This document shows positions 1 through 64,000 of a stretch of 64,000 bases of DNA, piece after piece. The number at the start of each line of letters is the position of its first letter. Positions within the stretch are counted from its first letter, which is position 1. A program made the position numbers and the translations under genes. The notes beneath the pieces were generated by a model, which saw only the letters and a list, made by a program, of their open reading frames with translations, was not told where the DNA came from and ran no database searches. Source of the DNA: Rubrobacter taiwanensis (lineage in GTDB: Bacteria > Actinomycetota > Rubrobacteria > Rubrobacterales > Rubrobacteraceae); NCBI RefSeq assembly GCF_004337705.1, contig NZ_SKBU01000001.1, positions 62,001 through 126,000 on the forward strand. Direction: 5' to 3'.

Positions 1-1
1 C

Positions 2-385
2 GGGGTGGGTGTTGAGGTGGTGGACATGGAGGATGTCGGGCCGGGGGTTTTCGGCGGCGGCCGGGCTGTGATCGTGTGCACGGCGACGCACGGTGATGGG
101 GAGTTGCCGGAGAACTCTGTGGGGTTATACGAGCAACTGGTGGAGGAGCGGCCCGATCTCGGCGGCGTGGCGTTCGCTGTTTGCGGGCTCGGCGACAGCG
201 CGTATCCGGACTTCTGTGCGGCGGGCCGGATCTGGAGCCGCACTCTGGGCGAGCTTGGGGCCGAGGAGGTTATCCGGCGGTACGAGATAGACGGCTGGCC
301 TGAGGAGGAGGATGTAGAGGGGGCTCGCGAGTGGGCCGGGCGGGCGGTGGAGAGGTTCCGCGAGCTCGTGCGGGGCCGCGGCTAG
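2..385 (+). CDS. Flavodoxin/MioC-like domain protein, 5' end outside window
   Basis: The reading frame is already open at the window edge, so only the C-terminal 127 or so residues are seen. They carry the second half of a flavodoxin fold: TATHGDGELPENS is the FMN-phosphate/isoalloxazine loop, followed by AVCGLGDSAYPDFC, the loop contacting the flavin ring, and a C-terminal helix. The spacing matches short-chain flavodoxin or MioC-type proteins and also the flavodoxin domain of sulfite/P450 reductases, but the gene stops right after this domain, so a stand-alone flavodoxin is likelier. It would act as a cytosolic one- or two-electron carrier. The partner is not visible. The family call is firm; the exact role is not. 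Confidence 0.8.
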   Translation, partial: GVGVEVVDMEDVGPGVFGGGRAVIVCTATHGDGELPENSVGLYEQLVEERPDLGGVAFAVCGLGDSAYPDFCAAGRIWSRTLGELGAEEVIRRYEIDGWPEEEDVEGAREWAGRAVERFRELVRGRG

Positions 386-477
386 AGAGCATCTCCGGGT
401 ACCCCGCTCTGTATTCCTACCGCGCGGCGCGCGGGTGTACACCACGCGCGTTCCCGGAATACCTCCCCTCCGGCCGG

Positions 478-483
478 TATAAT
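478..483 (+). promoter_or_regulatory. -10 box of murT, leaderless arrangement
   Basis: A perfect TATAAT lies six bases before the murT ATG at 490, which puts the expected transcription start on or next to the start codon. No Shine-Dalgarno sequence precedes the ATG. No convincing -35 hexamer is seen 16-18 bases upstream. Confidence 0.6.
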
Positions 484-489
484 CCCCGC

Positions 490-1887
490 ATGGTCGGCAT
501 TCTGGAGCGGGCACGGCTTGCGGCGGCGATACTCGCTGCGCGGGCGGCGCGGCACGCGAGCCGTGCTCTGAGGACCGGGGGGGGATCCACGGTCCCCGGC
601 GTGGTCGCGCGGCGGGTGGATCCCGGCGTGCTCGCCAGGCTCTCCGGGATGCTGCCTGAAGGAGCGGTCGCCATCACGGGCACCAACGGCAAGACCACCA
701 CCACCCGGATGGTGAGCAGGATACTCTCTGCGGCCGGGATCCGGGCCATGAACAACTCCACCGGGGCGAATCTCGCTACCGGTGTGACGGCGGCGCTCGT
801 CTCGGACTCCGGCCTCTCTGGCCGGCCGCGTTCGGAGATGGGGCTCTTCGAGGTGGACGAGGCCAGCGTTCCCGAGGTCGTGAGGGAGGCGAAGCCGCAC
901 ACGCTGGCGGTTCTCAATCTGTTCCGGGACCAGCTCGACCGCTACGGCGAGCTCTCCCATACGGGGCGGGTGATCTCCTCGGCCTTCAGCTCGCTGCCGC
1001 CGGAGGGCCGGGTTGTACTGAACGCCGACGACCCGCTCGTGGCGAGCCTCGGGTACACCTTCCCGGGCACGCTGTACTTCGGGGTCGAGGAGCCCGCGCT
1101 GGACACCGGCGTGCTGCAGCACATCGCCGATTCCCGGAACTGTCCGGTCTGCGGGGCGCCGTTGCGGTACGGAGCCGTCTACTTCGGGCACGTGGGTCTC
1201 TACGACTGCGAGAGCTGCGCCTTCTCGCGTCCGGAGCCGCAGTTCGCGGCCCGGGAGGTGAGGCTGGACGGCCCGCGCGGTTCGGACTTCACGCTCGTCA
1301 CGCCGGAGGGGGAGCACCGGGTGCGGGTGAACCTGCCCGGGCTGTACAACGTCTACAACGCGCTCGCGGCGGCGGCGGTCTCCCTGAGCGCCGGCGTGAA
1401 GCCCGGGCGCGTGATGGAGGGCATCCGGGGTTTCGGCGGCGCTTTCGGACGCGTCGAGCGCGTGAGGGCCGGGGACCGGGAGGTCTTCCTGCTGCTCATC
1501 AAGAACCCGGTAGGGTTCAACGAGATCTTGCGCACCTTCCTCGCCGGCGGGGAGGCACAGAACGTGCTCATCGCCATCAACGACAACCACGCCGACGGCC
1601 GCGACGTCTCCTGGCTGTGGGACGTGGACTTCGAGATGCTCGGCGGGATCCGGGCAGACATAACCACCAGCGGCATCCGGGCTGAGGACATGACCGTGCG
1701 CCTGAAGTACGCGGAGATACCCGTGCGGGAGACCGTGCCCGACCGCCGCACGGCGCTGGAGCGCGCGCTCCGGCGGACGCCCCCAGGCGGCACGCTCTAC
1801 GTGCTGCCGACCTACACGGCGATGCTGGAGATCCGGCGCGTTCTCAGCGACCTGGGGTACACGCACCCGTTCTGGGAGGACAGATGA
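490..1887 (+). CDS. murT: Lipid II isoglutaminyl synthase, MurT subunit
   Basis: MurT is the ATP-dependent ligase-like subunit of the MurT/GatD complex, which amidates the alpha-carboxyl of D-glutamate in lipid II at the inner face of the membrane. The 465-aa product has the Mur ligase P-loop GTNGKTTTTR near residue 60, a central domain with a four-cysteine zinc ribbon (CPVCG...CESC near residues 217-245) typical of MurT, and a C-terminal DUF1727 region with the NPVGFNE and DNHADGRDVSW motifs. The open frame extends upstream, but the ATG at 490 sits just downstream of a TATAAT and begins the hydrophobic N-terminus expected for the family. It overlaps gatD by 4 bp (ATGA), as expected for subunits made in equal amounts. 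Confidence 0.95.
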   Translation: MVGILERARLAAAILAARAARHASRALRTGGGSTVPGVVARRVDPGVLARLSGMLPEGAVAITGTNGKTTTTRMVSRILSAAGIRAMNNSTGANLATGVTAALVSDSGLSGRPRSEMGLFEVDEASVPEVVREAKPHTLAVLNLFRDQLDRYGELSHTGRVISSAFSSLPPEGRVVLNADDPLVASLGYTFPGTLYFGVEEPALDTGVLQHIADSRNCPVCGAPLRYGAVYFGHVGLYDCESCAFSRPEPQFAAREVRLDGPRGSDFTLVTPEGEHRVRVNLPGLYNVYNALAAAAVSLSAGVKPGRVMEGIRGFGGAFGRVERVRAGDREVFLLLIKNPVGFNEILRTFLAGGEAQNVLIAINDNHADGRDVSWLWDVDFEMLGGIRADITTSGIRAEDMTVRLKYAEIPVRETVPDRRTALERALRRTPPGGTLYVLPTYTAMLEIRRVLSDLGYTHPFWEDR

Positions 1888-2630
1888 AGCTCACGATCCA
1901 TCACCTCTACGCGAACATGATGAACCTCTACGGGGACCGGGGGAACGTCATCTCCATCAAGAAGCGCTGCGAGTGGCGCGGCATCGCCGTGGAGGTGGTG
2001 GACGTGGACCTGGGGGAGAAGATAAGGCCGACCGGCTGCGACATCTTCCTCTTCGGCGGCGGGCAGGACCGGGAGCAGGCGCTGCTGGTGGAGGATCTCT
2101 CGGGGTCCAAGGGTGCGGACCTGCGGGCCATTGCGGACGACGGCGGCGTGATCCTGGGCGTCTGCGGCGGCTACCAGCTCATGGGCCACTCCTACGAGAC
2201 GCCGGAGGGTGACCGGCTCTCCGGGGTGGGCATCTTCGACCTCCGCACGGAGCCGCGCAAGCCGCACGAGGAGCGCCTGATCGGGAACGTGATCGTCCGG
2301 GTCGGGCTGCCGGACGGCTCCGAGCGCGAGCTGGTCGGGTTCGAGAACCACGGCGGGCGCACCCGGCTTGGGGACGTGGAGCCGCTGGGGTACGTCGTGC
2401 TCGGGCACGGCAACAACGGCGAGGACGGCACGGAGGGCGCCCGCCGGGACAACTGCTACGGCACCTACCTGCACGGCTCGCTGCTGCCCAAGAACCCCTG
2501 GTTTACGGACCTTTTGATCGAGAGCGCAATCCGCCGGGTGGACGACTCCTTCAAGCTGGAGCCGCTGGACGACTCCGCAGAGCAGGCGGCGTTCGCCGCG
2601 GCGGTGGAGCGCGCCCGCGGGCGGCGGTGA
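1884..2630 (+). CDS. gatD: Lipid II isoglutaminyl synthase, glutaminase subunit GatD
   Basis: GatD is the class I glutamine amidotransferase that feeds ammonia to MurT for lipid II amidation. The 248-aa protein starts MKLTIHHLYANMMNLYGDRGN, a GatD/CobB-CobQ-like N-terminus. It has the nucleophile elbow GVCGGYQLMG with the catalytic Cys at residue 94, and a catalytic His in YLHGSLLPKNP near residue 190. ENHGGRT is also typical. Translation is coupled to murT through the ATGA overlap. Length and motifs are complete. Confidence 0.95.
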   Translation: MKLTIHHLYANMMNLYGDRGNVISIKKRCEWRGIAVEVVDVDLGEKIRPTGCDIFLFGGGQDREQALLVEDLSGSKGADLRAIADDGGVILGVCGGYQLMGHSYETPEGDRLSGVGIFDLRTEPRKPHEERLIGNVIVRVGLPDGSERELVGFENHGGRTRLGDVEPLGYVVLGHGNNGEDGTEGARRDNCYGTYLHGSLLPKNPWFTDLLIESAIRRVDDSFKLEPLDDSAEQAAFAAAVERARGRR

Positions 2631-2661
2631 GGCTAAAGTCCCGGAGGATTTCTGCCGAAAA

Positions 2662-3903
2662 ATGTTCGTCGACCGCCGGAGTTCCCTGCACGGAAAGGAA
2701 GGTTCATTGCATAGAGTATGGGGAGCGTTGCTGGCCGGGATAGCCCTCGCCTTCGGGCTTGCGGTGCTGCTGGCCCCCGCAGCGCCTGCAGAGGGCCAGT
2801 CCGGCGTCCGGGTCTGCGGCTCGGGCTACGGGCACGGTGTGGGGATGAGCCAGTGGGGGGCTCTGGGCCGGGCGCAGGCCGGGCAGGGCTACGCCCTGAT
2901 CATCCGCTCCTACTACGCGGGGACACAGGTACGCCGGCTTCCGGACGATCCCGTGGTGCGGGTGCTGCTGGGCTCCGGCTCCACCCAGGACGTGACGGTG
3001 CGCCCGGGGCGCGAGGGGCGTCTCATCAACCGGGCCACGGGGGGGCAGGTGAGCCTGGAGCCCGGCACCTACCGGGTCCGCTACCTCCCCGACCGGAACC
3101 TCTACCGGGTCGTGAACGTCTCCGCCGGACGCGCGGTGGGGAGCTACCGGGGGCCGCTGGTCTTCCAGCCCGCCTCCGGCGGACCGCTGGGGTACGGAAG
3201 CCGCGACTACCGCGGGGCTCTGCTGATACAGCGCTCCGGCTCCGAGCTGCGGACGGTGAACCGGCTCCGGATCGAGGCCTACATCCGGGGCGTGGTCCCG
3301 CTGGAGATGCCACCCTCCTGGCATCAGGCCGCGCTGCGCGCTCAGGCGGTCGCCGCCCGGTCCTTCGCGCGCGCCTCGCTGAAGAGTGGGCCCTACGATC
3401 TCACGACCGGCTCCATGGTCTACGGGGGAGCCTCGGCCGAGACTCCGGCCACCAACCGGGCCGTCTCCGCCACCGCCCGGGTCTATGCGCTCTACGACGG
3501 ACGGCCGATCACGGCCTTCTTCTCGGCGGCGAACGGGGGATACAGCGAGGACTCCCGCTACGTCTTCAACGCCGTACCCTACCTGAAAGCGATCCGGGAC
3601 GTCGACGCCGCCGGGCGGCCCTTCGAGCGGCGGGCAAACTCGCCCTGGATGCGCTGGAGCGGGACGCTGAGCGGCGCGGGCCTCGGGATCGGGACCGTGA
3701 CCGAGGCGCGGGTTCTGGAGCGCACTCCCTCGGGACGGGCGATGCGGGTGCGCGTTACCGGAACCGAGGGATCGAGGGAGATCTCCGGCCAGTATGCCAT
3801 TCGCGACAATCTGCGCACCACCGGCATCCGGCTGGCGGACGGCTCCACCCGCCCGGGCGGACCGCTGCCCGCCGCCCGGATCTGGTTCGGAGACGCCTGC
3901 TAG
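2662..3903 (+). CDS. SpoIID/LytB domain secreted protein
   Basis: A 413-aa secreted protein of the SpoIID/LytB family, whose sporulation members cleave glycan strands stripped of stem peptides. After a signal peptide (hydrophobic ALLAGIALAFGLAVLLAPAA, cleavage after about residue 45) comes YGHGVGMSQWGALGRAQAG, then an SH3-like beta region, then the SpoIID core with PLEMPPSWHQAALRAQAVAARSFA and FFSAANGGYSED. In classical SpoIID the GHGVGMSQ motif is at the C-terminal end; here it is at the N-terminus. A TTG at 2707 with GGAAGG just upstream is an alternative start that shortens the n-region by 15 residues. The catalytic role is inferred from the family; no sporulation genes lie nearby. Confidence 0.85.
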   Translation: MFVDRRSSLHGKEGSLHRVWGALLAGIALAFGLAVLLAPAAPAEGQSGVRVCGSGYGHGVGMSQWGALGRAQAGQGYALIIRSYYAGTQVRRLPDDPVVRVLLGSGSTQDVTVRPGREGRLINRATGGQVSLEPGTYRVRYLPDRNLYRVVNVSAGRAVGSYRGPLVFQPASGGPLGYGSRDYRGALLIQRSGSELRTVNRLRIEAYIRGVVPLEMPPSWHQAALRAQAVAARSFARASLKSGPYDLTTGSMVYGGASAETPATNRAVSATARVYALYDGRPITAFFSAANGGYSEDSRYVFNAVPYLKAIRDVDAAGRPFERRANSPWMRWSGTLSGAGLGIGTVTEARVLERTPSGRAMRVRVTGTEGSREISGQYAIRDNLRTTGIRLADGSTRPGGPLPAARIWFGDAC

Positions 3904-4073
3904 AGACCGGGCCGCCGGTACGAGTGGCAGCGCTCGATCTGCAGCCGGATAAGCCGCCTGCGCTCCGCCTCTTCCACCCGGAGGCGCTCGCGCTCCAGAA
4001 CCAGCCGGTCCGGCCCGCTCGGTCGGTGCGCCCGCCCGCGGCGGCCCTTGCCCTCCTCTCTGCTGCCGGTCAT
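3900..4073 (-). CDS. Small charged hypothetical protein
   Basis: A 57-aa, strongly basic product (MTGSREEGKGRRGRAHRPS...) whose second half, rich in Glu/Arg/Leu, looks like a helical or coiled-coil segment (ERERLRVEEAERRRLIRLQ). The ATG at 4073 is preceded by GAGGAG at good spacing; an ATG 10 codons further upstream lacks this. Its stop codon overlaps the stop of the convergent SpoIID-type gene. No family recognised. The good ribosome site argues for a real gene, but composition alone could also produce it. Confidence 0.45.
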   Translation of the reverse strand: MTGSREEGKGRRGRAHRPSGPDRLVLERERLRVEEAERRRLIRLQIERCHSYRRPGL

Positions 4074-4107
4074 TCCGGAGACTCCTCGCAAAAAGTATAT
4101 CATGTTG

Positions 4108-4710
4108 CTAGGTGGGGGCGGATCTTCCGGCGCGCTCTCGCAGCATGCTGGCCGGGAAGAAGAAGAGCGCGGGCCAGAGCAGGAAGAGCCCGACCGTGGT
4201 AATCAGCAGGACGATCCCCAGGCCGGCTATCATCAGGGTCGAGAGGGTGGCCGTAGCCGGCCGCCGGGCCGCGGTTGCGAGCGAGACGCGGAGGGTGTCG
4301 CGCAGGCTGAGGCCCTCTCCGACCATGGCCGGGTAGAGGAAGGGGGAGATCAGGGCGAAGGCGAAGAGGAGTCCGAGCGTCAGGGAGAAGGGGAGCGACC
4401 AGAGGAGTCCGCTCTGGAGGGCGTAGAACCTGAGGTTGAAGAGGAGGATGGCGAGGATGACCGCGAGCGGCAGGAAGAGGGCCCATGCCCGGAAGAAGTA
4501 CCGCCGCCCCGTTGCGAAGAAGTCTCGCGGGCCGAAGTCCTGGGATCTCATGGCGTGCGTGGCGGCTCCGGCTCCGGCCGCCAGCGCCGGGGGCAGGAGG
4601 ATGACCGAGAGGGAGAGGAAGGAGCCCAGAAGGCCGGCCCAGAGCACGGTTCCCAGCCGGTCCCAGATGCGGGAGAGGGCGAAGATCATGTCCGAGTCGC
4701 GCCAGTCCAC
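4108..4710 (-). CDS. DUF624 (YesL-like) integral membrane protein
   Basis: A roughly 200-aa polytopic membrane protein. The N-terminus ALSRIWDRLGTVLWAGLLGS followed by HAMRSQDFGPRDFFATGRRYFFRAW resembles the DUF624/YesL family, which has no known activity but often accompanies carbohydrate transport genes. Four to five hydrophobic segments are visible. The start is uncertain: GTG at 4710 has GGAAAA upstream, ATG at 4689 lacks a ribosome site, and the longer open frame runs under the divergent GNAT gene. Nothing in the neighbourhood explains its job. Confidence 0.65.
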   Translation of the reverse strand: MDWRDSDMIFALSRIWDRLGTVLWAGLLGSFLSLSVILLPPALAAGAGAATHAMRSQDFGPRDFFATGRRYFFRAWALFLPLAVILAILLFNLRFYALQSGLLWSLPFSLTLGLLFAFALISPFLYPAMVGEGLSLRDTLRVSLATAARRPATATLSTLMIAGLGIVLLITTVGLFLLWPALFFFPASMLRERAGRSAPT

Positions 4711-4740
4711 GTTTTCCAGTTTACCCGGGAGAGCGGTGCG

Positions 4741-5217
4741 GTGAGCGTGCGCCCGGCCCGGCCGGGGGATGCGGAGGCCATCTGCGCCCTCTCCGGCGAG
4801 CTCGCGCGGGTGCTGGGCGACGAGCCGCCGGAATTCGCGGAGGTCGGTAGGACGCTCCGGAGGCTGCTGGATGAGGGCAGGGCCCGGGTGCTCGTGGCCG
4901 AGGGCGAGGGAGGAGAGGTATTGGGCGCCGCGAGCGTGTGGGTAAAGCCCGACCTTGCGCACGGAGGGGTGGTTGTGGAGGTGCCGATGCTCGTCGTGGC
5001 GCGCGGTGCCCGCGGGCGGGGAATCGGGAAGCTCCTGATGTCCGAGGTTCAGGGCATCGGCGCGGAGGAGGGAGCCAGGGCCATAGAGCTCGCGGTGGCT
5101 GCGGACAACGAGCCTGCCCGCAACTTCTACCGGTCTTTAGGATTCATAGAGACGGGGCACATCCTGATGGAGTTCCTAGGAGACCTGGAGAATCCCCCGC
5201 ACCCCGATGAAGAGTAG
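4741..5217 (+). CDS. GNAT family N-acetyltransferase
   Basis: A 158-aa single-domain GNAT enzyme that would transfer an acyl group from acyl-CoA to an amine. The acetyl-CoA binding motif A is seen in VPMLVVARGARGRGIGKLLM (R/Q-x-x-G-x-G/A type), and motif B in AVAADNEPARNFYRSLGFIETGHILM. The N-terminal VRPARPGDAEAICAL is typical. Start GTG at 4741 has GGGAGAG upstream; the frame is open further back but that part is low complexity and antisense to the DUF624 gene. The last 42 bp overlap the 3' end of the convergent membrane-protein gene. Substrate unknown. Confidence 0.85.
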   Translation: MSVRPARPGDAEAICALSGELARVLGDEPPEFAEVGRTLRRLLDEGRARVLVAEGEGGEVLGAASVWVKPDLAHGGVVVEVPMLVVARGARGRGIGKLLMSEVQGIGAEEGARAIELAVAADNEPARNFYRSLGFIETGHILMEFLGDLENPPHPDEE

Positions 5218-5718
5218 CGTGGCCACGGCGGCCGCGTTCAGGGCGGCCATGGCGAAGGGGATCTCGCGCACCTTCCAGAGCCCCACCGCCACCAGCAGCC
5301 CGCCGAAGTAGGCGGCGGCCGGAAGCTGCAGGGGCGGTATCCAGGAGAGCGTCAGGAAGAACCCGAGCGGGTAGACCAGCGTGCGCCAGGTAGCGGTGAA
5401 GCCGTACCGCCCGCCCGGCGTCCCGAGGCGGCACAGTCCGGCGAGGAAGGCCGAGCCCGGCCCGGTCAGGAGCAGGATCAGGAGCGCGGGCAGCCACCCG
5501 TGCAGAAGAAGCCACAGCACCGCCGCCGCGACGCTGCAGAAGCCCAGGAACATCGCCGGGGCCCGGATGTCCGGGATGCGGGGCAGGACCTCGAAGAAGT
5601 GCGCCGGGTGGGCGACGAGACGCCCCAGCAGGCGGGCGAAGCTGGAGAACGGCCGGGATACGTCCCACTCGCTCGGGCCGCCCCGGATCGTGTCCCGTGT
5701 GTATCCCCGCTTCGCCAC
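5176..5718 (-). CDS. Yip1-like multi-pass membrane protein
   Basis: A 180-aa protein with about five hydrophobic segments after a cytoplasmic N-terminus ([26 protein letters not shown]). The pattern of an amphipathic helix followed by short membrane spans resembles Yip1/YIP-domain membrane proteins, of unknown function in bacteria; the assignment rests on general resemblance. The GTG start lies six bases after a TATACT box, so the message may be leaderless. Its 3' end overlaps the GNAT gene in antisense by 42 bp. Confidence 0.6.
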
Positions 5719-5724
5719 GACCCC

Positions 5725-5730
5725 AGTATA
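5725..5730 (-). promoter_or_regulatory. -10 box for the Yip1-like gene, leaderless
   Basis: TATACT on the minus strand ends six bases before the GTG start at 5718. No Shine-Dalgarno sequence and no clear -35 box are present. Confidence 0.45.
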
Positions 5731-5756
5731 TACGGGTGCCGGGCGGGCCGCCGCGA

Positions 5757-5785
5757 CTGTCAGGAGCGGGCGTATCCGTTACAAT
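5757..5785 (+). promoter_or_regulatory. Probable acnA promoter
   Basis: TACAAT at 5780-5785 with CTGTCA at 5757-5762, 17 bases apart, in the divergent gap between the Yip1-like gene and aconitase. It predicts a leader of about 43 nt that carries the AGGA ribosome site. Confidence 0.45.
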
Positions 5786-5834
5786 CAGGAAGGTTGCACG
5801 CGCATCGGTCGAGAAGAGAGGTTCGCAGGAAGAT

Positions 5835-8651
<2,817 letters not shown>

Positions 8652-8681
8652 GGCGGGCAGAGAACGAGGCGAAGCCTCTCC

Positions 8682-8715
8682 GGGGAGCACCGCGCGGCGC
8701 TCCCCTCTCGCTTTT
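8682..8715 (+). terminator. Rho-independent terminator after acnA
   Basis: A 7-bp GC stem (GGGGAGC ... GCTCCCC) closes on a loop of about 10 bases and is followed by TCTCGCTTTT. It lies 31 bases after the aconitase stop codon. Confidence 0.7.
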
Positions 8716-8953
8716 CTGGCGTGAGAACCGCGCCGGTGATCCCCGTGCACGGGCTCTCGAAGAATATTTCTGCACTAATATCCTCATATATCGCTGGTGC
8801 GGTCGCTGCTCTCTAGAAGACCCTCTTTGTAGGGTTTACTGCCTTCTAGTTCCCAAATTCTAAGTTTTCTGGACGAAAGAAGCGGGAACAAGTGAAGGCT
8901 TCCAGAATGGAGCCTTTCTACCCCGTAGCGATGCCAGCTGCATCAAATACAAC
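8716..8953. other. Intergenic stretch without a supported gene
   Basis: This AT-richer stretch between the acnA terminator and the promoter of the iron ADH-TRAP operon holds no open frame with a ribosome site and no recognisable RNA gene. Minus-strand frames through it are short and atypical. Confidence 0.5.
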
Positions 8954-8984
8954 TTGTGGGTATTCAAAATATGGTATACCATAT
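8954..8984 (+). promoter_or_regulatory. Promoter and GntR-type operator of the ADH-TRAP operon
   Basis: TTGTGG (8954-8959) and TACCAT (8977-8982) are 17 bases apart. The perfect 16-bp palindrome ATATGGTATACCATAT (8969-8984) covers the -10 box, an ideal place for repression. The same core TGGTATACCA, with the same spacing to a TTG -35 box, recurs at both promoters beside the GntR gene near 26.5 kb, so that protein is the likely regulator. Confidence 0.75.
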
Positions 8985-9035
8985 ACGCATAGATGTTCTG
9001 AGAGCCATTGAGAGAACACGAATAGGGGTGAGTGC

Positions 9036-10214
9036 ATGGCGCGTGCGGATCGCTGGGGTCAGATAGTACCGAGAAAGAGGAACCCGGACAGGGTGGTTCA
9101 CTACAGGCTTCCCACCGAGGTAGTGTTCGGGGCGGGTACCGTCGCGCAGTTGGGTTCACGCCTGGTGGAGATGGGGTTAAGCCGCCCGCTCGTGGTAACC
9201 GACCGGGGGGTTCGGGACGCCGGTATCGTGGAGAAGGTGCTGGCGTCCCTAGAGGGGTCTGGTATGCGAGCGGCCGTATTCGATGGGGTGGAGTCGGACC
9301 CCACAACGCGGGTGGTGGAGGGGATCCGGGACCGGCTGCGCGAGGAGGGGTGCGACTCGGTGGTGGGCGTGGGCGGGGGGAGCCCGATGGACGCCGCCAA
9401 GGCGGCCGCCGCGCTCGCCACCAATCCCGGGTCTCCCCTGGAGTACGTCGGCCGGGACAAGGTAAGGAGCGATCCGCTGCCGACCGTGGCGGTGCCCACG
9501 ACGGCCGGCACGGGCAGCGAGGTCACCATGTTCAGCGTGCTGATCGACTCCGACTCGGGGAGCAAGGTATCCATCGGGGATACGCGCATCATGCCCCGGC
9601 TGGCGCTGCTGGACCCGGAGCTGACGCTGGGCCTGCCGGAGCACCTCACGGCGGTTACGGGGATAGACGCTCTCAGCCACGCGGTGGAGTCCTATGGCAG
9701 CGTGTGGAGCCATCCCATAGCCGAGGGGCTGGCACTGCGCGCGATCGAGCTGGTCGGAGAGTGCCTGCGGCCGGCGGTGGCGGCCGGGAGCAACCGGGCG
9801 GCCCGGCGGGGCATGCTGATGGCGAGCCTGGTGTCGGAGCTGGCGGCAAACTCCACCCGGCTCGGCATCGCCCACGCGCTGGCCATCCCGGTCGGCGCCA
9901 GGCACCACGTGCCGCACGGGATGGCCGTTGCGTTGTTGCTGCCTCACGTCGTGGCGTTCAACGAAGCCGCGGACCCCGACCGCTACGCCCGTATCGCCCG
10001 GGCGCTCGGGGCCGCCGAGGGCGAGGGAGCGGGCCGGGCTATGGAGCGGCTGAACTACGACATAGGCATCAAGGACCGGCTGTCAGGCTGGGGGGTGGGG
10101 GAGGACGACCTGCCCGGGCTGGCGGAGCTGGCGATGAAGAGCGACAACGTCCAGGCGAACCCCCGGGTGGCGGGGGAGGAGGAGCTGGTGGCGGTCCTCA
10201 AGGCTGCGCTGTGA
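9036..10214 (+). CDS. Iron-containing alcohol dehydrogenase
   Basis: A 392-aa group III (iron-activated) alcohol dehydrogenase, close in look to maleylacetate reductase/1,3-propanediol dehydrogenase types. NAD(P) is bound by VVGVGGGSPMDAAK and TTAGTGSEVT. Metal ligands are the Asp and His of GIDALSHAVESY plus the His residues of IAHALAIPVG and HHVPHGM. It is the first gene of an operon with a complete DctPQM TRAP importer, so it probably oxidises or reduces the imported compound or its product. A paralogue lies at 30735. The ATG follows GGGGTGAG. The substrate cannot be read from the sequence. Confidence 0.9.
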   Translation: MARADRWGQIVPRKRNPDRVVHYRLPTEVVFGAGTVAQLGSRLVEMGLSRPLVVTDRGVRDAGIVEKVLASLEGSGMRAAVFDGVESDPTTRVVEGIRDRLREEGCDSVVGVGGGSPMDAAKAAAALATNPGSPLEYVGRDKVRSDPLPTVAVPTTAGTGSEVTMFSVLIDSDSGSKVSIGDTRIMPRLALLDPELTLGLPEHLTAVTGIDALSHAVESYGSVWSHPIAEGLALRAIELVGECLRPAVAAGSNRAARRGMLMASLVSELAANSTRLGIAHALAIPVGARHHVPHGMAVALLLPHVVAFNEAADPDRYARIARALGAAEGEGAGRAMERLNYDIGIKDRLSGWGVGEDDLPGLAELAMKSDNVQANPRVAGEEELVAVLKAAL

Positions 10215-10251
10215 GGGCTATGCGCCGGACGAGCACGAAGGGAGATGACCG

Positions 10252-11244
10252 ATGAGAGCAGCTTGTAAGTATGTCCTGTTGGTTGCGGCTGCCGTTCTGA
10301 CGGCGGCGACGCTTGCCGCGTGCGGGGCGGCGGGAGAGGAGGAGCAGACGCTGGAGCTGGGCCACGTGTGGCCCGAGGACGACTACCAGGCCGAGGGGGT
10401 GGCGAGGTTCGCCGAAGAGGTGGAGGAGCTTACCGGCGGCAGCGTTACCGTGAACATCTCCCCGGCCGGCCAGCTAGGTGGGGACCGGGAGATCCTGGAG
10501 GGGCTCGAGCTCGGCACCAACGACATGTGGGTCGGAGGGGCCGGAGTGTACAATGCCATAACGCCCGTGGGTCAGCTGTTCCCGGCGCCGTTCATGTTCG
10601 ATGACCTGGACGCCGCGGCGGAGACCTACGACGGTGAGATCGGCGAGGAGATCAAGCAGCGCATCGAGGAGGACACGGACACCGTGGCCCTGGCCTTCTG
10701 GGACCGCGGACCACGCCACCTGACCCTGAACTCCGCGGCCGAGCAGCCGGAAGACCTCGCGGGTAAGAGGATCCGGGTGCCGGAGAACCCCATCTTCATC
10801 GAGACGTGGCGGGCGCTCGGGGCTAGCCCCACGCCGATGGAGTTCCCGGAGGTCTTCACCGCCCTGCAGCAGGGTACGATCGACGGGCAGGAGAACCCCC
10901 TCGCCCTGACCCACTCATCCGGGTTCTACGACGTACAGTCGCACCTGATGCTTACCGGGCACGTGATCGAGCCCATCGCCGTGGCCATCAGCGCCGGGGC
11001 GTGGGAGGGTCTCAGCGAGGAGCAGCAGGACGCGCTCGTGGAGGCGGCCAACGGCGCGGCGAAGGAAGAGGTGGCGCAGATTACCCGGGATCAGGAGGAG
11101 GAATTCCGCCGGCTGCTCGAAGAAGAGGGCATGACGGTGATCGAGCCCGACCGGGAGGCCTACCGCGAGGCGACCGAGGGGATCGTCGAGGAGAACTTCC
11201 CCGAGATCAGCGACCTGTATAACCGCATCGTAGAGCAGCGGTGA
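10252..11244 (+). CDS. dctP: TRAP transporter solute-binding lipoprotein (DctP family)
   Basis: A 330-aa extracytoplasmic binding protein. The N-terminus MRAACKYVLLVAAAVLTAA leads to the lipobox LAACG, so it is lipid-anchored outside the membrane. The body is DctP-like: GHVWPEDDYQAEGVARFAEEVEELTGG at the start, and KRIRVPENPIFIETWRALGASPTPMEFPEVFTALQQGTIDGQENP, which carries the conserved Arg that binds the ligand carboxylate in this family. This suggests an organic acid ligand, by inference. It follows the iron ADH by 37 bp and overlaps dctQ by 4 bp (GTGA). Confidence 0.93.
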   Translation: MRAACKYVLLVAAAVLTAATLAACGAAGEEEQTLELGHVWPEDDYQAEGVARFAEEVEELTGGSVTVNISPAGQLGGDREILEGLELGTNDMWVGGAGVYNAITPVGQLFPAPFMFDDLDAAAETYDGEIGEEIKQRIEEDTDTVALAFWDRGPRHLTLNSAAEQPEDLAGKRIRVPENPIFIETWRALGASPTPMEFPEVFTALQQGTIDGQENPLALTHSSGFYDVQSHLMLTGHVIEPIAVAISAGAWEGLSEEQQDALVEAANGAAKEEVAQITRDQEEEFRRLLEEEGMTVIEPDREAYREATEGIVEENFPEISDLYNRIVEQR

Positions 11245-11822
11245 GCACCGGGGGGGAGAGTAGGGGCGGTAACCCCGCCGGGGTGAGCGGCGTGGAGGTC
11301 TCCGCGGCGACCGGAGACTCCGGCCTCCTCACCCTGCCGCGGGGCCGGATCGACCGCTTCCTGAGCGTGTTGGTGATCGGGTTGCTCGCCGCGATCTTCG
11401 TTACGCTCCTCTCCCAGGTGGTCATGCGCTACGTCTTCGCCTCTCCCCTGGCCTGGTCGGAGGAGCTGGCCCGCTACCTCTTCGTGTGGCTGACCTTCCT
11501 GGGAGCCGCCCTGGCCTACCGCCTCGGGGCCCACATCGCCGTGGACCTCCTGGCCGAGTACCTGGAGCGGCGCGCGGGGGCGCGGGCGGGCCAGGTCCTG
11601 GCCCTGGCGATCCAGGCCGTGGTGGTCGCCTTCCTGGCGGCGCTGCTGGTCGGCGGGGTGGGTCTGGTGCGCGGGACCACCCACCAGGTCACGCCGGGCC
11701 TCGGCATCTCCATGTCCTGGGTCTACCTGGCCATCCCGGTCGGCAGCGCCATCATGATCCTGAGCGCCGCCGGGAAGGCGTTCGCGGCCTGGAGGCAGCG
11801 CCGGAGCGGAGCAAGCGGATGA
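11241..11822 (+). CDS. dctQ: TRAP transporter small permease (DctQ family)
   Basis: A 193-aa, four-span small subunit of the TRAP importer. After a polar N-terminal tail of about 35 residues come hydrophobic segments around 43-65, 75-100, 115-140 and 155-175. ASPLAWSEELARYLFVWLTFLGAALAYR is the DctQ signature. GTG start coupled to dctP and ATGA coupling to dctM. The N-terminal tail is longer than usual. Confidence 0.92.
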   Translation: MSTGGESRGGNPAGVSGVEVSAATGDSGLLTLPRGRIDRFLSVLVIGLLAAIFVTLLSQVVMRYVFASPLAWSEELARYLFVWLTFLGAALAYRLGAHIAVDLLAEYLERRAGARAGQVLALAIQAVVVAFLAALLVGGVGLVRGTTHQVTPGLGISMSWVYLAIPVGSAIMILSAAGKAFAAWRQRRSGASG

Positions 11823-13096
11823 TAGAGGGCCTGCTGCTCCTGGGGGTGCTCCTGCTGCTGGTCCTGGTCGGGGTGCCGGTGGCCTTCGCCTTCGGGCTCG
11901 CCGCGCTGCTGGTGGTGCTGTTCGTGCTCGAGTTGCCGCTGGTGATCATCGCCCAGCAGGCCGGCACCGGGGCCGACTCGTTTACCCTGCTGGCCATACC
12001 GCTCTTCCTGCTGGCCGGGGCGCTGATGAACGCCGGCGGGATCACGCGCCGCCTGGTCCGCTTCGCCAACGTCATCGTGGGGTGGGTGACCGGCGGCCTG
12101 GGGCTGGTGAACGTGGGGGTGAGCATCTTCTTCGCCGGCATCTCGGGCTCGGCGGTGGCCGACACCTCGGCGGTGGGCAAGGCCATGATCCCCGGCATGG
12201 CGCAGCAGGGCTACCCCCGCTCTTTCGCCGCGGCGGTCACGGCCGCCTCATCGGTGGTCGGGCCCATAATTCCGCCCAGCATCCCCATCGTGGTGTATGC
12301 GGTCGCCTCCGGGCTGCCCATAGGCACGCTCTTTCTGGCGGGCATCGGGCCGGGGCTCTTCTTCGGGGCGGTGCTCCTGACGCTCACCTACCTCATCTCG
12401 CGGCGGCGGGGCTTCCCGCGCCAGCCGCGCATATCTCTGAAGGTGGCGGTGAAGTCCTTCCTGGACGCCGTCGGGGCGCTGGTGATGCCCCTGATCATCG
12501 TGCTGGGGGTGGTGGGCGGCGTCTTTACGGTCACGGAGGCGGCCGCGGCGGCCGCGTTCTACGCCCTGGTCCTCTCGACGCTCGTGTACCGGGAGCTGAA
12601 GCTGCGGGACCTGCCCCGGGTGCTGCTGGAGGCCGGGCTCTCCTCGGCGGTGATCATGTTCATCATAGCGGTGGCCAGCCTCTTCGGATGGGTGCTGGTC
12701 CGCTCGGGGTTCCCCCGGCTGCTGGGCGACTTCCTCTCCGGCGAGGCTTTCAACCTGATCCTCGTCCTGGCGATGATCAACGTCATGCTCCTGGTCTTCG
12801 GGCTCTTCGTGGAGGGGAACGCGGCCATAATCATCTTCACGCCGCTCCTTCTACCGACCGTGACGGCGCTCGGGGTCGATCCCCTGCACTTCGGGATAAT
12901 CATGGTCTTCAACCTGATGCTCGGCCTCATAACCCCGCCGGTCGGGATGTGCCTGTTCGTGGCCTCGGAGATCGCGGGGGTCTCGGTGGCGAAGCTGAGC
13001 TGGGCCCTGGCTCCCTTCCTCGTGGCCGGCATCCTCACCCTGCTCGTCATAACCTACCGGCCGCCGCTGACGCTCTACCTGCCCTCGCTCCTGTAG
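11819..13096 (+). CDS. dctM: TRAP transporter large permease (DctM family)
   Basis: A 425-aa, roughly 12-span ion-coupled permease. Signatures include AIPLFLLAGALMNAGGITRRLV, FFAGISGSAVADTSAVGKAMIPGM and FNLMLGLITPPVGMCLFVASEIAG. The ATG at 11819 overlaps the dctQ stop; the frame is open further upstream but only in dctQ shadow. Its last 22 bp overlap the 3' end of the convergent amidohydrolase remnant. It completes the DctPQM set started at 10252. Confidence 0.94.
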   Translation: MIEGLLLLGVLLLLVLVGVPVAFAFGLAALLVVLFVLELPLVIIAQQAGTGADSFTLLAIPLFLLAGALMNAGGITRRLVRFANVIVGWVTGGLGLVNVGVSIFFAGISGSAVADTSAVGKAMIPGMAQQGYPRSFAAAVTAASSVVGPIIPPSIPIVVYAVASGLPIGTLFLAGIGPGLFFGAVLLTLTYLISRRRGFPRQPRISLKVAVKSFLDAVGALVMPLIIVLGVVGGVFTVTEAAAAAAFYALVLSTLVYRELKLRDLPRVLLEAGLSSAVIMFIIAVASLFGWVLVRSGFPRLLGDFLSGEAFNLILVLAMINVMLLVFGLFVEGNAAIIIFTPLLLPTVTALGVDPLHFGIIMVFNLMLGLITPPVGMCLFVASEIAGVSVAKLSWALAPFLVAGILTLLVITYRPPLTLYLPSLL

Positions 13097-13524
13097 AACC
13101 CCAGGACGCGCAGGATGTTGCCGCCCAGGACCAGCGCCCGGTACATGGCCAGCCGGACGTGCATCATGAAGAACGGGGTGTCGCTGCCAAAGCACACGCG
13201 GCCGGCGCCGACTTGCTCGATGGCTTCCAGGACGGCGTTCTCCGGGATGGCGCTCCCGATGATGGTTACGTTTCGGTGCCGGGTTGCGATCTCGATCGCG
13301 GCCCGGGAGAGCGGAGGCAGGGCGGCGCCGCCCATGTGGACCATCAGGAACTCGACCTCCGGGAACCTCCCGGCGAGGTTGCCCAGGCCGTAGGGGTGGG
13401 TGTTCTCGTAGGAGTCCGCGCCTACGTGGAAGGCGAGGGGCTTGCCGTACTCCGCGGCCCGCTCGATGCAGGGCGGCTTGGGGGCGTCTTCTCGGACGAG
13501 CGCGAGGTATGGGGCGATGAAGTA
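13075..13524 (-). pseudogene. Amidohydrolase-family gene, 5'-truncated
   Basis: The frame encodes about 149 residues of the C-terminal half of a TIM-barrel amidohydrolase (amidohydrolase-2/ACMSD-like). GKPLAFHVG, EVEFLMVHMGG and GAGRVCFGSDTPFF carry the metal-binding His residues and the final Asp of the fold. Upstream, an in-frame TAG at 13525-13527 ends the homology abruptly, and no start codon or N-terminal metal motif is found. The break coincides with the edge of the restriction-modification block. The missing 5' half was not found at the other edge of the block. The gene probably once belonged to the leftward aldolase-kinase operon. Confidence 0.7.
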
Positions 13525-13547
13525 CTATTCTTCGTCGGAAACGTCGC

Positions 13548-13578
13548 TTGGGCATGGTTTTCGAGTAGTCATGCCCAA
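13548..13578. repeat. Inverted repeat at the edge of the RM block
   Basis: TTGGGCATG at 13548-13556 is matched by CATGCCCAA at 13570-13578 with a 13-base loop. It lies between the truncated amidohydrolase and the RM operon. It could be the operon's terminator, though no U-run follows, or a relic of a mobile element end. Confidence 0.4.
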
Positions 13579-13761
13579 ACACTAACGCTCCCAAGCTATA
13601 AAGTTCATTACATTCTTTAGGAGAATAGGCTTGCCGCCTTTCCCCGCTGGCAGACTGCGAACTTACGCTCAGGGGCTTGGGACGATTCGCAGGGGCAGCT
13701 TGCGACCCGTCCCGATGGGTCACGCCTTCTCGCCACTAAGATAGGATAGCCACTGGATCGC

Positions 13762-15006
13762 CTACAAACGCTCAATTTTCTTTAGAGCATTAGCCAGTTC
13801 GTAGTCGGGATCCGGAAAGCGGATAATCCAGTAACCTTCGAATCTCTTCCGCGATTCCTCCGCTGCCTCGGAGAAGTCGATCCCGGCTTCCTTCAACTTT
13901 TTGGCCTCCGTTTCGTGAAGCGACGAGGTGAAGACCCTCGGCTGCAACCTTCGAACGTTATAGTTGAGGTACGTGAACAGGATGAAAAAGACTGACGCCA
14001 AAAGCTTCTCGGCTTCTTTATGGTCGCTCTCGCGAGCCCAGAGTGCCCCCTCGGCGGAGCGTTCTAGCGGTCTGGTGTTAAAGTTGATGCTCACCCCGAA
14101 CGTCCTTTCGGTAGTGCCCATCTCAACGAAGGTGTCGGCCAGAACCTCCAACGCTTCCATGTCTCCCGCTTCTATCGCGGCCCCTCCGAAGGGCCGGAGG
14201 CCGTCCACCAGGTAGTAGATGCTCTCAGCGGGGCCCAATCTTCCCAGTAGGGAGTCCGTGGCGTCCCTCACGAAGGTACAGACTTCTCGCTCGACCCAGA
14301 CGCTATCGGTGCGCTTCTGTGGGAACTGGTACTCGAAGAAGCCGGGCTTTCTTTCCTTGAGCCGGGATTTCTGCTCCCGCACGTACCATTGCAGGAAATA
14401 ACTCAGGTGGTTCATGCTCAGGTGCAGACTCGTGTAGTCGGTAGAGAGCGCCAGGTTGTTGAGGGATTCTCCGAGACCGCGGACGGCCAGGGAGACGGTG
14501 TTGCGGTCTCCGCGTTTGACTCCCTCTACCGCCCTGGAGAAGACAAAACCGGAAAACTCTGCCGGGCTGATCCGCGCGAACCACACCGCGGCGAACCTCG
14601 CCAGCGCCATGAAGGTCAGTATCACGGGTCCCACAGTCCCTGCGGCCCACTCTTGGGTTGACCGGCTCGCGGTCTGACCACTCAAATCCAGCCACCCCAG
14701 GAGGAAAATACAGAGGGCGGGCACCTCGAAGAGTAGGGCCACAACGAACATGAATCCCGGACTGTTCACAACCAGCGCACCGGCCCTTCCGGTGTAGGCG
14801 GTGGCCTGCTGCTGGATGATGAGCACTATCACGCCGAAGGCTATCGTCACGGGGATGGCGGCGAACTGTGCCAGGGAGGACAGGAAGGTCGAGATTGCCT
14901 CGGGGTTATTGGAGAGGAAGGTCCAGCCAGAGAGCTTCTGTGTTATTACGACCAACCCCAGAGAGGCCAGAACGAGTAGCGAGGACTTGATCAGAGCACG
15001 GACCAT
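13762..15006 (-). CDS. Membrane protein of unknown function, linked to type III RM
   Basis: A 414-aa protein. Hydrophobic segments are seen near residues 6-24, 45-66, 82-108 and 120-145, so the N-terminal third is a four-span membrane domain. The remaining 265 residues are soluble and probably cytoplasmic, helix-rich, with many aromatics (TDYTSLHLSMNHLSYFLQWY). No known family is recognised and no catalytic motif stands out. It lies 113 bp downstream of mod on the same strand and probably belongs to the res-mod transcript. Base composition is lower in GC than the catabolic genes outside, like mod. A role in restriction, sensing or membrane-directed defence is a guess from context only. Confidence 0.75.
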   Translation of the reverse strand: MVRALIKSSLLVLASLGLVVITQKLSGWTFLSNNPEAISTFLSSLAQFAAIPVTIAFGVIVLIIQQQATAYTGRAGALVVNSPGFMFVVALLFEVPALCIFLLGWLDLSGQTASRSTQEWAAGTVGPVILTFMALARFAAVWFARISPAEFSGFVFSRAVEGVKRGDRNTVSLAVRGLGESLNNLALSTDYTSLHLSMNHLSYFLQWYVREQKSRLKERKPGFFEYQFPQKRTDSVWVEREVCTFVRDATDSLLGRLGPAESIYYLVDGLRPFGGAAIEAGDMEALEVLADTFVEMGTTERTFGVSINFNTRPLERSAEGALWARESDHKEAEKLLASVFFILFTYLNYNVRRLQPRVFTSSLHETEAKKLKEAGIDFSEAAEESRKRFEGYWIIRFPDPDYELANALKKIERL

Positions 15007-15119
15007 GCGTCATAGCCCCTCGGCTGTTTCGGCCTTCCGGTGCGCCATCGACTCTTTGAAACTATCCCTTCCTAACGGTTGCCCCGCCTGATCCGCCGCA
15101 CTTTGACAGAAGACGTTTT

Positions 15120-17246
15120 TTACTCGTTTGCAGCCAACTCTTCCGTGATCAAGACTTCCTCGCCGAGCATGTCGGTGATCTTGACGGCAACCGTAACAGG
15201 GCCGCCAGAGTCGGGGGCGGGAAGCTCGTAGGAGCCTTTGACTAGGTCGTTCTTGCTCTCGGGGACGTCGTAGAGGGCAACATCCAGCGCTTCGCCATCG
15301 TAGTCGGGGTCGATCATTACGGAGTCGACCATCGCGCGCCAGTCGGTGATCCTGGCCTTGAACAGCGAAGTGTCACCGGCGTCCATGCCGAGCCGCTCTA
15401 CAATGGTCGGGCTGATGAAGTCTTCGATCTCGACGCGGATCTTGCCGTCGGCCCGGTCCACTCTCACGTCGGCCTGGGCGGGCTGGTGGACGAAGAACTT
15501 GCCGTATTGCTGATCCGTGCGGAGCTCTATGACCCGGATCTTATTGGCGAACTCCATGGGACGGTTCATCTTATCGAGCTTGACGATACCCCGGTGCTTG
15601 TTCCACTCCTCCAGCCAGTGATCGGCCTGCAGCTCCTTGCCGACGCAGACGAGCAGGATGCCACGCGTCTCCTCTCCCCCGCGGGCTTCGAGCTCGCGCC
15701 GGACCTCTTCGAGGTCCATGATACCGAGCGGGTGGTCGAAGGGGACGATCTTGACCAGTTCCTGCTTGCTGCCGGTGCCAAGCGTGCCGTCGAAGAAGCC
15801 GTCGGTCTTGGTGCGGTCTATGCCGATGTGCTCGCACGCCAGGTTGGCGGCCTCATTGTGCTGAATCGCCAGGTCGTAGTCGTTGACCCGATAGACGGAG
15901 AAGGACGTTTGAGCGGGAACAGGTAGCTCATCTTCCATATCCTCAAAACCATATTGCTCGGGAGCCTTTGCGCGTTCAACCTGGATTGCAATGGTCTTCT
16001 GCAAACGCCTGGAGGTCGTCTGAATAGCACCTTTATTGATGTCGCAACCGATCCAGCGACGGCCCAGTTCCTGTGCTGCTATAGCGGTGGTTCCGCTACC
16101 GATGAAGCAGTCGAGCACCAGATCGCCTGGATTGGAGAACCCCTGGACAATGCGAGCGAGCAGTGCCCGCGGCTTCTCCGTAGGGTACTCGACGCCACCT
16201 TTCATGCGCCCAACCGCAGTCCAGATGGACTGTAGGACCTGGCCTTCCCGTTCGTCCAGGTAGCTGACGCGGCATCTCGCTGCTCCCTTCTCAGGGTTTC
16301 TCAAGAACAGCTCTCCCCGTTCCAGAGCCGCTTCCATGCCTTCAAGATCATACGGCCATACACGCTTGTTAGAGGGACGAGCTCCCCGCCAAGTGAATCG
16401 GCGGGTAGGGTCATTGCCTTTGTATGTGCAGTCGTCGAGTTTGAAGCGTCGGCCCTGTCCTTCAAGTTCCGGTTTGTAAGGGACCCTATCGCCGTTCTCT
16501 AACTCTGTGAGGCTGTATTCCTTGAGCGCCGCTTCGGACAGAGGTTCGGCAACCTCTTGCCAGTTATACGTTACTTTCTCACCCTTGCTGTACCAGAGCA
16601 GCGTGTCGTGAATCCGCCCGACCCTACCCTTAGCGTCGTTGTGGGGGTCGGTCCTCTGCCAGATTACTTCGTTCTGCAAAGCTTCTTGCCCAAAAACCTC
16701 GTCCATCAGGCAACGTAGCTGATGGCTCTTGTGCCAATCGCAATGCAGCCAGATACTGCCGTCGTTTGCAAGAAGCTCCTTCAAGAGAATTAACCGCTCG
16801 TACATAAACTGGAGATAGTTATCGTTGGTCCAGATGTCCGTGTACTGGATCTGCTCTCCGAGCGAAAGGCTCTCTCCTTCGAGCGTTGCCTCCTTAGCAG
16901 TGCCTCTTAGCTGAACCTGACGAACATAATCCGCAGCTGAATCGAAAGGCGGGTCTATGTAGATGAGGTTGACCTTGTCGCGGAAGCCGCTCGTCAACAG
17001 GTTGGCGAGGACCTCTTTGTTGTCGCCATAGAAGAGCAGGCCACCTTTTGGGTACTGAGCCGGCCAATCTTCCCAGCGGTCGTCCTCCGACTCTGTGGGC
17101 GCGCCGTTCGCGTGGTAGGTCTCCATGAGTTGCGCGGGGAAGGCGTTGACCCTGGAGAGGGCGCGCTTGCCGACCCAACTGAGCATGGGGCGGCCCTTGA
17201 CCGGGCCTATCTTCGCCGTGACACTCGCCTTGTCCTTCGTAGTCAT
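15120..17246 (-). CDS. Type III DNA methyltransferase (Mod)
   Basis: A 708-aa adenine-N6 methyltransferase of the beta class: motif IV DPPF (residues 98-101, in LIYIDPPFDSAADY) comes before the AdoMet motif I FIGSGT (residues 381-386, LVLDCFIGSGTTAIAAQELG). This order and length fit Mod subunits of type III restriction systems, which both methylate and recognise the target; the recognition region usually lies between these motifs. The C-terminal 300 residues are Mod-specific with no clear motif. It starts 6 bp after the res stop. The middle of the gene is clearly AT-richer than the flanking metabolism genes, a sign of transfer. Confidence 0.92.
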   Translation of the reverse strand: MTTKDKASVTAKIGPVKGRPMLSWVGKRALSRVNAFPAQLMETYHANGAPTESEDDRWEDWPAQYPKGGLLFYGDNKEVLANLLTSGFRDKVNLIYIDPPFDSAADYVRQVQLRGTAKEATLEGESLSLGEQIQYTDIWTNDNYLQFMYERLILLKELLANDGSIWLHCDWHKSHQLRCLMDEVFGQEALQNEVIWQRTDPHNDAKGRVGRIHDTLLWYSKGEKVTYNWQEVAEPLSEAALKEYSLTELENGDRVPYKPELEGQGRRFKLDDCTYKGNDPTRRFTWRGARPSNKRVWPYDLEGMEAALERGELFLRNPEKGAARCRVSYLDEREGQVLQSIWTAVGRMKGGVEYPTEKPRALLARIVQGFSNPGDLVLDCFIGSGTTAIAAQELGRRWIGCDINKGAIQTTSRRLQKTIAIQVERAKAPEQYGFEDMEDELPVPAQTSFSVYRVNDYDLAIQHNEAANLACEHIGIDRTKTDGFFDGTLGTGSKQELVKIVPFDHPLGIMDLEEVRRELEARGGEETRGILLVCVGKELQADHWLEEWNKHRGIVKLDKMNRPMEFANKIRVIELRTDQQYGKFFVHQPAQADVRVDRADGKIRVEIEDFISPTIVERLGMDAGDTSLFKARITDWRAMVDSVMIDPDYDGEALDVALYDVPESKNDLVKGSYELPAPDSGGPVTVAVKITDMLGEEVLITEELAANE

Positions 17247-17252
17247 ACGGGG

Positions 17253-19937
17253 CTACCTACCTTCCGTGAACTCGCGGGCGCGCTTCATCTTAGAGCGCAC
17301 CAGATCGCCCGCCGGGGCGAAGATGATCTCGTACTCGATCTTGCCGGGCTGCAGGTCCTCCAGGCTCTTGACAGCCAGGGCCTTGCGCCCCTCGTCACTG
17401 GTGGCCGCGCCGCGCGCCATCTCCTCGGTGACGGTCTTCTCGTACTGCTCGCTCTTTATCTCGACGATCAGGCATCGTCCCGAGCCTTCCGGCTCGCCCT
17501 CCTCGGGCTTGAGCCGGATGATGAAGTCGGGGGTGTAGCGCCGGTTCTTGTTCGCCGCGTCCCTCCACTCGACGAAGAAATCCGTCTTCTTGGGATCGGT
17601 GATGGCCCCGGTGAAGTAAATGTCTTCGACAAGATCCGGCTTCAGGTTCAGATGTTCGAGCATCTGAGTAAAGAAGGAGCGCTCGGGTACGGAGTCGAAG
17701 TTGTAGGGGTGGTAGTGGAACCCGAAGCCATGCGGGTTCTCCGAGTCGGGCAGCAAGTTGAGTATGAGGTGCTCCCTGTCCTCGGCGTAGGAGATAGAGG
17801 TTGCGTACTCGCCGTTCTTCTCGTCCAGCCAGCCCTCCGGCTTGACGATCTCGATGGTGAGGGCAACCGTCTCCTCCCCTTCCTCGTAGCGGCAGGTCTG
17901 CTCCTCGATCTGTGCCGCCACTGCGGGCAGGTGATCGGCGGGCATCTCACCCTCGGGGTAGAGTCTGGAGAGCAGGCGCCGGGTCTTCAAGGCGTCTAGG
18001 CGGTAGGTAGACGCGAGCGACGTAGCCGCCTTATAAAGGTCGGTGGTCTCGCCGGCGACGTCTAAGGGGATGTCATCCACGGCGCGCAGCACGCTCTTGG
18101 TGCCGGCCCGTTCGCCGACGCTGTATGTGGTCCGTAGCATCGCCTCTGCGGAGCCGTCGTCCTCGGGCCTCTTCAGCATCAGGCCGTCCGTGATGGAGCC
18201 GTTCTCGGAATCGAGCCTGCGGATGACGCGGCGCGTGAAGGTAACGATCAGGGGAGGTGGAGGCGCAGCAGGGTCCTTGAGGTGCAGGACGGCGGTCTTC
18301 TTTTTCTTCTCGGATTTGGTGAGGTTCCCGAGCGTTTCGCCGTAGGTCTCCTGGAGCTGCTTGTCCAGGGTGGCGCGGTTCTCATCGGAGATGTAGACGC
18401 GAGCACGCACGTTGTTGCCCGGCACCTGCCGCAGGCAGCGGCTCGCGGCCTGCAAGACAAAATTGTTAGAGGTCTTGAGCTTGCGGGCGAGGGCGCAGGC
18501 GAAGAGGCTAGGGCAGTTCCAGCCCTCAGTTCCCTTGTTTACCAGCAGGATCACGCGGTGGGGAGAATCCGGGTCGTTGAGGCGGTTGAAGGCGTCGATC
18601 TCCTCCTGGCTGGAGTCTGAGGTGTTCCGCAGGACCACGGCAGGACCCAGGCCGATCTCCGAGAGGGTGGCTTCGACGACGGGCCGGAGCTCTTCGAGGT
18701 CGTTAGTCTGGGGGAAGTAGATCGCCAGCTTCGCTGGCGCGCCGTCGGGCAGGGCCACGTCCCTGTAACCGTCGAAGAAATCCAGAACTACGTCGCGCAC
18801 GAACTCGCTGGTCGCCGCGGCGTCGAAGCGGTAGGAAAGGATACTATCCTCCACCTCTTTGAGGATGCCCTCGGCTATGCCCTCGGCGAGGCCGTACCAG
18901 ATCACCACGTCCTTGAGGACCTGCTTCTTGTAGTAGGGAGTGCCGGTGGTGTTGACGACGCAGACGAGCCGGGTCTTGTCCGCCAAGTAATCTACCGTCT
19001 GGCGCACCCTTTTCAGGCTCTTCTCCACGTCCTGTCCGTAGGTGTGGTGCGCCTCGTCGGAGAAGATCGCCAAATGAGGCAAACTCGCTATGGTCTGGAG
19101 GCGACGGTTGGCGATTTCCTCGGCCCGCTGCTCCTCGGTCTGCATCTGGAGCTGCGTCCAGCCTTTCTTCTTGCGCACGGGCTGCTTCTGGATGCGGATC
19201 TTCTCCGTGTTGGTGACGACCACGTTGAAGGAGGAGCCCCGCACCACAGGCACATCCGGGTCGCCGTCGCGGGTGAAGGCCAGCTTGAAGGACGCCGCGA
19301 AGCGTTTGTAGAAGCGCGGCGGCAGGATCTCGTCGTAAGGAACCTCGGCGAGCTCGCGGAGGGAGCCGATGATAGTCTTGCCGGGCGCGAAGACGAGGGC
19401 GTTCTCCACAAACTCGCCGTCCGGGTACTCGATAGCCATAGCGAACTCGGTGGCAAAGATCGCGCCAATGAGGATCGTTTTGCCCGCCCCCATTGCGAGC
19501 GCGAAGATGTAGCTGGGGTAGTCGAGGGTGAGGGTCTCGCGCAGGGAGTCCAGGCCATGCTCGCGCACCAGCTCGTCGTCGGTCCTGACGCGCTCCAGCA
19601 GACCGTCCAATCCTTCGTCGAGGATGATGTCCTGCAGGGCAGCACTGGTCAGTCCCAGCGCGTTGCGGCGCGAGCTGATGGAGGGGAACATCTGTGCGTA
19701 GAGGTCCGAGATGTGTGGGGTCTTCTCTATCAGCCGCAGGTACCAGTAGGTTTCGAGAGCGCGCCGTTGCGGCTCTCTAAGGAAGCGCAAAGTATCTACC
19801 AGCGCGCCGTCGGATACCTCTTCTGTTTGCACCTGGTACTCTAGGATTTCAGTGATGGCCGGGTATTCATTGCACGGATAGCCAACTTCGCGCCACTCCC
19901 TTACCTTCGCCCCAAGCATCTGATGCAGGTGATCCAT
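17253..19937 (-). CDS. Type III restriction endonuclease/helicase (Res)
   Basis: The Res subunit couples ATP-driven movement on DNA to cleavage. In this 894-aa protein, Walker A is in LAMGAGKTILIGAIF near residue 150 and Walker B is the DEAH box in LAIFSDEAHHTYG. Later helicase motifs include LVNKGTEGWNCPSLFACALA and AASRCLRQVPG. The C-terminal nuclease is visible as YTPDFIIRL followed by LIVEIKSE, the PD-(D/E)xK catalytic motif. Nothing is missing, so the enzyme should be active. The ATG at 19937 (MDHLHQML) has AAGAGGG upstream; a GTG 10 codons earlier is an alternative. It is first in the leftward res-mod-membrane protein operon. Confidence 0.93.
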   Translation of the reverse strand: MDHLHQMLGAKVREWREVGYPCNEYPAITEILEYQVQTEEVSDGALVDTLRFLREPQRRALETYWYLRLIEKTPHISDLYAQMFPSISSRRNALGLTSAALQDIILDEGLDGLLERVRTDDELVREHGLDSLRETLTLDYPSYIFALAMGAGKTILIGAIFATEFAMAIEYPDGEFVENALVFAPGKTIIGSLRELAEVPYDEILPPRFYKRFAASFKLAFTRDGDPDVPVVRGSSFNVVVTNTEKIRIQKQPVRKKKGWTQLQMQTEEQRAEEIANRRLQTIASLPHLAIFSDEAHHTYGQDVEKSLKRVRQTVDYLADKTRLVCVVNTTGTPYYKKQVLKDVVIWYGLAEGIAEGILKEVEDSILSYRFDAAATSEFVRDVVLDFFDGYRDVALPDGAPAKLAIYFPQTNDLEELRPVVEATLSEIGLGPAVVLRNTSDSSQEEIDAFNRLNDPDSPHRVILLVNKGTEGWNCPSLFACALARKLKTSNNFVLQAASRCLRQVPGNNVRARVYISDENRATLDKQLQETYGETLGNLTKSEKKKKTAVLHLKDPAAPPPPLIVTFTRRVIRRLDSENGSITDGLMLKRPEDDGSAEAMLRTTYSVGERAGTKSVLRAVDDIPLDVAGETTDLYKAATSLASTYRLDALKTRRLLSRLYPEGEMPADHLPAVAAQIEEQTCRYEEGEETVALTIEIVKPEGWLDEKNGEYATSISYAEDREHLILNLLPDSENPHGFGFHYHPYNFDSVPERSFFTQMLEHLNLKPDLVEDIYFTGAITDPKKTDFFVEWRDAANKNRRYTPDFIIRLKPEEGEPEGSGRCLIVEIKSEQYEKTVTEEMARGAATSDEGRKALAVKSLEDLQPGKIEYEIIFAPAGDLVRSKMKRAREFTEGR

Positions 19938-20068
19938 ACGCCCTCTTCTTAGACTATCCCTAATCACCAGCCCGCTGACCTACTACTAATAGAAGACAAG
20001 ATATGCCTCCCACCTTCGGCCCAAGCTGATCCTTCATTGTCCTACATCTTGCTCCGTCCGACAAAGCC

Positions 20069-21628
20069 CTAGATCAAGCTTTGGCCCTCTCCCTGCTCTG
20101 TCTTGGGGGTCAGCGCGCCGAATGTCTCTCGCAGGGCCGGGTACAGGCCGGTGTAGGCCGCGTACGCGCGGTCGTAGATCTCCCGGACGGCGGTCTCTCC
20201 GGTCGGTTCGATCTTCTCTGCCGCGGGCGGCCCGGCTTCCCGGACCGCGCTCCAGGGGTCGTCGTGGACTCCGGCCCCGACCGCAGCCAGCAGCGCCGCG
20301 CCCCGGCAGGCGGACTCCACGTCCTCGGCCCGCCGGTAGACCCGGCCCGTTATGTCGGCCTTGAGCTGCGCCCAGAACCGGCTGCGGGCCCCGCCGCCCA
20401 CGAGCAGCACTTCGTCTATCTTCGAGCCGCTGTGCCGCTCCTCGATCTCCATGATCTGCCGGATGCCATACCCGGCGGACTCGAAGACGGCCCGGATGAG
20501 GTCGCTGCGGCCGGTGGCGGTGGACATCCCTACCCAGGCTCCCCGGGCGTCGGGGTCCCATACCGGCGTCCGCTCCCCGAGCAGGTAAGGGAGGAAGACC
20601 ACACCCCCCGCCCCCGGCTCCGACCTCCCGGCCTCGGCCTCCAACTCTGCGTAGCTCCGGGCCGGGGCTTCCTCGCAGAACACGGCCTCTCTCAGCCAGC
20701 GGGTCGCGGCTCCGGTGGCCGACATGGCCCCGTGGGAGAGCCACCGCCCCGCCAGCACGTGGCTCCGGTTCATGAAGAGCCGGTTCTGCGGGGGCTCGGA
20801 CCGGCAGACGGTCAGCACGCCGGAGGTCCCGGAGGACTCGAAGACCGCTCCGTCCTCGACGCACCCGACGCCGTACGCCGAGCAGGCGGTGTCCGCCGCT
20901 CCCGCGACCACCGGCACGCGGGACAGCCCCAGCTCGGAGGCTGCCTCTCCCGAGAGGTCCCCGACCGGCTGCCAGGGAGCGACTACCTCGGGCAGGACCT
21001 CCTCGGGCACTTCCAGGGCCTCCAGCGCCTCGCGCGACCACTCGTGCGGCGCTCCGGTGCGCACGAGCCCGGTGTAGGAGGCGTTGGTCCAGTCTATTAC
21101 CCACCGGCCCGTCAGCCGGCCGGCGAGGTAGGAGTTGAGGTGGCCGACCCGCACCCTGCCCGGTGGCCGGGAAGCCTCGTCCAGCAGGTGGCGCATGGCC
21201 GCGGCGGAGCACAGGGAAGAGGTCAGCCGGTTGCCCGTCAGGCGCCAGAACCCCTCCTCCCCTACCCGGTGGCGGACCTCGTTCAGGTACGCCCTCGCCC
21301 GGGTGTCCGGGTAGGTTAGCGCTCCGGAGAGGGGGCGCAGGTCCTCTCCCACGAGCACGACTGTGGGGCTGGCTACTGAGAAGGAGATCCCGGCGACCCT
21401 CGGGCCCGCGGCGGGATCCGCCACCACCCGGCGAACGACGGATACTACCCTGTCCCACACCCGGTGCAGGTCCAGCTCCTGCAGTCCCGGCCGGGGGCTG
21501 CGGGGGGTGAGCGCCGCGCTGCGCCGGCCACGACAGGTTCCCGTCGCGGTAAACAGGCCGGCCTTCACACCGCTCGTCCCGACGTCGACGGCCAGGTAGA
21601 GCCCTTCGCCGCCCCGCGCCGGCTTCAC
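20069..21628 (-). CDS. FGGY-family carbohydrate kinase
   Basis: A 519-aa sugar kinase of the FGGY family (xylulokinase/LsrK/erythritol kinase group). YLAVDVGTSGVKAGLF is the N-terminal phosphate-1 loop, WVIDWTNASYTG and VVAGAADTACSAYGVG carry the substrate and catalytic Asp region, and DEVLLVGGGARSRFWAQLKADITG is the C-terminal FGGY signature with the adenosine site. The GTG at 21628 overlaps the zinc ADH stop (GTGA). Last gene of the leftward operon, 132 bp from the RM block. With the LsrF-like aldolase upstream it suggests phosphorylation followed by aldol cleavage, as in LsrK/LsrF. The sugar is unknown. Confidence 0.88.
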   Translation of the reverse strand: MKPARGGEGLYLAVDVGTSGVKAGLFTATGTCRGRRSAALTPRSPRPGLQELDLHRVWDRVVSVVRRVVADPAAGPRVAGISFSVASPTVVLVGEDLRPLSGALTYPDTRARAYLNEVRHRVGEEGFWRLTGNRLTSSLCSAAAMRHLLDEASRPPGRVRVGHLNSYLAGRLTGRWVIDWTNASYTGLVRTGAPHEWSREALEALEVPEEVLPEVVAPWQPVGDLSGEAASELGLSRVPVVAGAADTACSAYGVGCVEDGAVFESSGTSGVLTVCRSEPPQNRLFMNRSHVLAGRWLSHGAMSATGAATRWLREAVFCEEAPARSYAELEAEAGRSEPGAGGVVFLPYLLGERTPVWDPDARGAWVGMSTATGRSDLIRAVFESAGYGIRQIMEIEERHSGSKIDEVLLVGGGARSRFWAQLKADITGRVYRRAEDVESACRGAALLAAVGAGVHDDPWSAVREAGPPAAEKIEPTGETAVREIYDRAYAAYTGLYPALRETFGALTPKTEQGEGQSLI

Positions 21629-22662
21629 GGGATGAGGGCTACCTTCAACCCTTCGCCACCGGCGGCCTTCGAGATCGCCTCGGCGGTCCGCTCCAGGGGG
21701 AAGCGGTCCGTGAGCATCGGCCGCACGTCGATCCTGCCCGACTCGATGAGCTTCAGGGCGGTCTCGAAGTCTGAGCGGCGGGCCGCTGTGGTGCCCGTGA
21801 CCTTCAGCTCGTTGTAGTGGATGAGGTTCGCCTCCACCTCCGTCCACCCCTTGCCGGAGAGCCCGGCGAAGATGTTTATGTAGCCGCCCTTGCGCGTCAT
21901 GTGCAGCGCGTCGTTCACTAGCCGGGGCAGCCCGATGCAGATGATGGTCGAGTCTACGCCCAGTCCTCCCGTGGTCTCGGAGACGGCCGCGGCCAGGTCC
22001 TCGGTCAGGGGGTCCACCACGACGTGAGCGCCGAGCCGGGCGGCAAACTCCCGCCGGAACTCCGAGGGCTCGCTCACGATCACGCTCCGGGCCCCCGCCA
22101 GGAGGGCCAGCTGGAGGTGGAAGAGACCTATGGGGCCTGCGCCCAGGATGAGCACCGTACCGTCGAGCCGGATGCCCGAGCTGCGGTGACCGTTGACGCA
22201 GCAGCTCAGAGGCTCGGCCAGGGCGAGGTACGCGGGGTCCACCTCCTCCTCGACGCGGAACAGGTTGCCGGCTTCGAGCGCCACGGCGGGGATACGCACG
22301 TACTCGCTCATGCCGCCGTCGAACTCGTAGCCCATCGCCTGCCGGTTCTGGCAGGCGTTCTCCAGCCCGTTGCGGCAGTAGAAGCACCGGCGGCAGGGGA
22401 TCACCGGGGCCATGGCCACCAGATCTCCGACCTCGAAGCCCTCTACCCGGCTTCCGACCTCGGCCACCCGGCCGGCGAACTCGTGGCCCAGGATGGAGGG
22501 CTTCCTGACGCCCCGGGTCTTCTCCCCCCGCAGGATGCGGCCGTCCGTGCCGCACAGGGTGTTGGCTCCCACCTTGAGGAGCACCTCGTCCGGGCCAATC
22601 GCCGGGACGCCGACCTCCCGGACCTCCAGCTCGCCCGGGCCGTTGAACACCGCCGCGATCAT
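21625..22662 (-). CDS. Zinc-dependent medium-chain alcohol dehydrogenase
   Basis: A 345-aa MDR-family dehydrogenase of the sorbitol/threonine dehydrogenase type. The catalytic zinc site is CGTDGRI and GHEFAGRV. The structural zinc cysteines are in CRRCFYCRNGLENAC, and NAD binds at VLILGAGPIGLF. GGMSEYVRIP is typical. The ATG at 22662 has GGGAGG five bases upstream; the open frame beyond is not homologous. It overlaps both neighbours by 4 bp, so aldolase, dehydrogenase and kinase are translated as one coupled set. It probably oxidises a polyol or keto-sugar of the pathway. Confidence 0.92.
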   Translation of the reverse strand: MIAAVFNGPGELEVREVGVPAIGPDEVLLKVGANTLCGTDGRILRGEKTRGVRKPSILGHEFAGRVAEVGSRVEGFEVGDLVAMAPVIPCRRCFYCRNGLENACQNRQAMGYEFDGGMSEYVRIPAVALEAGNLFRVEEEVDPAYLALAEPLSCCVNGHRSSGIRLDGTVLILGAGPIGLFHLQLALLAGARSVIVSEPSEFRREFAARLGAHVVVDPLTEDLAAAVSETTGGLGVDSTIICIGLPRLVNDALHMTRKGGYINIFAGLSGKGWTEVEANLIHYNELKVTGTTAARRSDFETALKLIESGRIDVRPMLTDRFPLERTAEAISKAAGGEGLKVALIP

Positions 22663-23471
22663 CGTCCCTCCCCGTTTGCGTGTTCCAGAGCTTCCTCGAC
22701 TCCCCGGTCCTGGTGGACCATGAGCCCGAGCGCCTCGACCACCCGGTCCGGGCGGGGGTGCTGCCACACGAAGCGCCCGTAGGTGAAGCCGGCCGCCCCG
22801 GCGGCCAGAGCGTCGGCGGTCATCCGGAAGTAGTCGCGCAACTCCCGGCCCGGGGAGCCCCCGGCCAGCACGACGCGGGCGGGGTGGGCCGCCCGGACCA
22901 CCTCGGCGAAGCTCTCGGCGCTGCCGGTGTACTCGGTCTTGACCACGTCGACGCCGACCTCCGCTCCCGCGCGAACGGCGTACTGCATGTTCTGCACGGA
23001 CTTGCGGTCCCCCTCCAGCTTATCGCCCCGCGGGTAGATGTGTGCGGCCAGGGGGAGCCCTGCCGCTTCCGCTTCTCTGGCGATGGAGGAGAGGTGGGTC
23101 AGCTGCTGGGCCTGGTCTTCTCCGCCGACCAGCATGCCCACCGAGATGGCGTCGGCTCCCAGCCGCAGGGCCTCTTCCACCGTGGCGGTCGGGGTGTCGA
23201 AGGTGGAGTGGAAGGGCGAATAGGAGGTGGCCTTGACGATCAGGGAGATCCCGGCCGCCGCGTACTCCGGGGCGAACAGCCGGGAGGCGATGCCCTTCTG
23301 GAGGGTCATGGCGTCGGGGCGGCCCGCGGCCACCGCGGCGACGGCCGCCTTGATGTCCACCAGCCCGGGCAACACGCCGCGGGCGATGGCGTGGTCCAGG
23401 GTGATCGCCAGTAGCCGCCCCGACTCCCGGTTGAACAGCCGGCTCAAGCGTATTTCCTTGCCGAGATACAT
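22659..23471 (-). CDS. Class I aldolase, LsrF/DeoC-FbaB superfamily
   Basis: A 270-aa Schiff-base aldolase of the archaeal-type FBP aldolase/LsrF/ADH-synthase family. LAITLDHAIARGVLPGL has the conserved Asp and His, AAHIYPRG follows, the Schiff-base Lys is in VDVVKTEYTG, and VVLAGGSPG plus GFTYGRFVWQ form the phosphate-binding end of the barrel. It should cleave or thiolyse a phosphorylated sugar, most simply the product of the kinase in the same operon. ATG with GAGAGGAAG upstream. ATGA overlap with the zinc ADH. Confidence 0.85.
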   Translation of the reverse strand: MYLGKEIRLSRLFNRESGRLLAITLDHAIARGVLPGLVDIKAAVAAVAAGRPDAMTLQKGIASRLFAPEYAAAGISLIVKATSYSPFHSTFDTPTATVEEALRLGADAISVGMLVGGEDQAQQLTHLSSIAREAEAAGLPLAAHIYPRGDKLEGDRKSVQNMQYAVRAGAEVGVDVVKTEYTGSAESFAEVVRAAHPARVVLAGGSPGRELRDYFRMTADALAAGAAGFTYGRFVWQHPRPDRVVEALGLMVHQDRGVEEALEHANGEGR

Positions 23472-23499
23472 GCGCTGCTTCCTCTCTATCGGTCTGCCG

Positions 23500-24774
23500 T
23501 CACAGGTTGAACAGGTTCACCGGTCCGAGCGTGATAACCGGGATCAGGGCGACCAGCAGCAACTGGACGACGAGTGTCAGGTAGAAGGGTACGGTCTCCC
23601 GGGTCAGCCGCTCGATGCTGATGCCGCTGACGTAGGAGGCGGCGAACAGGCAGATGCCTACCGGGGGCGTGGTCAGCCCGAGCGCCAGCGCCATTACCAG
23701 GAATACCAGGAAGTGGATGGGGTCTATCCCCACCATCACCGCCGCGGGGGTGAGGATGGGCACCAGCAGGAAGATGGCCGCTATGATGTCCATGAACATC
23801 CCCAGCACCACCAGGATCACACCGATCATCAGCATGATCACGACCGGGTTCTCCGAGATGGCCAGCAGCCCGCTGCTGACCTGAGCCGGCAGGCCGTCCA
23901 CGGTAAAGACGTAGGTGGCTATGCTGGCGCTCATGGCTATGAGCAGGATGGTCCCCGAGGTCCGGGCTGTGCGGATCAAAATGCCCGGCAGGTCGTTCCA
24001 GCGCAGGTCGCCGTAGAACAATGCGGAGACGAAGGCCGTGTAGACCACCGCCACGCCGGCCGCCTCCGTCGGGGTTATGAAGCCCCCGAAGATACCCGTC
24101 AGGATGACCACCGGGGTGACCAGCGCCGGGATGGCGACCAGGAACATCCGGATGCTCTGCCGGAGCCCGAACGACATCACCTCCCCGTAGCCGCGCCGCA
24201 CGGAGATTATGTAGTTGGCCAGCATGAACAACGCCGCCAGCATGATGCCCGGACCGAGGCCGCCGGCGAGCGCCGCCGCCACCGACTCCTGGGCCGTCGC
24301 GGCGGCGACGATCAGGAGGATGCTCGGGGGTATCATCGAGGCCAGGGTGGAGGTCACCATCACCAGGGAGGCCGCGTAGGGTTTGGGGTAGCCGCGCTCG
24401 GTCATCGCCTTTATCTCCAGCGGGCCCAGACTGGCCACGTCCGCGACCGAGGAGCCGGAGATGCCGCCGAAGATCGTGCTCGCCACCACGTTGACGTGCC
24501 CCACCCCGCCGCGCCAGCGGCCCACGATACTGCTGGCGAAGTCGAAGATGCGCTCGGACATCCCCCCGCGCTCCATCAGGTTGCCCGCCAGGATGAACAG
24601 CGGGACGGCGACCAGGATGAAGGTGTTCATGGAGGTGTACATCGCCTGGGGCACGATGGAGAGCGAGAACCCGTATATATAGAGGACGAACACCGCCGCC
24701 AGCCCCAGAGAGACGGCGAGCGGGATGCCCGCCAGCGCCAGCATTGCGAATATGGCTATCAGCAGCCAGCTCAC
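23500..24774 (-). CDS. dctM: TRAP transporter large permease (DctM family)
   Basis: A 424-aa multi-span DctM subunit. Family motifs are AVPLFILAGNLMERGGMSERI, TIFGGISGSSVADVASLG and MALALGLTTPPVGICLFAASYVSG. The GTG at 24774 overlaps the dctQ stop (GTGA). It is the second DctM of the window and differs clearly from the one at 11819 outside the motifs, so the two importers probably take different though related compounds. Confidence 0.93.
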   Translation of the reverse strand: MSWLLIAIFAMLALAGIPLAVSLGLAAVFVLYIYGFSLSIVPQAMYTSMNTFILVAVPLFILAGNLMERGGMSERIFDFASSIVGRWRGGVGHVNVVASTIFGGISGSSVADVASLGPLEIKAMTERGYPKPYAASLVMVTSTLASMIPPSILLIVAAATAQESVAAALAGGLGPGIMLAALFMLANYIISVRRGYGEVMSFGLRQSIRMFLVAIPALVTPVVILTGIFGGFITPTEAAGVAVVYTAFVSALFYGDLRWNDLPGILIRTARTSGTILLIAMSASIATYVFTVDGLPAQVSSGLLAISENPVVIMLMIGVILVVLGMFMDIIAAIFLLVPILTPAAVMVGIDPIHFLVFLVMALALGLTTPPVGICLFAASYVSGISIERLTRETVPFYLTLVVQLLLVALIPVITLGPVNLFNL

Positions 24775-25322
24775 TCCAGGACCTCCCGGGTTCCTTCGAG
24801 GGTCTCGCGGGTCTCGGGGTCGAAGTAGGCGCTCTGGATGTGCGCCACGATGGCCAGCACCGCGGAGATCGCCACCGAGAGGGTGATGGTGTAGATGCCG
24901 ATCTGGAGCGCCGGGGAGACCTGCCCGCTCCGGTACTGGTTGAGCGCGAGGATGGCTCCGTAGTAGGCGACGACGGAGAAGAATACTATTCCGAGCACCA
25001 CGTAGAGGTGTACGGCCAGCCGGCGCAGGCTCCGCGGCAGCCACCGCAGCACGAACGTGATCCTCGCGTGCTCCACGGTCCGGAAGCCGGAGGCCATGCC
25101 CAGGAATATCCCCCACAGGAAGAGGAAGCGGGTAAGCTCCTCCGTCCAGGGCACCGAGTGACCGGCGAGCCGGGAGAAGATCTGGAGCAGCACCGTGACC
25201 AGCATGCCGACCACCGCGAGCAGCAGGATCCCGTCTATAACCCGCCACAACACCGAGCGCCGGGCGGCGCTCGGTGGTTGGGCGAAGGTCTCCGGAGCCT
25301 CCGAAAGCCTGCCGCCGGCCAA
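24771..25322 (-). CDS. dctQ: TRAP transporter small permease (DctQ family)
   Basis: A 183-aa four-span protein with the DctQ signature VPWTEELTRFLFLWGIFLGMASGFRTVEHARI. The TTG start at 25322 lies just after the dctP stop and is preceded by GGGAG at normal spacing; no in-frame ATG or GTG fits better. Coupled to dctM by a 4-bp overlap. Confidence 0.9.
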   Translation of the reverse strand: MAGGRLSEAPETFAQPPSAARRSVLWRVIDGILLLAVVGMLVTVLLQIFSRLAGHSVPWTEELTRFLFLWGIFLGMASGFRTVEHARITFVLRWLPRSLRRLAVHLYVVLGIVFFSVVAYYGAILALNQYRSGQVSPALQIGIYTITLSVAISAVLAIVAHIQSAYFDPETRETLEGTREVLE

Positions 25323-25326
25323 GGGA

Positions 25327-26397
25327 CTAGCTCCCTTCTACGTACTCGAGGGTGGTGTTCATGAACTCCTCGTCCCCCACCAGCTCCTCGAACTGCGGGT
25401 AGAGGTCCCGGGCGATCTCCGCGAACTCGGCGCGCTGCTCCTCGGAGAGCTCGTTTACCTGCATCCCGTGCTCGTTCTGCAGCTCCTCGATAATCTCCGC
25501 TTCTTCGTCGCGGTCGTACTGGGCCTTGAACTCCGCGGTCTCCTCGGCGGCCTCCTGCAGGGCTTCCTGCTGCTCGGCCGAGAGGGACTCCCAGAGGTCG
25601 TTGTTGATCCCGAGCACGTAGCCGTCGGCGATGTGGCCGGTCAGGGAGAGATAATCCTGCACCTCGTAGAAGTTGTTCGCCAGCGGTACCTCAACCGGGT
25701 TCTCCTGCCCGTCGATGGTGTCGAGCTGGAGCGCCGAGTAGACCTCGGTGAAGTCCATGGGGGTAGGGTCCGCCCCCAACTCCCGGAAGAACGCGACCCA
25801 TAGCTGGTTGTTGGGCGTCCGGAGCTTGAGCCCCTGCAGGTCCTCCGGCCCCTCGATCGGCCGCACGGAGTTCGTGACGTGCCGGAAGGTCCGGGTCATC
25901 AAGACCAGACCCTTGGTGTTCAACTCCTCAAGCCCCGCGAGCAGCTCCTGGCCAGGCTCGTCCTGCAGGTAGCTCTCGAACTGGTCCATGTCGGAGAACA
26001 GGTAGGGCAGGCTGATGGCGTTCATCCTGGAGTCGAAGTTCGCGTACACCGAAGTGCTCAGGATCGCCATGTCCAGCGTGCCGTCGCGCAACTGGTCGAT
26101 AGCCGCCTCCTGGTCGCCGCCGAAGAGGACGCCGTCCGGATGCACCTCCACCGTTACCGTGCCGCCCGTCTTCTCCTCGACCAACTCGGCGTAGCGCTCG
26201 GCCGTTACACCCACGGCCGAGTGGATGGGGTCGCCCACCGCGAGCCGGATGTTGACCGCCTCCTCGCCTTCAGCGGCTTCGCCTCCATCTTCTCCAGCCG
26301 TCTGCCCGCAGGCGACGAGCGCCAGAAGCAAGCCCGCCAGTAAAATACCCAGCCCCAGCCTGCTGCCGAAGCTCAAACCCTTCCCTCGTAGTGACAA
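25327..26397 (-). CDS. dctP: TRAP transporter solute-binding lipoprotein (DctP family)
   Basis: A 356-aa lipoprotein with signal LGILLAGLLLALVACG (lipobox Cys near residue 30), followed by an acidic linker and a DctP fold. LKLRTPNNQLWVAFFRELGADPTPMDF holds the conserved carboxylate-binding Arg, and QLDTIDGQENP is the family signature. The TTG at 26397 has a perfect AAAGGAGG six bases upstream and gives a normal signal peptide; the ATG at 26451 would lie at the promoter start point and adds a long polar extension. First gene of the leftward operon. Confidence 0.92.
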   Translation of the reverse strand: MSLRGKGLSFGSRLGLGILLAGLLLALVACGQTAGEDGGEAAEGEEAVNIRLAVGDPIHSAVGVTAERYAELVEEKTGGTVTVEVHPDGVLFGGDQEAAIDQLRDGTLDMAILSTSVYANFDSRMNAISLPYLFSDMDQFESYLQDEPGQELLAGLEELNTKGLVLMTRTFRHVTNSVRPIEGPEDLQGLKLRTPNNQLWVAFFRELGADPTPMDFTEVYSALQLDTIDGQENPVEVPLANNFYEVQDYLSLTGHIADGYVLGINNDLWESLSAEQQEALQEAAEETAEFKAQYDRDEEAEIIEELQNEHGMQVNELSEEQRAEFAEIARDLYPQFEELVGDEEFMNTTLEYVEGS

Positions 26398-26444
26398 AGA
26401 AGGTCCTCCTTTCTCTGCGCCGGTTCCCGCCAGCGTGTCGTAAT

Positions 26445-26480
26445 CGAGCATATAGTATACCAAATACCGAGTACGTGCAA
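26445..26480 (-). promoter_or_regulatory. Promoter and operator of the leftward TRAP-aldolase-kinase operon
   Basis: On the minus strand, TTGCAC (26480-26475) and TACTAT (26457-26452) are 17 bases apart. The imperfect palindrome TGGTATACTA covers the -10 box in the same register as at the other two GntR-linked promoters. Predicted start near 26445 gives a leader of about 48 nt with AAAGGAGG. Confidence 0.7.
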
Positions 26481-26570
26481 CACGGGTTTCTATTGCCGCC
26501 GGGCGGGTATCTGTTCGGAGTAGGAGCGAGTGCCGGATGGAGGTGTCAGAGAGCTCTGACCGGCGGGCTG

Positions 26571-26605
26571 TTGCATCTCTCCGGTATTTGGTATACCATA
26601 TTCGC
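26571..26605 (+). promoter_or_regulatory. Promoter and operator of the GntR gene
   Basis: TTGCAT (26571-26576) and TACCAT (26594-26599) are 17 bases apart, with the palindrome core TGGTATACCA (26589-26598) over the -10 box. The predicted start coincides with the GTG start codon at 26606. The arrangement predicts autoregulation and a leaderless message. Confidence 0.7.
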
Positions 26606-27310
26606 GTGACCAATCTGCGACCGATCAAGACGACGTACGTAAACGAGAGCGTATACGAGGCGCTCGAGCGGGCCATCCTGCACGGCGAGCTGCCGCCCCG
26701 GGCCGCGTTGAACGACCGCCGGCTGGCGGAGATGCTAGGGGTGAGCCGGACGCCCGTGCGGGACGCGCTGCACCGGCTGGAGGGTTCGGGGCTCGTGGAG
26801 CGCCGGGGCCGGCACGGGTGGGCGGTGGCCGGGCTGGAGCCTCGGGACGTGGAGGAGGTCTTCGAGTTGCGCCGGGTCCTGGAGCCGCTGGGTCTGGAGC
26901 GTCTGGCCGAGACGTGGGAAGGGGCGGCGGTGCGGGAGCTCTCGGGCTTCTTCGGCGGGTTCGACGAGCCGTTGCGGCGGGAGCAGTACCCGGAGTATCT
27001 CGGGCGGGACCACGACTTCCACAAGAAGATCGTGGCGTGCTCGCGGAACTCGCGGGTCATCGGGTTCTACGGCATCCTGGAGCAGCAGATCGACCGGGTC
27101 CGCCACTACCTGTCCTACGGGTATGAGGGGCGCGTCGAGGCCAGCCTGGCGGAGCACAAGCGGATCTGCGCTGCGATCGGCGCCCGCGAGCTGGAATCGG
27201 CGAAGGGGCTGTTGCTGGAGCACCTGAACATGGTGGAGAAGACCATGGTCAGCTTCGTCGAGAGCCAGGACCTCGAGCGGATCATCCGGGAGCGCGGTAT
27301 TGGAGAGTAG
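26606..27310 (+). CDS. GntR family regulator, FCD (FadR) subfamily
   Basis: A 234-aa transcription factor. An N-terminal winged helix (VYEALERAILHGELPPRAALNDRRLAEMLGVSRTPVRDALHRLEGSGLVER) is followed by an FCD ligand-binding domain whose metal/ligand residues are visible in DHDFHKKIVACSRN and EHKRICAAIGARELESAK. FCD regulators usually bind organic or sugar acids. The frame is open further upstream, but that would place the operator inside the coding region; GTG at 26606 directly after the promoter is preferred. It lies divergent from the TRAP-aldolase-kinase operon and just before the Ldh-ALDH operon. Inferred target: TGGTATACCA at three promoters. Confidence 0.9.
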   Translation: MTNLRPIKTTYVNESVYEALERAILHGELPPRAALNDRRLAEMLGVSRTPVRDALHRLEGSGLVERRGRHGWAVAGLEPRDVEEVFELRRVLEPLGLERLAETWEGAAVRELSGFFGGFDEPLRREQYPEYLGRDHDFHKKIVACSRNSRVIGFYGILEQQIDRVRHYLSYGYEGRVEASLAEHKRICAAIGARELESAKGLLLEHLNMVEKTMVSFVESQDLERIIRERGIGE

Positions 27311-27444
27311 GGGGCACGCGGGCTGCGGAGGAGCTGCTAAGGAGAGGCTCCGGCTTTCTGGCTCGTGAGCCTCGTGGGTTTTACGGCTACCGTTGAGGGC
27401 GCACCCGGGGGTGTTGGCCCGTTTCCGCGGAGGTAAGGAGGAGA

Positions 27445-28509
27445 GTGGAGGGTAACACCGTCCGGCCGGAGAGCTTGCGCAGCTTCTCGGAAGAGTGTCT
27501 GGAGGCTTGCGGCATGTTGCGGGAGAATGCTCGCGTCGTCTCCGACAGCCTGGTAAAGGCCAACCTGCGCGGGGTGGACTCGCACGGCGTTACCCGGCTC
27601 GGCATCTACGTGAAGCGGTTGAAGATGGGTCTGGTCAACCCCAACCCGGAGGTGCGGGTCGTCCAGGAGAGCCCGGCGACGCTGCTCGTCGACGGGGACA
27701 ACGGCCCGGGACAGGTCGTGGGCTTGCGGGCGCTGGAGCTGGGATTGGAGAAGGTCCGGCGGGGCGGCGGGGTCTCTGTGGGGGTAAAGCACTCCAACCA
27801 CTTCGGGACGGGGGCGTACTACGTGCAGCGGGCGGTCGAGGCGGACGTGATCTCCTTCGCCTACTCCAACGCGCCGCCGAGCATGGCTCCGTGGGGAGGC
27901 GTCGAGCCCTACGTGGGCACCAACCCCTACGCCTACGGCGTGCCTGCGGGCCGGCACGAGCCGATCATCTTCGACATGGCGACCAGCGTCGTGGCGCGGG
28001 GCAAGATCATCCTGGCGGCCAAGAAGGGCGAGTTGATACCCGAAGGGTGGGCAATAGATAAGGAAGGTCGGCCTACCACCGATGCCCAGGCCGCTCTGGA
28101 GGGGTGCGTGCTGCCCTTCGGCGGGCCGAAAGGATATGCGATCTCCCTTATGATCGACATCATGTCCGGGGTGCTCACCGGGGCCGGGTTCGGCCCGCGC
28201 GTCAGGAATCTCTACGAGGACTTCGAGGACTCGCAGAACGTGGGAGCGTTCTTTCACCTGCTCGACGTGGAGCGCTTCATGCCGGTCGAGGAGTTCAAGG
28301 GCCGGATAGACCGGATGATCGACGAGATCAAGGCCGTGCGCCGGGCGCGGGGCGTGGAGGAGATCTTCGTCCCCGGGGAGATCGAGCACCGCATAGAGCA
28401 GCAGCGCCTCGCCTCCGGGATACCGCTCGGAGCGGAGACGGTCGCGGAGCTGAGAGAGGTGGGCCTGCTCTGCGGCGTCGAGCTGGAAGACTTCGTACAC
28501 GAGAGCTAG
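27445..28509 (+). CDS. Ldh-family (malate/L-lactate dehydrogenase type) oxidoreductase
   Basis: A 354-aa NAD(P)-dependent dehydrogenase of the LDH2/MDHG fold, unrelated to classical malate dehydrogenase; members reduce 2-oxoacids such as 2,3-diketogulonate, ureidoglycolate or sulfolactate. VDSHGVTRLGIYVKRL has the catalytic His region. VKHSNHFGTGAYYVQ and GTNPYAYGVPAG bind the cofactor, and LPFGGPKGYAISLMIDIMSG is typical. The GTG start follows AAGGAGGAG. It starts a rightward group with ALDH, an RraA-type aldolase and iron ADH. The substrate is probably a hydroxy acid, by family. Confidence 0.9.
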   Translation: MEGNTVRPESLRSFSEECLEACGMLRENARVVSDSLVKANLRGVDSHGVTRLGIYVKRLKMGLVNPNPEVRVVQESPATLLVDGDNGPGQVVGLRALELGLEKVRRGGGVSVGVKHSNHFGTGAYYVQRAVEADVISFAYSNAPPSMAPWGGVEPYVGTNPYAYGVPAGRHEPIIFDMATSVVARGKIILAAKKGELIPEGWAIDKEGRPTTDAQAALEGCVLPFGGPKGYAISLMIDIMSGVLTGAGFGPRVRNLYEDFEDSQNVGAFFHLLDVERFMPVEEFKGRIDRMIDEIKAVRRARGVEEIFVPGEIEHRIEQQRLASGIPLGAETVAELREVGLLCGVELEDFVHES

Positions 28510-28522
28510 AGGAGGACATATC

Positions 28523-30049
28523 GTGTCAGAGACGAAGCAAGCTCTGAAGGAGTACCGGAACTACATAGGCGGAGAGTGGGTCGCCGCGAGCAGCGGCGAG
28601 ACCTACGAGCTGGCCAACGCGGGGAGGACCGACGAGGCCATCGCTCGCGTGCCGGTCTCTACCGCCGAGGACGTCGACCGGGCCGTACAGGCGGCCCACG
28701 CGGCGTTCCGGGAGTGGAAGCAGGTCCCGGCCCCGGAGCGGATGGAGTACATCTACGGGCTGATGGAGGTCTGGAAGCGGCGCCGGGACGAGCTGGCCGA
28801 GGTGATGGTCCTGGAGATGGGCAAAGCCATCATCGAGGCCCGCAACGAGGTGGACCGGGCTCCCGGCGAGATGCGGTTCGTCGCCGGTGAGGCGTTGCGC
28901 ATCGACGGCCAGACGCTGCCCAGCGGGCGGCCGAAGGTCTTCGCCTACACGGAGCGCGAGCCGATCGGGGTCGTGGCCGCCATAACCCCCTGGAACTTCC
29001 CGGTGCTCTCGCCGCTGCGGAAGGTGATCCCGGCCCTCGTCTACGGCTGCACCGTGGTGCTCAAGCCCGCCTCGCAGTCGCCGCTGACCTCGGCCCTCAT
29101 CTTCGAGATGCTCCAGGAGGCCGGCCTCCCGGCCGGGGCTGCCAACCTGGTCATCGGGCGGGGCGGGGAGGTCGGCGACGCGCTCGTCACCCACCCCCTG
29201 GTGAGCGGTATAACGTTCACCGGCTCTACCGACGTGGGCCTCGGCATCTACGAGAAGACGACCAGGAACAACGCCAAGATACAGCTGGAGATGGGCGGCA
29301 AGAACGCCGCGGTCGTCGCGGGCTGCAACGACCTGAAGAGCGCCGCGGCGCAGATCGTGCCCGCAGCCTACGCGGCCACGGGCCAGCGCTGCACCTCCAT
29401 CAGCCGGGTGATCGTGCTGGAGGAGCACAAGGAGGAGCTGGAGGCGGCGCTCGTCGAAGAGGCCGGGAAGCTCAAGGTCGGCTACGGGCTCGACGAGGAG
29501 ACGACCATGGGCCCGCTCGTCAACCGCTCCCAGTTCGAGCGGTCCATGCACTACATCGACCGGGCGCAGCAGGACGGGGCCCGGCTCCTCACCGGGGGCA
29601 ACCGGATAGAAGGCGACGATCTGGACAGAGGCTACTACCTGGAGCCGACGATCCTCACCGACGTCAAGCCGGGGACGCCCGCCGCGCTGGACGAGATCTT
29701 CGGCCCGGTGCTCGTGGTGATCCCTGTGGAGAGCTTCGGGGAGGCTCTGGAGGTGAACAACGAGGTCCGCTACGGCCTCACCTCCGCCATCTTCACCGAC
29801 GACATGGACTGGGCGCGGGCCTACGTGAAGAGCTCCGAGGCCGGCATGGTGCACGTCAACAACGGGACTATCAGCGAGCCGCACATGCCGTTCGGAGGCG
29901 TGAAGCAGTCCGGTCGGGGAGCCTACGGCATCGGCTCGACGAATAAGGACTTCTACACCAACCTGAAGGTCGTCTACCACCAGCACGGCTACGACGAGGA
30001 CGACCTGCCGCCGGCTAACCGGATGGTCGCGGAGGAAGATCCGGCATGA
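28523..30049 (+). CDS. NAD(P)-dependent aldehyde dehydrogenase
   Basis: A 508-aa ALDH superfamily enzyme. AAITPWNFPVLSPLRKVIPALVYGCTVVLKPA is the cofactor-binding region, ITFTGSTDVG the Rossmann Gly-rich turn, QLEMGGKNAAVV contains the general base Glu, and GQRCTSISRVIV the catalytic Cys. It resembles semialdehyde dehydrogenases such as 2-oxoglutarate semialdehyde dehydrogenase, but the aldehyde is not fixed by sequence. GTG start with GAGGAGG upstream, 14 bp after the Ldh gene, and an ATGA overlap with the aldolase gene. Confidence 0.93.
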   Translation: MSETKQALKEYRNYIGGEWVAASSGETYELANAGRTDEAIARVPVSTAEDVDRAVQAAHAAFREWKQVPAPERMEYIYGLMEVWKRRRDELAEVMVLEMGKAIIEARNEVDRAPGEMRFVAGEALRIDGQTLPSGRPKVFAYTEREPIGVVAAITPWNFPVLSPLRKVIPALVYGCTVVLKPASQSPLTSALIFEMLQEAGLPAGAANLVIGRGGEVGDALVTHPLVSGITFTGSTDVGLGIYEKTTRNNAKIQLEMGGKNAAVVAGCNDLKSAAAQIVPAAYAATGQRCTSISRVIVLEEHKEELEAALVEEAGKLKVGYGLDEETTMGPLVNRSQFERSMHYIDRAQQDGARLLTGGNRIEGDDLDRGYYLEPTILTDVKPGTPAALDEIFGPVLVVIPVESFGEALEVNNEVRYGLTSAIFTDDMDWARAYVKSSEAGMVHVNNGTISEPHMPFGGVKQSGRGAYGIGSTNKDFYTNLKVVYHQHGYDEDDLPPANRMVAEEDPA

Positions 30050-30738
30050 ACAACCTCGGGTTCAGAATCTTCCCGCCCACGCGTGCGCCGGAAAAGTTAG
30101 TAGAGCTCTTCCGCGGGTTGCCGACGCCGAACATCAGCGACAACATGAACCGCCTCAACGGCGTGAGCGGCGAGATCCGGGCCATGCACGGCCCGGAGCA
30201 GTTGCTCGGGTCGGCGTTCACCGTGAGGACGCGGCCGGGGGACAACCTGCTCGTCCACAAGGCGCTGGACATGCTCGAGCCCGGCGACGCGCTCGTCATC
30301 GACGCCGGCGGGGAGACCACCAACGCCATCCTGGGCGAGATCATCATGCAGATGGCCATCGGGAGGGGCGCGGCGGGCATCGTGGTGGACGGGGCCATCC
30401 GGGACACGGACGCGTTCGCCGAGGCCCGGTTCCCCTGCTTCGCCCGGGGCTCGTCCCACCGGGGACCGTACAAAGACGGTCCGGGGGAGATCAACGTCCC
30501 CGCCGTCGTAGGCGGCGCGATCGTGAACCCCGGAGACATCGTGGTCGGGGACAGCGACGGCATAGTCTTCGTCCCGCAGGAGGTCGCGGAGGAGCTGGCG
30601 CAGCGGGTGCGCGAGACGAACGCCAAAGAGGAGGAGACGATGCGCCAGATCTCCGCGGGAAGCCTGGACCGCGGCTGGGTGGACCGGACACTGGAGCAGC
30701 GGGGATGCCAGTGGGTAGGTCCCGGAGGTCGGGCATGA
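30046..30738 (+). CDS. RraA-like/HMG-CHA aldolase family protein
   Basis: A 230-aa member of the RraA/4-hydroxy-4-methyl-2-oxoglutarate aldolase family. LPTPNISDNMNRL at the start, LLVHKALDMLEPGDALVIDAGGETTNAILGEI and GIVVDGAIRDTDAF carry the Gly-rich pyruvate site and the Arg-Asp metal motif of class II pyruvate aldolases, so it probably cleaves a 4-hydroxy-2-oxoacid to pyruvate plus a carbonyl product. RraA itself (RNase E inhibitor) is shorter and unlikely in this operon. Coupled by 4-bp overlaps to both neighbours. Confidence 0.87.
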   Translation: MNNLGFRIFPPTRAPEKLVELFRGLPTPNISDNMNRLNGVSGEIRAMHGPEQLLGSAFTVRTRPGDNLLVHKALDMLEPGDALVIDAGGETTNAILGEIIMQMAIGRGAAGIVVDGAIRDTDAFAEARFPCFARGSSHRGPYKDGPGEINVPAVVGGAIVNPGDIVVGDSDGIVFVPQEVAEELAQRVRETNAKEEETMRQISAGSLDRGWVDRTLEQRGCQWVGPGGRA

Positions 30739-31913
30739 GCTACCATCACCGCATCTTCGCCTGGGAGCTACCTTCACGCATCGAGTTCGGTATCGGGGCG
30801 GCCGCCAACCTCGCGGACCGCGTAAAGGAGTACGGCGCGGACCGCGTCCTCCTGGCCGCCGATCCCGGCCTCCCTGAGGCTGTTCTCAACAAGGTGACCA
30901 CTCCTCTGGACGAGGGGGGCGTATCCCGGGTGGTCTTCCGGGACATCGAGCCCGAGCCCGACGCCCGGGGGGTCGAAGCCGGCCTGGAGCTCGCCCGCTC
31001 CGAGGGGTGCGAGGTCGTCGTCGGGGTGGGCGGGGGCAGCACGCTGGACACGGCCAAGGCCATCGCCGTCATGCTGCGCAACGAGGGCCACATTCGCGAC
31101 TACGCCGGGCAGGACCTCATTCCCGAGCCGGGCGCGCCGGTCATAGCCATGCCGACCACGGCCGGGACCGGCAGCGAGGTGACCGTCTGGTCCGTGATCG
31201 CGGAGAAGGACAAGAAGAAAAAGTACGGCGTCGGCAGCCGGTACATGACGGCCAGCCTCGCCCTCTGCGATCCGGAGCTGACCGTGACCCTGCCGCCGCA
31301 CATCACGGCGGCCTCCGGCATCGACGCGCTGGCCCACGCCCTGGAGTCGTACGTGAACAAGGCCACGCAGCCCGTCTCGGAGGCGCTCTCGCTGCAGGCC
31401 ATGCAGCTGGTCGCGAAGTCCCTGCGCCTGGCGGTCGTCGACGGGGAGAACCTGGAGGCCCGGTCGGACATGCTGCTCGCCAGCCTGATTGCGGGGATGG
31501 CCTTCAACTCCACCCGGCTGGGCATCGCCCACGCCCTGGCCATGCCGCTCGGGGCCGGGTACAAGATACCTCACAGCACGATAATAGCCATACTGCTACC
31601 CGAGGTCATGCGGTTCAATCTGGTCGGCAACCTCGAAAAGTTCGTCCGGATAGCCGCGATTTTCGGCGAGAGGACGGAGGGAATGCCGGTCCGCGACGCC
31701 GCGGAGCTGTCCGTAGAGGCGATCCTGAAAGTGTACGAGGACATAGGCATCTCCGACGGGCTGGCCCGCTATGGCGTCCGCGAGGAGCACCTGCGCGGCT
31801 TGGCGGAGGCCGGGATAAAGACCGGCAACATACCGGTCAATCCGCGCAAACCGACGGTCGAGGATCTAATAGAGATCATGCGCAGGTCAATGGAGGCTCC
31901 GGTTGCCGTCTAG
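30735..31913 (+). CDS. Iron-containing alcohol dehydrogenase
   Basis: A 392-aa group III ADH with VVVGVGGGSTLDTAKAIA and TTAGTGSEVT (cofactor), and GIDALAHALESY, IAHALAMPLG and KIPHSTIIAILLPEV (metal ligands). Same length as the paralogue at 9036, which heads the other TRAP operon. ATG at 30735 with GGAGGT upstream overlaps the aldolase stop; the frame opens 10 codons earlier without a ribosome site. It likely handles the aldehyde or alcohol released by the upstream aldolase. Confidence 0.92.
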   Translation: MSYHHRIFAWELPSRIEFGIGAAANLADRVKEYGADRVLLAADPGLPEAVLNKVTTPLDEGGVSRVVFRDIEPEPDARGVEAGLELARSEGCEVVVGVGGGSTLDTAKAIAVMLRNEGHIRDYAGQDLIPEPGAPVIAMPTTAGTGSEVTVWSVIAEKDKKKKYGVGSRYMTASLALCDPELTVTLPPHITAASGIDALAHALESYVNKATQPVSEALSLQAMQLVAKSLRLAVVDGENLEARSDMLLASLIAGMAFNSTRLGIAHALAMPLGAGYKIPHSTIIAILLPEVMRFNLVGNLEKFVRIAAIFGERTEGMPVRDAAELSVEAILKVYEDIGISDGLARYGVREEHLRGLAEAGIKTGNIPVNPRKPTVEDLIEIMRRSMEAPVAV

Positions 31914-32054
31914 ACCCGCACGGCCTGAGATGCTTTAGTGTAAGCGGCGCCATGGGTGCCTGGTCCCCGCAACCTTGCGCATGATCTCATTCCGGTGGCG
32001 GGGCATACCGCCCCGGTCCTTTCCAGCCGGCTCAAAGCTGAAACGGAGGGGTGA

Positions 32055-33005
32055 ATGAAGAAGATTCTGGTCACCCGCGAGATCCCGGACGCCGGGATGG
32101 AGCTGCTGCAGGAGTTCGAGACGACCGTCCTCTCTGAGGAGCCTCCCGCAAGAGAGGAGCTGCTCGGGGCCGCAGAGGGAGCGAGCGGCGTCCTCTGTAC
32201 CCTCACCGAACAGATAGACGAGGAGTTCTTCGAGGCGGCCGGGGATAACCTGAAGGTCGTTGCCAACATGGCCGTCGGCTACGACAACATAGACCTCGAA
32301 GCCGCCGGGAGGCGCGGGGTGGTGGTCACGAACACTCCCGGCGTGCTGGACGAGACCACGGCTGACACCACCTTCATGCTGCTTCTGGCGGCGGCCCGCA
32401 GGCTGGGGGAGGCGGAGAGGATAGTAAGAGGTGGCAGGTGGAAGGCGTGGGGACCGAAGATGCTCCTGGGGCCGGACGTGTGGGGCAAGCGGCTCGGTAT
32501 CATCGGGATGGGCAGGATCGGGCGGGCCGTCGCCCGCAGGGCGCGGGGCTTCGGGATGCGTATCCTCTACCACAGCCGCTCCGCCAAGCCGCACGCCGAG
32601 AAGGAGTTCGGGGCGATCAGGCTGGATCTGGACCAGCTCCTGATCCACAGCGACTTCATCTCTATCCACACCCCGCTTACCCCGGAGACGCACCACCTCA
32701 TCGGAGAGCGCGAACTCAAGCTGATGAAGTCTACCGCCGTGCTGGTGAACACCTCCCGCGGCCCGGTGGTAGACGAGGCGGCTCTCGCAAAGGCACTCGC
32801 CGATAGGCATATCTTCGCCGCCGGGCTGGACGTATACGAGGAGGAGCCGAAAGTGCACCCCGGGCTGCTAGAGCTGGAGAATGTGGTGCTGGTGCCGCAT
32901 ATCGGCAGCGCCTCGTTCGAGACCCGGGACAAGATGGCGCGTATGGCGGCGGAGAACCTGCGGGCCGTGCTGGCGGGCGAGCGACCGCCCAACCCCGTCC
33001 GTTAG
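32055..33005 (+). CDS. D-isomer 2-hydroxyacid dehydrogenase (glyoxylate/hydroxypyruvate reductase type)
   Basis: A 316-aa NAD(P)-dependent reductase. The N-terminal catalytic lobe includes VANMAVGYDNID, the Rossmann fold has LGIIGMGRIGRAVARRARGFG, and the catalytic Arg, Glu and His are in VNTSRGPVVDEAAL, GLDVYEEEP and VLVPHIGSAS. These match D-glycerate dehydrogenase/glyoxylate reductases. ATG with GGAGGGG upstream. It follows the iron ADH by 141 bp, so it may have its own promoter but fits the same oxo/hydroxy-acid pathway. Confidence 0.92.
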   Translation: MKKILVTREIPDAGMELLQEFETTVLSEEPPAREELLGAAEGASGVLCTLTEQIDEEFFEAAGDNLKVVANMAVGYDNIDLEAAGRRGVVVTNTPGVLDETTADTTFMLLLAAARRLGEAERIVRGGRWKAWGPKMLLGPDVWGKRLGIIGMGRIGRAVARRARGFGMRILYHSRSAKPHAEKEFGAIRLDLDQLLIHSDFISIHTPLTPETHHLIGERELKLMKSTAVLVNTSRGPVVDEAALAKALADRHIFAAGLDVYEEEPKVHPGLLELENVVLVPHIGSASFETRDKMARMAAENLRAVLAGERPPNPVR

Positions 33006-33105
33006 GGAAGGGGAGGTGGATGAGCGGTGAAGAGAGATTGGCTCTCAACTCGGCAGGGGCAGAGTCTCGTTGCTCCACCGGAGCATTCAGCTTAGTAACA
33101 TAAGA

Positions 33106-33111
33106 TATAAT
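33106..33111 (+). promoter_or_regulatory. -10 box upstream of the UspA gene
   Basis: TATAAT lies 32 bases before the GTG start in an AT-rich stretch. No good -35 hexamer is seen at 16-18 bases. Confidence 0.45.
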
Positions 33112-33143
33112 TGGGTTGCTGAGAACGGGAAAGGACAGGAGAA

Positions 33144-33656
33144 GTGAGCATCTTTCCGACGAAGATCCTGCTGGCCACCGACGGTTCCAGGGACGCCGAG
33201 CTTGCCGCGGCGACCGCCGTTGACCTGGCCGGGAAGACCGGCTCGGAGCTGCACGTGGTCTTCGTCTTGCGCACCCGAGAGGCCTTCGAGTACGACGCCA
33301 TGGGCTTCACCATCGAAGAATCGCACGAGGAGGTCAAGCAGGAGGGCCAACGGTTGCTCGACGAGCAAGTAAGGAAGGTTGAGGAGATCGGAGGAACCGT
33401 CGCGGGCACCCACTTCAGAATGGGGCGACCGGACGAGAAGATCGTCGCCGTGGCGGAGGAGATCGGTGCCGGCCTGATAGTTATGGGAAGCCGGGGACTC
33501 GGAGGGATAAGGCGGGCGCTCATGGGCAGCGTCTCTGATTCTGTGGTCCGCCACGCCCACTGTCCCGTCCTGATCATACGCCCCGAGAAGGATGCCGGTA
33601 GCCGCGGACATTTCTGGCGGAAGGAGCCCTCAGAGCGGGCCGAAAGCTCCAGGTAA
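33144..33656 (+). CDS. Universal stress protein (UspA family)
   Basis: A 170-aa single-domain UspA-like protein. The ATP-binding signature G-2x-G-9x-G-S is present in GSRGLGGIRRALMGSVSDSVVRHAHCPVLIIR, and ILLATDGSRDAELAAATA is the N-terminal nucleotide loop. A 20-residue polar tail follows. The GTG start follows AGGAGA. Likely a cytosolic ATP-binding stress protein; its partner is unknown. Confidence 0.93.
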   Translation: MSIFPTKILLATDGSRDAELAAATAVDLAGKTGSELHVVFVLRTREAFEYDAMGFTIEESHEEVKQEGQRLLDEQVRKVEEIGGTVAGTHFRMGRPDEKIVAVAEEIGAGLIVMGSRGLGGIRRALMGSVSDSVVRHAHCPVLIIRPEKDAGSRGHFWRKEPSERAESSR

Positions 33657-33779
33657 ACCCCGTTCGGCACCGGAGAAGGCCGGCGGCGAAACCACTCATT
33701 TGGGCGATGCGCCGGGCTTTGCCGGGGGCATAATGCCACAAGGAGACGAGGGTTGTGAGTAGCAAGGGGGATTTCGCCC

Positions 33780-34136
33780 GTGTCGCCGCCAGAGCTTGCG
33801 CGCCTGGGTGTTGCGGTCACCGTCGGGGCCGCAGCGGGGATGCTCCTGGGAGCCCGCGTGGTAAAGACCTACGACTGGCGCACCGAATGGTCTATTCCCG
33901 CTCCCCTGCCCGTCGTATACGAAGCCATGACCTCGCGAAGCGCGGTGCGGCAATGGTGGCCTCCCATGGAGCCGGTGGACGATGGCGGAGGAGACCGGCT
34001 TCAGGCGGGCAGCGCCGTCTCCTTCCGAGTGCACCAGGCGCCGGAGGTCGCCCGCCTCGCTCCGCCGTTCCATATCCACTGCCTCTACACGGACGTGGAG
34101 CCCAAGCGCCGGCTGCGCGAGATCGGCGACTGCTAG
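33780..34136 (+). CDS. Truncated SRPBCC-like membrane-anchored protein
   Basis: A 118-aa product. One hydrophobic segment (LGVAVTVGAAAGMLLGA) precedes TYDWRTEWSIPAPLPVVYEAMTSRSAVRQWWPPME, which matches the start of an SRPBCC (START/polyketide cyclase-like) domain. The domain normally needs about 140 residues; the frame stops after 90, so the ligand-binding fold is incomplete. No continuation is seen in other frames. It may be a decaying gene. The GTG at 33780 has AAGGGGG upstream. Confidence 0.5.
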   Translation: MSPPELARLGVAVTVGAAAGMLLGARVVKTYDWRTEWSIPAPLPVVYEAMTSRSAVRQWWPPMEPVDDGGGDRLQAGSAVSFRVHQAPEVARLAPPFHIHCLYTDVEPKRRLREIGDC

Positions 34137-34241
34137 CGTAGCTGCATAATTTCCAAGAGTAGCATACCAGGTACTTGGGTGAATAGAGGGGACGCCGACT
34201 CGTCAAGAAGATGCACAGCCAAAAATAACTAATAAAAAGTA

Positions 34242-34270
34242 TTGACCGGTTACCATAACCAGTATATTAT
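34242..34270 (+). promoter_or_regulatory. Strong sigma-70-type promoter with operator-like palindrome
   Basis: TTGACC (34242-34247) and TATTAT (34265-34270) are exactly 17 bases apart, in an AT-rich patch. The spacer contains GGTTACCATAACC, a palindrome with 5-bp arms. The ATG at 34276 is five bases after the -10 box, so the transcript should be leaderless. Confidence 0.75.
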
Positions 34271-34275
34271 TTAAG

Positions 34276-34527
34276 ATGGTTAGAAGAGAGGGCTACGGCC
34301 CTCCGGAGAGTGAGGAGGACAAGGTGCACGAATACTTGGCCGGGCTCGAGGTATGGCGCCAGCACCGCGAGGATGTGCTCGGGGCGGTGGAGAACGCCCG
34401 GCTGGCGAGGGAGATCCGCCGCGGGCGGAGGGGAGCCGGCAGGGAGTGGCGGGTAAGACTTGGGGGATGGACCCTGCATCTGCGAAGGGTTCCGGAGTAT
34501 GAGGCGAGGCCAGCTGCGAAGAGCTGA
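34276..34527 (+). CDS. Small basic hypothetical protein, leaderless
   Basis: An 83-aa product with an acidic helical N-terminal half (SEEDKVHEYLAGLEVWRQHREDVLGAVENARLAREI) and an Arg-rich C-terminal half (RRGRRGAGREWRVRLGGWTLHLRR). No family recognised. The excellent promoter directly upstream makes it a convincing gene in spite of its size. The charge pattern would suit a nucleic acid- or membrane-associated protein, but this is speculation. The next gene has its own TATAAA box. Confidence 0.65.
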   Translation: MVRREGYGPPESEEDKVHEYLAGLEVWRQHREDVLGAVENARLAREIRRGRRGAGREWRVRLGGWTLHLRRVPEYEARPAAKS

Positions 34528-34586
34528 AGGCTAGAGCGGTCGTATAAAGTCGTGCATCTACACACTAGGAGGAGGAGATAGGCGCT

Positions 34587-35141
34587 GTGCAAAGGAATAA
34601 GGCCCCCGGCGAGCTGGAGTTGGTTCGCCGGTTCGTAAACACCCGGGACATAGAAGAAGGGAGCGAAGAGTTCGACAGCCCCGACTCCCTGGTCGCCTGG
34701 TTTGCCGGCATGGGTCTGCTCGGCGGTGAAGCTACCGCGGATCAGGAAGACCTGGAGCGCGCGCTCGCATTGCGAGAGGGGATACGCTCCCTGCTGCTGG
34801 CCAACAACGGCAAAGAGATCGAACCGGAGCGCATCCGGGAGCTTAATCGTGTAACCGGAAGCGTGTGTCTTACGGTCTGTTTCGATGACGGCGGCAGGGC
34901 AACACTCAAGCCCCAATCGTCTGGTGTGTCCGCAGCTCTCGGTCGTATCCTCGCCGCCGTGGTGCGGGCCACGGAGGAAGGAGGCTGGGGCAGGTTGAAG
35001 GTCTGTCCCAATGATGCCTGCCGGTGGGCCTTTTACGACCGTTCCAAGAACCGCTCCGGCAAATGGTGCACGATGGAGGTCTGCGGGAACCGCATGAAGG
35101 CCCGCGCTTTCAGGCAACGTCAGGCTTCTGGCAAAGGATAA
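34587..35141 (+). CDS. CGNR zinc-finger (ABATE domain) protein
   Basis: A 184-aa protein. The N-terminal ABATE domain (ELVRRFVNTRDIEEGSEEF...LALREGIRSLL) is followed by a C-terminal CGNR zinc finger: VCPNDACRWAFYDRSKNRSGKWCTMEVCGNRMKARAFRQR, with four Cys ligands and the family name motif. CGNR proteins are widespread in actinobacteria and thought to be DNA-binding regulators. GTG at 34587 follows AGGAGGAGGAG. A TATAAA at 34543-34548 may be its own -10. Its target is unknown; azlCD lies downstream. Confidence 0.9.
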   Translation: MQRNKAPGELELVRRFVNTRDIEEGSEEFDSPDSLVAWFAGMGLLGGEATADQEDLERALALREGIRSLLLANNGKEIEPERIRELNRVTGSVCLTVCFDDGGRATLKPQSSGVSAALGRILAAVVRATEEGGWGRLKVCPNDACRWAFYDRSKNRSGKWCTMEVCGNRMKARAFRQRQASGKG

Positions 35142-35228
35142 TCCGCCGGCGAATAAGCTTCCGGTGGATGCACTGGCTTCACCGGGCGTCATCATGCCGG
35201 CAAGCACCGATCCGGGAGAAGAGATCAC

Positions 35229-35949
35229 ATGACTGACAACTCCAGCGGACGCGAAGACCTGCGGCGATCCGGAGGAGAGGAGTGGGAGACCGGCTCCGAA
35301 TCGTACCTCGCCGGGGCTCGGGCGGCAATGCCTTTCGCCTTCGCCACTTTCGTGCTCGGCGTCTCCTTCGGAGTGCTCGCCCGCTCTTTAGGGTGGGGGG
35401 ACCGCCGTCCCGATCGTCTTTTCGGTGATCACGTTCTCCGGCTCGGCCCAGTTCGCGGTCGCTGCCGTCTTGGGAGGTGGGGGTGGAGCGCTCGCGGCGA
35501 TCATCGCCGCCGTACTGCTCAACGCTCGCTTCGGGCCTATGGGAGTGGCCATCGCTCCGTACCTCAAGGGCGGGCCTCTCCGGCGGGCTCTCGAGGGACA
35601 GGCCGTGGTGGATGCCTCTTGGGCGCTGGCCAGCCGGGGCGGTGGGCGTTTCGATCGCGAGTTCATGCTGGGCGCCACGGTCCCGCAGCTGGCCGCGTGG
35701 ATCGGCGGTACGGCCGTCGGCGTGCTGGGAGGCAACTTCATCGGGGACGCCGGGAAGCTGGGTCTGGACGTCATCTTCCCCGCCTTCTTCCTCGCTCTGC
35801 TCGCGGGTGAGCTCCGCAGCGCGCGGGCGAGGGCGGTGGCGCTCCTCGCGGTGGTACTGGCACTAGCCCTCGTGCCGTTCGCGCCCCCCGGCGTGCCGGT
35901 CATCGCCGCTTGCGCGGCGGCGCTCCTGGGCCTGAAGGGGTCGTCGTGA
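35229..35949 (+). pseudogene. azlC: AzlC branched-chain amino acid exporter, frameshifted
   Basis: AzlC is the large subunit of the AzlCD exporter for branched-chain amino acids. The first 57 codons (AMPFAFATFVLGVSFGVLARSLGWG) are in one frame; the rest (VFSVITFSGSAQFAVAAVLGG... to the TGA at 35947) is in the next. The switch is at a run of six G at 35395-35400. Removing one G restores SLGWG-TAVPIVFSVITFSG, normal for the family, and a full-length protein of about 239 aa. It may be a true mutation, a slippage/phase-variation site or a sequence error. It is coupled to azlD by GTGA. Confidence 0.8.
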
Positions 35950-36254
35950 CGGCGCTGTGGGTCGCCATCATCGCCGTCGCTTTGGCTAACGCCGCCATAA
36001 AGGCCGCGGGCCCGGTGATAGTTGGGGGCCAGGAGCTGCCCCCGCGCGCGGTCTCGGTTATAGCTTTGCTGGCGCCGGCGCTGCTGGCAGCCCTGGTTGT
36101 CACCGAGACCTTCGGCGAAGAACAGCACCTGGTGCTCGACGAGAGGGCCATCGGAGTGGCGGTCGCCGGACTCGCGCTCGCGTTGCGGGCACCGGTGCTG
36201 ATCGCAATCGCCCTCGCTGCCGTCGCTACCGCACTGACTCGGGCCTTCGTCTGA
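35946..36254 (+). CDS. azlD: AzlD family branched-chain amino acid transport protein
   Basis: A 102-aa, four-span protein of the AzlD family, the small partner of AzlC. ALANAAIKAAGPVIVGGQELPPRAVSVIALLAPALLAALVV is typical, with the conserved LPPR turn. GTG at 35946 overlaps the azlC stop. Its reading frame is intact, which argues that azlC damage is recent, reversible or an artefact. Confidence 0.85.
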   Translation: MTALWVAIIAVALANAAIKAAGPVIVGGQELPPRAVSVIALLAPALLAALVVTETFGEEQHLVLDERAIGVAVAGLALALRAPVLIAIALAAVATALTRAFV

Positions 36255-36463
36255 GCTTCTCTCTGCGGGCATTGCCGCCTGGTGGACTGCCGGTAGATCT
36301 CCTCCACGAGCGAGATCCGGTAGCCTTTCGGGTTCTCTTCTTTCAGCTTCCGGTACTCCCTGACGGCGGCGTTTAGCTCTCGGCCGTCGCCGGGCAGCGG
36401 CGATCTCACCAGCAACCGCTGCGTCTTGAAGCCCTCCGGGAAATCCTTGAGTATCGGTTTCAT
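36255..36463 (-). pseudogene. GNAT acetyltransferase 5' remnant
   Basis: The minus-strand frame begins MKPILKDFPEGFKTQRLLVRSPLPGDGRELNAAV, the first strand and helix of a RimJ/RimL-type GNAT protein. It then passes into EYRKLKEENPKGYRISLVEEIY and loses all resemblance; the frame simply continues antisense through azlD. The acetyl-CoA site is absent. Best read as a truncated gene. Confidence 0.45.
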
Positions 36464-36536
36464 GCAGACCAGTATAGCTACGCTACCGGGCGTAGCTCCG
36501 GCTGTTCAGCCCGGGGATGGGGTCCTCGCTGAAGCT

Positions 36537-36558
36537 TGAAACCTGAAGCCTGAAACCT
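36537..36558. repeat. Short direct repeat
   Basis: TGAAACCT occurs twice with GAAGCC between (36537-36544 and 36551-36558), touching the stop codon of the ABC ATPase gene. A small hairpin (AGCTACG ... CGTAGCT, from about 36475 to 36496) lies just upstream on the plus strand. No function is assigned. Confidence 0.35.
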
Positions 36559-37585
36559 ATTCACTGAACGCCCACAGGGATTCGGCGGGCAGGCGGGCAG
36601 AGACCCTCTGCCCGACGCCCAGCTTCACGTGGGGCGGGACGGCGGCCCGCAGCCGGACGCTCCCGGCTTCGAGCGTGTACAGAACCTGGGTGCCCAGATA
36701 AGCAGCGCTCAGGATGCGTGCCGGGAACGAGTTTTCGCCGGCCTCCAGCCGCACGGCCTCGGGCCGGATGGTCAGGGTGGCGCTGCCAGGCGGTACCGGC
36801 GCGGCGAGCTTCAGGCGGCCGAGCGGGGTCTCGGCCGCGCCGTCTGAGATCCTGCCCTCCAAGAAGTTGGTTGCGCCGAAGAACTCGGCGACCCGGCGGT
36901 TCACGGGCCGGTTGTAGAAGGCCTCCGGGGTGTCGTACATCTGGAGCCTCCCATCGAGGAGGAGCGCTATCCTCTCAGCCAGAGACACGGCCTCTCCCTG
37001 ATCGTGGGTGACGAGCAGCGTGGTGAAGTCTCCTGTTGCGTGCAGGTGCTTGGTGAGCTCCCGCATCTCCTCGCGCAGGTTGGCGTCCAGCGCGGAGAAA
37101 GGCTCGTCCAGCAGCAGAAGGCGGGGCTCGGTCACGAGCGCCCGCGCCAGCGCGACCCGCTGCTGCTGGCCGCCGGAGAGCTCTTCGGGGCGGCGGTCGG
37201 CGAAGCCTTCCATCCGCACCTGCCGCAGCGCCTGCTCCACGCGGCGGCCGGTCTCCCGGCGCCCCATGCCGCGCATCCTGAGCCCGAAGCCGACGTTGGC
37301 CGCGACGCTCAGGTGTGGGAAGAGCAGCGGCTTCTGGAAGACCATCGCCACCCGGCGGCGCTCCGGCGGGACCCCTGTCATGTCGTTCCCGTCCGCGAGT
37401 ACCGCGCCTGCGGTGGGGCGCAGGAGCCCGGCGATTATCTTCAGCACCGTCGTCTTGCCGCAGCCGGAGGGGCCGAGCAGGGCCACGAGCTCGCCCGGCC
37501 CGGCGGTCAGGGTGAGGTGGGAGACCGCCCGCTCCCCGGTGCGGTAGCGGTGAGATATGTCCCGCAGTTCCAGCCGCGTGCTCAC
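36557..37585 (-). CDS. ABC transporter ATP-binding protein (PotA/CysA-like, TOBE domain)
   Basis: A 342-aa ATPase. Walker A is LLGPSGCGKTT, the Q-loop VFQKPLLFPHLSV, the signature EELSGGQQQRVALARAL, Walker B LLLLDEPFSALD and the H-loop VTHDQGEA. A C-terminal TOBE domain starts near residue 275 (ATLTIRPEAVRLEAGENSF). It powers the importer encoded just upstream (two permeases and a YnjB-like binding protein); 4-bp overlap with the permease gene. Last gene of the operon. Confidence 0.93.
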   Translation of the reverse strand: MSTRLELRDISHRYRTGERAVSHLTLTAGPGELVALLGPSGCGKTTVLKIIAGLLRPTAGAVLADGNDMTGVPPERRRVAMVFQKPLLFPHLSVAANVGFGLRMRGMGRRETGRRVEQALRQVRMEGFADRRPEELSGGQQQRVALARALVTEPRLLLLDEPFSALDANLREEMRELTKHLHATGDFTTLLVTHDQGEAVSLAERIALLLDGRLQMYDTPEAFYNRPVNRRVAEFFGATNFLEGRISDGAAETPLGRLKLAAPVPPGSATLTIRPEAVRLEAGENSFPARILSAAYLGTQVLYTLEAGSVRLRAAVPPHVKLGVGQRVSARLPAESLWAFSE

Positions 37586-38397
37586 GACACCTTGCCCACT
37601 CCCAGGAAGCCCCGCTCGTTTCCGGGGTTAAGATAGCGGAGCGCGAGCAGGAGCGCCACTACGGCGGGGAGGGCGAAGACGACCGCGAGGGTGGAGGTGA
37701 TTACGGGGTCGGTCCCGGAGGCCGCCGAGAAGAGCAGCATCGGCAGCGTGATGACCGTGCCGCCCCCGATGAGCACCGTCAGGATGTACTGGCTCCAGGA
37801 GATCAGGAACGCGAACAGCCCGGCGACCGCCACGCCCGGGGCCACCTGCGGCAGCGTGACGTGCCAGAACGCCTGCCAGGGACCGGCTCCCAGGGTCCGG
37901 GCCGCCTCTTCGAGTTCGCCGGTGCGTTCGGCGAAGACGCTGGTCAGGATTATGGCGGTGTAGGGGACGGTGGGGACCAGGTGCACCAGGAAGACCCCGA
38001 ACATGGTGTCCGCGAGCCCGAGCCGGATGAAGGTCAGGTGTATGCCCATCGTAGAGGCCAGGGGCGGGACCAGTATGGGCAGCAGGATGATGAAGATGAC
38101 CACTCCCTTCAGGCGGAAGTCGTGGGTGCCGAGCGCCATCCCCGCCGGCAGCCCTATAACCACCGCCGCCGCCGTTACCGCGGCGGCTATGACGAGGCTG
38201 TTCAGAACCGCCTCGGTGAAGCGGCTGCCGGGGGCCAGCAGGGCCTCCCAGCCCCGCAGCGACCAGGACGCGGGCAGAAGATCCGGGAAGCGCCACTCCC
38301 CGGCGAACGACCAGAGTGCGAGCGGGAGCAGGGGCGTTGTCACCAGAACGGCCGCAAGGGCCAGCGCTATCCCGGCGCTCCGGTTCCTCTTATCCAC
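37582..38397 (-). CDS. ABC transporter permease
   Basis: A 271-aa, six-span inner-membrane permease of the spermidine/iron/thiamine importer type. The EAA loop is ELEEAARTLGAGPWQAFWHVTLPQVAPG. It overlaps both the first permease gene (8 bp) and the ATPase gene (4 bp). Pairs with the permease at 38390 to form a heterodimeric channel. Confidence 0.92.
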   Translation of the reverse strand: MDKRNRSAGIALALAAVLVTTPLLPLALWSFAGEWRFPDLLPASWSLRGWEALLAPGSRFTEAVLNSLVIAAAVTAAAVVIGLPAGMALGTHDFRLKGVVIFIILLPILVPPLASTMGIHLTFIRLGLADTMFGVFLVHLVPTVPYTAIILTSVFAERTGELEEAARTLGAGPWQAFWHVTLPQVAPGVAVAGLFAFLISWSQYILTVLIGGGTVITLPMLLFSAASGTDPVITSTLAVVFALPAVVALLLALRYLNPGNERGFLGVGKVS

Positions 38398-39244
38398 GGC
38401 GCAGCTCCCGGCTGAGCCTCAGGTAGGCCGCGGCGAAGAGGGCGGTGAGCAGGGCCAGGATCACGTTTATTGCCATCGCCGCGGGGCGCGCGCTCAGGTC
38501 TATGCTCCGGTACTCCCGGTAGGCAGTCACCGGCAGCATGGTCGGGTAGTCCTGTCCGAGGAGGAAGGGGATCTCGAACGCCCCGAAGGTGAACGCGAAT
38601 ACCACCAGGCTCGCCGCGACGACCGCCGGGTAGATGGCGGGGAAGATCACGTACCAGAACCGCTGCCAGGCGTTCGCCCCTAAAGTTTGGGCGACCTCCT
38701 CCAGCTCGGAGGCCACTCCCCGGAGCGCGGCGAGCACGATCAGGGCTATGAACGGCGTCTCCTTCCAGACGTAGGTGAGGATGATGCCGGCGGAGTACCG
38801 GTCGTAGAGGAGGGCGGGGAAGTCCGCCGGCTCCCCTATGAGCCCCAGAGCGGCCGCAATCCGGGCCCCGAGCCCGGTCTGGGTGACCACCAGTGCTACG
38901 CCCACCGCGGCCACGAGGTGCGGGACCGTTACCGGGAGCTGGAAGAGCGCCGTGGAGATGCGGCCCGGGGCTCTCCGGAGCGCCAGCGCTAACAGCACCG
39001 CGAGCACGGTGGAGATGGCGGTGGACGCCCCGGCGACGTAGACCGTGAGCGCGAGCGAGTTGAGGAAGTCGGGGCTGGTGAGCACCGCGCGGTAGGCATC
39101 CAGGCCGGGCTCCGTCATCCCGATGGCCGGGAAGTAGCCCAGGGACTGCAGCAGCGCGGCGTAGAGCCCGCCGCCGAAGAGGACGAGGATGACGGCCAGG
39201 GCCGGGGCCAGAAGCAGCGCTATCCTGGTCCGCTCCCCGATCAC
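38390..39244 (-). CDS. ABC transporter permease
   Basis: A 284-aa permease with the EAA loop ELEEVAQTLGANAWQRFWYVIFPAIYP and six predicted spans. The GTG start at 39244 is 3 bp after the stop of the binding-protein gene. In E. coli YnjC two such domains are fused in one long chain; here they are separate genes. Confidence 0.92.
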   Translation of the reverse strand: MIGERTRIALLLAPALAVILVLFGGGLYAALLQSLGYFPAIGMTEPGLDAYRAVLTSPDFLNSLALTVYVAGASTAISTVLAVLLALALRRAPGRISTALFQLPVTVPHLVAAVGVALVVTQTGLGARIAAALGLIGEPADFPALLYDRYSAGIILTYVWKETPFIALIVLAALRGVASELEEVAQTLGANAWQRFWYVIFPAIYPAVVAASLVVFAFTFGAFEIPFLLGQDYPTMLPVTAYREYRSIDLSARPAAMAINVILALLTALFAAAYLRLSRELRRG

Positions 39245-39247
39245 CCG

Positions 39248-40471
39248 CTACTTCCTCTGCACCTCGGAGGCCCATCCGTCCTGCAGCGCCAGCTGCCACT
39301 CCGTCCGGGCCTCGGGGAGCCGGTTCGCCTGCAGCTCCTCTAAAGACAGCGCGGCCGGGCCGGGCTTGATCTCGAACTCCTCGCGCAGCTCTTCGGGCAG
39401 CCGCTCCACGTCCAGGGTCGTGAGCCCGCCGACCACGTTGCGCCGCTGGAGCTCGGCCTGTGCCTCCGGGCTCTGCAGGAAGTTGGCGACCACCTGCGCC
39501 CCTTCCTTGTTCGGGGCGTTGAAGGGGATGGCTACGTAGCTGGTGTTGCTGAGCGTCCCGCCCTCGAAGAGGTAGGTGCGGGTCGTCTCGGGGAAGATGC
39601 CGCGCTCTACCTGCCGCTGCGCGAAGTAGGGGTTGTAGCTGACGGTGAAGTCCACCTCGCAGTTCTGGTACAGCTCGTCCAGCGCCGCTCCGCTCGCCGG
39701 GTAGGTCTCACCGCCGCGCCACAGGTGCGGCTCCAGCTCGTTTAAAAACTCGTAGAGTTCCGGGGCCTCCTCCTCGAAGACCTCCCGGTCGAACTCTCCC
39801 TGGTAGGGCTCTACCTGCTCCGTCACCTGATAGAAGAGCTGCAGGATGAAGGCGTTGCCGAAGAAGTCCGGCGGCGCGGGGTAGGTGAAGCGGCCGGGGT
39901 TCTGCCTGGCCCACTCCAGCAGCTCGTCCGGGCTCTCGGGCGGATCTTCTACCCGCTCGGAATCGTAGATCATGACGAACTGCGCCTGGCTCCAGGGGGC
40001 CTCGTAGCCGTCCACCGGATATCCGAAGTCCAGGTTTATCTGGGGGTCTTCCCAGTCTATGTAGCGGGCGTTCGGCAGCCCCTCGGCCCACGGCCCCCAC
40101 CAGAGGTCCGCTTGCGAACCGGTGTAGAAGTTCTCACCGTTAAGCCAGAGCAGGTCTATGGTGCCTTCCTCCCGGCCGGCCTGCTTTTCGTTCAGGAGCT
40201 TGTTCACGGCGTCTGAGGTGTCGCTTACCGGGGTGCGCACGAGCTCTATGCCGTGCTCCTCCCGCAGCCGGGGCGCGACCCACTCGTCCACGTAGGCGTT
40301 CGTGTCTTCGGCCCCGCCGAACATGAAGAAGTTCACCGTAGTGCCCTCGGCCGCGGCTGCGATCTCCTCCCAGGACCGCCCTTCACCGTTAGAGGCCTCC
40401 CCGGCGGTCCCGCCGCAGGATGCCAGCAGGAAGAGCAGCGCCACGAGCGGCAAGAACCCGGTTTTTATCAT
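39248..40471 (-). CDS. YnjB-like ABC transporter substrate-binding lipoprotein
   Basis: A 407-aa binding protein with signal and lipobox (LVALLFLLASCGG). The mature part strongly recalls E. coli YnjB: NFFMFGGAEDTNAYVDEWVAPRLREEHGI, IDLLWLNGENFYTG, GPWAEGLPNARYIDW, NPGRFTYPAPPDFFGNAFI and a C-terminal domain. YnjBCD has no proven substrate. ATG at 40471 with a perfect GGAGGACAG upstream; an upstream extension of the frame lacks support. First gene of a four-gene importer operon. Confidence 0.9.
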   Translation of the reverse strand: MIKTGFLPLVALLFLLASCGGTAGEASNGEGRSWEEIAAAAEGTTVNFFMFGGAEDTNAYVDEWVAPRLREEHGIELVRTPVSDTSDAVNKLLNEKQAGREEGTIDLLWLNGENFYTGSQADLWWGPWAEGLPNARYIDWEDPQINLDFGYPVDGYEAPWSQAQFVMIYDSERVEDPPESPDELLEWARQNPGRFTYPAPPDFFGNAFILQLFYQVTEQVEPYQGEFDREVFEEEAPELYEFLNELEPHLWRGGETYPASGAALDELYQNCEVDFTVSYNPYFAQRQVERGIFPETTRTYLFEGGTLSNTSYVAIPFNAPNKEGAQVVANFLQSPEAQAELQRRNVVGGLTTLDVERLPEELREEFEIKPGPAALSLEELQANRLPEARTEWQLALQDGWASEVQRK

Positions 40472-40590
40472 CTGTCCTCCGGTTTTGAGGTGCGGAAGCT
40501 CCATACACTACCATGCATGTACGGGACCGGAGCGCGCCCGGATCAGAGCGCTCTTCGGGCTGCCGGGGGTGGGTGCTGCAGTGGCGCCCG

Positions 40591-41103
40591 TCACGTTCCG
40601 GCAGATCTCCTGCTTGACAGCGCCCGTGCCAAAGCTGCCAGGAGCACCGCGTGCTCTGCGGCGGTGAAGGCTGTGCCGTGATGCTCCGGGCTCCGGTAAG
40701 AGACCGGGCTTTGCCACCGGAAGTCCGAGAGCGGCCAGAGCTGCGGGCGGGCGTGTTCGGCATGGGTCAGGAGGTCTGAGGCGTTGTGGGAGAGCCACCC
40801 CAGGGCGAAAGAGCGGACGACCCGCCGGGTCTGCGGCTTCAGCGCCGGGCTCAGAGCGAGCGCTAGCGTGGCCGGGAAGAAAGAGTGCAGCGCTGCGTCC
40901 AGCTTCGCCGATGCTCCCCCGGTGTAGAGCCGCTCGCAGAACTCCCGCCGCGTCATGGACCTGCGCCGGGGCCAGAGGGCGGCGGCCTTGACCAGAGCCG
41001 GCAGGTCTGGCAGAACAGCTCCCAGAGCGGCGGCAGCGGAGACCGTCCCGCCGCCGCGCCGGGCGAGAGTCCAGGCGAGGATGGCGTGAGAGTAGGTTCG
41101 CAC
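40591..41103 (-). CDS. YdjM-like membrane-bound metal-dependent hydrolase homologue
   Basis: A 170-aa protein starting VRTYSHAILAWTLARRGGG, with LGAVLPDLPAL and GWLSHNASDLLTHAEH. Conserved His and Asp residues in SHA, LPDLPAL and SHNASD and hydrophobic stretches match the YdjM/LexA-binding inner-membrane hydrolase group, whose substrate is unknown. The GTG at 41103 starts 10 bp after the stop of the HD-domain gene, with no clear ribosome site, so it may be coupled to it. Confidence 0.7.
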   Translation of the reverse strand: MRTYSHAILAWTLARRGGGTVSAAAALGAVLPDLPALVKAAALWPRRRSMTRREFCERLYTGGASAKLDAALHSFFPATLALALSPALKPQTRRVVRSFALGWLSHNASDLLTHAEHARPQLWPLSDFRWQSPVSYRSPEHHGTAFTAAEHAVLLAALARALSSRRSAGT

Positions 41104-41113
41104 GGCAGTAATC

Positions 41114-42442
41114 TTACCCCGGGGAGTCTTCGTCTGTGGTCTCCGGGGCGAAGCGGGGCGTGGAGGCGCGGCGGTACCCTTCGGTCTCGGTTTCGAGGAT
41201 ACGGAGGAAGGCCCGCGCCACACCTCCGTCGAACCGGGTGTCCAGCCCGGCATTCAGCTCGCTCCTGGCCTGCTCGTAGCTCATCCCGGGACGTCCGGGC
41301 CGGTCCAAAACCATTGCGGCGTAGGCTTCGGCCACGGAGATGATGCGGGCTTCCGGCGGGATCCAGGGGCCGCGCAGCCCGTCCGGGTAGCCCCGGCCGT
41401 CGGGACGCTCGTGGTGCCAGCGGACCCAGGTCGAGATCTCCCGGAACCCGGGCACGGCGGAGAGGATCTTCTCTCCCTCCACCGGGTGTCTCCGGGGATC
41501 TTCCGGTGCGCCGGAGAGCCCGATGTTGTGCAGCAGGGCCGCGAGGCGCAGCCTGCGGATGCGCTCCTCGTCCAGCCCCAGCTCTCGCGCGATATCCTGC
41601 GCGTAGACCGCCGTGGCGGCCGCATGCCGGTACGCATATCCGTCCCGGCGGCCGAGCTCGCGCATCAACAGGCCCCCGAGCAGCGCGCCGGAGAGCATGA
41701 GCGACTCCTCCAGGGACTTTACCCGCTCTTCTAGTTCCTCGACTCTCCCGGCCCGCCGGCGGGCGCGCAGCGCCGGCAACTCGCTCCCGGCGTATCCCGC
41801 GGCGAGCACCCCGGCCGCGGCCGCCGGGCCGTATCCTAGCAGCACCGGCACCGTCAGCCCGGCGGTGAGGATGCAGAGCGCGCCCGGGAGCAGGTGCGTC
41901 GCCGCCAGCTCCGCCCGGGGCGGGGGCTTGCCGCTCAGGATGCCGGAGATGGCAGCGTCCGAGACCAGGAATACGGCCGCAGCGGTGGCGGCTCCGAGGG
42001 CGGCCTCCGCTGCGGAGCCGGGGGAGGAGGTGAGCAGGGGGCCTGGAGCGAGGCCGAAGAACGGCATGCCGGCCAGATGCGCAGCGGTTACGCTCCGGCT
42101 CGCCCGGCAGAGGGTGCGGAGGGGATCGGCCCTCTCCGCGAGCGCGGCGTGAGGCGCTGCAGCGGCAGCGGCCCAGGTGGGGCCCAGAAACACGACCGAG
42201 AGGGAGAGGATGACGGCGTCTCCGCCGGGACCGGCGCGCCGGCCGGAGAGTGCGGCGCCCGGGATGAGGAGGGCGGTGGCGACTGCCGCGCCGGTCAGGA
42301 GCCGGGGGTCGTACCTGAGACCGTACCAGTAGATCCAGGAAGCGGCGAGCGTCAGGGCCAAGGCGGAGAGGACCGCTGCGTGGTTCTTAAGGCGGGTCCC
42401 GCTGGCGTGCTCCTGATGCGGGGGTGCCTGCGGGATATCCAA
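41114..42442 (-). CDS. Membrane-anchored HD-GYP-like protein with HN instead of HD
   Basis: A 442-aa protein: an N-terminal half with about six hydrophobic segments, a short coiled coil (RVEELEERVKSLEESL, near residue 235), then an HD-GYP-like domain. In that domain YRHAAATAVYAQDIA, RRHPVEGEKIL, WHHERPDGRGYPDGLRG and RIISVAEAYAAM are all typical. The metal-binding HD motif, normally LLHDIG, reads LLHNIG (AAC codon). Family members cleave cyclic-di-GMP; the Asp to Asn change removes a metal ligand, so activity may be lost or altered. The TTG start at 42442 has GAGGTC nine bases upstream. Confidence 0.8.
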   Translation of the reverse strand: MDIPQAPPHQEHASGTRLKNHAAVLSALALTLAASWIYWYGLRYDPRLLTGAAVATALLIPGAALSGRRAGPGGDAVILSLSVVFLGPTWAAAAAAPHAALAERADPLRTLCRASRSVTAAHLAGMPFFGLAPGPLLTSSPGSAAEAALGAATAAAVFLVSDAAISGILSGKPPPRAELAATHLLPGALCILTAGLTVPVLLGYGPAAAAGVLAAGYAGSELPALRARRRAGRVEELEERVKSLEESLMLSGALLGGLLMRELGRRDGYAYRHAAATAVYAQDIARELGLDEERIRRLRLAALLHNIGLSGAPEDPRRHPVEGEKILSAVPGFREISTWVRWHHERPDGRGYPDGLRGPWIPPEARIISVAEAYAAMVLDRPGRPGMSYEQARSELNAGLDTRFDGGVARAFLRILETETEGYRRASTPRFAPETTDEDSPG

Positions 42443-42539
42443 TTGTCAGTCGACCTCGCGGACGTGCATCGCGCTCACTCTCCCGGAAAAGACCGCTCGA
42501 TGGTATCTTACCCGCGCCGGCTGCGGGAGGGAACTTCTC

Positions 42540-43736
42540 TTAGGGGATGGAGCGCTTCGGAGCGGCGAACACGATCGCGAGCACCAGAACGCCCGCCAGC
42601 GCGGTGGTGAGGCCGGAGATGTAGTAGGTCTCGCGGGTGCCGAAGGCGTCCACGGCGAGCCCGCCGGAGAAGTACGCCAGCGACTCGGCGGCTCCTATCC
42701 CCAGGAAGCGCACGGCGAAGATCCGGCCCAGGAAGTGCTCCGGGACGCGCTTCTGCAGCAGGGTATCGGTGGCGATGTTGTCTATGCCGTTGGAGATCCC
42801 GGCCACCGCTATGGCGCAGAGGGCGAGGAAGAAGGTGGGGGAGAGTCCGGTGGCGCCCATGGCTGCGGCAGAGGCGAAGAAGGCGGCGAAGTAGAGGAGC
42901 AGCAGGTTAGACCGGTCTCCCAGCAGCGCCATGAGGGCGGTGCCCGCGATCATGCCCGCTCCCCAGACGCTGACCAGCAGGCCGTAGCCCGTGTCTCCAG
43001 CACCGAAGACGTCTTGTGCGAGGAAGACCTCTGCCGGTGTCGTGATGTTTATGGTGAGCACCAGCAGCGAGGTGCCCAGCACGATGGCGAGCGGGATGCG
43101 GGCGCCCTTGAGGTAGGAGAAACCCTCCTTCAGGTCGGTACCGAAGCCGCTCTCCTCCTCGCGCTCGGGGCGGGGCATCGGGATGCGGGAGATAAAGGCG
43201 GCCGAGATCACGTACGCTACGGCGTCCAGCAGGAAGGCCGCGTTCACCCCGACGGTGGCGACCAGAAATCCGCCCAGGGCCGGTCCGGCCATGATCGAGA
43301 TGCTGAAGGTCCCGCTGATTATCGAGTTTGCGCGCGTCAGGTCGCCGCCGCCGACCACGCCCGGGAAGGCGGCCCGCACCGTGGGGTTGAAGAAGGTGCG
43401 CGCCAGCCCCGAGCAGAAGACCAGGGCGTAGATCAGGGTCATGTCGCGGGTGAAGACGAGGGCGACCATGATCGCCGCCCGCACCAGGTCGCACGTTACC
43501 AGGATGATGCGCCGCTCCAGGCGGTCGGCCAGCACGCCGACCACCGGGCCGAGGAGGGTGGGGAGGAAGCGCGCCACCAGGGTGCCGCCGACGTTGGCCG
43601 CGCTGCCGGTGATCTGGGCGACCAGGATGATGAGGGCCACCGTGGAGACCGCGTCCCCGAAGAAGGAGAAGGACTGGCCTATCCAGAGCTTCAGGAAGCG
43701 CGGGTTCCTGAAGAGGGGTTCGCTGCGGCGTTCCAT
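42540..43736 (-). CDS. Major facilitator superfamily exporter
   Basis: A 398-aa, 12-span MFS transporter of the MFS_3/Bcr-macrolide-efflux-like group: FLKLWIGQSFSFFGDAVSTVALIILVAQITGS at the N-terminus, and VVGVLADRLERRIILVTCDLVRAAIM, the motif A loop between spans 2 and 3. ATG with GGGGAGGGAG upstream. A TATACT box lies about 40 bases before the start on the minus strand. Stand-alone; substrate unknown, possibly drug or siderophore export. Confidence 0.87.
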   Translation of the reverse strand: MERRSEPLFRNPRFLKLWIGQSFSFFGDAVSTVALIILVAQITGSAANVGGTLVARFLPTLLGPVVGVLADRLERRIILVTCDLVRAAIMVALVFTRDMTLIYALVFCSGLARTFFNPTVRAAFPGVVGGGDLTRANSIISGTFSISIMAGPALGGFLVATVGVNAAFLLDAVAYVISAAFISRIPMPRPEREEESGFGTDLKEGFSYLKGARIPLAIVLGTSLLVLTINITTPAEVFLAQDVFGAGDTGYGLLVSVWGAGMIAGTALMALLGDRSNLLLLYFAAFFASAAAMGATGLSPTFFLALCAIAVAGISNGIDNIATDTLLQKRVPEHFLGRIFAVRFLGIGAAESLAYFSGGLAVDAFGTRETYYISGLTTALAGVLVLAIVFAAPKRSIP

Positions 43737-43911
43737 CTCCCTCCCCGGTGAATTACCTATCTTGCGGAGGGTAAGTATAGAGTAAGTTCGTGTTCGATAT
43801 TAGCCTCAAGGCGCCCGGGTGATCCGGTTCGAAGCCGTCCCGACCGGCGGGGATCCCATGCCGCGGGTGGGCGGGACTTCGGGATAGCGTGGGGAGATCC
43901 TCACGGAGAGC

Positions 43912-44961
43912 TCAGTCCAGAATCTCGGCGCCAAAACCCGCCTCGCGCAGCGCCGCGCGGGCTTCTTTGACCTGCGCGGAGCTCAGGGTGAGCACGAGCG
44001 CGGCCCTCTCCGTGTGGGAGTGGCGCATGTAGAGGTCTAGGATGTTAATGTTCCGGCTGCCCAGCAGGGTCGTAACGCGCGCCAGCGCACCGGGCTGGTT
44101 CTCTAGCGGCACGGCGAGCTCCACGTTCTTCCCTTTCCGCTCGAGGAGGATGCCGCCCAGCTCCTCGTAGGCGTCGCGGGCCCTGCGAAAGCGTTCCTCT
44201 ATGGCTCCCCGGTTGCCGATCTCGCTCCCGATCTGGGCCATCGCCCCCGCGAACGCCCCCAGCGCCTCGCCCAGCGCCGGAGCGTTCGCGGCCAGGATGT
44301 CCGCCCACAGCTCGGGGTTTGAGGCTCCCACCCGCGTGAGGTCCCGGAAGGACGGTCCGGCGAACGAGAGGGCCTCCGGCGAGATGTCCGAGGCGACCTT
44401 CAGCAGGGCGACCGCCATCAGGTGCGGCAGGTGCGAGAGGGCCGCCATCAGCAGGTCGTGCTTCTCCGGGGGCACGGCCGTGGGTGTTGCTCTCAGGGTG
44501 TCGCGGACGAAGGCGCTCACCCGCCGGTAGACCTCCGGGTCGGTCCTCTCGGTCGGGGTTAGGAAGTAGCGGGCGCCGCGGAAGAGGTCGGCGTCGGCGT
44601 TGTTCACGCCCGAGAGCTGGCTGCCGGCCATCGGGTGGCCGCCGACGTACCGGAGACCGGCTCTCTCCGCCGCCTCCACGAGCGGCATCTTCACGCTGGC
44701 CACGTCGGTCACCGGGGCGTCTGTGGGGGCCAGCTCGCCCAGCAGCCTCGTGGACTGGGAGATGGGGGCGGCCAGGATCACAAGATCCGCTCCCCGCGCC
44801 TCCTTCAGGGTCGAGGCCCGGTCTATGGCGCCGAGCGCGGCGGCGCGTTCCAGCACCTCCGCGCGATCCACCCCGACGACCTCCCAGCCGCTCTTGCGGG
44901 CCGCGAGCCCGATGGACCCCCCGATAAGCCCGACCCCGACTATCCCGAGGGTGCCGCTCAT
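43912..44961 (-). CDS. tyrA: Prephenate dehydrogenase with ACT domain
   Basis: TyrA makes 4-hydroxyphenylpyruvate from prephenate using NAD. In the 349-aa product, the nucleotide fold is LGIVGVGLIGGSIGLAARKSGWEVVGVD, the substrate site has VGGHPMAGSQLSG, and AALSHLPHLMAVALL contains the catalytic His region. A C-terminal ACT domain from about residue 275 (VELAVPLENQPGALARVTTLLGSRNINI) should give tyrosine feedback. It overlaps hisC by 4 bp. Confidence 0.93.
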   Translation of the reverse strand: MSGTLGIVGVGLIGGSIGLAARKSGWEVVGVDRAEVLERAAALGAIDRASTLKEARGADLVILAAPISQSTRLLGELAPTDAPVTDVASVKMPLVEAAERAGLRYVGGHPMAGSQLSGVNNADADLFRGARYFLTPTERTDPEVYRRVSAFVRDTLRATPTAVPPEKHDLLMAALSHLPHLMAVALLKVASDISPEALSFAGPSFRDLTRVGASNPELWADILAANAPALGEALGAFAGAMAQIGSEIGNRGAIEERFRRARDAYEELGGILLERKGKNVELAVPLENQPGALARVTTLLGSRNINILDLYMRHSHTERAALVLTLSSAQVKEARAALREAGFGAEILD

Positions 44962-46019
44962 CTTGCGGAGATCGCTTCTATCACGCGGTCGTTCTCCCCG
45001 GAGTCGCCGACCGTTATGCGGCTCCAGCCCGGGAACCCGAGCGCCTCGCCCTCGCGTACCAGCACGCCGCCGCGCTCGAAGAGATCCGCCGGTATCTTCG
45101 CCAAGATGAAGTTCCCCTGCGAGGGAACGTAGTCGTAGCCTGCGGCGGCGAAGGCGCTCTGAAGCCTCTCCCGCTCCTCGATCACGAAGCGGGCGCGCTT
45201 GCGGATCAGATCTCCCTCCCGCATGGAGGCGGTGGCCGCAGCCTGCGCGGGGGCGTTTACGGAGAACGGGAAGCGGACGCGCTCGAAGTAGTCGGCGACC
45301 GGTTCTGGCGCGATGCCGTAACCCACCCGGAGGGCGGCCAGCCCGTGCACCTTGGAGAAGGTGCGCGCCGAGACCACGTTCGGCGTGGAGAGCGCGAGCT
45401 CGTGCGAGCCGGCGTAGGCCGGGTCGGAGACGAACTCGTAATAGGCTTCATCCAGCACGAGGAGCACCTCTTCGGGCAGGGAGGCGGCGAGCTCGCGCAC
45501 CGCGGCGAGCGGGAGGCAGGTGCCCGTGGGGTTGTTCGGGTTGCAGAGCACGACGGCCCGGGTGCGCTCGGTGACCGCTGCCAGCAGGGCTTCGGGGTCC
45601 ACGGCCTTCTCCGCGGTCAGCTCCACGGGCCGGGACTCGAGCCCGAGGATGCGGGCGATGGCCGGATAGAGCGAGAAGGAGGGCCAGGGGTAGACGATCT
45701 CGCCCGGCCGCTCCAGGATGGCGAGGAGGTTAGAGAGCACCTCGCTGGAGCCGTTGCCTATGATGACGTTGGCGGTGGAGCTGCCCGGGTTGGCCGCGGC
45801 GACGGCTTCCCGGAGCGCAGCCGCCTCCCGCTCCGGGTAGCGGTTCGCGCGCGCGAGCGACTCGCGCACGGCGGCCTCAGCCCCGGGCAGCGGCCCGAAG
45901 GAGAGCTCGTTCATCGTCAGCTTCACGTAGCCGGCCGGGCCGCGGTCCGCCTCCAGCTCTTTGGCCAGATGCGGCGGCCGGTAGGGTCTTAGGGGGTCCA
46001 GTTCCGGTCTGAATCTCAC
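44958..46019 (-). CDS. hisC: HisC-type aminotransferase, probably for aromatic amino acids
   Basis: A 353-aa PLP aminotransferase (fold type I, histidinol-phosphate aminotransferase family). VKLTMNELSFGPLPGAEAAV, CNPNNPTGTCLPL, LVLDEAYYEFV and the PLP lysine in RTFSKVHGLAALRVGYG are all present. GTG at 46019 has AAGGAG nine bases upstream and starts the conserved VRFRPELDPLRPYRPP; the longer frame is not supported. Operon with tyrA, divergent from chorismate mutase/DAHP synthase, suggests it transaminates 4-hydroxyphenylpyruvate or phenylpyruvate, as HisC homologues do in other bacteria; a histidine role is also possible. Confidence 0.88.
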   Translation of the reverse strand: MRFRPELDPLRPYRPPHLAKELEADRGPAGYVKLTMNELSFGPLPGAEAAVRESLARANRYPEREAAALREAVAAANPGSSTANVIIGNGSSEVLSNLLAILERPGEIVYPWPSFSLYPAIARILGLESRPVELTAEKAVDPEALLAAVTERTRAVVLCNPNNPTGTCLPLAAVRELAASLPEEVLLVLDEAYYEFVSDPAYAGSHELALSTPNVVSARTFSKVHGLAALRVGYGIAPEPVADYFERVRFPFSVNAPAQAAATASMREGDLIRKRARFVIEERERLQSAFAAAGYDYVPSQGNFILAKIPADLFERGGVLVREGEALGFPGWSRITVGDSGENDRVIEAISAR

Positions 46020-46059
46020 TCCGCAGCACTCCTTGGCGAGCTCGCTGTTACACGCAGGT

Positions 46060-46125
46060 AGACTAGACCCGCCGGAAACGGCTTGCAACAGGCGGTTGCC
46101 GGGGAGGTGTGGGGGGTGTTACAAT
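46060..46125. promoter_or_regulatory. Divergent promoters of the aromatic amino acid genes
   Basis: Minus strand: TTGCAA (46088-46083) and TAGTCT (46065-46060), 17 bases apart, reading into hisC-tyrA with a leader of about 34 nt. Plus strand: TTGCCG (46096-46101) and TACAAT (46120-46125), 18 bases apart, reading into chorismate mutase with a start point only 3-4 bases before the ATG. No attenuator-like leader peptide is seen. Confidence 0.6.
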
Positions 46126-46135
46126 CGCCGGTCTG

Positions 46136-46441
46136 ATGAACGGTTCGGGCAAACCCGAGGTAGACACCAGGATCCGGGAGCTGCGGGCGCGCATAGACGC
46201 GGTGGACCTGGAGCTCGTCCGCAAGCTCAACGAGCGCGCCCGGCTGGTGCAGCAGATCGCGGAGCTCAAGGAGGGGGCGGGGGTGAAGATCTACGACCCC
46301 AAACGGGAGGAGGAGATCCTGCGCCGTGTGGCCGAGGAGAACCCCGGCCCGATCTACGACTCCTCGATGCGCGAGATCTTTGAGCTGATCCTGCACCGCA
46401 TCCGGGACCTGGAGGTGCAGCGCGGCGAGTTCTCCGGCTAG
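46136..46441 (+). CDS. Chorismate mutase (AroQ class)
   Basis: A 101-aa all-helical chorismate mutase that converts chorismate to prephenate. The helix-1 signature [37 protein letters not shown] contains the active-site Arg and Lys, and [19 protein letters not shown] and [12 protein letters not shown] form helices 2 and 3. The ATG at 46136 lies just after the TACAAT promoter box; an upstream GTG in frame (46109) would lie before the start of transcription. Followed after 7 bp by DAHP synthase, a classical regulatory partner. Confidence 0.9.
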
Positions 46442-46448
46442 GGTGGTT

Positions 46449-47249
46449 ATGGACGGCATAGCGAACGGTTCGACGCCCAACGGCCTCATCCAAGCCGGTG
46501 CCTTCCGCATCATCGCCGGCCCCTGCACCGTGGAGAGCTACGAGCAGCTCTCCACCTCGGCGAAGCTGGTGAAGCAGGCCGGTTTCGAGTACCTCAGGGG
46601 CGGGGCCTTCAAGCCCCGCACCTCGCCCTACTCCTTCCAGGGGCTCGGGGAGGAGGGGCTGAAGATCCTCTCCCAGGTCGGCCGGGAGCAGGGCCTTAAG
46701 GTCGTGACCGAGGTCCTCGACCCCTACGACATCGAGCTGGTGATGGAGCACGCCGAGGTGCTGCAGATCGGCACGCGCAACATGGCGAACTTCGCGCTGC
46801 TCAAGCGCGTCGGGGCTGCCATCGCGGGTACGGACCACGGTGTGATCCTCAAGCGCGGGTTCGCAGCTACCGTGGAGGAGTGGCTTCTGGCCGCGGAGTA
46901 CATCACCAGCGCGGGCGGGGAGAACGTGGTGCTCTGCGAGCGGGGCATCAGGACTTTTGAGACCTCCACGCGCTTCACGCTCGACCTTTCGGCGGTTCAG
47001 GTTGCCCGGCGGCTCTCGGACCTGCCGGTGGTCGTGGACCCATCCCACGCCGCCGGGCGCAGGGATCTCGTGCTCCCGCTCAGCAGGGCTGCGGTCGCCG
47101 TGGACGCCGACGGGCTTCTGATCGAGAGTCACCACGAGCCGCAGGAGGCGCTCTGCGACGGCGAGCAGGCGCTCCCGGTGGACGGGCTTCTGAGCCTCCG
47201 GGAGGCGCTGGAGCCGTTCGCGGCTGCGATGGGCCGCAAGGTCGTATAA
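46449..47249 (+). CDS. aroF: 3-deoxy-7-phosphoheptulonate (DAHP) synthase, type I beta
   Basis: This enzyme joins phosphoenolpyruvate and erythrose-4-phosphate, the first step of the shikimate pathway. The 266-aa catalytic barrel has [65 protein letters not shown] and [15 protein letters not shown], the complete metal and PEP/E4P set of the I-beta (AroF/KDO8PS-like) subfamily. It lacks an N-terminal ferredoxin-like or ACT extension, so feedback may come through the chorismate mutase made beside it. ATG at 46449 with GGGTGG upstream; GTG at 46443 is an alternative. Confidence 0.93.
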
Positions 47250-47262
47250 ACTCCTGCCCGTG

Positions 47263-48780
47263 ATGCGGGATACCGGCGAGATTCGCTTCGCGCGGCGGTT
47301 CGTCTTGGAGCGCCAGCTCGGGGCCGGAGGCATGGCCCGCGTCTTCCTGGGCCGGGACGAGGTTCTGGGGCGGCGGGTGGCGGTCAAGATCCTCTACCCC
47401 TACTACAGCGACACGGAGATCGGGGCCCGTTTCCGGCGCGAGGGGCGCACCGCGGCCCGGCTCTCGCACCGCAACATAGTCCAGGTTTACGACGCCGGGG
47501 AGGCGGAGTTCGAGGGCCGGCAGGTCTCCTACATCGTGATGGAGTACCTGCCCGGCGGGGATCTGAAAGAGCTCATCCAGAGAGACGGCCGCCTGCCGGA
47601 GCGGGAGGTCGCCCGGATCGGGAGCGAGCTCGCGGCCGGGCTCGTTCACGCACACGAGCACGGCATCGTCCACCGGGACATCAAGCCGCTCAACGTCCTG
47701 ATGGACGCCGAAGGGCATCCCAAGCTCTCGGACTTCGGCATCGCCCACGCCCTGGACTTCACGCAGTTCACCCGGACCGGCTCTTTCCTGGGCACCGCGC
47801 TCTACGCGCCGCCGGAACAGCTGCGCGGGGAGCGCGTGACCCACAAGAGCGACGTCTATTCTTTAGGGGTCACGCTCTACCACGCGGCGGCCGGCGCCCC
47901 GCCGTTCGAGGGCTCGCCGCTCTCGGTTGCGCGCAAGCACGAGTCCGAGCCGCCGCCCCCGCCGCGGGAGAGGGGAGCTCCGATCGGTGCGGAGCTGGAG
48001 GCTCTGATCCTGGAATGCCTGGAGAAAGATCCCGGGAGGCGCCCGGACGCCGCTGCGGTGCGCCGGCGCCTGATGGAGATCTCGACCCCCCCGGCGAGCA
48101 GGCCCGCCGCTCCGCCTCCGCCGGAGCGGCCCGTGCCGAGAGAGGAGCGGAAGAGGTCGCGCCGGCCGGCGGTGCTGGCTGGCGCGGCCCTGGTGGCGCT
48201 CTTGGTCGGCTTCGGGGCCTACGCTCTGCTGGCCGGCGACGGCTTCCAGGAAGCCGGAGAGACTCGGGCCCCCGCAGAGCAGGCACAACGTCCGGAAGAG
48301 CCGGCAGAGAGTGCCCCGCCGGAGGGCGGCCCCGCCGGCGCTCCTTCCACCCGCCAGGAAGAGCCCGAACCCGGGGCTGCCGGGCGGGAAGATCCCGAGA
48401 CGCCGCCGGAAGAGACGGCCGGGGAGCGGGCCTCTCCGCTCTCCGCTGAGGCTGCGGAGCGGGCGGTGCGGGAGATGTATCTCGCGGCGGCGTCGGACGA
48501 CCCCGGCAGCTCCTGGGACTACCTCTCCGGCCGCTTCCGGCAGCAGGTGGGCTCCCGGGAGGCCTGGACCGGCCAGTTCGACACCCTGGAGCGGATAGAG
48601 TTCCTGCGGGGACCGGAGGCCGAGGTCTCGGGAGACACGGCCCGGGTCTCCTTCGTGACCCTGGCCCGTCACACGGACCGCACGGAGCAGAACACCGCCA
48701 CCTGGGTTCTTATCAGCGAGGGAGGGGTGTGGAAGCTGGACGAGCTTGCCGCCATCCAGACGCGGGTGGTAGAGAGCTGA
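47263..48780 (+). CDS. Membrane Ser/Thr protein kinase
   Basis: A 505-aa Hanks-type kinase. Kinase domain at about 10-275: GAGGMARVFLG (P-loop), VAVKIL (Lys), IVHRDIKPLNVL (catalytic loop), KLSDFGIA (DFG), YAPPEQLRG and DVYSLGVTLY. A Pro-rich linker, one membrane span (VLAGAALVALLVGFGAYALL, near 310) and a long Pro/Glu-rich stretch lead to an external domain of about 110 residues (AVREMYLAAASDDPGSSWDYLSGRF...) that may be NTF2-like. There are no PASTA repeats. TATAAA at 47245 is 12 bases before the ATG; a GTG one codon earlier is possible. The HtrA protease follows after 9 bp. Confidence 0.92.
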   Translation: MRDTGEIRFARRFVLERQLGAGGMARVFLGRDEVLGRRVAVKILYPYYSDTEIGARFRREGRTAARLSHRNIVQVYDAGEAEFEGRQVSYIVMEYLPGGDLKELIQRDGRLPEREVARIGSELAAGLVHAHEHGIVHRDIKPLNVLMDAEGHPKLSDFGIAHALDFTQFTRTGSFLGTALYAPPEQLRGERVTHKSDVYSLGVTLYHAAAGAPPFEGSPLSVARKHESEPPPPPRERGAPIGAELEALILECLEKDPGRRPDAAAVRRRLMEISTPPASRPAAPPPPERPVPREERKRSRRPAVLAGAALVALLVGFGAYALLAGDGFQEAGETRAPAEQAQRPEEPAESAPPEGGPAGAPSTRQEEPEPGAAGREDPETPPEETAGERASPLSAEAAERAVREMYLAAASDDPGSSWDYLSGRFRQQVGSREAWTGQFDTLERIEFLRGPEAEVSGDTARVSFVTLARHTDRTEQNTATWVLISEGGVWKLDELAAIQTRVVES

Positions 48781-48789
48781 TCTCTCCGG

Positions 48790-50025
48790 ATGCCGGACCG
48801 GATATGGTTTAGAATCAGCGGCGGCAGGCGTAGCGCAGGCGGGAGGTTCTCTGCCCTGAAAACCGCACTCACATCGCTCGTTTCGGCCGTCATCGGGGGG
48901 CTGGTCGCGATCCTGCTGGTGGCGGCCGGCGTCCTGGGCATAGACGACGCCCCGACGGGTGACGTTACGATCAACGAGGTGGCGCCCGAGAGCCTGCCGC
49001 GATCCGACGCCCCCGCCGCAGGCCCCGGTGCCCTGCCGGTGCGCGAGATCTACACGCGGGACGGGCCGGGCGTGGTGAGCGTCGAGGTGCAATCGAATGG
49101 CAGCCTCGGCGGCGGCTCCGGGTTCGTGCTGGACGAGAGCGGGCACATACTCACCAACCAGCACGTGATAGACGGGGCGGAGAGGGTCCTGATCCAGTTC
49201 TCCAGCGGGGCCCGGGCGGAGGCCGAGATCGTGGGGGAGGACCCCTCGACGGACATCGCCGTGCTCCGGGTCGAGGAGACCGGCGAGCCGCTGGTGCCGC
49301 TCACGCTGGGCGACTCCGACTCCGTGCGGGTGGGTGATCCGGTCATAGCCATCGGGAATCCCCTCAACGTCGGTGCCAGCGTCACGACCGGGATCGTGAG
49401 CGGCATCGGACGCGCCATAAAGGCGCCCAACGATTTCACCATAGACGGCGCGATCCAGACGGATGCGGCCATCAATCCCGGCAACTCCGGCGGGCCGCTG
49501 CTGGACGCCCGCGGGCTCGTGGTGGGCGTCAACTCCCAGATCATCTCCGAGACCGGCGGGTTCCAGGGCGTCGGCTTCGCGGTGCCCATCAACACGGTCA
49601 AGGATGTTGTGCGACAGCTCATAACCACCGGTGAGGTCCGGCACGGCTACCTGGGCGTCCAGATGTTCTCGGTCGGGGTGGAGGAGCTGGCGGCCTACAG
49701 CGGCCTCTCCCCCGAGGAATTCTCCCGGGAGCACGGCCTGCCGGAGAACGGAGCGATCGTGACCGACGTGGTGCCGGACGGTCCGGCCGACCGGGCCGGG
49801 ATCCGGGGCGGCCGGGAGGAGCGCGAGATCGCCGGGCTCCCCGTCCCGATAGGGGACGTGATCACGGAGATAGACGGCGAACCCGTCCGCGACTCGGAGG
49901 ACGTTATCCGGGCCGTCAACGCCTCCCGGCCGGGAGACGAGCTGGATCTGACCGTCGTCTCTCCCGGAGGCGAGCCGCGCACCGAGCGGGTGACGCTCGG
50001 TGTCCAGCCCTCGCAGACCCCCTGA
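48790..50025 (+). CDS. HtrA/DegP-like serine protease with PDZ domain
   Basis: A 411-aa membrane-anchored protease: one span near 25-50 (ALTSLVSAVIGGLVAILLVAAGVLG), a trypsin-like domain with the triad His in LTNQHVIDG, Asp in PSTDIAVLRV and Ser in NPGNSGGPLLD, and a C-terminal PDZ domain (GYLGVQM...VVPDGPADRAGI...GDVITEIDGEPV). It should degrade or sense misfolded proteins outside the membrane. The link to the kinase gene just upstream suggests joint envelope-stress duty. The PDZ is split by a longer insert (SGLSPEEFSREHGLPENG) than usual. Confidence 0.93.
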   Translation: MPDRIWFRISGGRRSAGGRFSALKTALTSLVSAVIGGLVAILLVAAGVLGIDDAPTGDVTINEVAPESLPRSDAPAAGPGALPVREIYTRDGPGVVSVEVQSNGSLGGGSGFVLDESGHILTNQHVIDGAERVLIQFSSGARAEAEIVGEDPSTDIAVLRVEETGEPLVPLTLGDSDSVRVGDPVIAIGNPLNVGASVTTGIVSGIGRAIKAPNDFTIDGAIQTDAAINPGNSGGPLLDARGLVVGVNSQIISETGGFQGVGFAVPINTVKDVVRQLITTGEVRHGYLGVQMFSVGVEELAAYSGLSPEEFSREHGLPENGAIVTDVVPDGPADRAGIRGGREEREIAGLPVPIGDVITEIDGEPVRDSEDVIRAVNASRPGDELDLTVVSPGGEPRTERVTLGVQPSQTP

Positions 50026-50122
50026 GCGGCAGATACCTCAAATGAGGGATTGCGCCTGGGGCCGGAGCGGGGCATGATCCCGGTTAGAGAGAGAACGGGC
50101 TCTTCTGAAGGGTGGCGAGCCG

Positions 50123-50803
50123 ATGACCCCGTCCGGGCGGGTGGCACTGATCGAGGATCATGTCTCGTTCCGGCAGGCCCTGGCCTACCTGATCGGCCAG
50201 GAGCCGGAGCTCGAGGTCGTCTGGCAGGCGGGCACCCTCGCCGAAGCCCGAGAGATCATAGATCTCGCCGCCGATGTGGCGCTGGTGGATCTGGGGCTGC
50301 CCGACGGCGAAGGGACCCCGCTCATCCGGAAACTGCGCGAGGTCAACCCCCGCATCACGATACTGGTCCTTACCGCGAGCGTGGACCGCGAGCGAATCGC
50401 CCGGGCCGTGGAGGCCGGAGCCGCGGGCGTCTTGCACAAGTCCTCCAGCCTGGAGGAGATCCTGGACGCCCTCCGGCGGCTGCTGGCAGGCGAGACCCTC
50501 ATGCCGCCGAACGAGGTCGCGGAGCTCGTGCGGCTGGCCGGCAGGAGGCGCGACCAGGAATACGAGGCCCGGCTCGCCATCCGCAGGCTCACCCCGCGCG
50601 AGCGGGAGGTTCTTCAGGTGCTGGCCGAAGGGCTCTCCAACAGGGAGATCGCCCGGAGACTGCACATAACGGTCGAGACCGAACGTACCCACATGGTACA
50701 CATACTGGAGAAGCTGGGAGTCCACTCCCGGCTGGAGGCCCTGGTCTTCGCCGTGCGCCACGGGCTGGTGGAGATCCCACGCTCCCCGGCCGACCCCCCT
50801 TAG
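50123..50803 (+). CDS. NarL/FixJ family response regulator
   Basis: A 226-aa two-domain regulator: receiver (VALIEDHVSFRQAL with acidic Glu-Asp pair, phospho-Asp in VALVDLGLPDGEG, LVLTAS, and the Lys in VLHKSSS) and a LuxR-type HTH (LTPREREVLQVLAEGLSNREIARRLHITVETERTHMVHILEKLGVHSRLEAL). No histidine kinase gene is adjacent, so it is an orphan here. ATG at 50123 with AAGGGTGG upstream. Confidence 0.92.
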   Translation: MTPSGRVALIEDHVSFRQALAYLIGQEPELEVVWQAGTLAEAREIIDLAADVALVDLGLPDGEGTPLIRKLREVNPRITILVLTASVDRERIARAVEAGAAGVLHKSSSLEEILDALRRLLAGETLMPPNEVAELVRLAGRRRDQEYEARLAIRRLTPREREVLQVLAEGLSNREIARRLHITVETERTHMVHILEKLGVHSRLEALVFAVRHGLVEIPRSPADPP

Positions 50804-50870
50804 TTGCCCCGCACCCCTCCGAATGCTACATTTCCCGCCTGTCCGGTGCTTATACCTTGCGGGAGGTGGC

Positions 50871-51080
50871 TTGGCACGCGGCAGGGTAAAGTGGTTCTCC
50901 GACGAGAAGGGGTACGGCTTCATCGAGAGCGAGAGCGGCGAGGCCCTCTTCGTCCACTACTCGCAGATCGTGGCCGACGGTTTTAAGACCCTCAGGGAGG
51001 GAGCCCCCGTGGAGTTCGAGGTCGTGGACGGCAGCCGGCGCCGGGAGGCGGCCAGGGTCCGGGAGCTGAAGCAGGACTGA
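50871..51080 (+). CDS. Cold shock protein (CspA family)
   Basis: A 69-aa OB-fold RNA/DNA-binding protein: GRVKWFSDEKGYGFIESESG contains RNP1 (KGYGFI) and LFVHYSQI contains RNP2. The TTG start at 50871 with GGGAGG upstream gives MARGRVKWF, normal for the family; the ATG at 50823 would add 16 atypical residues. It precedes rpiA by 2 bp, an unusual pairing that would make rpiA expression follow the cold-shock gene. Confidence 0.9.
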   Translation: MARGRVKWFSDEKGYGFIESESGEALFVHYSQIVADGFKTLREGAPVEFEVVDGSRRREAARVRELKQD

Positions 51081-51082
51081 TC

Positions 51083-51760
51083 TTGGAGGAACTGAAGCGC
51101 AACGCGGCCTGCAAGGCCGTCGAGGAGTACGTCAAGAGCGGCATGGTGGTCGGACTGGGCACGGGCACCACGGCCTCCTGGGTGATCCGGCACCTCGGAG
51201 AGCTCCTTGCCCGCGGCGAACTGCAGAACATCCGGGGCATCTCCACCTCCCACCGCTCAACCTCCCTGGCCCTCGAGTCGGGCATCCCCCTCGTCACGCT
51301 CACCGAAGCCCGCCCGGATCTGACCATAGACGGGGCGGACGAGATCTCGCCGGACCTCGACCTCGTCAAAGGACGCGGCGGAGCCCTGCTGCGGGAGAAG
51401 ATAGTAGCAGCCGCCAGCGACGCCCTCATAGTGGTCGCCGACGAGACCAAGCTCTTCGAGCAGCTCGGACATACCCGGCTCCCGGTAGAGGTGGAGCCGT
51501 TCGGCTGGGAAACCACCCTGGAAGCCCTGTCCTCCCTGGGCAGCGAACCCGAACTCCGCACCCTCGCCGGAGAGCCCGTCAGAACCGACGGCAACCACTA
51601 CACGATAGACTGCGCCTTCGGCCTCATCGAAGACCCGGCCGCCCTGGAAGCGGAGATAAAACGTATCCCAGGCGCCCTGGAATGCGGCCTCTTCGTGAAC
51701 ATGGCCCGCGCCGCCGTGATCGGCAGCCGGGAGGGAACCCGCATCCTGAAACCGAGATAG
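51083..51760 (+). CDS. rpiA: Ribose-5-phosphate isomerase A
   Basis: RpiA interconverts ribose-5-phosphate and ribulose-5-phosphate. The 225-aa protein has VVGLGTGTTASWVIRHLGE (phosphate loop), TIDGADEISPDLDLVKGRGGALLREKIVAAASD with the catalytic Glu and Lys, VVADETKLFEQLG, and DGNHYTIDC. TTG start 2 bp after the csp stop. Length is normal. Confidence 0.95.
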   Translation: MEELKRNAACKAVEEYVKSGMVVGLGTGTTASWVIRHLGELLARGELQNIRGISTSHRSTSLALESGIPLVTLTEARPDLTIDGADEISPDLDLVKGRGGALLREKIVAAASDALIVVADETKLFEQLGHTRLPVEVEPFGWETTLEALSSLGSEPELRTLAGEPVRTDGNHYTIDCAFGLIEDPAALEAEIKRIPGALECGLFVNMARAAVIGSREGTRILKPR

Positions 51761-51764
51761 CGCC

Positions 51765-52031
51765 CTACCCCTCGACCCGAACCCCGAACCCGGCCCGCGG
51801 ACCGCTCTTCCGACCCCCCTTCTCCCGCTCTACCACCAGCTTGTAGATGTGGCCGTACTCCACATACACAACGGCCTTCCCATCCTCCATCTCCACCCTG
51901 AGATACTCGTCCTCCAGCGATACCTCAAACCCCGGCTCGATAACGAACGTGTCCCGCCGGTCCCAGATGACCAGATTCGCCTCCTGCTCCCGCGCCTCTC
52001 CCAGCGCCCGCTCCACGATCTCTCTCCTCAT
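51765..52031 (-). CDS. Small hypothetical protein
   Basis: An 88-aa protein, MRREIVERALGEAREQEANLVIWDRRDTFVIEPGFEVSLEDEYLRVEME..., which looks like a helix followed by a small beta-rich domain, ending in a basic tail. AGGAG precedes the ATG at suitable distance. No family recognised. Convergent with rpiA and divergent from the metal transporter. Confidence 0.6.
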   Translation of the reverse strand: MRREIVERALGEAREQEANLVIWDRRDTFVIEPGFEVSLEDEYLRVEMEDGKAVVYVEYGHIYKLVVEREKGGRKSGPRAGFGVRVEG

Positions 52032-52141
52032 GACTCACACTCCTGATGGTGGCGGTCTTATGAAAACTCCAGCAGTTCTCCCCCGCCATTTTACTCGACG
52101 CGCAAACCAGGCGACCCGCAGAGATTTTAGACCTCCCAACC

Positions 52142-52186
52142 TTGTATTTGAGATCTGCCACAGGTATATTTTAGCCATGGCTAAAA
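52142..52186 (+). promoter_or_regulatory. Metal-transporter promoter with an 18-bp perfect palindrome
   Basis: TTGTAT (52142-52147) and TATATT (52165-52170) are exactly 17 bases apart. TTTTAGCCATGGCTAAAA (52169-52186) is a perfect palindrome that starts within the -10 box, covers the expected transcription start and includes the ATG at 52177. The position fits a DtxR/MntR- or Fur-family metal repressor site; no such regulator gene is in the window. Confidence 0.75.
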
Positions 52187-53160
52187 AGTACGCGTATCGG
52201 ATGGGGGTATCTATGGCATCTATTGGGGCGAGGTTGCGGTGGTTCTTTCTGGCGTTAACGGTGGTTGTAGCGCTGGCTCTGGCTGTGGGGTGTGGTGGGG
52301 ACGGGGAGGCTGGGGCTTCTGAGGAGGGCCTCCGGGTTACGACGACGACGACCATGATCACGGACCTTGTGGAGAGGATTGGGGGCGATCGGGTAGAGGT
52401 GACCGGGCTCATGGGGCCGGGGGTGGATCCGCACCTCTACCGGGCCAGCCAGAGCGACGTGGAGGCGCTCGCTGAGGCGGACGTGGTCTTCTACAACGGG
52501 CTCTTTCTGGAGGGCCGGATGCAGGATGTCCTGATCCGCACCGGCCAGCAGACCCCGACCGTGCAGGTCACCGGCGCCATTCCGGAGGGGCGGCTATTGG
52601 AGAGTGAGGAGTACGAGGGGCAGTACGATCCGCACGTCTGGTTCGACGTGGAGCTGTGGGCGATGACCGTGGATCCGGTGGTGGAGAAGCTCTCCGAGCT
52701 GGATCCGGAGAACGCGTCCTTCTATGAGCAGAACGGCGAGGCGTACAAGCGCGAGCTTGCGGAGCTGGATAGCTGGGTTCGGGAGCAGATAGAGACCATC
52801 CCTGCCGAGCGGCGGGTTCTCGTGACCGCTCACGACGCGTTCCGGTACTTCGGCCGGGCGTACGGCATTGAGGTCCGGGGCATCCAGGGCATCAGCACCG
52901 AGGTCGAGGCCGGGGCCCGGGACATTCAGGAGGTCGCGGAGTTTGTGGCCGAGAACGAGATACCGGCCATCTTCGTCGAGGGCAGCGTGCCGCCGCAGAA
53001 CATAGAGGCCGTGCAGGCCGCCGCACGCGACCGGGGCTGGGAGGTCGAGATCGGCGGGGAGCTCTTCTCCGACGCCATGGGCGAGCCCGGCACCGAGGAG
53101 GGGACCTACGTCGGCATGGTCCGGCACAACGTGAACGCCATCGTGGAGGCGCTGGCGTGA
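52177..53160 (+). CDS. Mn/Zn-type ABC transporter metal-binding lipoprotein
   Basis: A 327-aa cluster A-I binding protein (ZnuA/MntA/TroA family). Signal and lipobox (LALTVVVALALAVGCGG) are followed by VTTTTTMITDLVERIGGDRVEVTGLMGPGVDPHLYRAS (first metal His), YDPHVWFDVELW (second His), VTAHDAFRYFGRAYGIEVRGIQG (third His) and FVEGSVPPQNIEAV with the Glu/Asp region. It lacks the His-rich loop typical of ZnuA, which leans towards manganese. The ATG at 52177 would be leaderless; an ATG at 52213 (MASIGARL) gives a more usual signal peptide and is a real alternative. Confidence 0.9.
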   Translation: MAKKYAYRMGVSMASIGARLRWFFLALTVVVALALAVGCGGDGEAGASEEGLRVTTTTTMITDLVERIGGDRVEVTGLMGPGVDPHLYRASQSDVEALAEADVVFYNGLFLEGRMQDVLIRTGQQTPTVQVTGAIPEGRLLESEEYEGQYDPHVWFDVELWAMTVDPVVEKLSELDPENASFYEQNGEAYKRELAELDSWVREQIETIPAERRVLVTAHDAFRYFGRAYGIEVRGIQGISTEVEAGARDIQEVAEFVAENEIPAIFVEGSVPPQNIEAVQAAARDRGWEVEIGGELFSDAMGEPGTEEGTYVGMVRHNVNAIVEALA

Positions 53161-53921
53161 TCCACCTGAAGGAGACCGAGGCGCCTCCGGGCGCCTTCCC
53201 GCTGGAGGTTAGGGGGCTCACCGCCGCCTACCGGGAGAAGCCCGTCCTCTGGGATGTGAGCTTCACCATCCCGGAGGGACAGCTCGTCGGGGTAGTGGGG
53301 CCCAACGGCGCGGGCAAGACCACGCTGCTGAAGGTCGTGATGGGCGTGATGCGTCCGGCCGCCGGCCGGGCGCTCGTCTTCGGGCGGCCCTTCGAGAAGG
53401 CCCGCCGGTGGGTCGGATACGTGCCGCAGCGCGGGAGCGTGGACTGGGACTTCCCGACCGACGCGCTCGACGTGGTCATGATGGGGCTCTACGGGCGGCT
53501 CGGCTGGCTCCGCCGCCCCGGGCGGCGCGAGCGGGAGATTGCGCTGCAGTGTTTGGAGAAGGTGGGCATGAGCGAGTTCGCCCGCCGGCAGATCTCGCAG
53601 CTCTCCGGCGGCCAGCAGCAGCGGGTCTTCCTGGCCCGGGCGCTGGCGCAGGACGCCCGGCTCTACCTCATGGACGAGCCCTTCGCCGGCGTGGACTACA
53701 GGACCGAGCGGGCCATCGTGGCGCTTTTGCGGGAGCTCAAAGAGCGGGGCCGGACGGTGGTCTGTGTCCACCACGACCTCTCCACCGTGACCGAGTACTT
53801 CGACCGGGTCGTGCTTCTGAACGGCCGGCTCATCGCCGAGGGACCGGTTCAGGAGGTCTTCACACGCGAGAACGTGGAGGCCGCCTATGGGGGGAGCGTG
53901 GCTTTCGCGGGAGGCGGGTAG
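53157..53921 (+). CDS. Mn/Zn ABC transporter ATP-binding protein
   Basis: A 254-aa ATPase: VVGPNGAGKTTLLKVVMGV (Walker A), YVPQRGSVDWDFPTDALDVVMMG (Q-loop region typical of the MntB/ZnuC/TroB group), QLSGGQQQRVFLARALAQ (signature), LYLMDEPFAGVD (Walker B) and VCVHHDLSTV (H-loop). GTG start overlaps the binding-protein stop by 4 bp. Confidence 0.94.
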   Translation: MIHLKETEAPPGAFPLEVRGLTAAYREKPVLWDVSFTIPEGQLVGVVGPNGAGKTTLLKVVMGVMRPAAGRALVFGRPFEKARRWVGYVPQRGSVDWDFPTDALDVVMMGLYGRLGWLRRPGRREREIALQCLEKVGMSEFARRQISQLSGGQQQRVFLARALAQDARLYLMDEPFAGVDYRTERAIVALLRELKERGRTVVCVHHDLSTVTEYFDRVVLLNGRLIAEGPVQEVFTRENVEAAYGGSVAFAGGG

Positions 53922-54817
53922 TGCCGGAGATCCTGCACGAGCTCGTCTTCGACTACACCATCCGTAACGTCGCTCTGGGCTCGGCGATTCTGGGCGTGGC
54001 GGGCGGGGTGCTGGGCTGCTTCGCCGTGCTGCGCCGGCAGAGCCTGATGGGCGATGCGCTGGCGCACGCCACCCTGCCCGGGGTGTGCGTGGCTTTCATG
54101 CTTTCAGGATCGAGGGCCTCCGTCTGGCTGCTTCTGGGGGCTGCGGTCTCGGCCTGGATCGGGGCGCTGGTCATACTCGCCATCGTGCGCGGCACCCGGA
54201 TAAAGCAGGACGCGGCCCTCGGGATAGTCCTCTCCGTCTTCTTCGGGGCCGGGGTCGTGCTGCTGACCGCGATCGCGCGCAGCGGGGCTGCCGGGCAGAG
54301 CGGTCTGGACCGGTTCCTCTTCGGGCAGGCTGCGAGCCTCATCTGGCCCGATGTGGTCACGATGGGGGCTCTGGCGGGGGCGGCTCTGCTGGCCGTGGCG
54401 GTCCTCTTCAAGGAGTTCAAGCTGCTCGCCTTCGATCCCGCGTTCGCGGCCAGCCTCGGCTACCCGGTGCGGGTGCTGGATGTGCTGCTCACCTCGCTCA
54501 TCGTGGTGGCCGTGATCGTGGGCATCCAGGCCGTCGGGGTCGTGCTGGTCGTCGCCCTGCTCATCATCCCAGCCGCCTCCGCCCGGCAGTGGACCGACCG
54601 GCTCTCCGTAATGGTCCTGATCTCCGCGCTCTTCGGCGCGGCGAGCGGCGTGGCGGGCGCACTCATCAGCGCCTCGGGCGCGAACCTGCCCACCGGCCCG
54701 CTCATCGTGCTCGTCGCGACCGGCATCTTCCTCCTCTCGCTGGTCACGGGGAGGCGGCGCGGTCTTCTCTGGAGCTTCCTGCGCGATCGGCGGGCTGCAC
54801 CGGAGGGGTTGCGGTGA
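53921..54817 (+). CDS. Mn/Zn ABC transporter permease 1
   Basis: A 298-aa ABC-3 family permease with about eight spans: LGCFAVLRRQSLMGDALAHATLPGVCVAFML at the N-terminus and LLTSLIVVAVIVGIQAVGVVLVVALLIIPAASA near the C-terminus are family signatures. GTG at 53921 shares its first base with the ATPase stop. It overlaps the second permease gene by 4 bp. Confidence 0.92.
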   Translation: MPEILHELVFDYTIRNVALGSAILGVAGGVLGCFAVLRRQSLMGDALAHATLPGVCVAFMLSGSRASVWLLLGAAVSAWIGALVILAIVRGTRIKQDAALGIVLSVFFGAGVVLLTAIARSGAAGQSGLDRFLFGQAASLIWPDVVTMGALAGAALLAVAVLFKEFKLLAFDPAFAASLGYPVRVLDVLLTSLIVVAVIVGIQAVGVVLVVALLIIPAASARQWTDRLSVMVLISALFGAASGVAGALISASGANLPTGPLIVLVATGIFLLSLVTGRRRGLLWSFLRDRRAAPEGLR

Positions 54818-55932
54818 GCGCGGACCTCGTGATCATCGTGACCGGCATACTGGTCGCCGTGCCCTGCGCGCTGCTGGGGACGCTGCTGGTGCTGCGGCAG
54901 ATGGCGATGGTGGGGGACGCCATAAGCCACGCCGTGCTGCCCGGCATAGTCCTTGCGTTCTTCATCTCCGGGTCGTTGGGACCGCTCACCGCGCTGGCGG
55001 GGGCCGGGGTCTTCGGGGTGCTAACGGCCGTGCTCATACAGGCCCTGCGGGACACCGGACGGGTGAGGGAAGACTCCTCCATCGGGATCGTGTTCACGGC
55101 TCTGTTCGCGCTGGGGGTCTTCCTGATCTCCAAGTTCGCCTCCAGCGTGCATCTGGATCTGGAGCACGTTCTCTACGGCGAGATCGCCTACGCTCCCATA
55201 AACCCGCTCGTCGTCGGCGGCACCTACCTGGGGCCGCGCACCTTCTGGACGCTCGGGATAGTGACCGTGCTGGCCGCCGGACTTGTGCTCGCGCTGTATA
55301 AGGAGCTGAAGGTCTCCACCTTCGACCCGGCCCTCGCCACGGCCCTTGGGCTCTCCCCGGCGCTCGTTCACTACCTGCTCATGGGGGCGGTCTCGGTGAC
55401 CGTGGTCGGGGCCTTCGACGCCGTCGGCGCGATACTGGTCGTGGCGTTTCTCATCGTACCGCCCGCCGCGGCCTACCTCGTGACCGAGCGGCTCTCGCAC
55501 ATGATGCTCGTGGCCGTGCTGCTCGGGACGGTCTCGGCGGTCGCAGGCTACTATCTGGCGGCGGCGCTCGACGTCGCCATCGCCGGAGCGATGACCGTGG
55601 TGGCCGGAGGGCTCTTCGCGCTCGCCGCCCTCCTCTCACCCGCACACGGCTTGCTGGCCCACGCCGCGCGCCGCTACCGCAGCCGGCGCGCCTTCGCCCG
55701 GGAGCTGGTCCTGGCCCGTCTCGCCGCCCTGGGCGGCTCCGCTCCGGAAGAAGAGCTGGCCCGCGCGCTGGGCTGGGAGCGCCGGGAGCTCGCCCGGACG
55801 CTCCGGAGCGCCGCGCGCGGCGGGCTGGTGGAGACCGCCGGGGGCGAGGTCAGAGTTCGGCGCGCTCGAAGCGGCGCAGGGCGAGAAAGACGAAGAGGGC
55901 GCTCCACAGCGCGGTGGCCGGGATGGAGATGA
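54814..55932 (+). CDS. Mn/Zn ABC transporter permease 2 with C-terminal winged-helix-like extension
   Basis: A 372-aa protein. Residues 1-275 are an ABC-3 permease (VLRQMAMVGDAISHAVLPGIVLAFFISGS; GAFDAVGAILVVAFLIVPPAAAYL). Then comes a soluble tail: FARELVLARLAALGGSAPEEELARALGWERRELARTLRSAARGGLVETAGGEVRV has the helix-turn-helix-wing pattern of an MarR/DtxR-like domain, and the final 25 residues are Arg-rich. The last 83 bp lie antisense to the ABC-2 permease gene, so the Arg-rich end may be a read-through product of that overlap. The tail could sense or dock a regulator; this is inference. Confidence 0.88.
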   Translation: MSADLVIIVTGILVAVPCALLGTLLVLRQMAMVGDAISHAVLPGIVLAFFISGSLGPLTALAGAGVFGVLTAVLIQALRDTGRVREDSSIGIVFTALFALGVFLISKFASSVHLDLEHVLYGEIAYAPINPLVVGGTYLGPRTFWTLGIVTVLAAGLVLALYKELKVSTFDPALATALGLSPALVHYLLMGAVSVTVVGAFDAVGAILVVAFLIVPPAAAYLVTERLSHMMLVAVLLGTVSAVAGYYLAAALDVAIAGAMTVVAGGLFALAALLSPAHGLLAHAARRYRSRRAFARELVLARLAALGGSAPEEELARALGWERRELARTLRSAARGGLVETAGGEVRVRRARSGAGRERRRGRSTARWPGWR

Positions 55933-56680
55933 TGCCGTACGTGGGGATAAATCCGTCCACCACCAGATAGAAGCCGGACTGGAAGAAGAGCCAGGGGAAG
56001 GCTGCCGTCAGCCAGGGGGCGTAGTTGGCGATCATGAACCCGGCGACCATGAACCCGAAGACGCAACCGGCCAGCGGCCCCCGGCTCTCGAAGACGGTGC
56101 CGAGGAAGAGGGAGAGGGACAGATAGAAGAAGAGCCCCAGCGCGAGAATGCCGAAGCCCGCGAGGAAGCGCAGCGGCGGCTGGGGGAGCGTGGAGATGCC
56201 CGCGCACAGGACGTAGAAGACGATCGCCGGGAAGAGCAGCGTGACCGTCAGCAGCCACCGGTAGTGGACCACGAGCTTGGCCAGCACGAAGGCCCGGCGC
56301 GAGGCCGGCTTCGAGAGGATCCACGGCGCGGTGCCGAGCTGTTTTTCACCGATGATCGCCCCCTGCGTCTTTGCGACCACGGCGATGACCGAGGCCACCG
56401 AGCCGAGGACGAAGAACATGAGGGCTCCGGCACGGTTTATATCTGCCGGGGAGTACGTCGGCTCCATCTCGCCCCGGATGAAGGCCACGGCGGCGGAGAT
56501 GAGGGCGACTATGAGCATCCAGATCGCTCCGTGCGCGATGAGCGCCGGTCCCCGCTTCCACTCCAGGTTCTCCTTCTCGATGAGGTTCCGGAAGCCGTTC
56601 AGAGGCTCGTTCGCCGGCCTGAGAGCCGCGGAGTCCGCCGTCTCTCCCCGCAGGGTCTCTGCACGCTCGCTAGCTTCCAC
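55850..56680 (-). CDS. ABC-2 type exporter permease
   Basis: A 276-aa membrane protein with about six spans, cytoplasmic N-terminus of about 45 residues, and a GAIIGEKQLGTAPWILSKPASRRAFVLAKLV motif typical of the ABC-2/NosY-like permeases. GTG start at 56680 overlaps the 3' end of the ATPase gene by 11 bp. Together they form an exporter; substrate unknown, lipid or drug by family. Confidence 0.85.
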   Translation of the reverse strand: MEASERAETLRGETADSAALRPANEPLNGFRNLIEKENLEWKRGPALIAHGAIWMLIVALISAAVAFIRGEMEPTYSPADINRAGALMFFVLGSVASVIAVVAKTQGAIIGEKQLGTAPWILSKPASRRAFVLAKLVVHYRWLLTVTLLFPAIVFYVLCAGISTLPQPPLRFLAGFGILALGLFFYLSLSLFLGTVFESRGPLAGCVFGFMVAGFMIANYAPWLTAAFPWLFFQSGFYLVVDGFIPTYGIISIPATALWSALFVFLALRRFERAEL

Positions 56681-57692
56681 CGTCCCTCTCTATCAGGTTG
56701 AAGAAAGCGTCCTCCAGTCTCTGCCGCCTCTTGCCGAAGCTTAACACCCTGACGCCCCGGCCCGCGAGTATGAGCCGCAGCAGCTCCTCCTCGGCCGCTG
56801 CCTCGTCGGTCGTGCTTACCACCCAGCCGTGCTCGCCGCCCGGTCCCGGAGACTCCTCGAGCGCGGAGACCCACTCCCGGGAGCGGACCCGCTCCCGCGC
56901 CTCTCCGAGAGCCTTCTCGGAGACGCTCTTCAGGATCAGCTCGAAGACGGCGGTCCCGGCTCCTCCGGCCGTGAGGAGCTCTTCTATTGGGGCCTGGGCC
57001 AGGAGCCTGCCGTTCCGCAGCACGGCCACCGAATCCGAGACGCGCTGCACATCATCGAGGATGTGGGTGGAGTAGAAGATCGTGGTCCCCCGCTCGTCGC
57101 GCAGCCGCTCCATGATCTCGAGCACGTCCCGCCGGCCCATCGGGTCGAGAGAGGCGGCGGGCTCGTCGAGGATGAGGAGCTCGGGGTCGTTGATCTGGGC
57201 CTGCGCCAGCCCGAGCCGCTGCAGCTCTCCTCCGGAGAAACCCTTTATCTGGCGGTCTGCCCGGTCCGAGAGTCCGACGAGATCTAGCGACTCCCCAACG
57301 CGGCGCTCGATAGCCTCCTCCGGGCCGGAGTAGAAGAAACGGGCGGCGAACCGGAGCGTCTCGCGGGCCGTCATGTAGCCGTAATAGCGCGGGTCCTGTG
57401 CGAGGTAGCCGACCCTCCGGCGGATCTCGAAGCTCTCCCTGACGATGTCCTTCCCGAAGACCGACCCGGAGCCCGAGCTCGGGCGTGCCAGGCCCAGGAG
57501 CAGCTTCATGGTCGTGGTCTTGCCCGCTCCGTTCGGACCGAGGAAGCCGAAGATGGAGTTCCTGCGCACGCTGAGGTCGAGCTCCTTCAACGCCACCACC
57601 GGTCCGTAGGTCTTCGTGAGCCCCCTCGTCTCGATGACGAGGGGTTCCGGCCGGGAGTCGGAGGCCCGCCTGTGATCCCTTGAAGTCTTCAT
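56670..57692 (-). CDS. ABC-2 type exporter ATP-binding protein
   Basis: A 340-aa ATPase of the DrrA/CcmA type: FGFLGPNGAGKTTTMKLLLGL, GYLAQDPRYYGYMTARETL, GFSGGELQRLGLAQAQINDPELLILDEPAASLDPMGR and FYSTHILDDVQR. The C-terminal 110 residues form the usual exporter accessory domain. The ATG at 57692 is 12 bases after a perfect TATAAT on the minus strand (57710-57705), so the leader is very short. Confidence 0.92.
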   Translation of the reverse strand: MKTSRDHRRASDSRPEPLVIETRGLTKTYGPVVALKELDLSVRRNSIFGFLGPNGAGKTTTMKLLLGLARPSSGSGSVFGKDIVRESFEIRRRVGYLAQDPRYYGYMTARETLRFAARFFYSGPEEAIERRVGESLDLVGLSDRADRQIKGFSGGELQRLGLAQAQINDPELLILDEPAASLDPMGRRDVLEIMERLRDERGTTIFYSTHILDDVQRVSDSVAVLRNGRLLAQAPIEELLTAGGAGTAVFELILKSVSEKALGEARERVRSREWVSALEESPGPGGEHGWVVSTTDEAAAEEELLRLILAGRGVRVLSFGKRRQRLEDAFFNLIERDGGS

Positions 57693-57790
57693 GCTCCGGG
57701 CGAGATTATATAAGCGGTCGGGGCGACCGGGGCGTAAACCCGTTCCCAAAACCCGTCCGGAGCGGCTAGAATGAACGCCCGCCGGTCGTA

Positions 57791-58339
57791 ATGAGGACAG
57801 AAGACAGAGGTGGCTTGAAGGGCGTAGCTCGTACCGTCCGGGACGTCGATCGCCGGTTATTCAATCTGCTGTTCCGCGTAAAGTGGACCCCGCTCACGCC
57901 CGTCATGAAGTGGGCGACGCGGCTGGGGACGGCCGGGTTCGTCTGGGGTGTTACGGCGGGGGTGGCCTTCCTCTTCTCCGGGCCGCGGCTCGTTAACCTG
58001 CTGGTGCCCTGGTTCGCCATAGCGCTCTCCTGGCTCATCGCCGAGGGGTCGAAGTACCTCTTCAACCGGGCACGCCCCTTCCTCAAGAACACCGAGATAG
58101 AGCCCCTCATCCGCACGCCCAGCTCCAGCTCGTTCCCCTCCGGGCACTCGGCCACCGCCGCCGCGGGGGCCATCACGCTCTCGATCCTCTATCCCCTCTG
58201 GGCGCCGCTCTTCCTGCCGGGCGGGCTTATCATAGCCTTCTCCCGCATCTACCTCGGCGTCCACTACCCGCTGGACGTGCTGGCCGGGGCGCTCATCGGG
58301 GCTGCGGTCGCTGCGGTCCTGCTCCTGATCTTTGCGTGA
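57791..58339 (+). CDS. PAP2 family membrane phosphatase
   Basis: A 182-aa, multi-span phosphatase with all three active-site motifs: KYLFNRARP (KxxxxxxRP), SSFPSGHSATA (PSGH) and SRIYLGVHYPLD (SRxxxxxHxxxD). It probably dephosphorylates a lipid phosphate such as undecaprenyl pyrophosphate or phosphatidic acid at the outer membrane face. A TAGAAT box lies 18 bases before the start. Stand-alone gene, divergent from the exporter. Confidence 0.92.
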   Translation: MRTEDRGGLKGVARTVRDVDRRLFNLLFRVKWTPLTPVMKWATRLGTAGFVWGVTAGVAFLFSGPRLVNLLVPWFAIALSWLIAEGSKYLFNRARPFLKNTEIEPLIRTPSSSSFPSGHSATAAAGAITLSILYPLWAPLFLPGGLIIAFSRIYLGVHYPLDVLAGALIGAAVAAVLLLIFA

Positions 58340-58342
58340 TGC

Positions 58343-58372
58343 TTGCCGGAGGCCGGGCCGGAACGATATAAA
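58343..58372 (+). promoter_or_regulatory. Promoter of the 58.4-kb hypothetical gene
   Basis: TTGCCG (58343-58348) and TATAAA (58367-58372) are 18 bases apart. The start codon at 58385 leaves a leader of only about 6 nt; an AAGG ribosome-like site overlaps the expected start point. Confidence 0.5.
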
Positions 58373-58384
58373 ACTTAAGGTGCA

Positions 58385-58909
58385 ATGAGCGTAGCAGGCT
58401 ATTACACGCTGGGAGCGCTGGTCCGGGATCTCGGGTCTCTTAAGGCGCTTGAGGAGCGGCTGGAACCGGACGGCCCGGTAGTGCTCGTGCGCCGCCGGGA
58501 CCGGCGGGTGGTGGAGGCTACCCTGCCCGGAGCCCGGGTCGCGAAGGTCGAGGGCAGCCTCTCCCGCATGCAGTGGATCGAGTTCGGGAGCATGTACTTC
58601 GCCGCTTCGGCCGCTATCTTCCTGATCGGTGCGATCCACCCGATGACCGGAATAGTGGTGCAGGCGCTCCTCACCGTCGGCTGCCTCACCGGGCTCTTCC
58701 TCTACCACCGCAGACCCCGGCTGCGGCAGAAGCTCACTGCCATGGCACTGCCGGACGGGATCATCGACGAGTGGGAGGCGCGCTTCGGGACCTCCTTCGC
58801 CGTGGCCCTGGTCACCGTGCCCGGAGAGAGATTCGAGGACGCCCAGGAGGCCTTTCTCGAAGACGGCCTCGAAGAGCCGTTCGCCATGAACCGGCGGCTG
58901 GTCCTGTAG
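58385..58909 (+). CDS. Hypothetical two-span membrane protein
   Basis: A 174-aa protein: a cytosolic N-terminal domain of about 60 residues (LGALVRDLGSLKALEERLEPDGPVVLVRRRDRRVVEATLPG), two membrane spans (about 72-88 and 92-107) joined by a very short loop, and a cytosolic C-terminal domain (AMALPDGIIDEWEARFGTSFAVALVTVPGERFEDAQEAFLEDG). The C-terminal part looks like a ferredoxin-like or general stress membrane fold. No family is named with confidence. Confidence 0.7.
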   Translation: MSVAGYYTLGALVRDLGSLKALEERLEPDGPVVLVRRRDRRVVEATLPGARVAKVEGSLSRMQWIEFGSMYFAASAAIFLIGAIHPMTGIVVQALLTVGCLTGLFLYHRRPRLRQKLTAMALPDGIIDEWEARFGTSFAVALVTVPGERFEDAQEAFLEDGLEEPFAMNRRLVL

Positions 58910-58952
58910 CCGGACCGCTCCGGGGACCGGGATGCTGCGCTCCTTACCTCGC

Positions 58953-59453
58953 CTAATCCCTGAATATCCGGCCGTCCCGGATCCTGATCGGCAGCCGTGG
59001 CAGCGGTTCCCGGGCGGGACCGGAGACTGCCTCGCCGCTTGCGGCGTCGAAAACGGAGTTGTGACAGGGACAGACGAGATACCGGCCGCGCCGGAGATCT
59101 TCTGAGACGGTACACCCTTGGTGCGTGCACTCTGCGGAGTAGGCCGCCAGCTCTCCTCGTTGCGTCCGCGCCAGCACGTAGGGTTCTCCCGTCTCAGCGT
59201 CGGTGAAGATGAGGGCGGAGCCCGGTGCGATCTCGTCTTCGCGGGCGATGGCCTCTCCGCTCCCTACTATCGGTTCCCCGCTGCCTCCTCCGCAGGCCGT
59301 CAGCGCCGGCGCGGCGGCCGCACCCAGCCCCAGGGCCGCTCCGAGCCGCACGAACTTTGCGCGGGAGATCTTCCCACCCGGAGTGCTACCCCTTCCCTTT
59401 ATCGTTTTTGTCTCGTGTCCCCTCCGCTCGCCGGTCCCTCCGGTGCCGCTCAT
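58953..59453 (-). CDS. Rieske [2Fe-2S] lipoprotein
   Basis: A 166-aa protein. An N-terminal signal with SRAKFVRLGAALGLGAAAAPALTACGG gives a lipobox Cys near residue 54; the twin-Arg pair is only partly present. The Rieske domain has both cluster motifs, CTHQGC and CPCHNSVFD (two Cys and two His), and ends with PLPRLPIRI. It is an electron carrier outside the membrane; no cytochrome b gene is beside it, so the partner is unknown. Confidence 0.92.
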   Translation of the reverse strand: MSGTGGTGERRGHETKTIKGRGSTPGGKISRAKFVRLGAALGLGAAAAPALTACGGGSGEPIVGSGEAIAREDEIAPGSALIFTDAETGEPYVLARTQRGELAAYSAECTHQGCTVSEDLRRGRYLVCPCHNSVFDAASGEAVSGPAREPLPRLPIRIRDGRIFRD

Positions 59454-59606
59454 TGCCGGATACCTCCTCTGTTCGCTCGCCTCTTGCAGGAATGGACCCT
59501 ACGGCTGAACCGGTCGCAGAGGCATCGGCCGGAAGGCGGATTCGGGTGGTTCATCCGGGTTCATTCGCGGCTGAGAGTGGTGATTCACGCCGCCAGGGGA
59601 GGCCGG

Positions 59607-60332
59607 CTATGGGATGAGATTCAGCGCCCGGGCCCGCGCCAGGGCTTCGGCCCGGTTCTTCGCTCCCAGCTTGCGGTAGATGTTGCCCGTGTGGCTCTTG
59701 ACCGTGCCGAGGGAGATGAAGAGCTCGCGGGCGACCTCGGAGTTGGTCCGGCCTAAGGCAAGGAGGTTCAGCACCTCCAGCTCCCGCTCGCTCAGCGGCT
59801 CGTCCAGTGCCTGGGGAGGCCGCCCGGCTTGCGGCGGCTCGTGGCGATCCCGCCCGCGCAGGGAGTAGACCACACCGCCTTCTTCCGCCCGCGGCTTCAG
59901 GTGGCCCTTGCCCGCCAGGTCTCCGAGCATCTTCTGGGCCTCGTCCACGGTTAGCGAGGTCTTCATGGCGGCCGCGGCGGGCGTTATCTCACCCAGCTCG
60001 GCCAGGGCTTCCAGCAGCTCGCGCTCCTTGAGCTTCCTGTCGTCCGGGCCCTTGCGGAGGCGTTCGGTGCGGTCGAGCAGGACCAGCACTAACGGGCCGG
60101 CCATCCCCAGCACCGGCACAACCCACCAGAAGCTCGTGAGGGGAGCCAGGAGGATGCAGACCGCGCCCAGCGCCAGCAGGTACAGTGTGGCCTGCCAGCC
60201 GAACCACGGGACAGCCTCCCGTTCGCGAGTCCGGGCTTCGGTGCTCCGGGACGGGACTCGGTCTTCGCTCTCGCTTGTGCCGCGATCTGACCCCACACTC
60301 TCCTCCGCGTGTCCGGCAACCAATTGTTTCAT
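59607..60332 (-). CDS. Membrane-tethered LuxR family regulator with two HTH domains
   Basis: A 241-aa protein. An N-terminal polar stretch is followed by two membrane spans (about 46-62 and 66-86), a second helix-turn-helix region (ELLEALAELGEITPAAAAMKTSLTVDEAQKMLGDLAGKGHLKPRAEEGGVVYSL) and a C-terminal LuxR-type HTH (LSERELEVLNLLALGRTNSEVARELFISLGTVKSHTGNIYRKLGAKNRAEAL). It lies divergent from the GH13-glgE-treS locus and could control it. Membrane anchoring suggests it senses an envelope or osmotic signal. Confidence 0.85.
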   Translation of the reverse strand: MKQLVAGHAEESVGSDRGTSESEDRVPSRSTEARTREREAVPWFGWQATLYLLALGAVCILLAPLTSFWWVVPVLGMAGPLVLVLLDRTERLRKGPDDRKLKERELLEALAELGEITPAAAAMKTSLTVDEAQKMLGDLAGKGHLKPRAEEGGVVYSLRGRDRHEPPQAGRPPQALDEPLSERELEVLNLLALGRTNSEVARELFISLGTVKSHTGNIYRKLGAKNRAEALARARALNLIP

Positions 60333-60452
60333 AGGCGGGTTCGTACATCCACCGGTTCCATTCTTCAGTTGGTCGCCTCCGGTTGGGGTTGGCCGGGGTT
60401 TTCCTGTACGATCTGCGGGAGTTCAGAACACGAGCTTCCTGGAGAAGATCGC

Positions 60453-61727
60453 ATGAGCCCCGGAGCGCGCATCTACAACCTGTTCCCCCTGCTGGTGGGG
60501 AGCGTCGAGGACTGGAAAGAGCACCTGCCGCGCGTGGCGGCGATGGAGTTCGACTGGGTCTTTCTCAACCCGTTCCACTACCCAGGCTTCTCCGGCAGCC
60601 TCTACGCCGTGAAGGACTACTACCGCCTGCACCCGATGTTCCAGGGAGCGTCGCAGGCTCCCGCGGACGAGCTGCTGCGGGATTTCCTGGATCGGGCCGA
60701 AGAGCACGGCCTGCGGGTGATGATGGACCTGGTCATAAACCACACGGCGAAGGACTCGGTGCTGGTCGAGGAGCATCCGGAGTGGTTCGCGCGGGAGGAG
60801 GACGGCTCCATCCGCTCGCCGCGGGCCGTGGACCCGGACGATCCCTCCAACGTCACCGTTTGGGGGGATCTCGCGGAGATAGACTACGACAACCCGGAGG
60901 TGCGGGAGGAGGTCGTGGGCTACTGGTGTGAGCTGGTGCGCCACTATGCGGCTTTGGGCTTCCACGGCTTCCGCTGCGACGCGGCCTACCAGGTCCCGGC
61001 GGAGGTGTGGGCCGCGGTCATCTCCGCGGCCCGGGAGGTCGACCCCGGCGCACGGTTCTTCGCCGAGACTTTAGGCTGCACGCTGGAGCAGGTAGCGGCG
61101 CTGAGCGCGGCCGGCTTCGACTACCTCTTCAACAGCTCGAAGTGGTGGGACTTCCGGGAGGGCTGGCTGCTGGAGCAGTACGAGAGCTTCCGGAGAATAG
61201 CCCCCTCGGTCTCCTTCCCCGAGTCTCACGACACCGAACGCGTGGGGGCCGAGGCGAACGAGACGGTGGCCCGGTTGCGCTACCTCTTCGCGGCGTTCTT
61301 CTCCACGGGGGTGATGATGCCGGTGGGCTATGAGTTCGGGTTTTGCCGGCGGCTCGACGTGGTGCGCACCCGGCCGGAGGACTGGGAAGAGCCCCAGTAC
61401 GACATCTCGGACTTCATCCGGGAGACGAACCGGATGAAGTCCGAGTGCGCGCTGCTGAACCAGGAGGGGCCGCAGGAGATGATCTCCGGCCGGGACTCGC
61501 CGGTTACGGTCCTCCTCCGGCGTTCGGAGAGCGGCGGCGGGGTGGCCGTGGGGCTCGTGAACCACGACCCCTGGAGCGCCCACTCCTTCCCGGCGGTCCG
61601 GATCGTGCAGGCGGCCGGGACCTACGGGCTCTCCGAGATCACGCCCTACTCGGAGCACTCCCCGCTGCGCGGCGACGTGCATTTGAATCCGCAGGAGATG
61701 CGGGTATTCTACGCGGAAGGCGGCTAG
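60453..61727 (+). CDS. GH13 family glycosidase/glycosyltransferase
   Basis: A 424-aa alpha-amylase-superfamily enzyme with all four conserved regions: DLVINHTAKDS, GFHGFRCDAAYQVP (nucleophile Asp), FFAETLGCT (acid/base Glu) and SFPESHDTERV (transition-state Asp). It starts ARIYNLFPLLVGSVEDWKEHLPRVAAMEFDWVFLNPFHYPGFSGSLYAVKDYY and resembles a short GlgE-like enzyme without the N-terminal GlgE domains. ATG at 60453 with GGAG upstream. It precedes glgE by 23 bp, so it probably acts on the same alpha-1,4-glucan or maltose phosphate pool; exact activity is open. Confidence 0.85.
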   Translation: MSPGARIYNLFPLLVGSVEDWKEHLPRVAAMEFDWVFLNPFHYPGFSGSLYAVKDYYRLHPMFQGASQAPADELLRDFLDRAEEHGLRVMMDLVINHTAKDSVLVEEHPEWFAREEDGSIRSPRAVDPDDPSNVTVWGDLAEIDYDNPEVREEVVGYWCELVRHYAALGFHGFRCDAAYQVPAEVWAAVISAAREVDPGARFFAETLGCTLEQVAALSAAGFDYLFNSSKWWDFREGWLLEQYESFRRIAPSVSFPESHDTERVGAEANETVARLRYLFAAFFSTGVMMPVGYEFGFCRRLDVVRTRPEDWEEPQYDISDFIRETNRMKSECALLNQEGPQEMISGRDSPVTVLLRRSESGGGVAVGLVNHDPWSAHSFPAVRIVQAAGTYGLSEITPYSEHSPLRGDVHLNPQEMRVFYAEGG

Positions 61728-61750
61728 AGCGTACGGTGAGGTGTTGAGGT

Positions 61751-63706
61751 TTGCAAGAGGGGTTCGAGACCGTCGTCATCGAGAACGTATACCCGGAGCT
61801 GGACTGCGGGCGCTATCCCGTCAAACGCGAGGTCGGCGACCGGCTGGAGGTCTACGCGGACATCTTCAAGGAGGGCCACGATCTCATAGCCGCGGTCCTC
61901 AAACACCGCGAGAAGGGCGGCGAGTGGCACGAGACCCGGATGCGCTTCGTGGACAACGACCGCTGGTGCGGCGGCTTCCCGCTGGAGAAGAACACCCGCT
62001 ACGAGTACACCATCGAGGCGTGGCCGGACGAGTTCGCGTCCTGGCGCGAGGAGGTGCGGAAGAAGCTCGCTGCCGGGCAGAACGTGGAGCTGGAGCTGCT
62101 GGAGGGACGCGAGCTGCTAAAGAGCGCGGCCGCCCGCAGCAAGGACCCGGCGCTCCGGGAGGCGCTCGAGGTCTTCGACGCCGGCGGTTACGAAGAGCGG
62201 GTGGACCTGATGCTCTCCGGTGCGACCGGGGAGCTCATGGCCCGCCACCCGGACCGCTCCAGAGCCACCCGCTACGGCAAGGTGCTGGAGGTGGTCGTGG
62301 ACCGGGTGAAGGCCCGCTACGCCGCCTGGTACGAGATGTTCCACCGCTCGCAGGGCACCGAGCCCGGCAGGAGCGCCACGTTCGCTGACTGCGAGGCGCG
62401 GCTGCCGTACGTCAAGGAGCTGGGCTTCGACGTGGTGTACCTGGTCCCGATCCACCCCATCGGCCGGACGCACCGCAAGGGACCGAACAACACCTTAGAG
62501 GCCGGGCCGGGGGACCCGGGCAGCCCCTACGCCATCGGCAGCGAGGAGGGCGGGCACAGGTCCGTGCACCCGGATCTCGGGACGCTGGAGGACTTCCGCT
62601 CCTTCGTGCGGGCGGCGGAGGGGTTGGGCCTGGAGGTGGCTCTAGACTTCGCCATCCAGTGCTCGCCGGACCACCCGTACATAAGGGAGCACCCCGAGTG
62701 GTTCAGGTTCCGCCCGGACGGGAGCATCAAGTACGCCGAGAACCCGCCCAAGAAATACCAGGACATCGTGAACGTGGACTTCTACTGCGAGGACTGGCAG
62801 AACCTCTGGCGCGAATGGCGGGACGTGCTGCTGTTCTGGATCGAGCAGGGCGTGAAGATCTTCCGGGTGGACAACCCGCACACCAAGCCGTTCGCCTTCT
62901 GGGAGTGGGTGATCCGGGAGATCCAGCGCGACCACCCGGAGGTGATCTTCCTCTCCGAAGCCTTCACCCGCCCGAAAGTGATGAAGGCTTTGGCCAAGCT
63001 CGGGTTCACCCAGTCCTACACCTACTTCACCTGGCGCAACTTCAAGCAGGAGCTCACCGAGTACCTGGAGGAGCTTACCCGGAGCGAGGTCAAAGAGTAC
63101 CTGCGGCCCAACTTCTTCACCAACACGCCGGACATCCTGCCGCCGATCCTGGTCGCCGGCGGGCGGCCCGCCTTCCAGATGCGGCTCGTGCTCGCCGCCA
63201 CGCTCTCCAGCGTCTACGGCATCTACAACGGCTTCGAGCTGTGCGAGAACACGCCCGTGCCCGGCAAGGAGGAGTACCTAAACTCCGAGAAGTACGAGTA
63301 CAAGGTCTGGGACTGGGACCGGCCCGGCAACATCAAGGACTACGTGGCGAAGGTGAACCGGATCCGCAAGGAGAACCCGGCGCTGCACGAGCTGGAGAAT
63401 CTGCGCTTCTACCGCGCGGATGATGACAACATCATCTTCTACGGCAAGAGCGCCGGGGACAACACCGTGCTCGTGGCGGTGAACCTGGACCCGTTCGAAC
63501 CTCACGAGACGACGTTGCACCTCCCGCTGGAGGAGCTCGGGATCGGAGAGGACGAGAACTACCAGGTCGAAGAGCTGCTCACGGAGACGCGGCGGTTGTG
63601 GAGGGGCCGGGAGCAGCGGGTGCGGCTGGACCCGCAGGAGAACCCGGCCGAGATCTACCGCGTGCAGCGCTGGGCTTACCGCGACTACGACGAGCCCTGC
63701 TTCTAG
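61751..63706 (+). CDS. glgE: Alpha-1,4-glucan:maltose-1-phosphate maltosyltransferase (GlgE)
   Basis: GlgE extends alpha-1,4-glucan with maltose from maltose-1-phosphate. The 651-aa product has the GlgE N-terminal beta domain ([26 protein letters not shown]), the phosphate-site region [76 protein letters not shown] (nucleophile Asp), FLSEAFTRP (acid/base Glu) and [13 protein letters not shown] at 61751 with GAGGT upstream; no nearer ATG fits. Linked to treS after 10 bp, giving the TreS-Mak-GlgE type pathway. Confidence 0.95.
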
Positions 63707-63716
63707 GGGGGAGTGC

Positions 63717-64000
63717 ATGCTGGAGAGAGATCCGCTCTGGTACAAGGACGCCGTCATCTACCAGCTCCACGTCAAGGCCTTCTTCGACTCCAACGACGAC
63801 GGGATGGGGGACTTCCGGGGCCTCACCGAGAAGCTGGATTACGTGCAGGATCTGGGCGTGAACGCCATCTGGCTCATGCCTTTCTACCCCTCGCCCATGC
63901 GCGACGACGGCTACGACATCGCCGAGTACAAGAACGTGCACCCGGCCTACGGCAACATGCGGGATTTCCGCCGCTTCGTGCGCGAGGCGCACCGGCGCGG
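63717..64000 (+). CDS. treS: Trehalose synthase (TreS), 3' end outside window
   Basis: The first 94 residues of TreS, which isomerises maltose and trehalose: [84 protein letters not shown]... is the conserved start of the GH13 barrel. ATG at 63717 with GGGGGGAG upstream. Together with glgE it links trehalose to alpha-glucan synthesis; a maltokinase would be expected downstream. Confidence 0.93.

Follow-up and report, generated by a model that had tools for sequence, protein, structure and literature searches.

The closest described systems each resemble part of the locus analysed here. In fucose and rhamnose catabolism (FucK-FucA and RhaB-RhaD), an FGGY kinase produces a ketose 1-phosphate, which an aldolase cleaves into dihydroxyacetone phosphate (DHAP) and an aldehyde. 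The sulfoglycolytic EMP pathway (YihS-YihV-YihT) converts an acidic hexose derivative into DHAP and an acidic three-carbon aldehyde by means of an isomerase and a kinase of the PfkB type. The glucarate/galactarate pathway (GarL, GarR, GarK, and CdaR) carries tartronate semialdehyde through glycerate to phosphoglycerate, with CdaR and a glycerate kinase. Its first enzyme is a dehydratase, and it involves neither a sugar-acid kinase nor an aldolase that forms DHAP, in both respects differing from the present operon. AI-2 processing by LsrK and LsrF combines an FGGY kinase with a DhnA-family protein. Finally, the archaeal ADH synthase MJ0400 (2qjg, 2qjh, and 2qji) forms a Schiff base with DHAP.

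The locus lies in a 64,000-nucleotide stretch of the Rubrobacter taiwanensis genome, hereafter the window. Six intact minus-strand genes (20069-26397) encode a DctPQM TRAP importer, a class I aldolase, a zinc dehydrogenase, and an FGGY kinase (Table 1). Profile searches assign the products to the DctP/DctQ/DctM, DeoC/LacD (DhnA) aldolase, ADH_N plus ADH_zinc_N, and FGGY_N plus FGGY_C families. All genes are co-directional. As originally predicted, the aldolase, dehydrogenase, and kinase genes are coupled by overlaps of exactly 4 bp, and dctQ and dctM also overlap by 4 bp. Unlike the fucose and rhamnose systems, the operon has a zinc dehydrogenase in place of an isomerase, a class I DhnA aldolase, and probably an acid substrate. 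It differs from the sulfoglycolytic EMP pathway in using a dehydrogenase and an FGGY kinase and an aldolase of another subfamily; YihT is among the structural matches of the aldolase. A TRAP importer is present where the Lsr system uses an ABC transporter. No published pathway with oxidise-phosphorylate-cleave parts was found in the literature searched, in line with the original prediction that no known named pathway has exactly these parts.

Table 1. Features of the locus, with positions in the window. Module B is the divergent gene set discussed in the text.
Feature	Position	Strand	Evidence
Predicted operator copy 1, GGTATTTGGTATACTATA, upstream of dctP1	26451..26468	-	0 expected by shuffling
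Predicted operator copy 2, GGTATTTGGTATACCATA, upstream of gntR	26583..26600	+	
Predicted operator copy 3, CGTATATGGTATACCATA, upstream of FeADH2-TRAP2	8970..8987	-	
dctP1, TRAP solute-binding protein, TTG start	25327..26397	-	TIGR00787, 226.6 bits (cut-off 175)
dctQ1, TRAP small permease	24771..25322	-	PF04290
dctM1, TRAP large permease	23500..24774	-	TIGR00786, 386 bits (over cut-off)
DhnA-type class I (Schiff-base) aldolase	22659..23471	-	PF01791; nearest structures 2qjg/2qjh/2qji
Zinc-dependent (MDR) dehydrogenase, proposed hexonate 5-dehydrogenase	21625..22662	-	PF08240 + PF00107
FGGY kinase, proposed 5-ketohexonate 6-kinase	20069..21628	-	PF00370 + PF02782; predicted FGGY fold
gntR, GntR/FCD (FadR subfamily) regulator	26606..27310	+	PF00392 + PF07729
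ldh2, malate/L-lactate dehydrogenase family, module B	27445..28509	+	PF02615
Aldehyde dehydrogenase, module B	28523..30049	+	PF00171
RraA-like aldolase/decarboxylase, module B	30046..30738	+	PF03737; NF004850, 289 bits (cut-off 231)
Iron-containing alcohol dehydrogenase 1, module B	30735..31913	+	PF00465 + PF25137
D-2-hydroxyacid dehydrogenase (glyoxylate/hydroxypyruvate reductase type)	32055..33005	+	Profile match
Iron-containing alcohol dehydrogenase 2, first gene of left operon	9036..10214	+	PF00465 + PF25137
dctP2, second TRAP solute-binding protein	10252..11244	+	Best matches: TRAP receptors of stand-alone module-B clusters, 41-45%
dctQ2, probable small permease	11241..11822	+	Open frame between dctP2 and dctM2
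dctM2, large permease	11819..13096	+	Open frame; 38% to dctM1

The aldolase matches PF01791 with 125 bits (cut-off 23.8) and thus belongs to the DhnA/DeoC-LacD class I aldolases. The catalytic residues are kept, including the Schiff-base lysine K178, D26, H27, Y146, and a GG...GR phosphate site. The predicted fold matches 2qjg with a TM of about 0.89, and MJ0400 is the closest solved relative in both sequence and fold. The originally predicted likeness to LsrF is weak: the sequence matches LsrF with 70 bits but the archaeal ADH synthase with 174 bits, and it scores 109 against a cut-off of 297 for the LsrF thiolase model NF006081. The protein also falls below the cut-offs of two curated ADH synthase models (219.2 vs. 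299.45 for the equivalog TIGR01949, and 235.5 vs. 241 for the second) and, unlike MJ0400, is embedded in a catabolic operon. The nearest structures are those of ADH synthase, including one in which DHAP is covalently bound, and the GG/GR site is retained; the phosphate of the substrate is therefore most likely located on the side of the ketone. R31, near D26 and H27 in the sequence, is invariant and is absent from five outgroup sequences. To judge from sequence, it could hold the distal carboxylate.

The dehydrogenase possesses C90, C93, C96, and C104 for the structural zinc and C37 for the catalytic zinc. Its closest models are Tdh and IolM, and it reaches the cut-off of no model. The two FGGY domains of the kinase and its predicted fold place it in the FGGY carbohydrate kinase family. 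It falls short of the models for XylB, GntK, GlpK, AraB, FucK, and RhaB, the best being XylB (273 vs. a cut-off of 380). The suggested resemblance to LsrK is weak, with 112.6 bits against a cut-off of 528 for the autoinducer-2 kinase model NF008187. No aldolase-linked or TRAP-linked kinase group was found in the FGGY kinase review.

Wherever the contig of a relative extends far enough, the aldolase, dehydrogenase, and kinase genes (the triad) stand in the same order, and these relatives span several phyla. Three distant DhnA aldolases with 37-38% identity, serving as controls, have no triad alongside. The recurrence of the order and its absence from the controls indicate that the triad is more than a chance arrangement. 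The triad proteins co-vary tightly (Mantel r 0.91-0.96, 0 of 5000 permutations). The aldolase is rare, being found in 1/369, 1/351, 3/246, and 1/201 genomes of samples that each include the genome on which they were centred. Two of 5,426 E. coli genomes carry the triad. Within the class, the aldolase occurs in only 1 of 40 genomes, that of R. taiwanensis itself. Vertical inheritance of the triad is unlikely, since the other 39 lack the aldolase.

In enterics, the triad and the genes for a D-2-hydroxyacid dehydrogenase (2HADH) and an MFS transporter make up a clean operon, often accompanied by glycerate kinase and CdaR; Providencia and a second enteric genome have all four. The transporter is of the galactonate family by TIGR00893, with a score below the cut-off. 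The one E. coli copy that was read, in the environmental strain B18271 (record positions 3699363-3706435), is a compact operon like those of the other enterics, comprising 2HADH-aldolase-dehydrogenase-kinase-MFS-glycerate kinase, with no CdaR within the stretch read. In Halomonas, 2HADH and glycerate kinase genes lie downstream of the triad. The gene identities, their coupling, the cross-phylum conservation, and these glycerate-metabolism neighbours, as well as the operators described below, are evident from the sequence.

The importer has all three TRAP components, DctP, DctQ, and DctM, and the conserved substrate-binding arginine. R169, R172, and R193 of the dctP1 product are invariant in ten relatives and occupy the usual carboxylate-binding positions. 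A gluconokinase adjoins relatives of this receptor. Solved TRAP receptors were set aside as a guide to the substrate, the best match, 4p47, being only moderately similar; no close solved structure was found for three other members of the receptor family. The original prediction named a polyol or sugar as substrate. The receptor arginines, the galactonate-family carrier and the glycerate kinase and CdaR neighbours in enterics, and the gluconokinase beside receptor relatives favour a sugar acid instead, and the imported substrate is probably a sugar acid. It is thus very unlikely that a polyol or sugar is converted into DHAP and glycolaldehyde, lactaldehyde, or glyceraldehyde, with the divergent ALDH, FeADH, and Ldh2 finishing the aldehyde as in the fucose and rhamnose pathways. 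XylB as the best kinase match would suit such a scheme, and an FGGY kinase, a DHAP aldolase, and aldehyde enzymes together make up the fucose/rhamnose layout. However, the TRAP and galactonate-type carriers indicate an acid, and the aldehyde enzymes belong to a separable set, module B, that is missing from most triad loci and that five plasmid clusters carry in the absence of the triad. Module B was set aside as the processor of the triad's aldehyde for the same reason.

We tentatively propose, with a little less than even confidence, that the operon serves to degrade a hexonate, an aldonic acid of six carbons, by oxidation at C5, phosphorylation at C6, and aldol cleavage. The acid would be taken up by the TRAP system. 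The zinc dehydrogenase would oxidise C5, next to the terminal CH2OH, to give a 5-ketohexonate, which can equally be named a 2-ketouronate (fructuronate, tagaturonate, or 5-ketogluconate, for example). The FGGY kinase would phosphorylate the terminal hydroxyl to form 5-keto-6-phosphohexonate, which the Schiff-base aldolase would cut between C3 and C4 into DHAP and tartronate semialdehyde. The three-carbon acid would be reduced to D-glycerate and then phosphorylated by glycerate kinase. The originally predicted succession of import, oxidation, phosphorylation, and Schiff-base cleavage is supported; the substrate, the regiochemistry, and every reaction are inferred.

A MOFRL-type glycerate 2-kinase (PF13660) encoded elsewhere in the genome speaks for the hexonate pathway. 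Several observations speak against it. The R. taiwanensis genome contains no TIGR00045 glycerate kinase, and several betaproteobacterial clusters consist only of TRAP and triad genes, with no glycerate gene among those searched for. To our knowledge, hydroxypyruvate and glyoxylate are the substrates that enzymes of the 2HADH family reduce, and tartronate semialdehyde is not; as no hydroxypyruvate isomerase was seen in the triad clusters, one step has no assigned enzyme. The neighbouring 2HADH and glycerate kinase genes would be accounted for without an isomerase if the hexonate were oxidised at C2 and phosphorylated at C6, so that the aldolase released hydroxypyruvate and glyceraldehyde 3-phosphate and 2HADH made D-glycerate directly. 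This route is improbable, since it puts the phosphate at the far end, whereas the conserved DhnA phosphate site lies beside the Schiff-base ketone. A pentonate substrate, with 4-keto-5-phosphopentonate cleaved into DHAP and glyoxylate and the latter reduced to glycolate by 2HADH, suits both the glyoxylate-reductase character of the 2HADHs and a DHAP-type aldolase. It leaves the glycerate kinase and CdaR beside the triad unexplained, and we give it little credence. Equally little weight falls on another substrate for the same enzyme classes, such as a sugar acid that is branched or sulfonated, or a C4 acid that the aldolase would decarboxylate. DhnA relatives do act on unusual phosphates, and C4 acids such as D-erythronate are presumably ligands of some of the TRAP receptors with the nearest solved structures, but loss of CO2 from a C4 acid would leave 2HADH and glycerate kinase without a substrate.

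The hexonate pathway, if true, would give bacterial sugar-acid catabolism a further branch that is phosphorylative and needs no dehydratase, and its aldolase would be a DHAP-dependent enzyme able to accept an acidic aldehyde. It would also explain plasmid and E. coli genes labelled 'xylulokinase', 'class I fructose-bisphosphate aldolase', or '2-amino-3,7-dideoxy-D-threo-hept-6-ulosonate synthase'.

FadR-type operators follow the consensus TKGT-N2-ACMA with 2-nt spacing (PMC4494728). A predicted operator of this type is present in three copies in the 3.0-Mb genome, all within the window. The gntR product combines GntR and FCD domains, and the palindromic TKGT-N2-ACMA operator lies nearby, as befits the FadR subfamily. 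Translation of gntR probably starts at GTG 26606, because a longer open reading frame from 26537 overruns the operator. Three units lie behind the operators: the dctP1 operon, the divergent gntR-ldh2-ALDH-RraA-FeADH-2HADH genes, and a second FeADH-TRAP operon. Judging from these motifs, the operon probably answers to the FadR-type GntR regulator through putative binding at the three predicted operators. The original view of a single coupled operon holds for the coupling, but the operon is one third of a probable three-operator regulon and not a stand-alone unit.

Module B is a separately conserved module that is also tied to glycerate. A broader reading, which we regard as doubtful, is that a rare but widespread dehydratase-free hexonate route, with C5 oxidation, C6 phosphorylation, and cleavage of the phosphorylated ketouronate into DHAP and tartronate semialdehyde, is in some bacteria joined to this second undescribed module (FeADH, ALDH, Ldh2, RraA, and 2HADH). 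Starting from a C4 sugar acid, the module may proceed via tartrate and oxaloglycolate to hydroxypyruvate and D-glycerate, and the route and the module would both be under one three-operator regulon. The RraA family is better known for decarboxylation and the Ldh2 family for malate-like oxidation, and retro-aldol cleavage of a 2-keto aldonate by RraA was therefore ranked below the tartrate route. The closest model of ldh2 is sulfolactate dehydrogenase, at 301 bits and below the cut-off of 500. In the module-B clusters of Alkalihalophilus and Mesobacillus, the 'D-glycerate dehydrogenase' shares 50-52% identity with the D-2-hydroxyacid dehydrogenase at 32055.

The operon contains the six minus-strand genes of the original prediction, in the order dctP-dctQ-dctM-aldolase-zinc dehydrogenase-FGGY kinase. 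The 4 bp overlaps predicted among the last three genes, here called the triad, are borne out by the coordinates, and dctQ and dctM likewise overlap by 4 bp. Profile searches confirm the family assignment of every gene. The nearest models are ADH synthase for the aldolase, threonine and scyllo-inosose dehydrogenases for the zinc dehydrogenase, and xylulokinase for the FGGY kinase (273 of 380 bits). None of the three triad enzymes passes a curated equivalog cut-off in these searches, and a rule-based name is therefore not available for any of them. No published pathway matching the operon was found in the literature that could be searched.

Coordinates of the triad operon and neighboring features in the window
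Feature	Position	Strand
Second FeADH-TRAP operon with its predicted operator	8970-13096	plus
FeADH2	9036-10214	plus
dctP2	10252-11244	plus
Partial amidohydrolase frame	13099-13518	
Restriction-modification-like genes	13762-19967	
Triad operon	20069-26397	minus
FGGY kinase	20069-21628	minus
Zinc dehydrogenase	21625-22662	minus
DhnA-type class I aldolase	22659-23471	minus
gntR	26606-27310	plus
Divergent operon with module B	27445-33005	

When 84,980 species genomes were scanned for the aldolase, 18 loci were identified, two of which are pieces of a single MAG divided between contigs. The full-length matches have 50-58% identity. At every locus with enough contig, the aldolase is followed by the dehydrogenase and then the kinase, on the same strand and in the same order. 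Among the holders are Halanaerobiales, Truepera and Bacillota MAGs as well as alpha-, beta- and gammaproteobacteria. On a Rhizobium plasmid, a TRAP-2HADH-triad-FCD regulator cluster, where 2HADH is a D-2-hydroxyacid dehydrogenase, is flanked by transposase genes. Among 5,426 complete genomes of E. coli, two contain matching DNA, and the triad is present in the one fully read. In all three controls, the triad is absent beside distant DhnA aldolases (37-38% identity).

The pairwise identities of the three triad proteins correlate with each other (r 0.91-0.96). Because common descent by itself also yields a high r, the correlation is taken to show joint inheritance and not as evidence of interaction. 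The aldolase is found in only 1 of 40 genomes of the class, namely that of the window, so the triad was probably acquired by transfer. A genome of the same family contains a group composed of an isomerase-like gene, a DhnA aldolase, an FGGY kinase, and a zinc dehydrogenase (L053, 10414-15155). The isomerase-like gene weakly matches sulfoquinovose isomerase, and the group perhaps encodes a related route for a different sugar. In E. coli B18271, the triad lies in a compact operon of 2HADH, aldolase, zinc dehydrogenase, 'xylulokinase', MFS, and glycerate kinase genes, adjoining IS remnants.

The neighboring genes provide clues to the substrate. In the enteric clusters, the triad is flanked by 2HADH on one side and a galactonate-family MFS transporter on the other. 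Glycerate kinase belongs to the clusters of Providencia, genome G850, and E. coli; the first two of these also include CdaR. In Halomonas, 2HADH and glycerate kinase are located downstream of the triad. The TRAP receptor of the triad operon keeps R169, R172, and R193. Its relatives from Paracoccus pantotrophus and Sinorhizobium chiapasense have a gluconokinase as neighbor, with the latter case checked separately. Taken together, the enteric and Halomonas neighbors, the receptor arginines, and the gluconokinase neighbors point to a sugar acid that is broken down to glycerate.

Three loci of receptor relatives (L036, L037, and L038) encode a SAF-domain or Gfo/Idh-like oxidoreductase, a putative quinol monooxygenase, and a further oxidoreductase that is NAD(P)-dependent. 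At L038, the last enzyme resembles tartronate-semialdehyde reductase and is followed by gluconokinase.

The structural model of the aldolase (pLDDT 89) matches ADH synthase structures, one of them with covalent DHAP. The Schiff-base lysine and the phosphate loops are conserved. In addition, R31 is invariant within the family and missing in five outgroups. Cleavage would yield DHAP and a C3 acid, which together account for six carbons, so that the aldolase substrate would be a 5-keto-6-phosphohexonate. The proposed initial substrate would be a hexonate. Tartronate semialdehyde is the proposed C3 acid, and its conversion to D-glycerate is the weakest step of the route, because 2HADH enzymes normally take hydroxypyruvate. 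The genome of the window possesses a MOFRL-type glycerate 2-kinase; the TIGR00045 glycerate kinase was not found in it.

The motif GGTATTTGGTATACYATA is present upstream of both dctP1, the receptor gene of the triad operon, and gntR, and occurs with two mismatches upstream of the second FeADH-TRAP operon at 9036. It is absent from shuffled sequence, and a related 16-bp pattern has no further sites with up to two mismatches elsewhere in the 3.0-Mb genome. The motif agrees with the consensus of the FadR subfamily, including its 2-nt spacing (PMC4494728). In Halomonas, TGGTATACCA is located at the start of gntR. As it shares the predicted operator with the triad operon, the second FeADH-TRAP operon probably belongs to the same regulon.

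The divergent operon behind gntR encodes Ldh2, ALDH, RraA, FeADH, and 2HADH. The first four constitute module B, which is separately conserved: at loci L030-L034, it lies on plasmids that also encode glycerate enzymes and either TRAP or other transporters. Plasmids of Alkalihalophilus, Mesobacillus, Aminobacter, Paracoccus, and Azospirillum carry the module but not the triad; all five clusters contain D-glycerate dehydrogenase, glycerate kinase, or both, and four have receptors similar to dctP2. The triad and module B are also found together in Truepera, Salinarimonas, and Halomonas. No described pathway was found for the module. With low confidence, it is suggested to oxidize a tetronate via tartrate and oxaloglycolate to hydroxypyruvate.

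The two TRAP operons are separated by restriction-modification-like genes of lower GC, which encode a ResIII-type protein and an N6/N4 DNA methylase and adjoin a partial amidohydrolase frame. These genes may represent an insertion between the operons.
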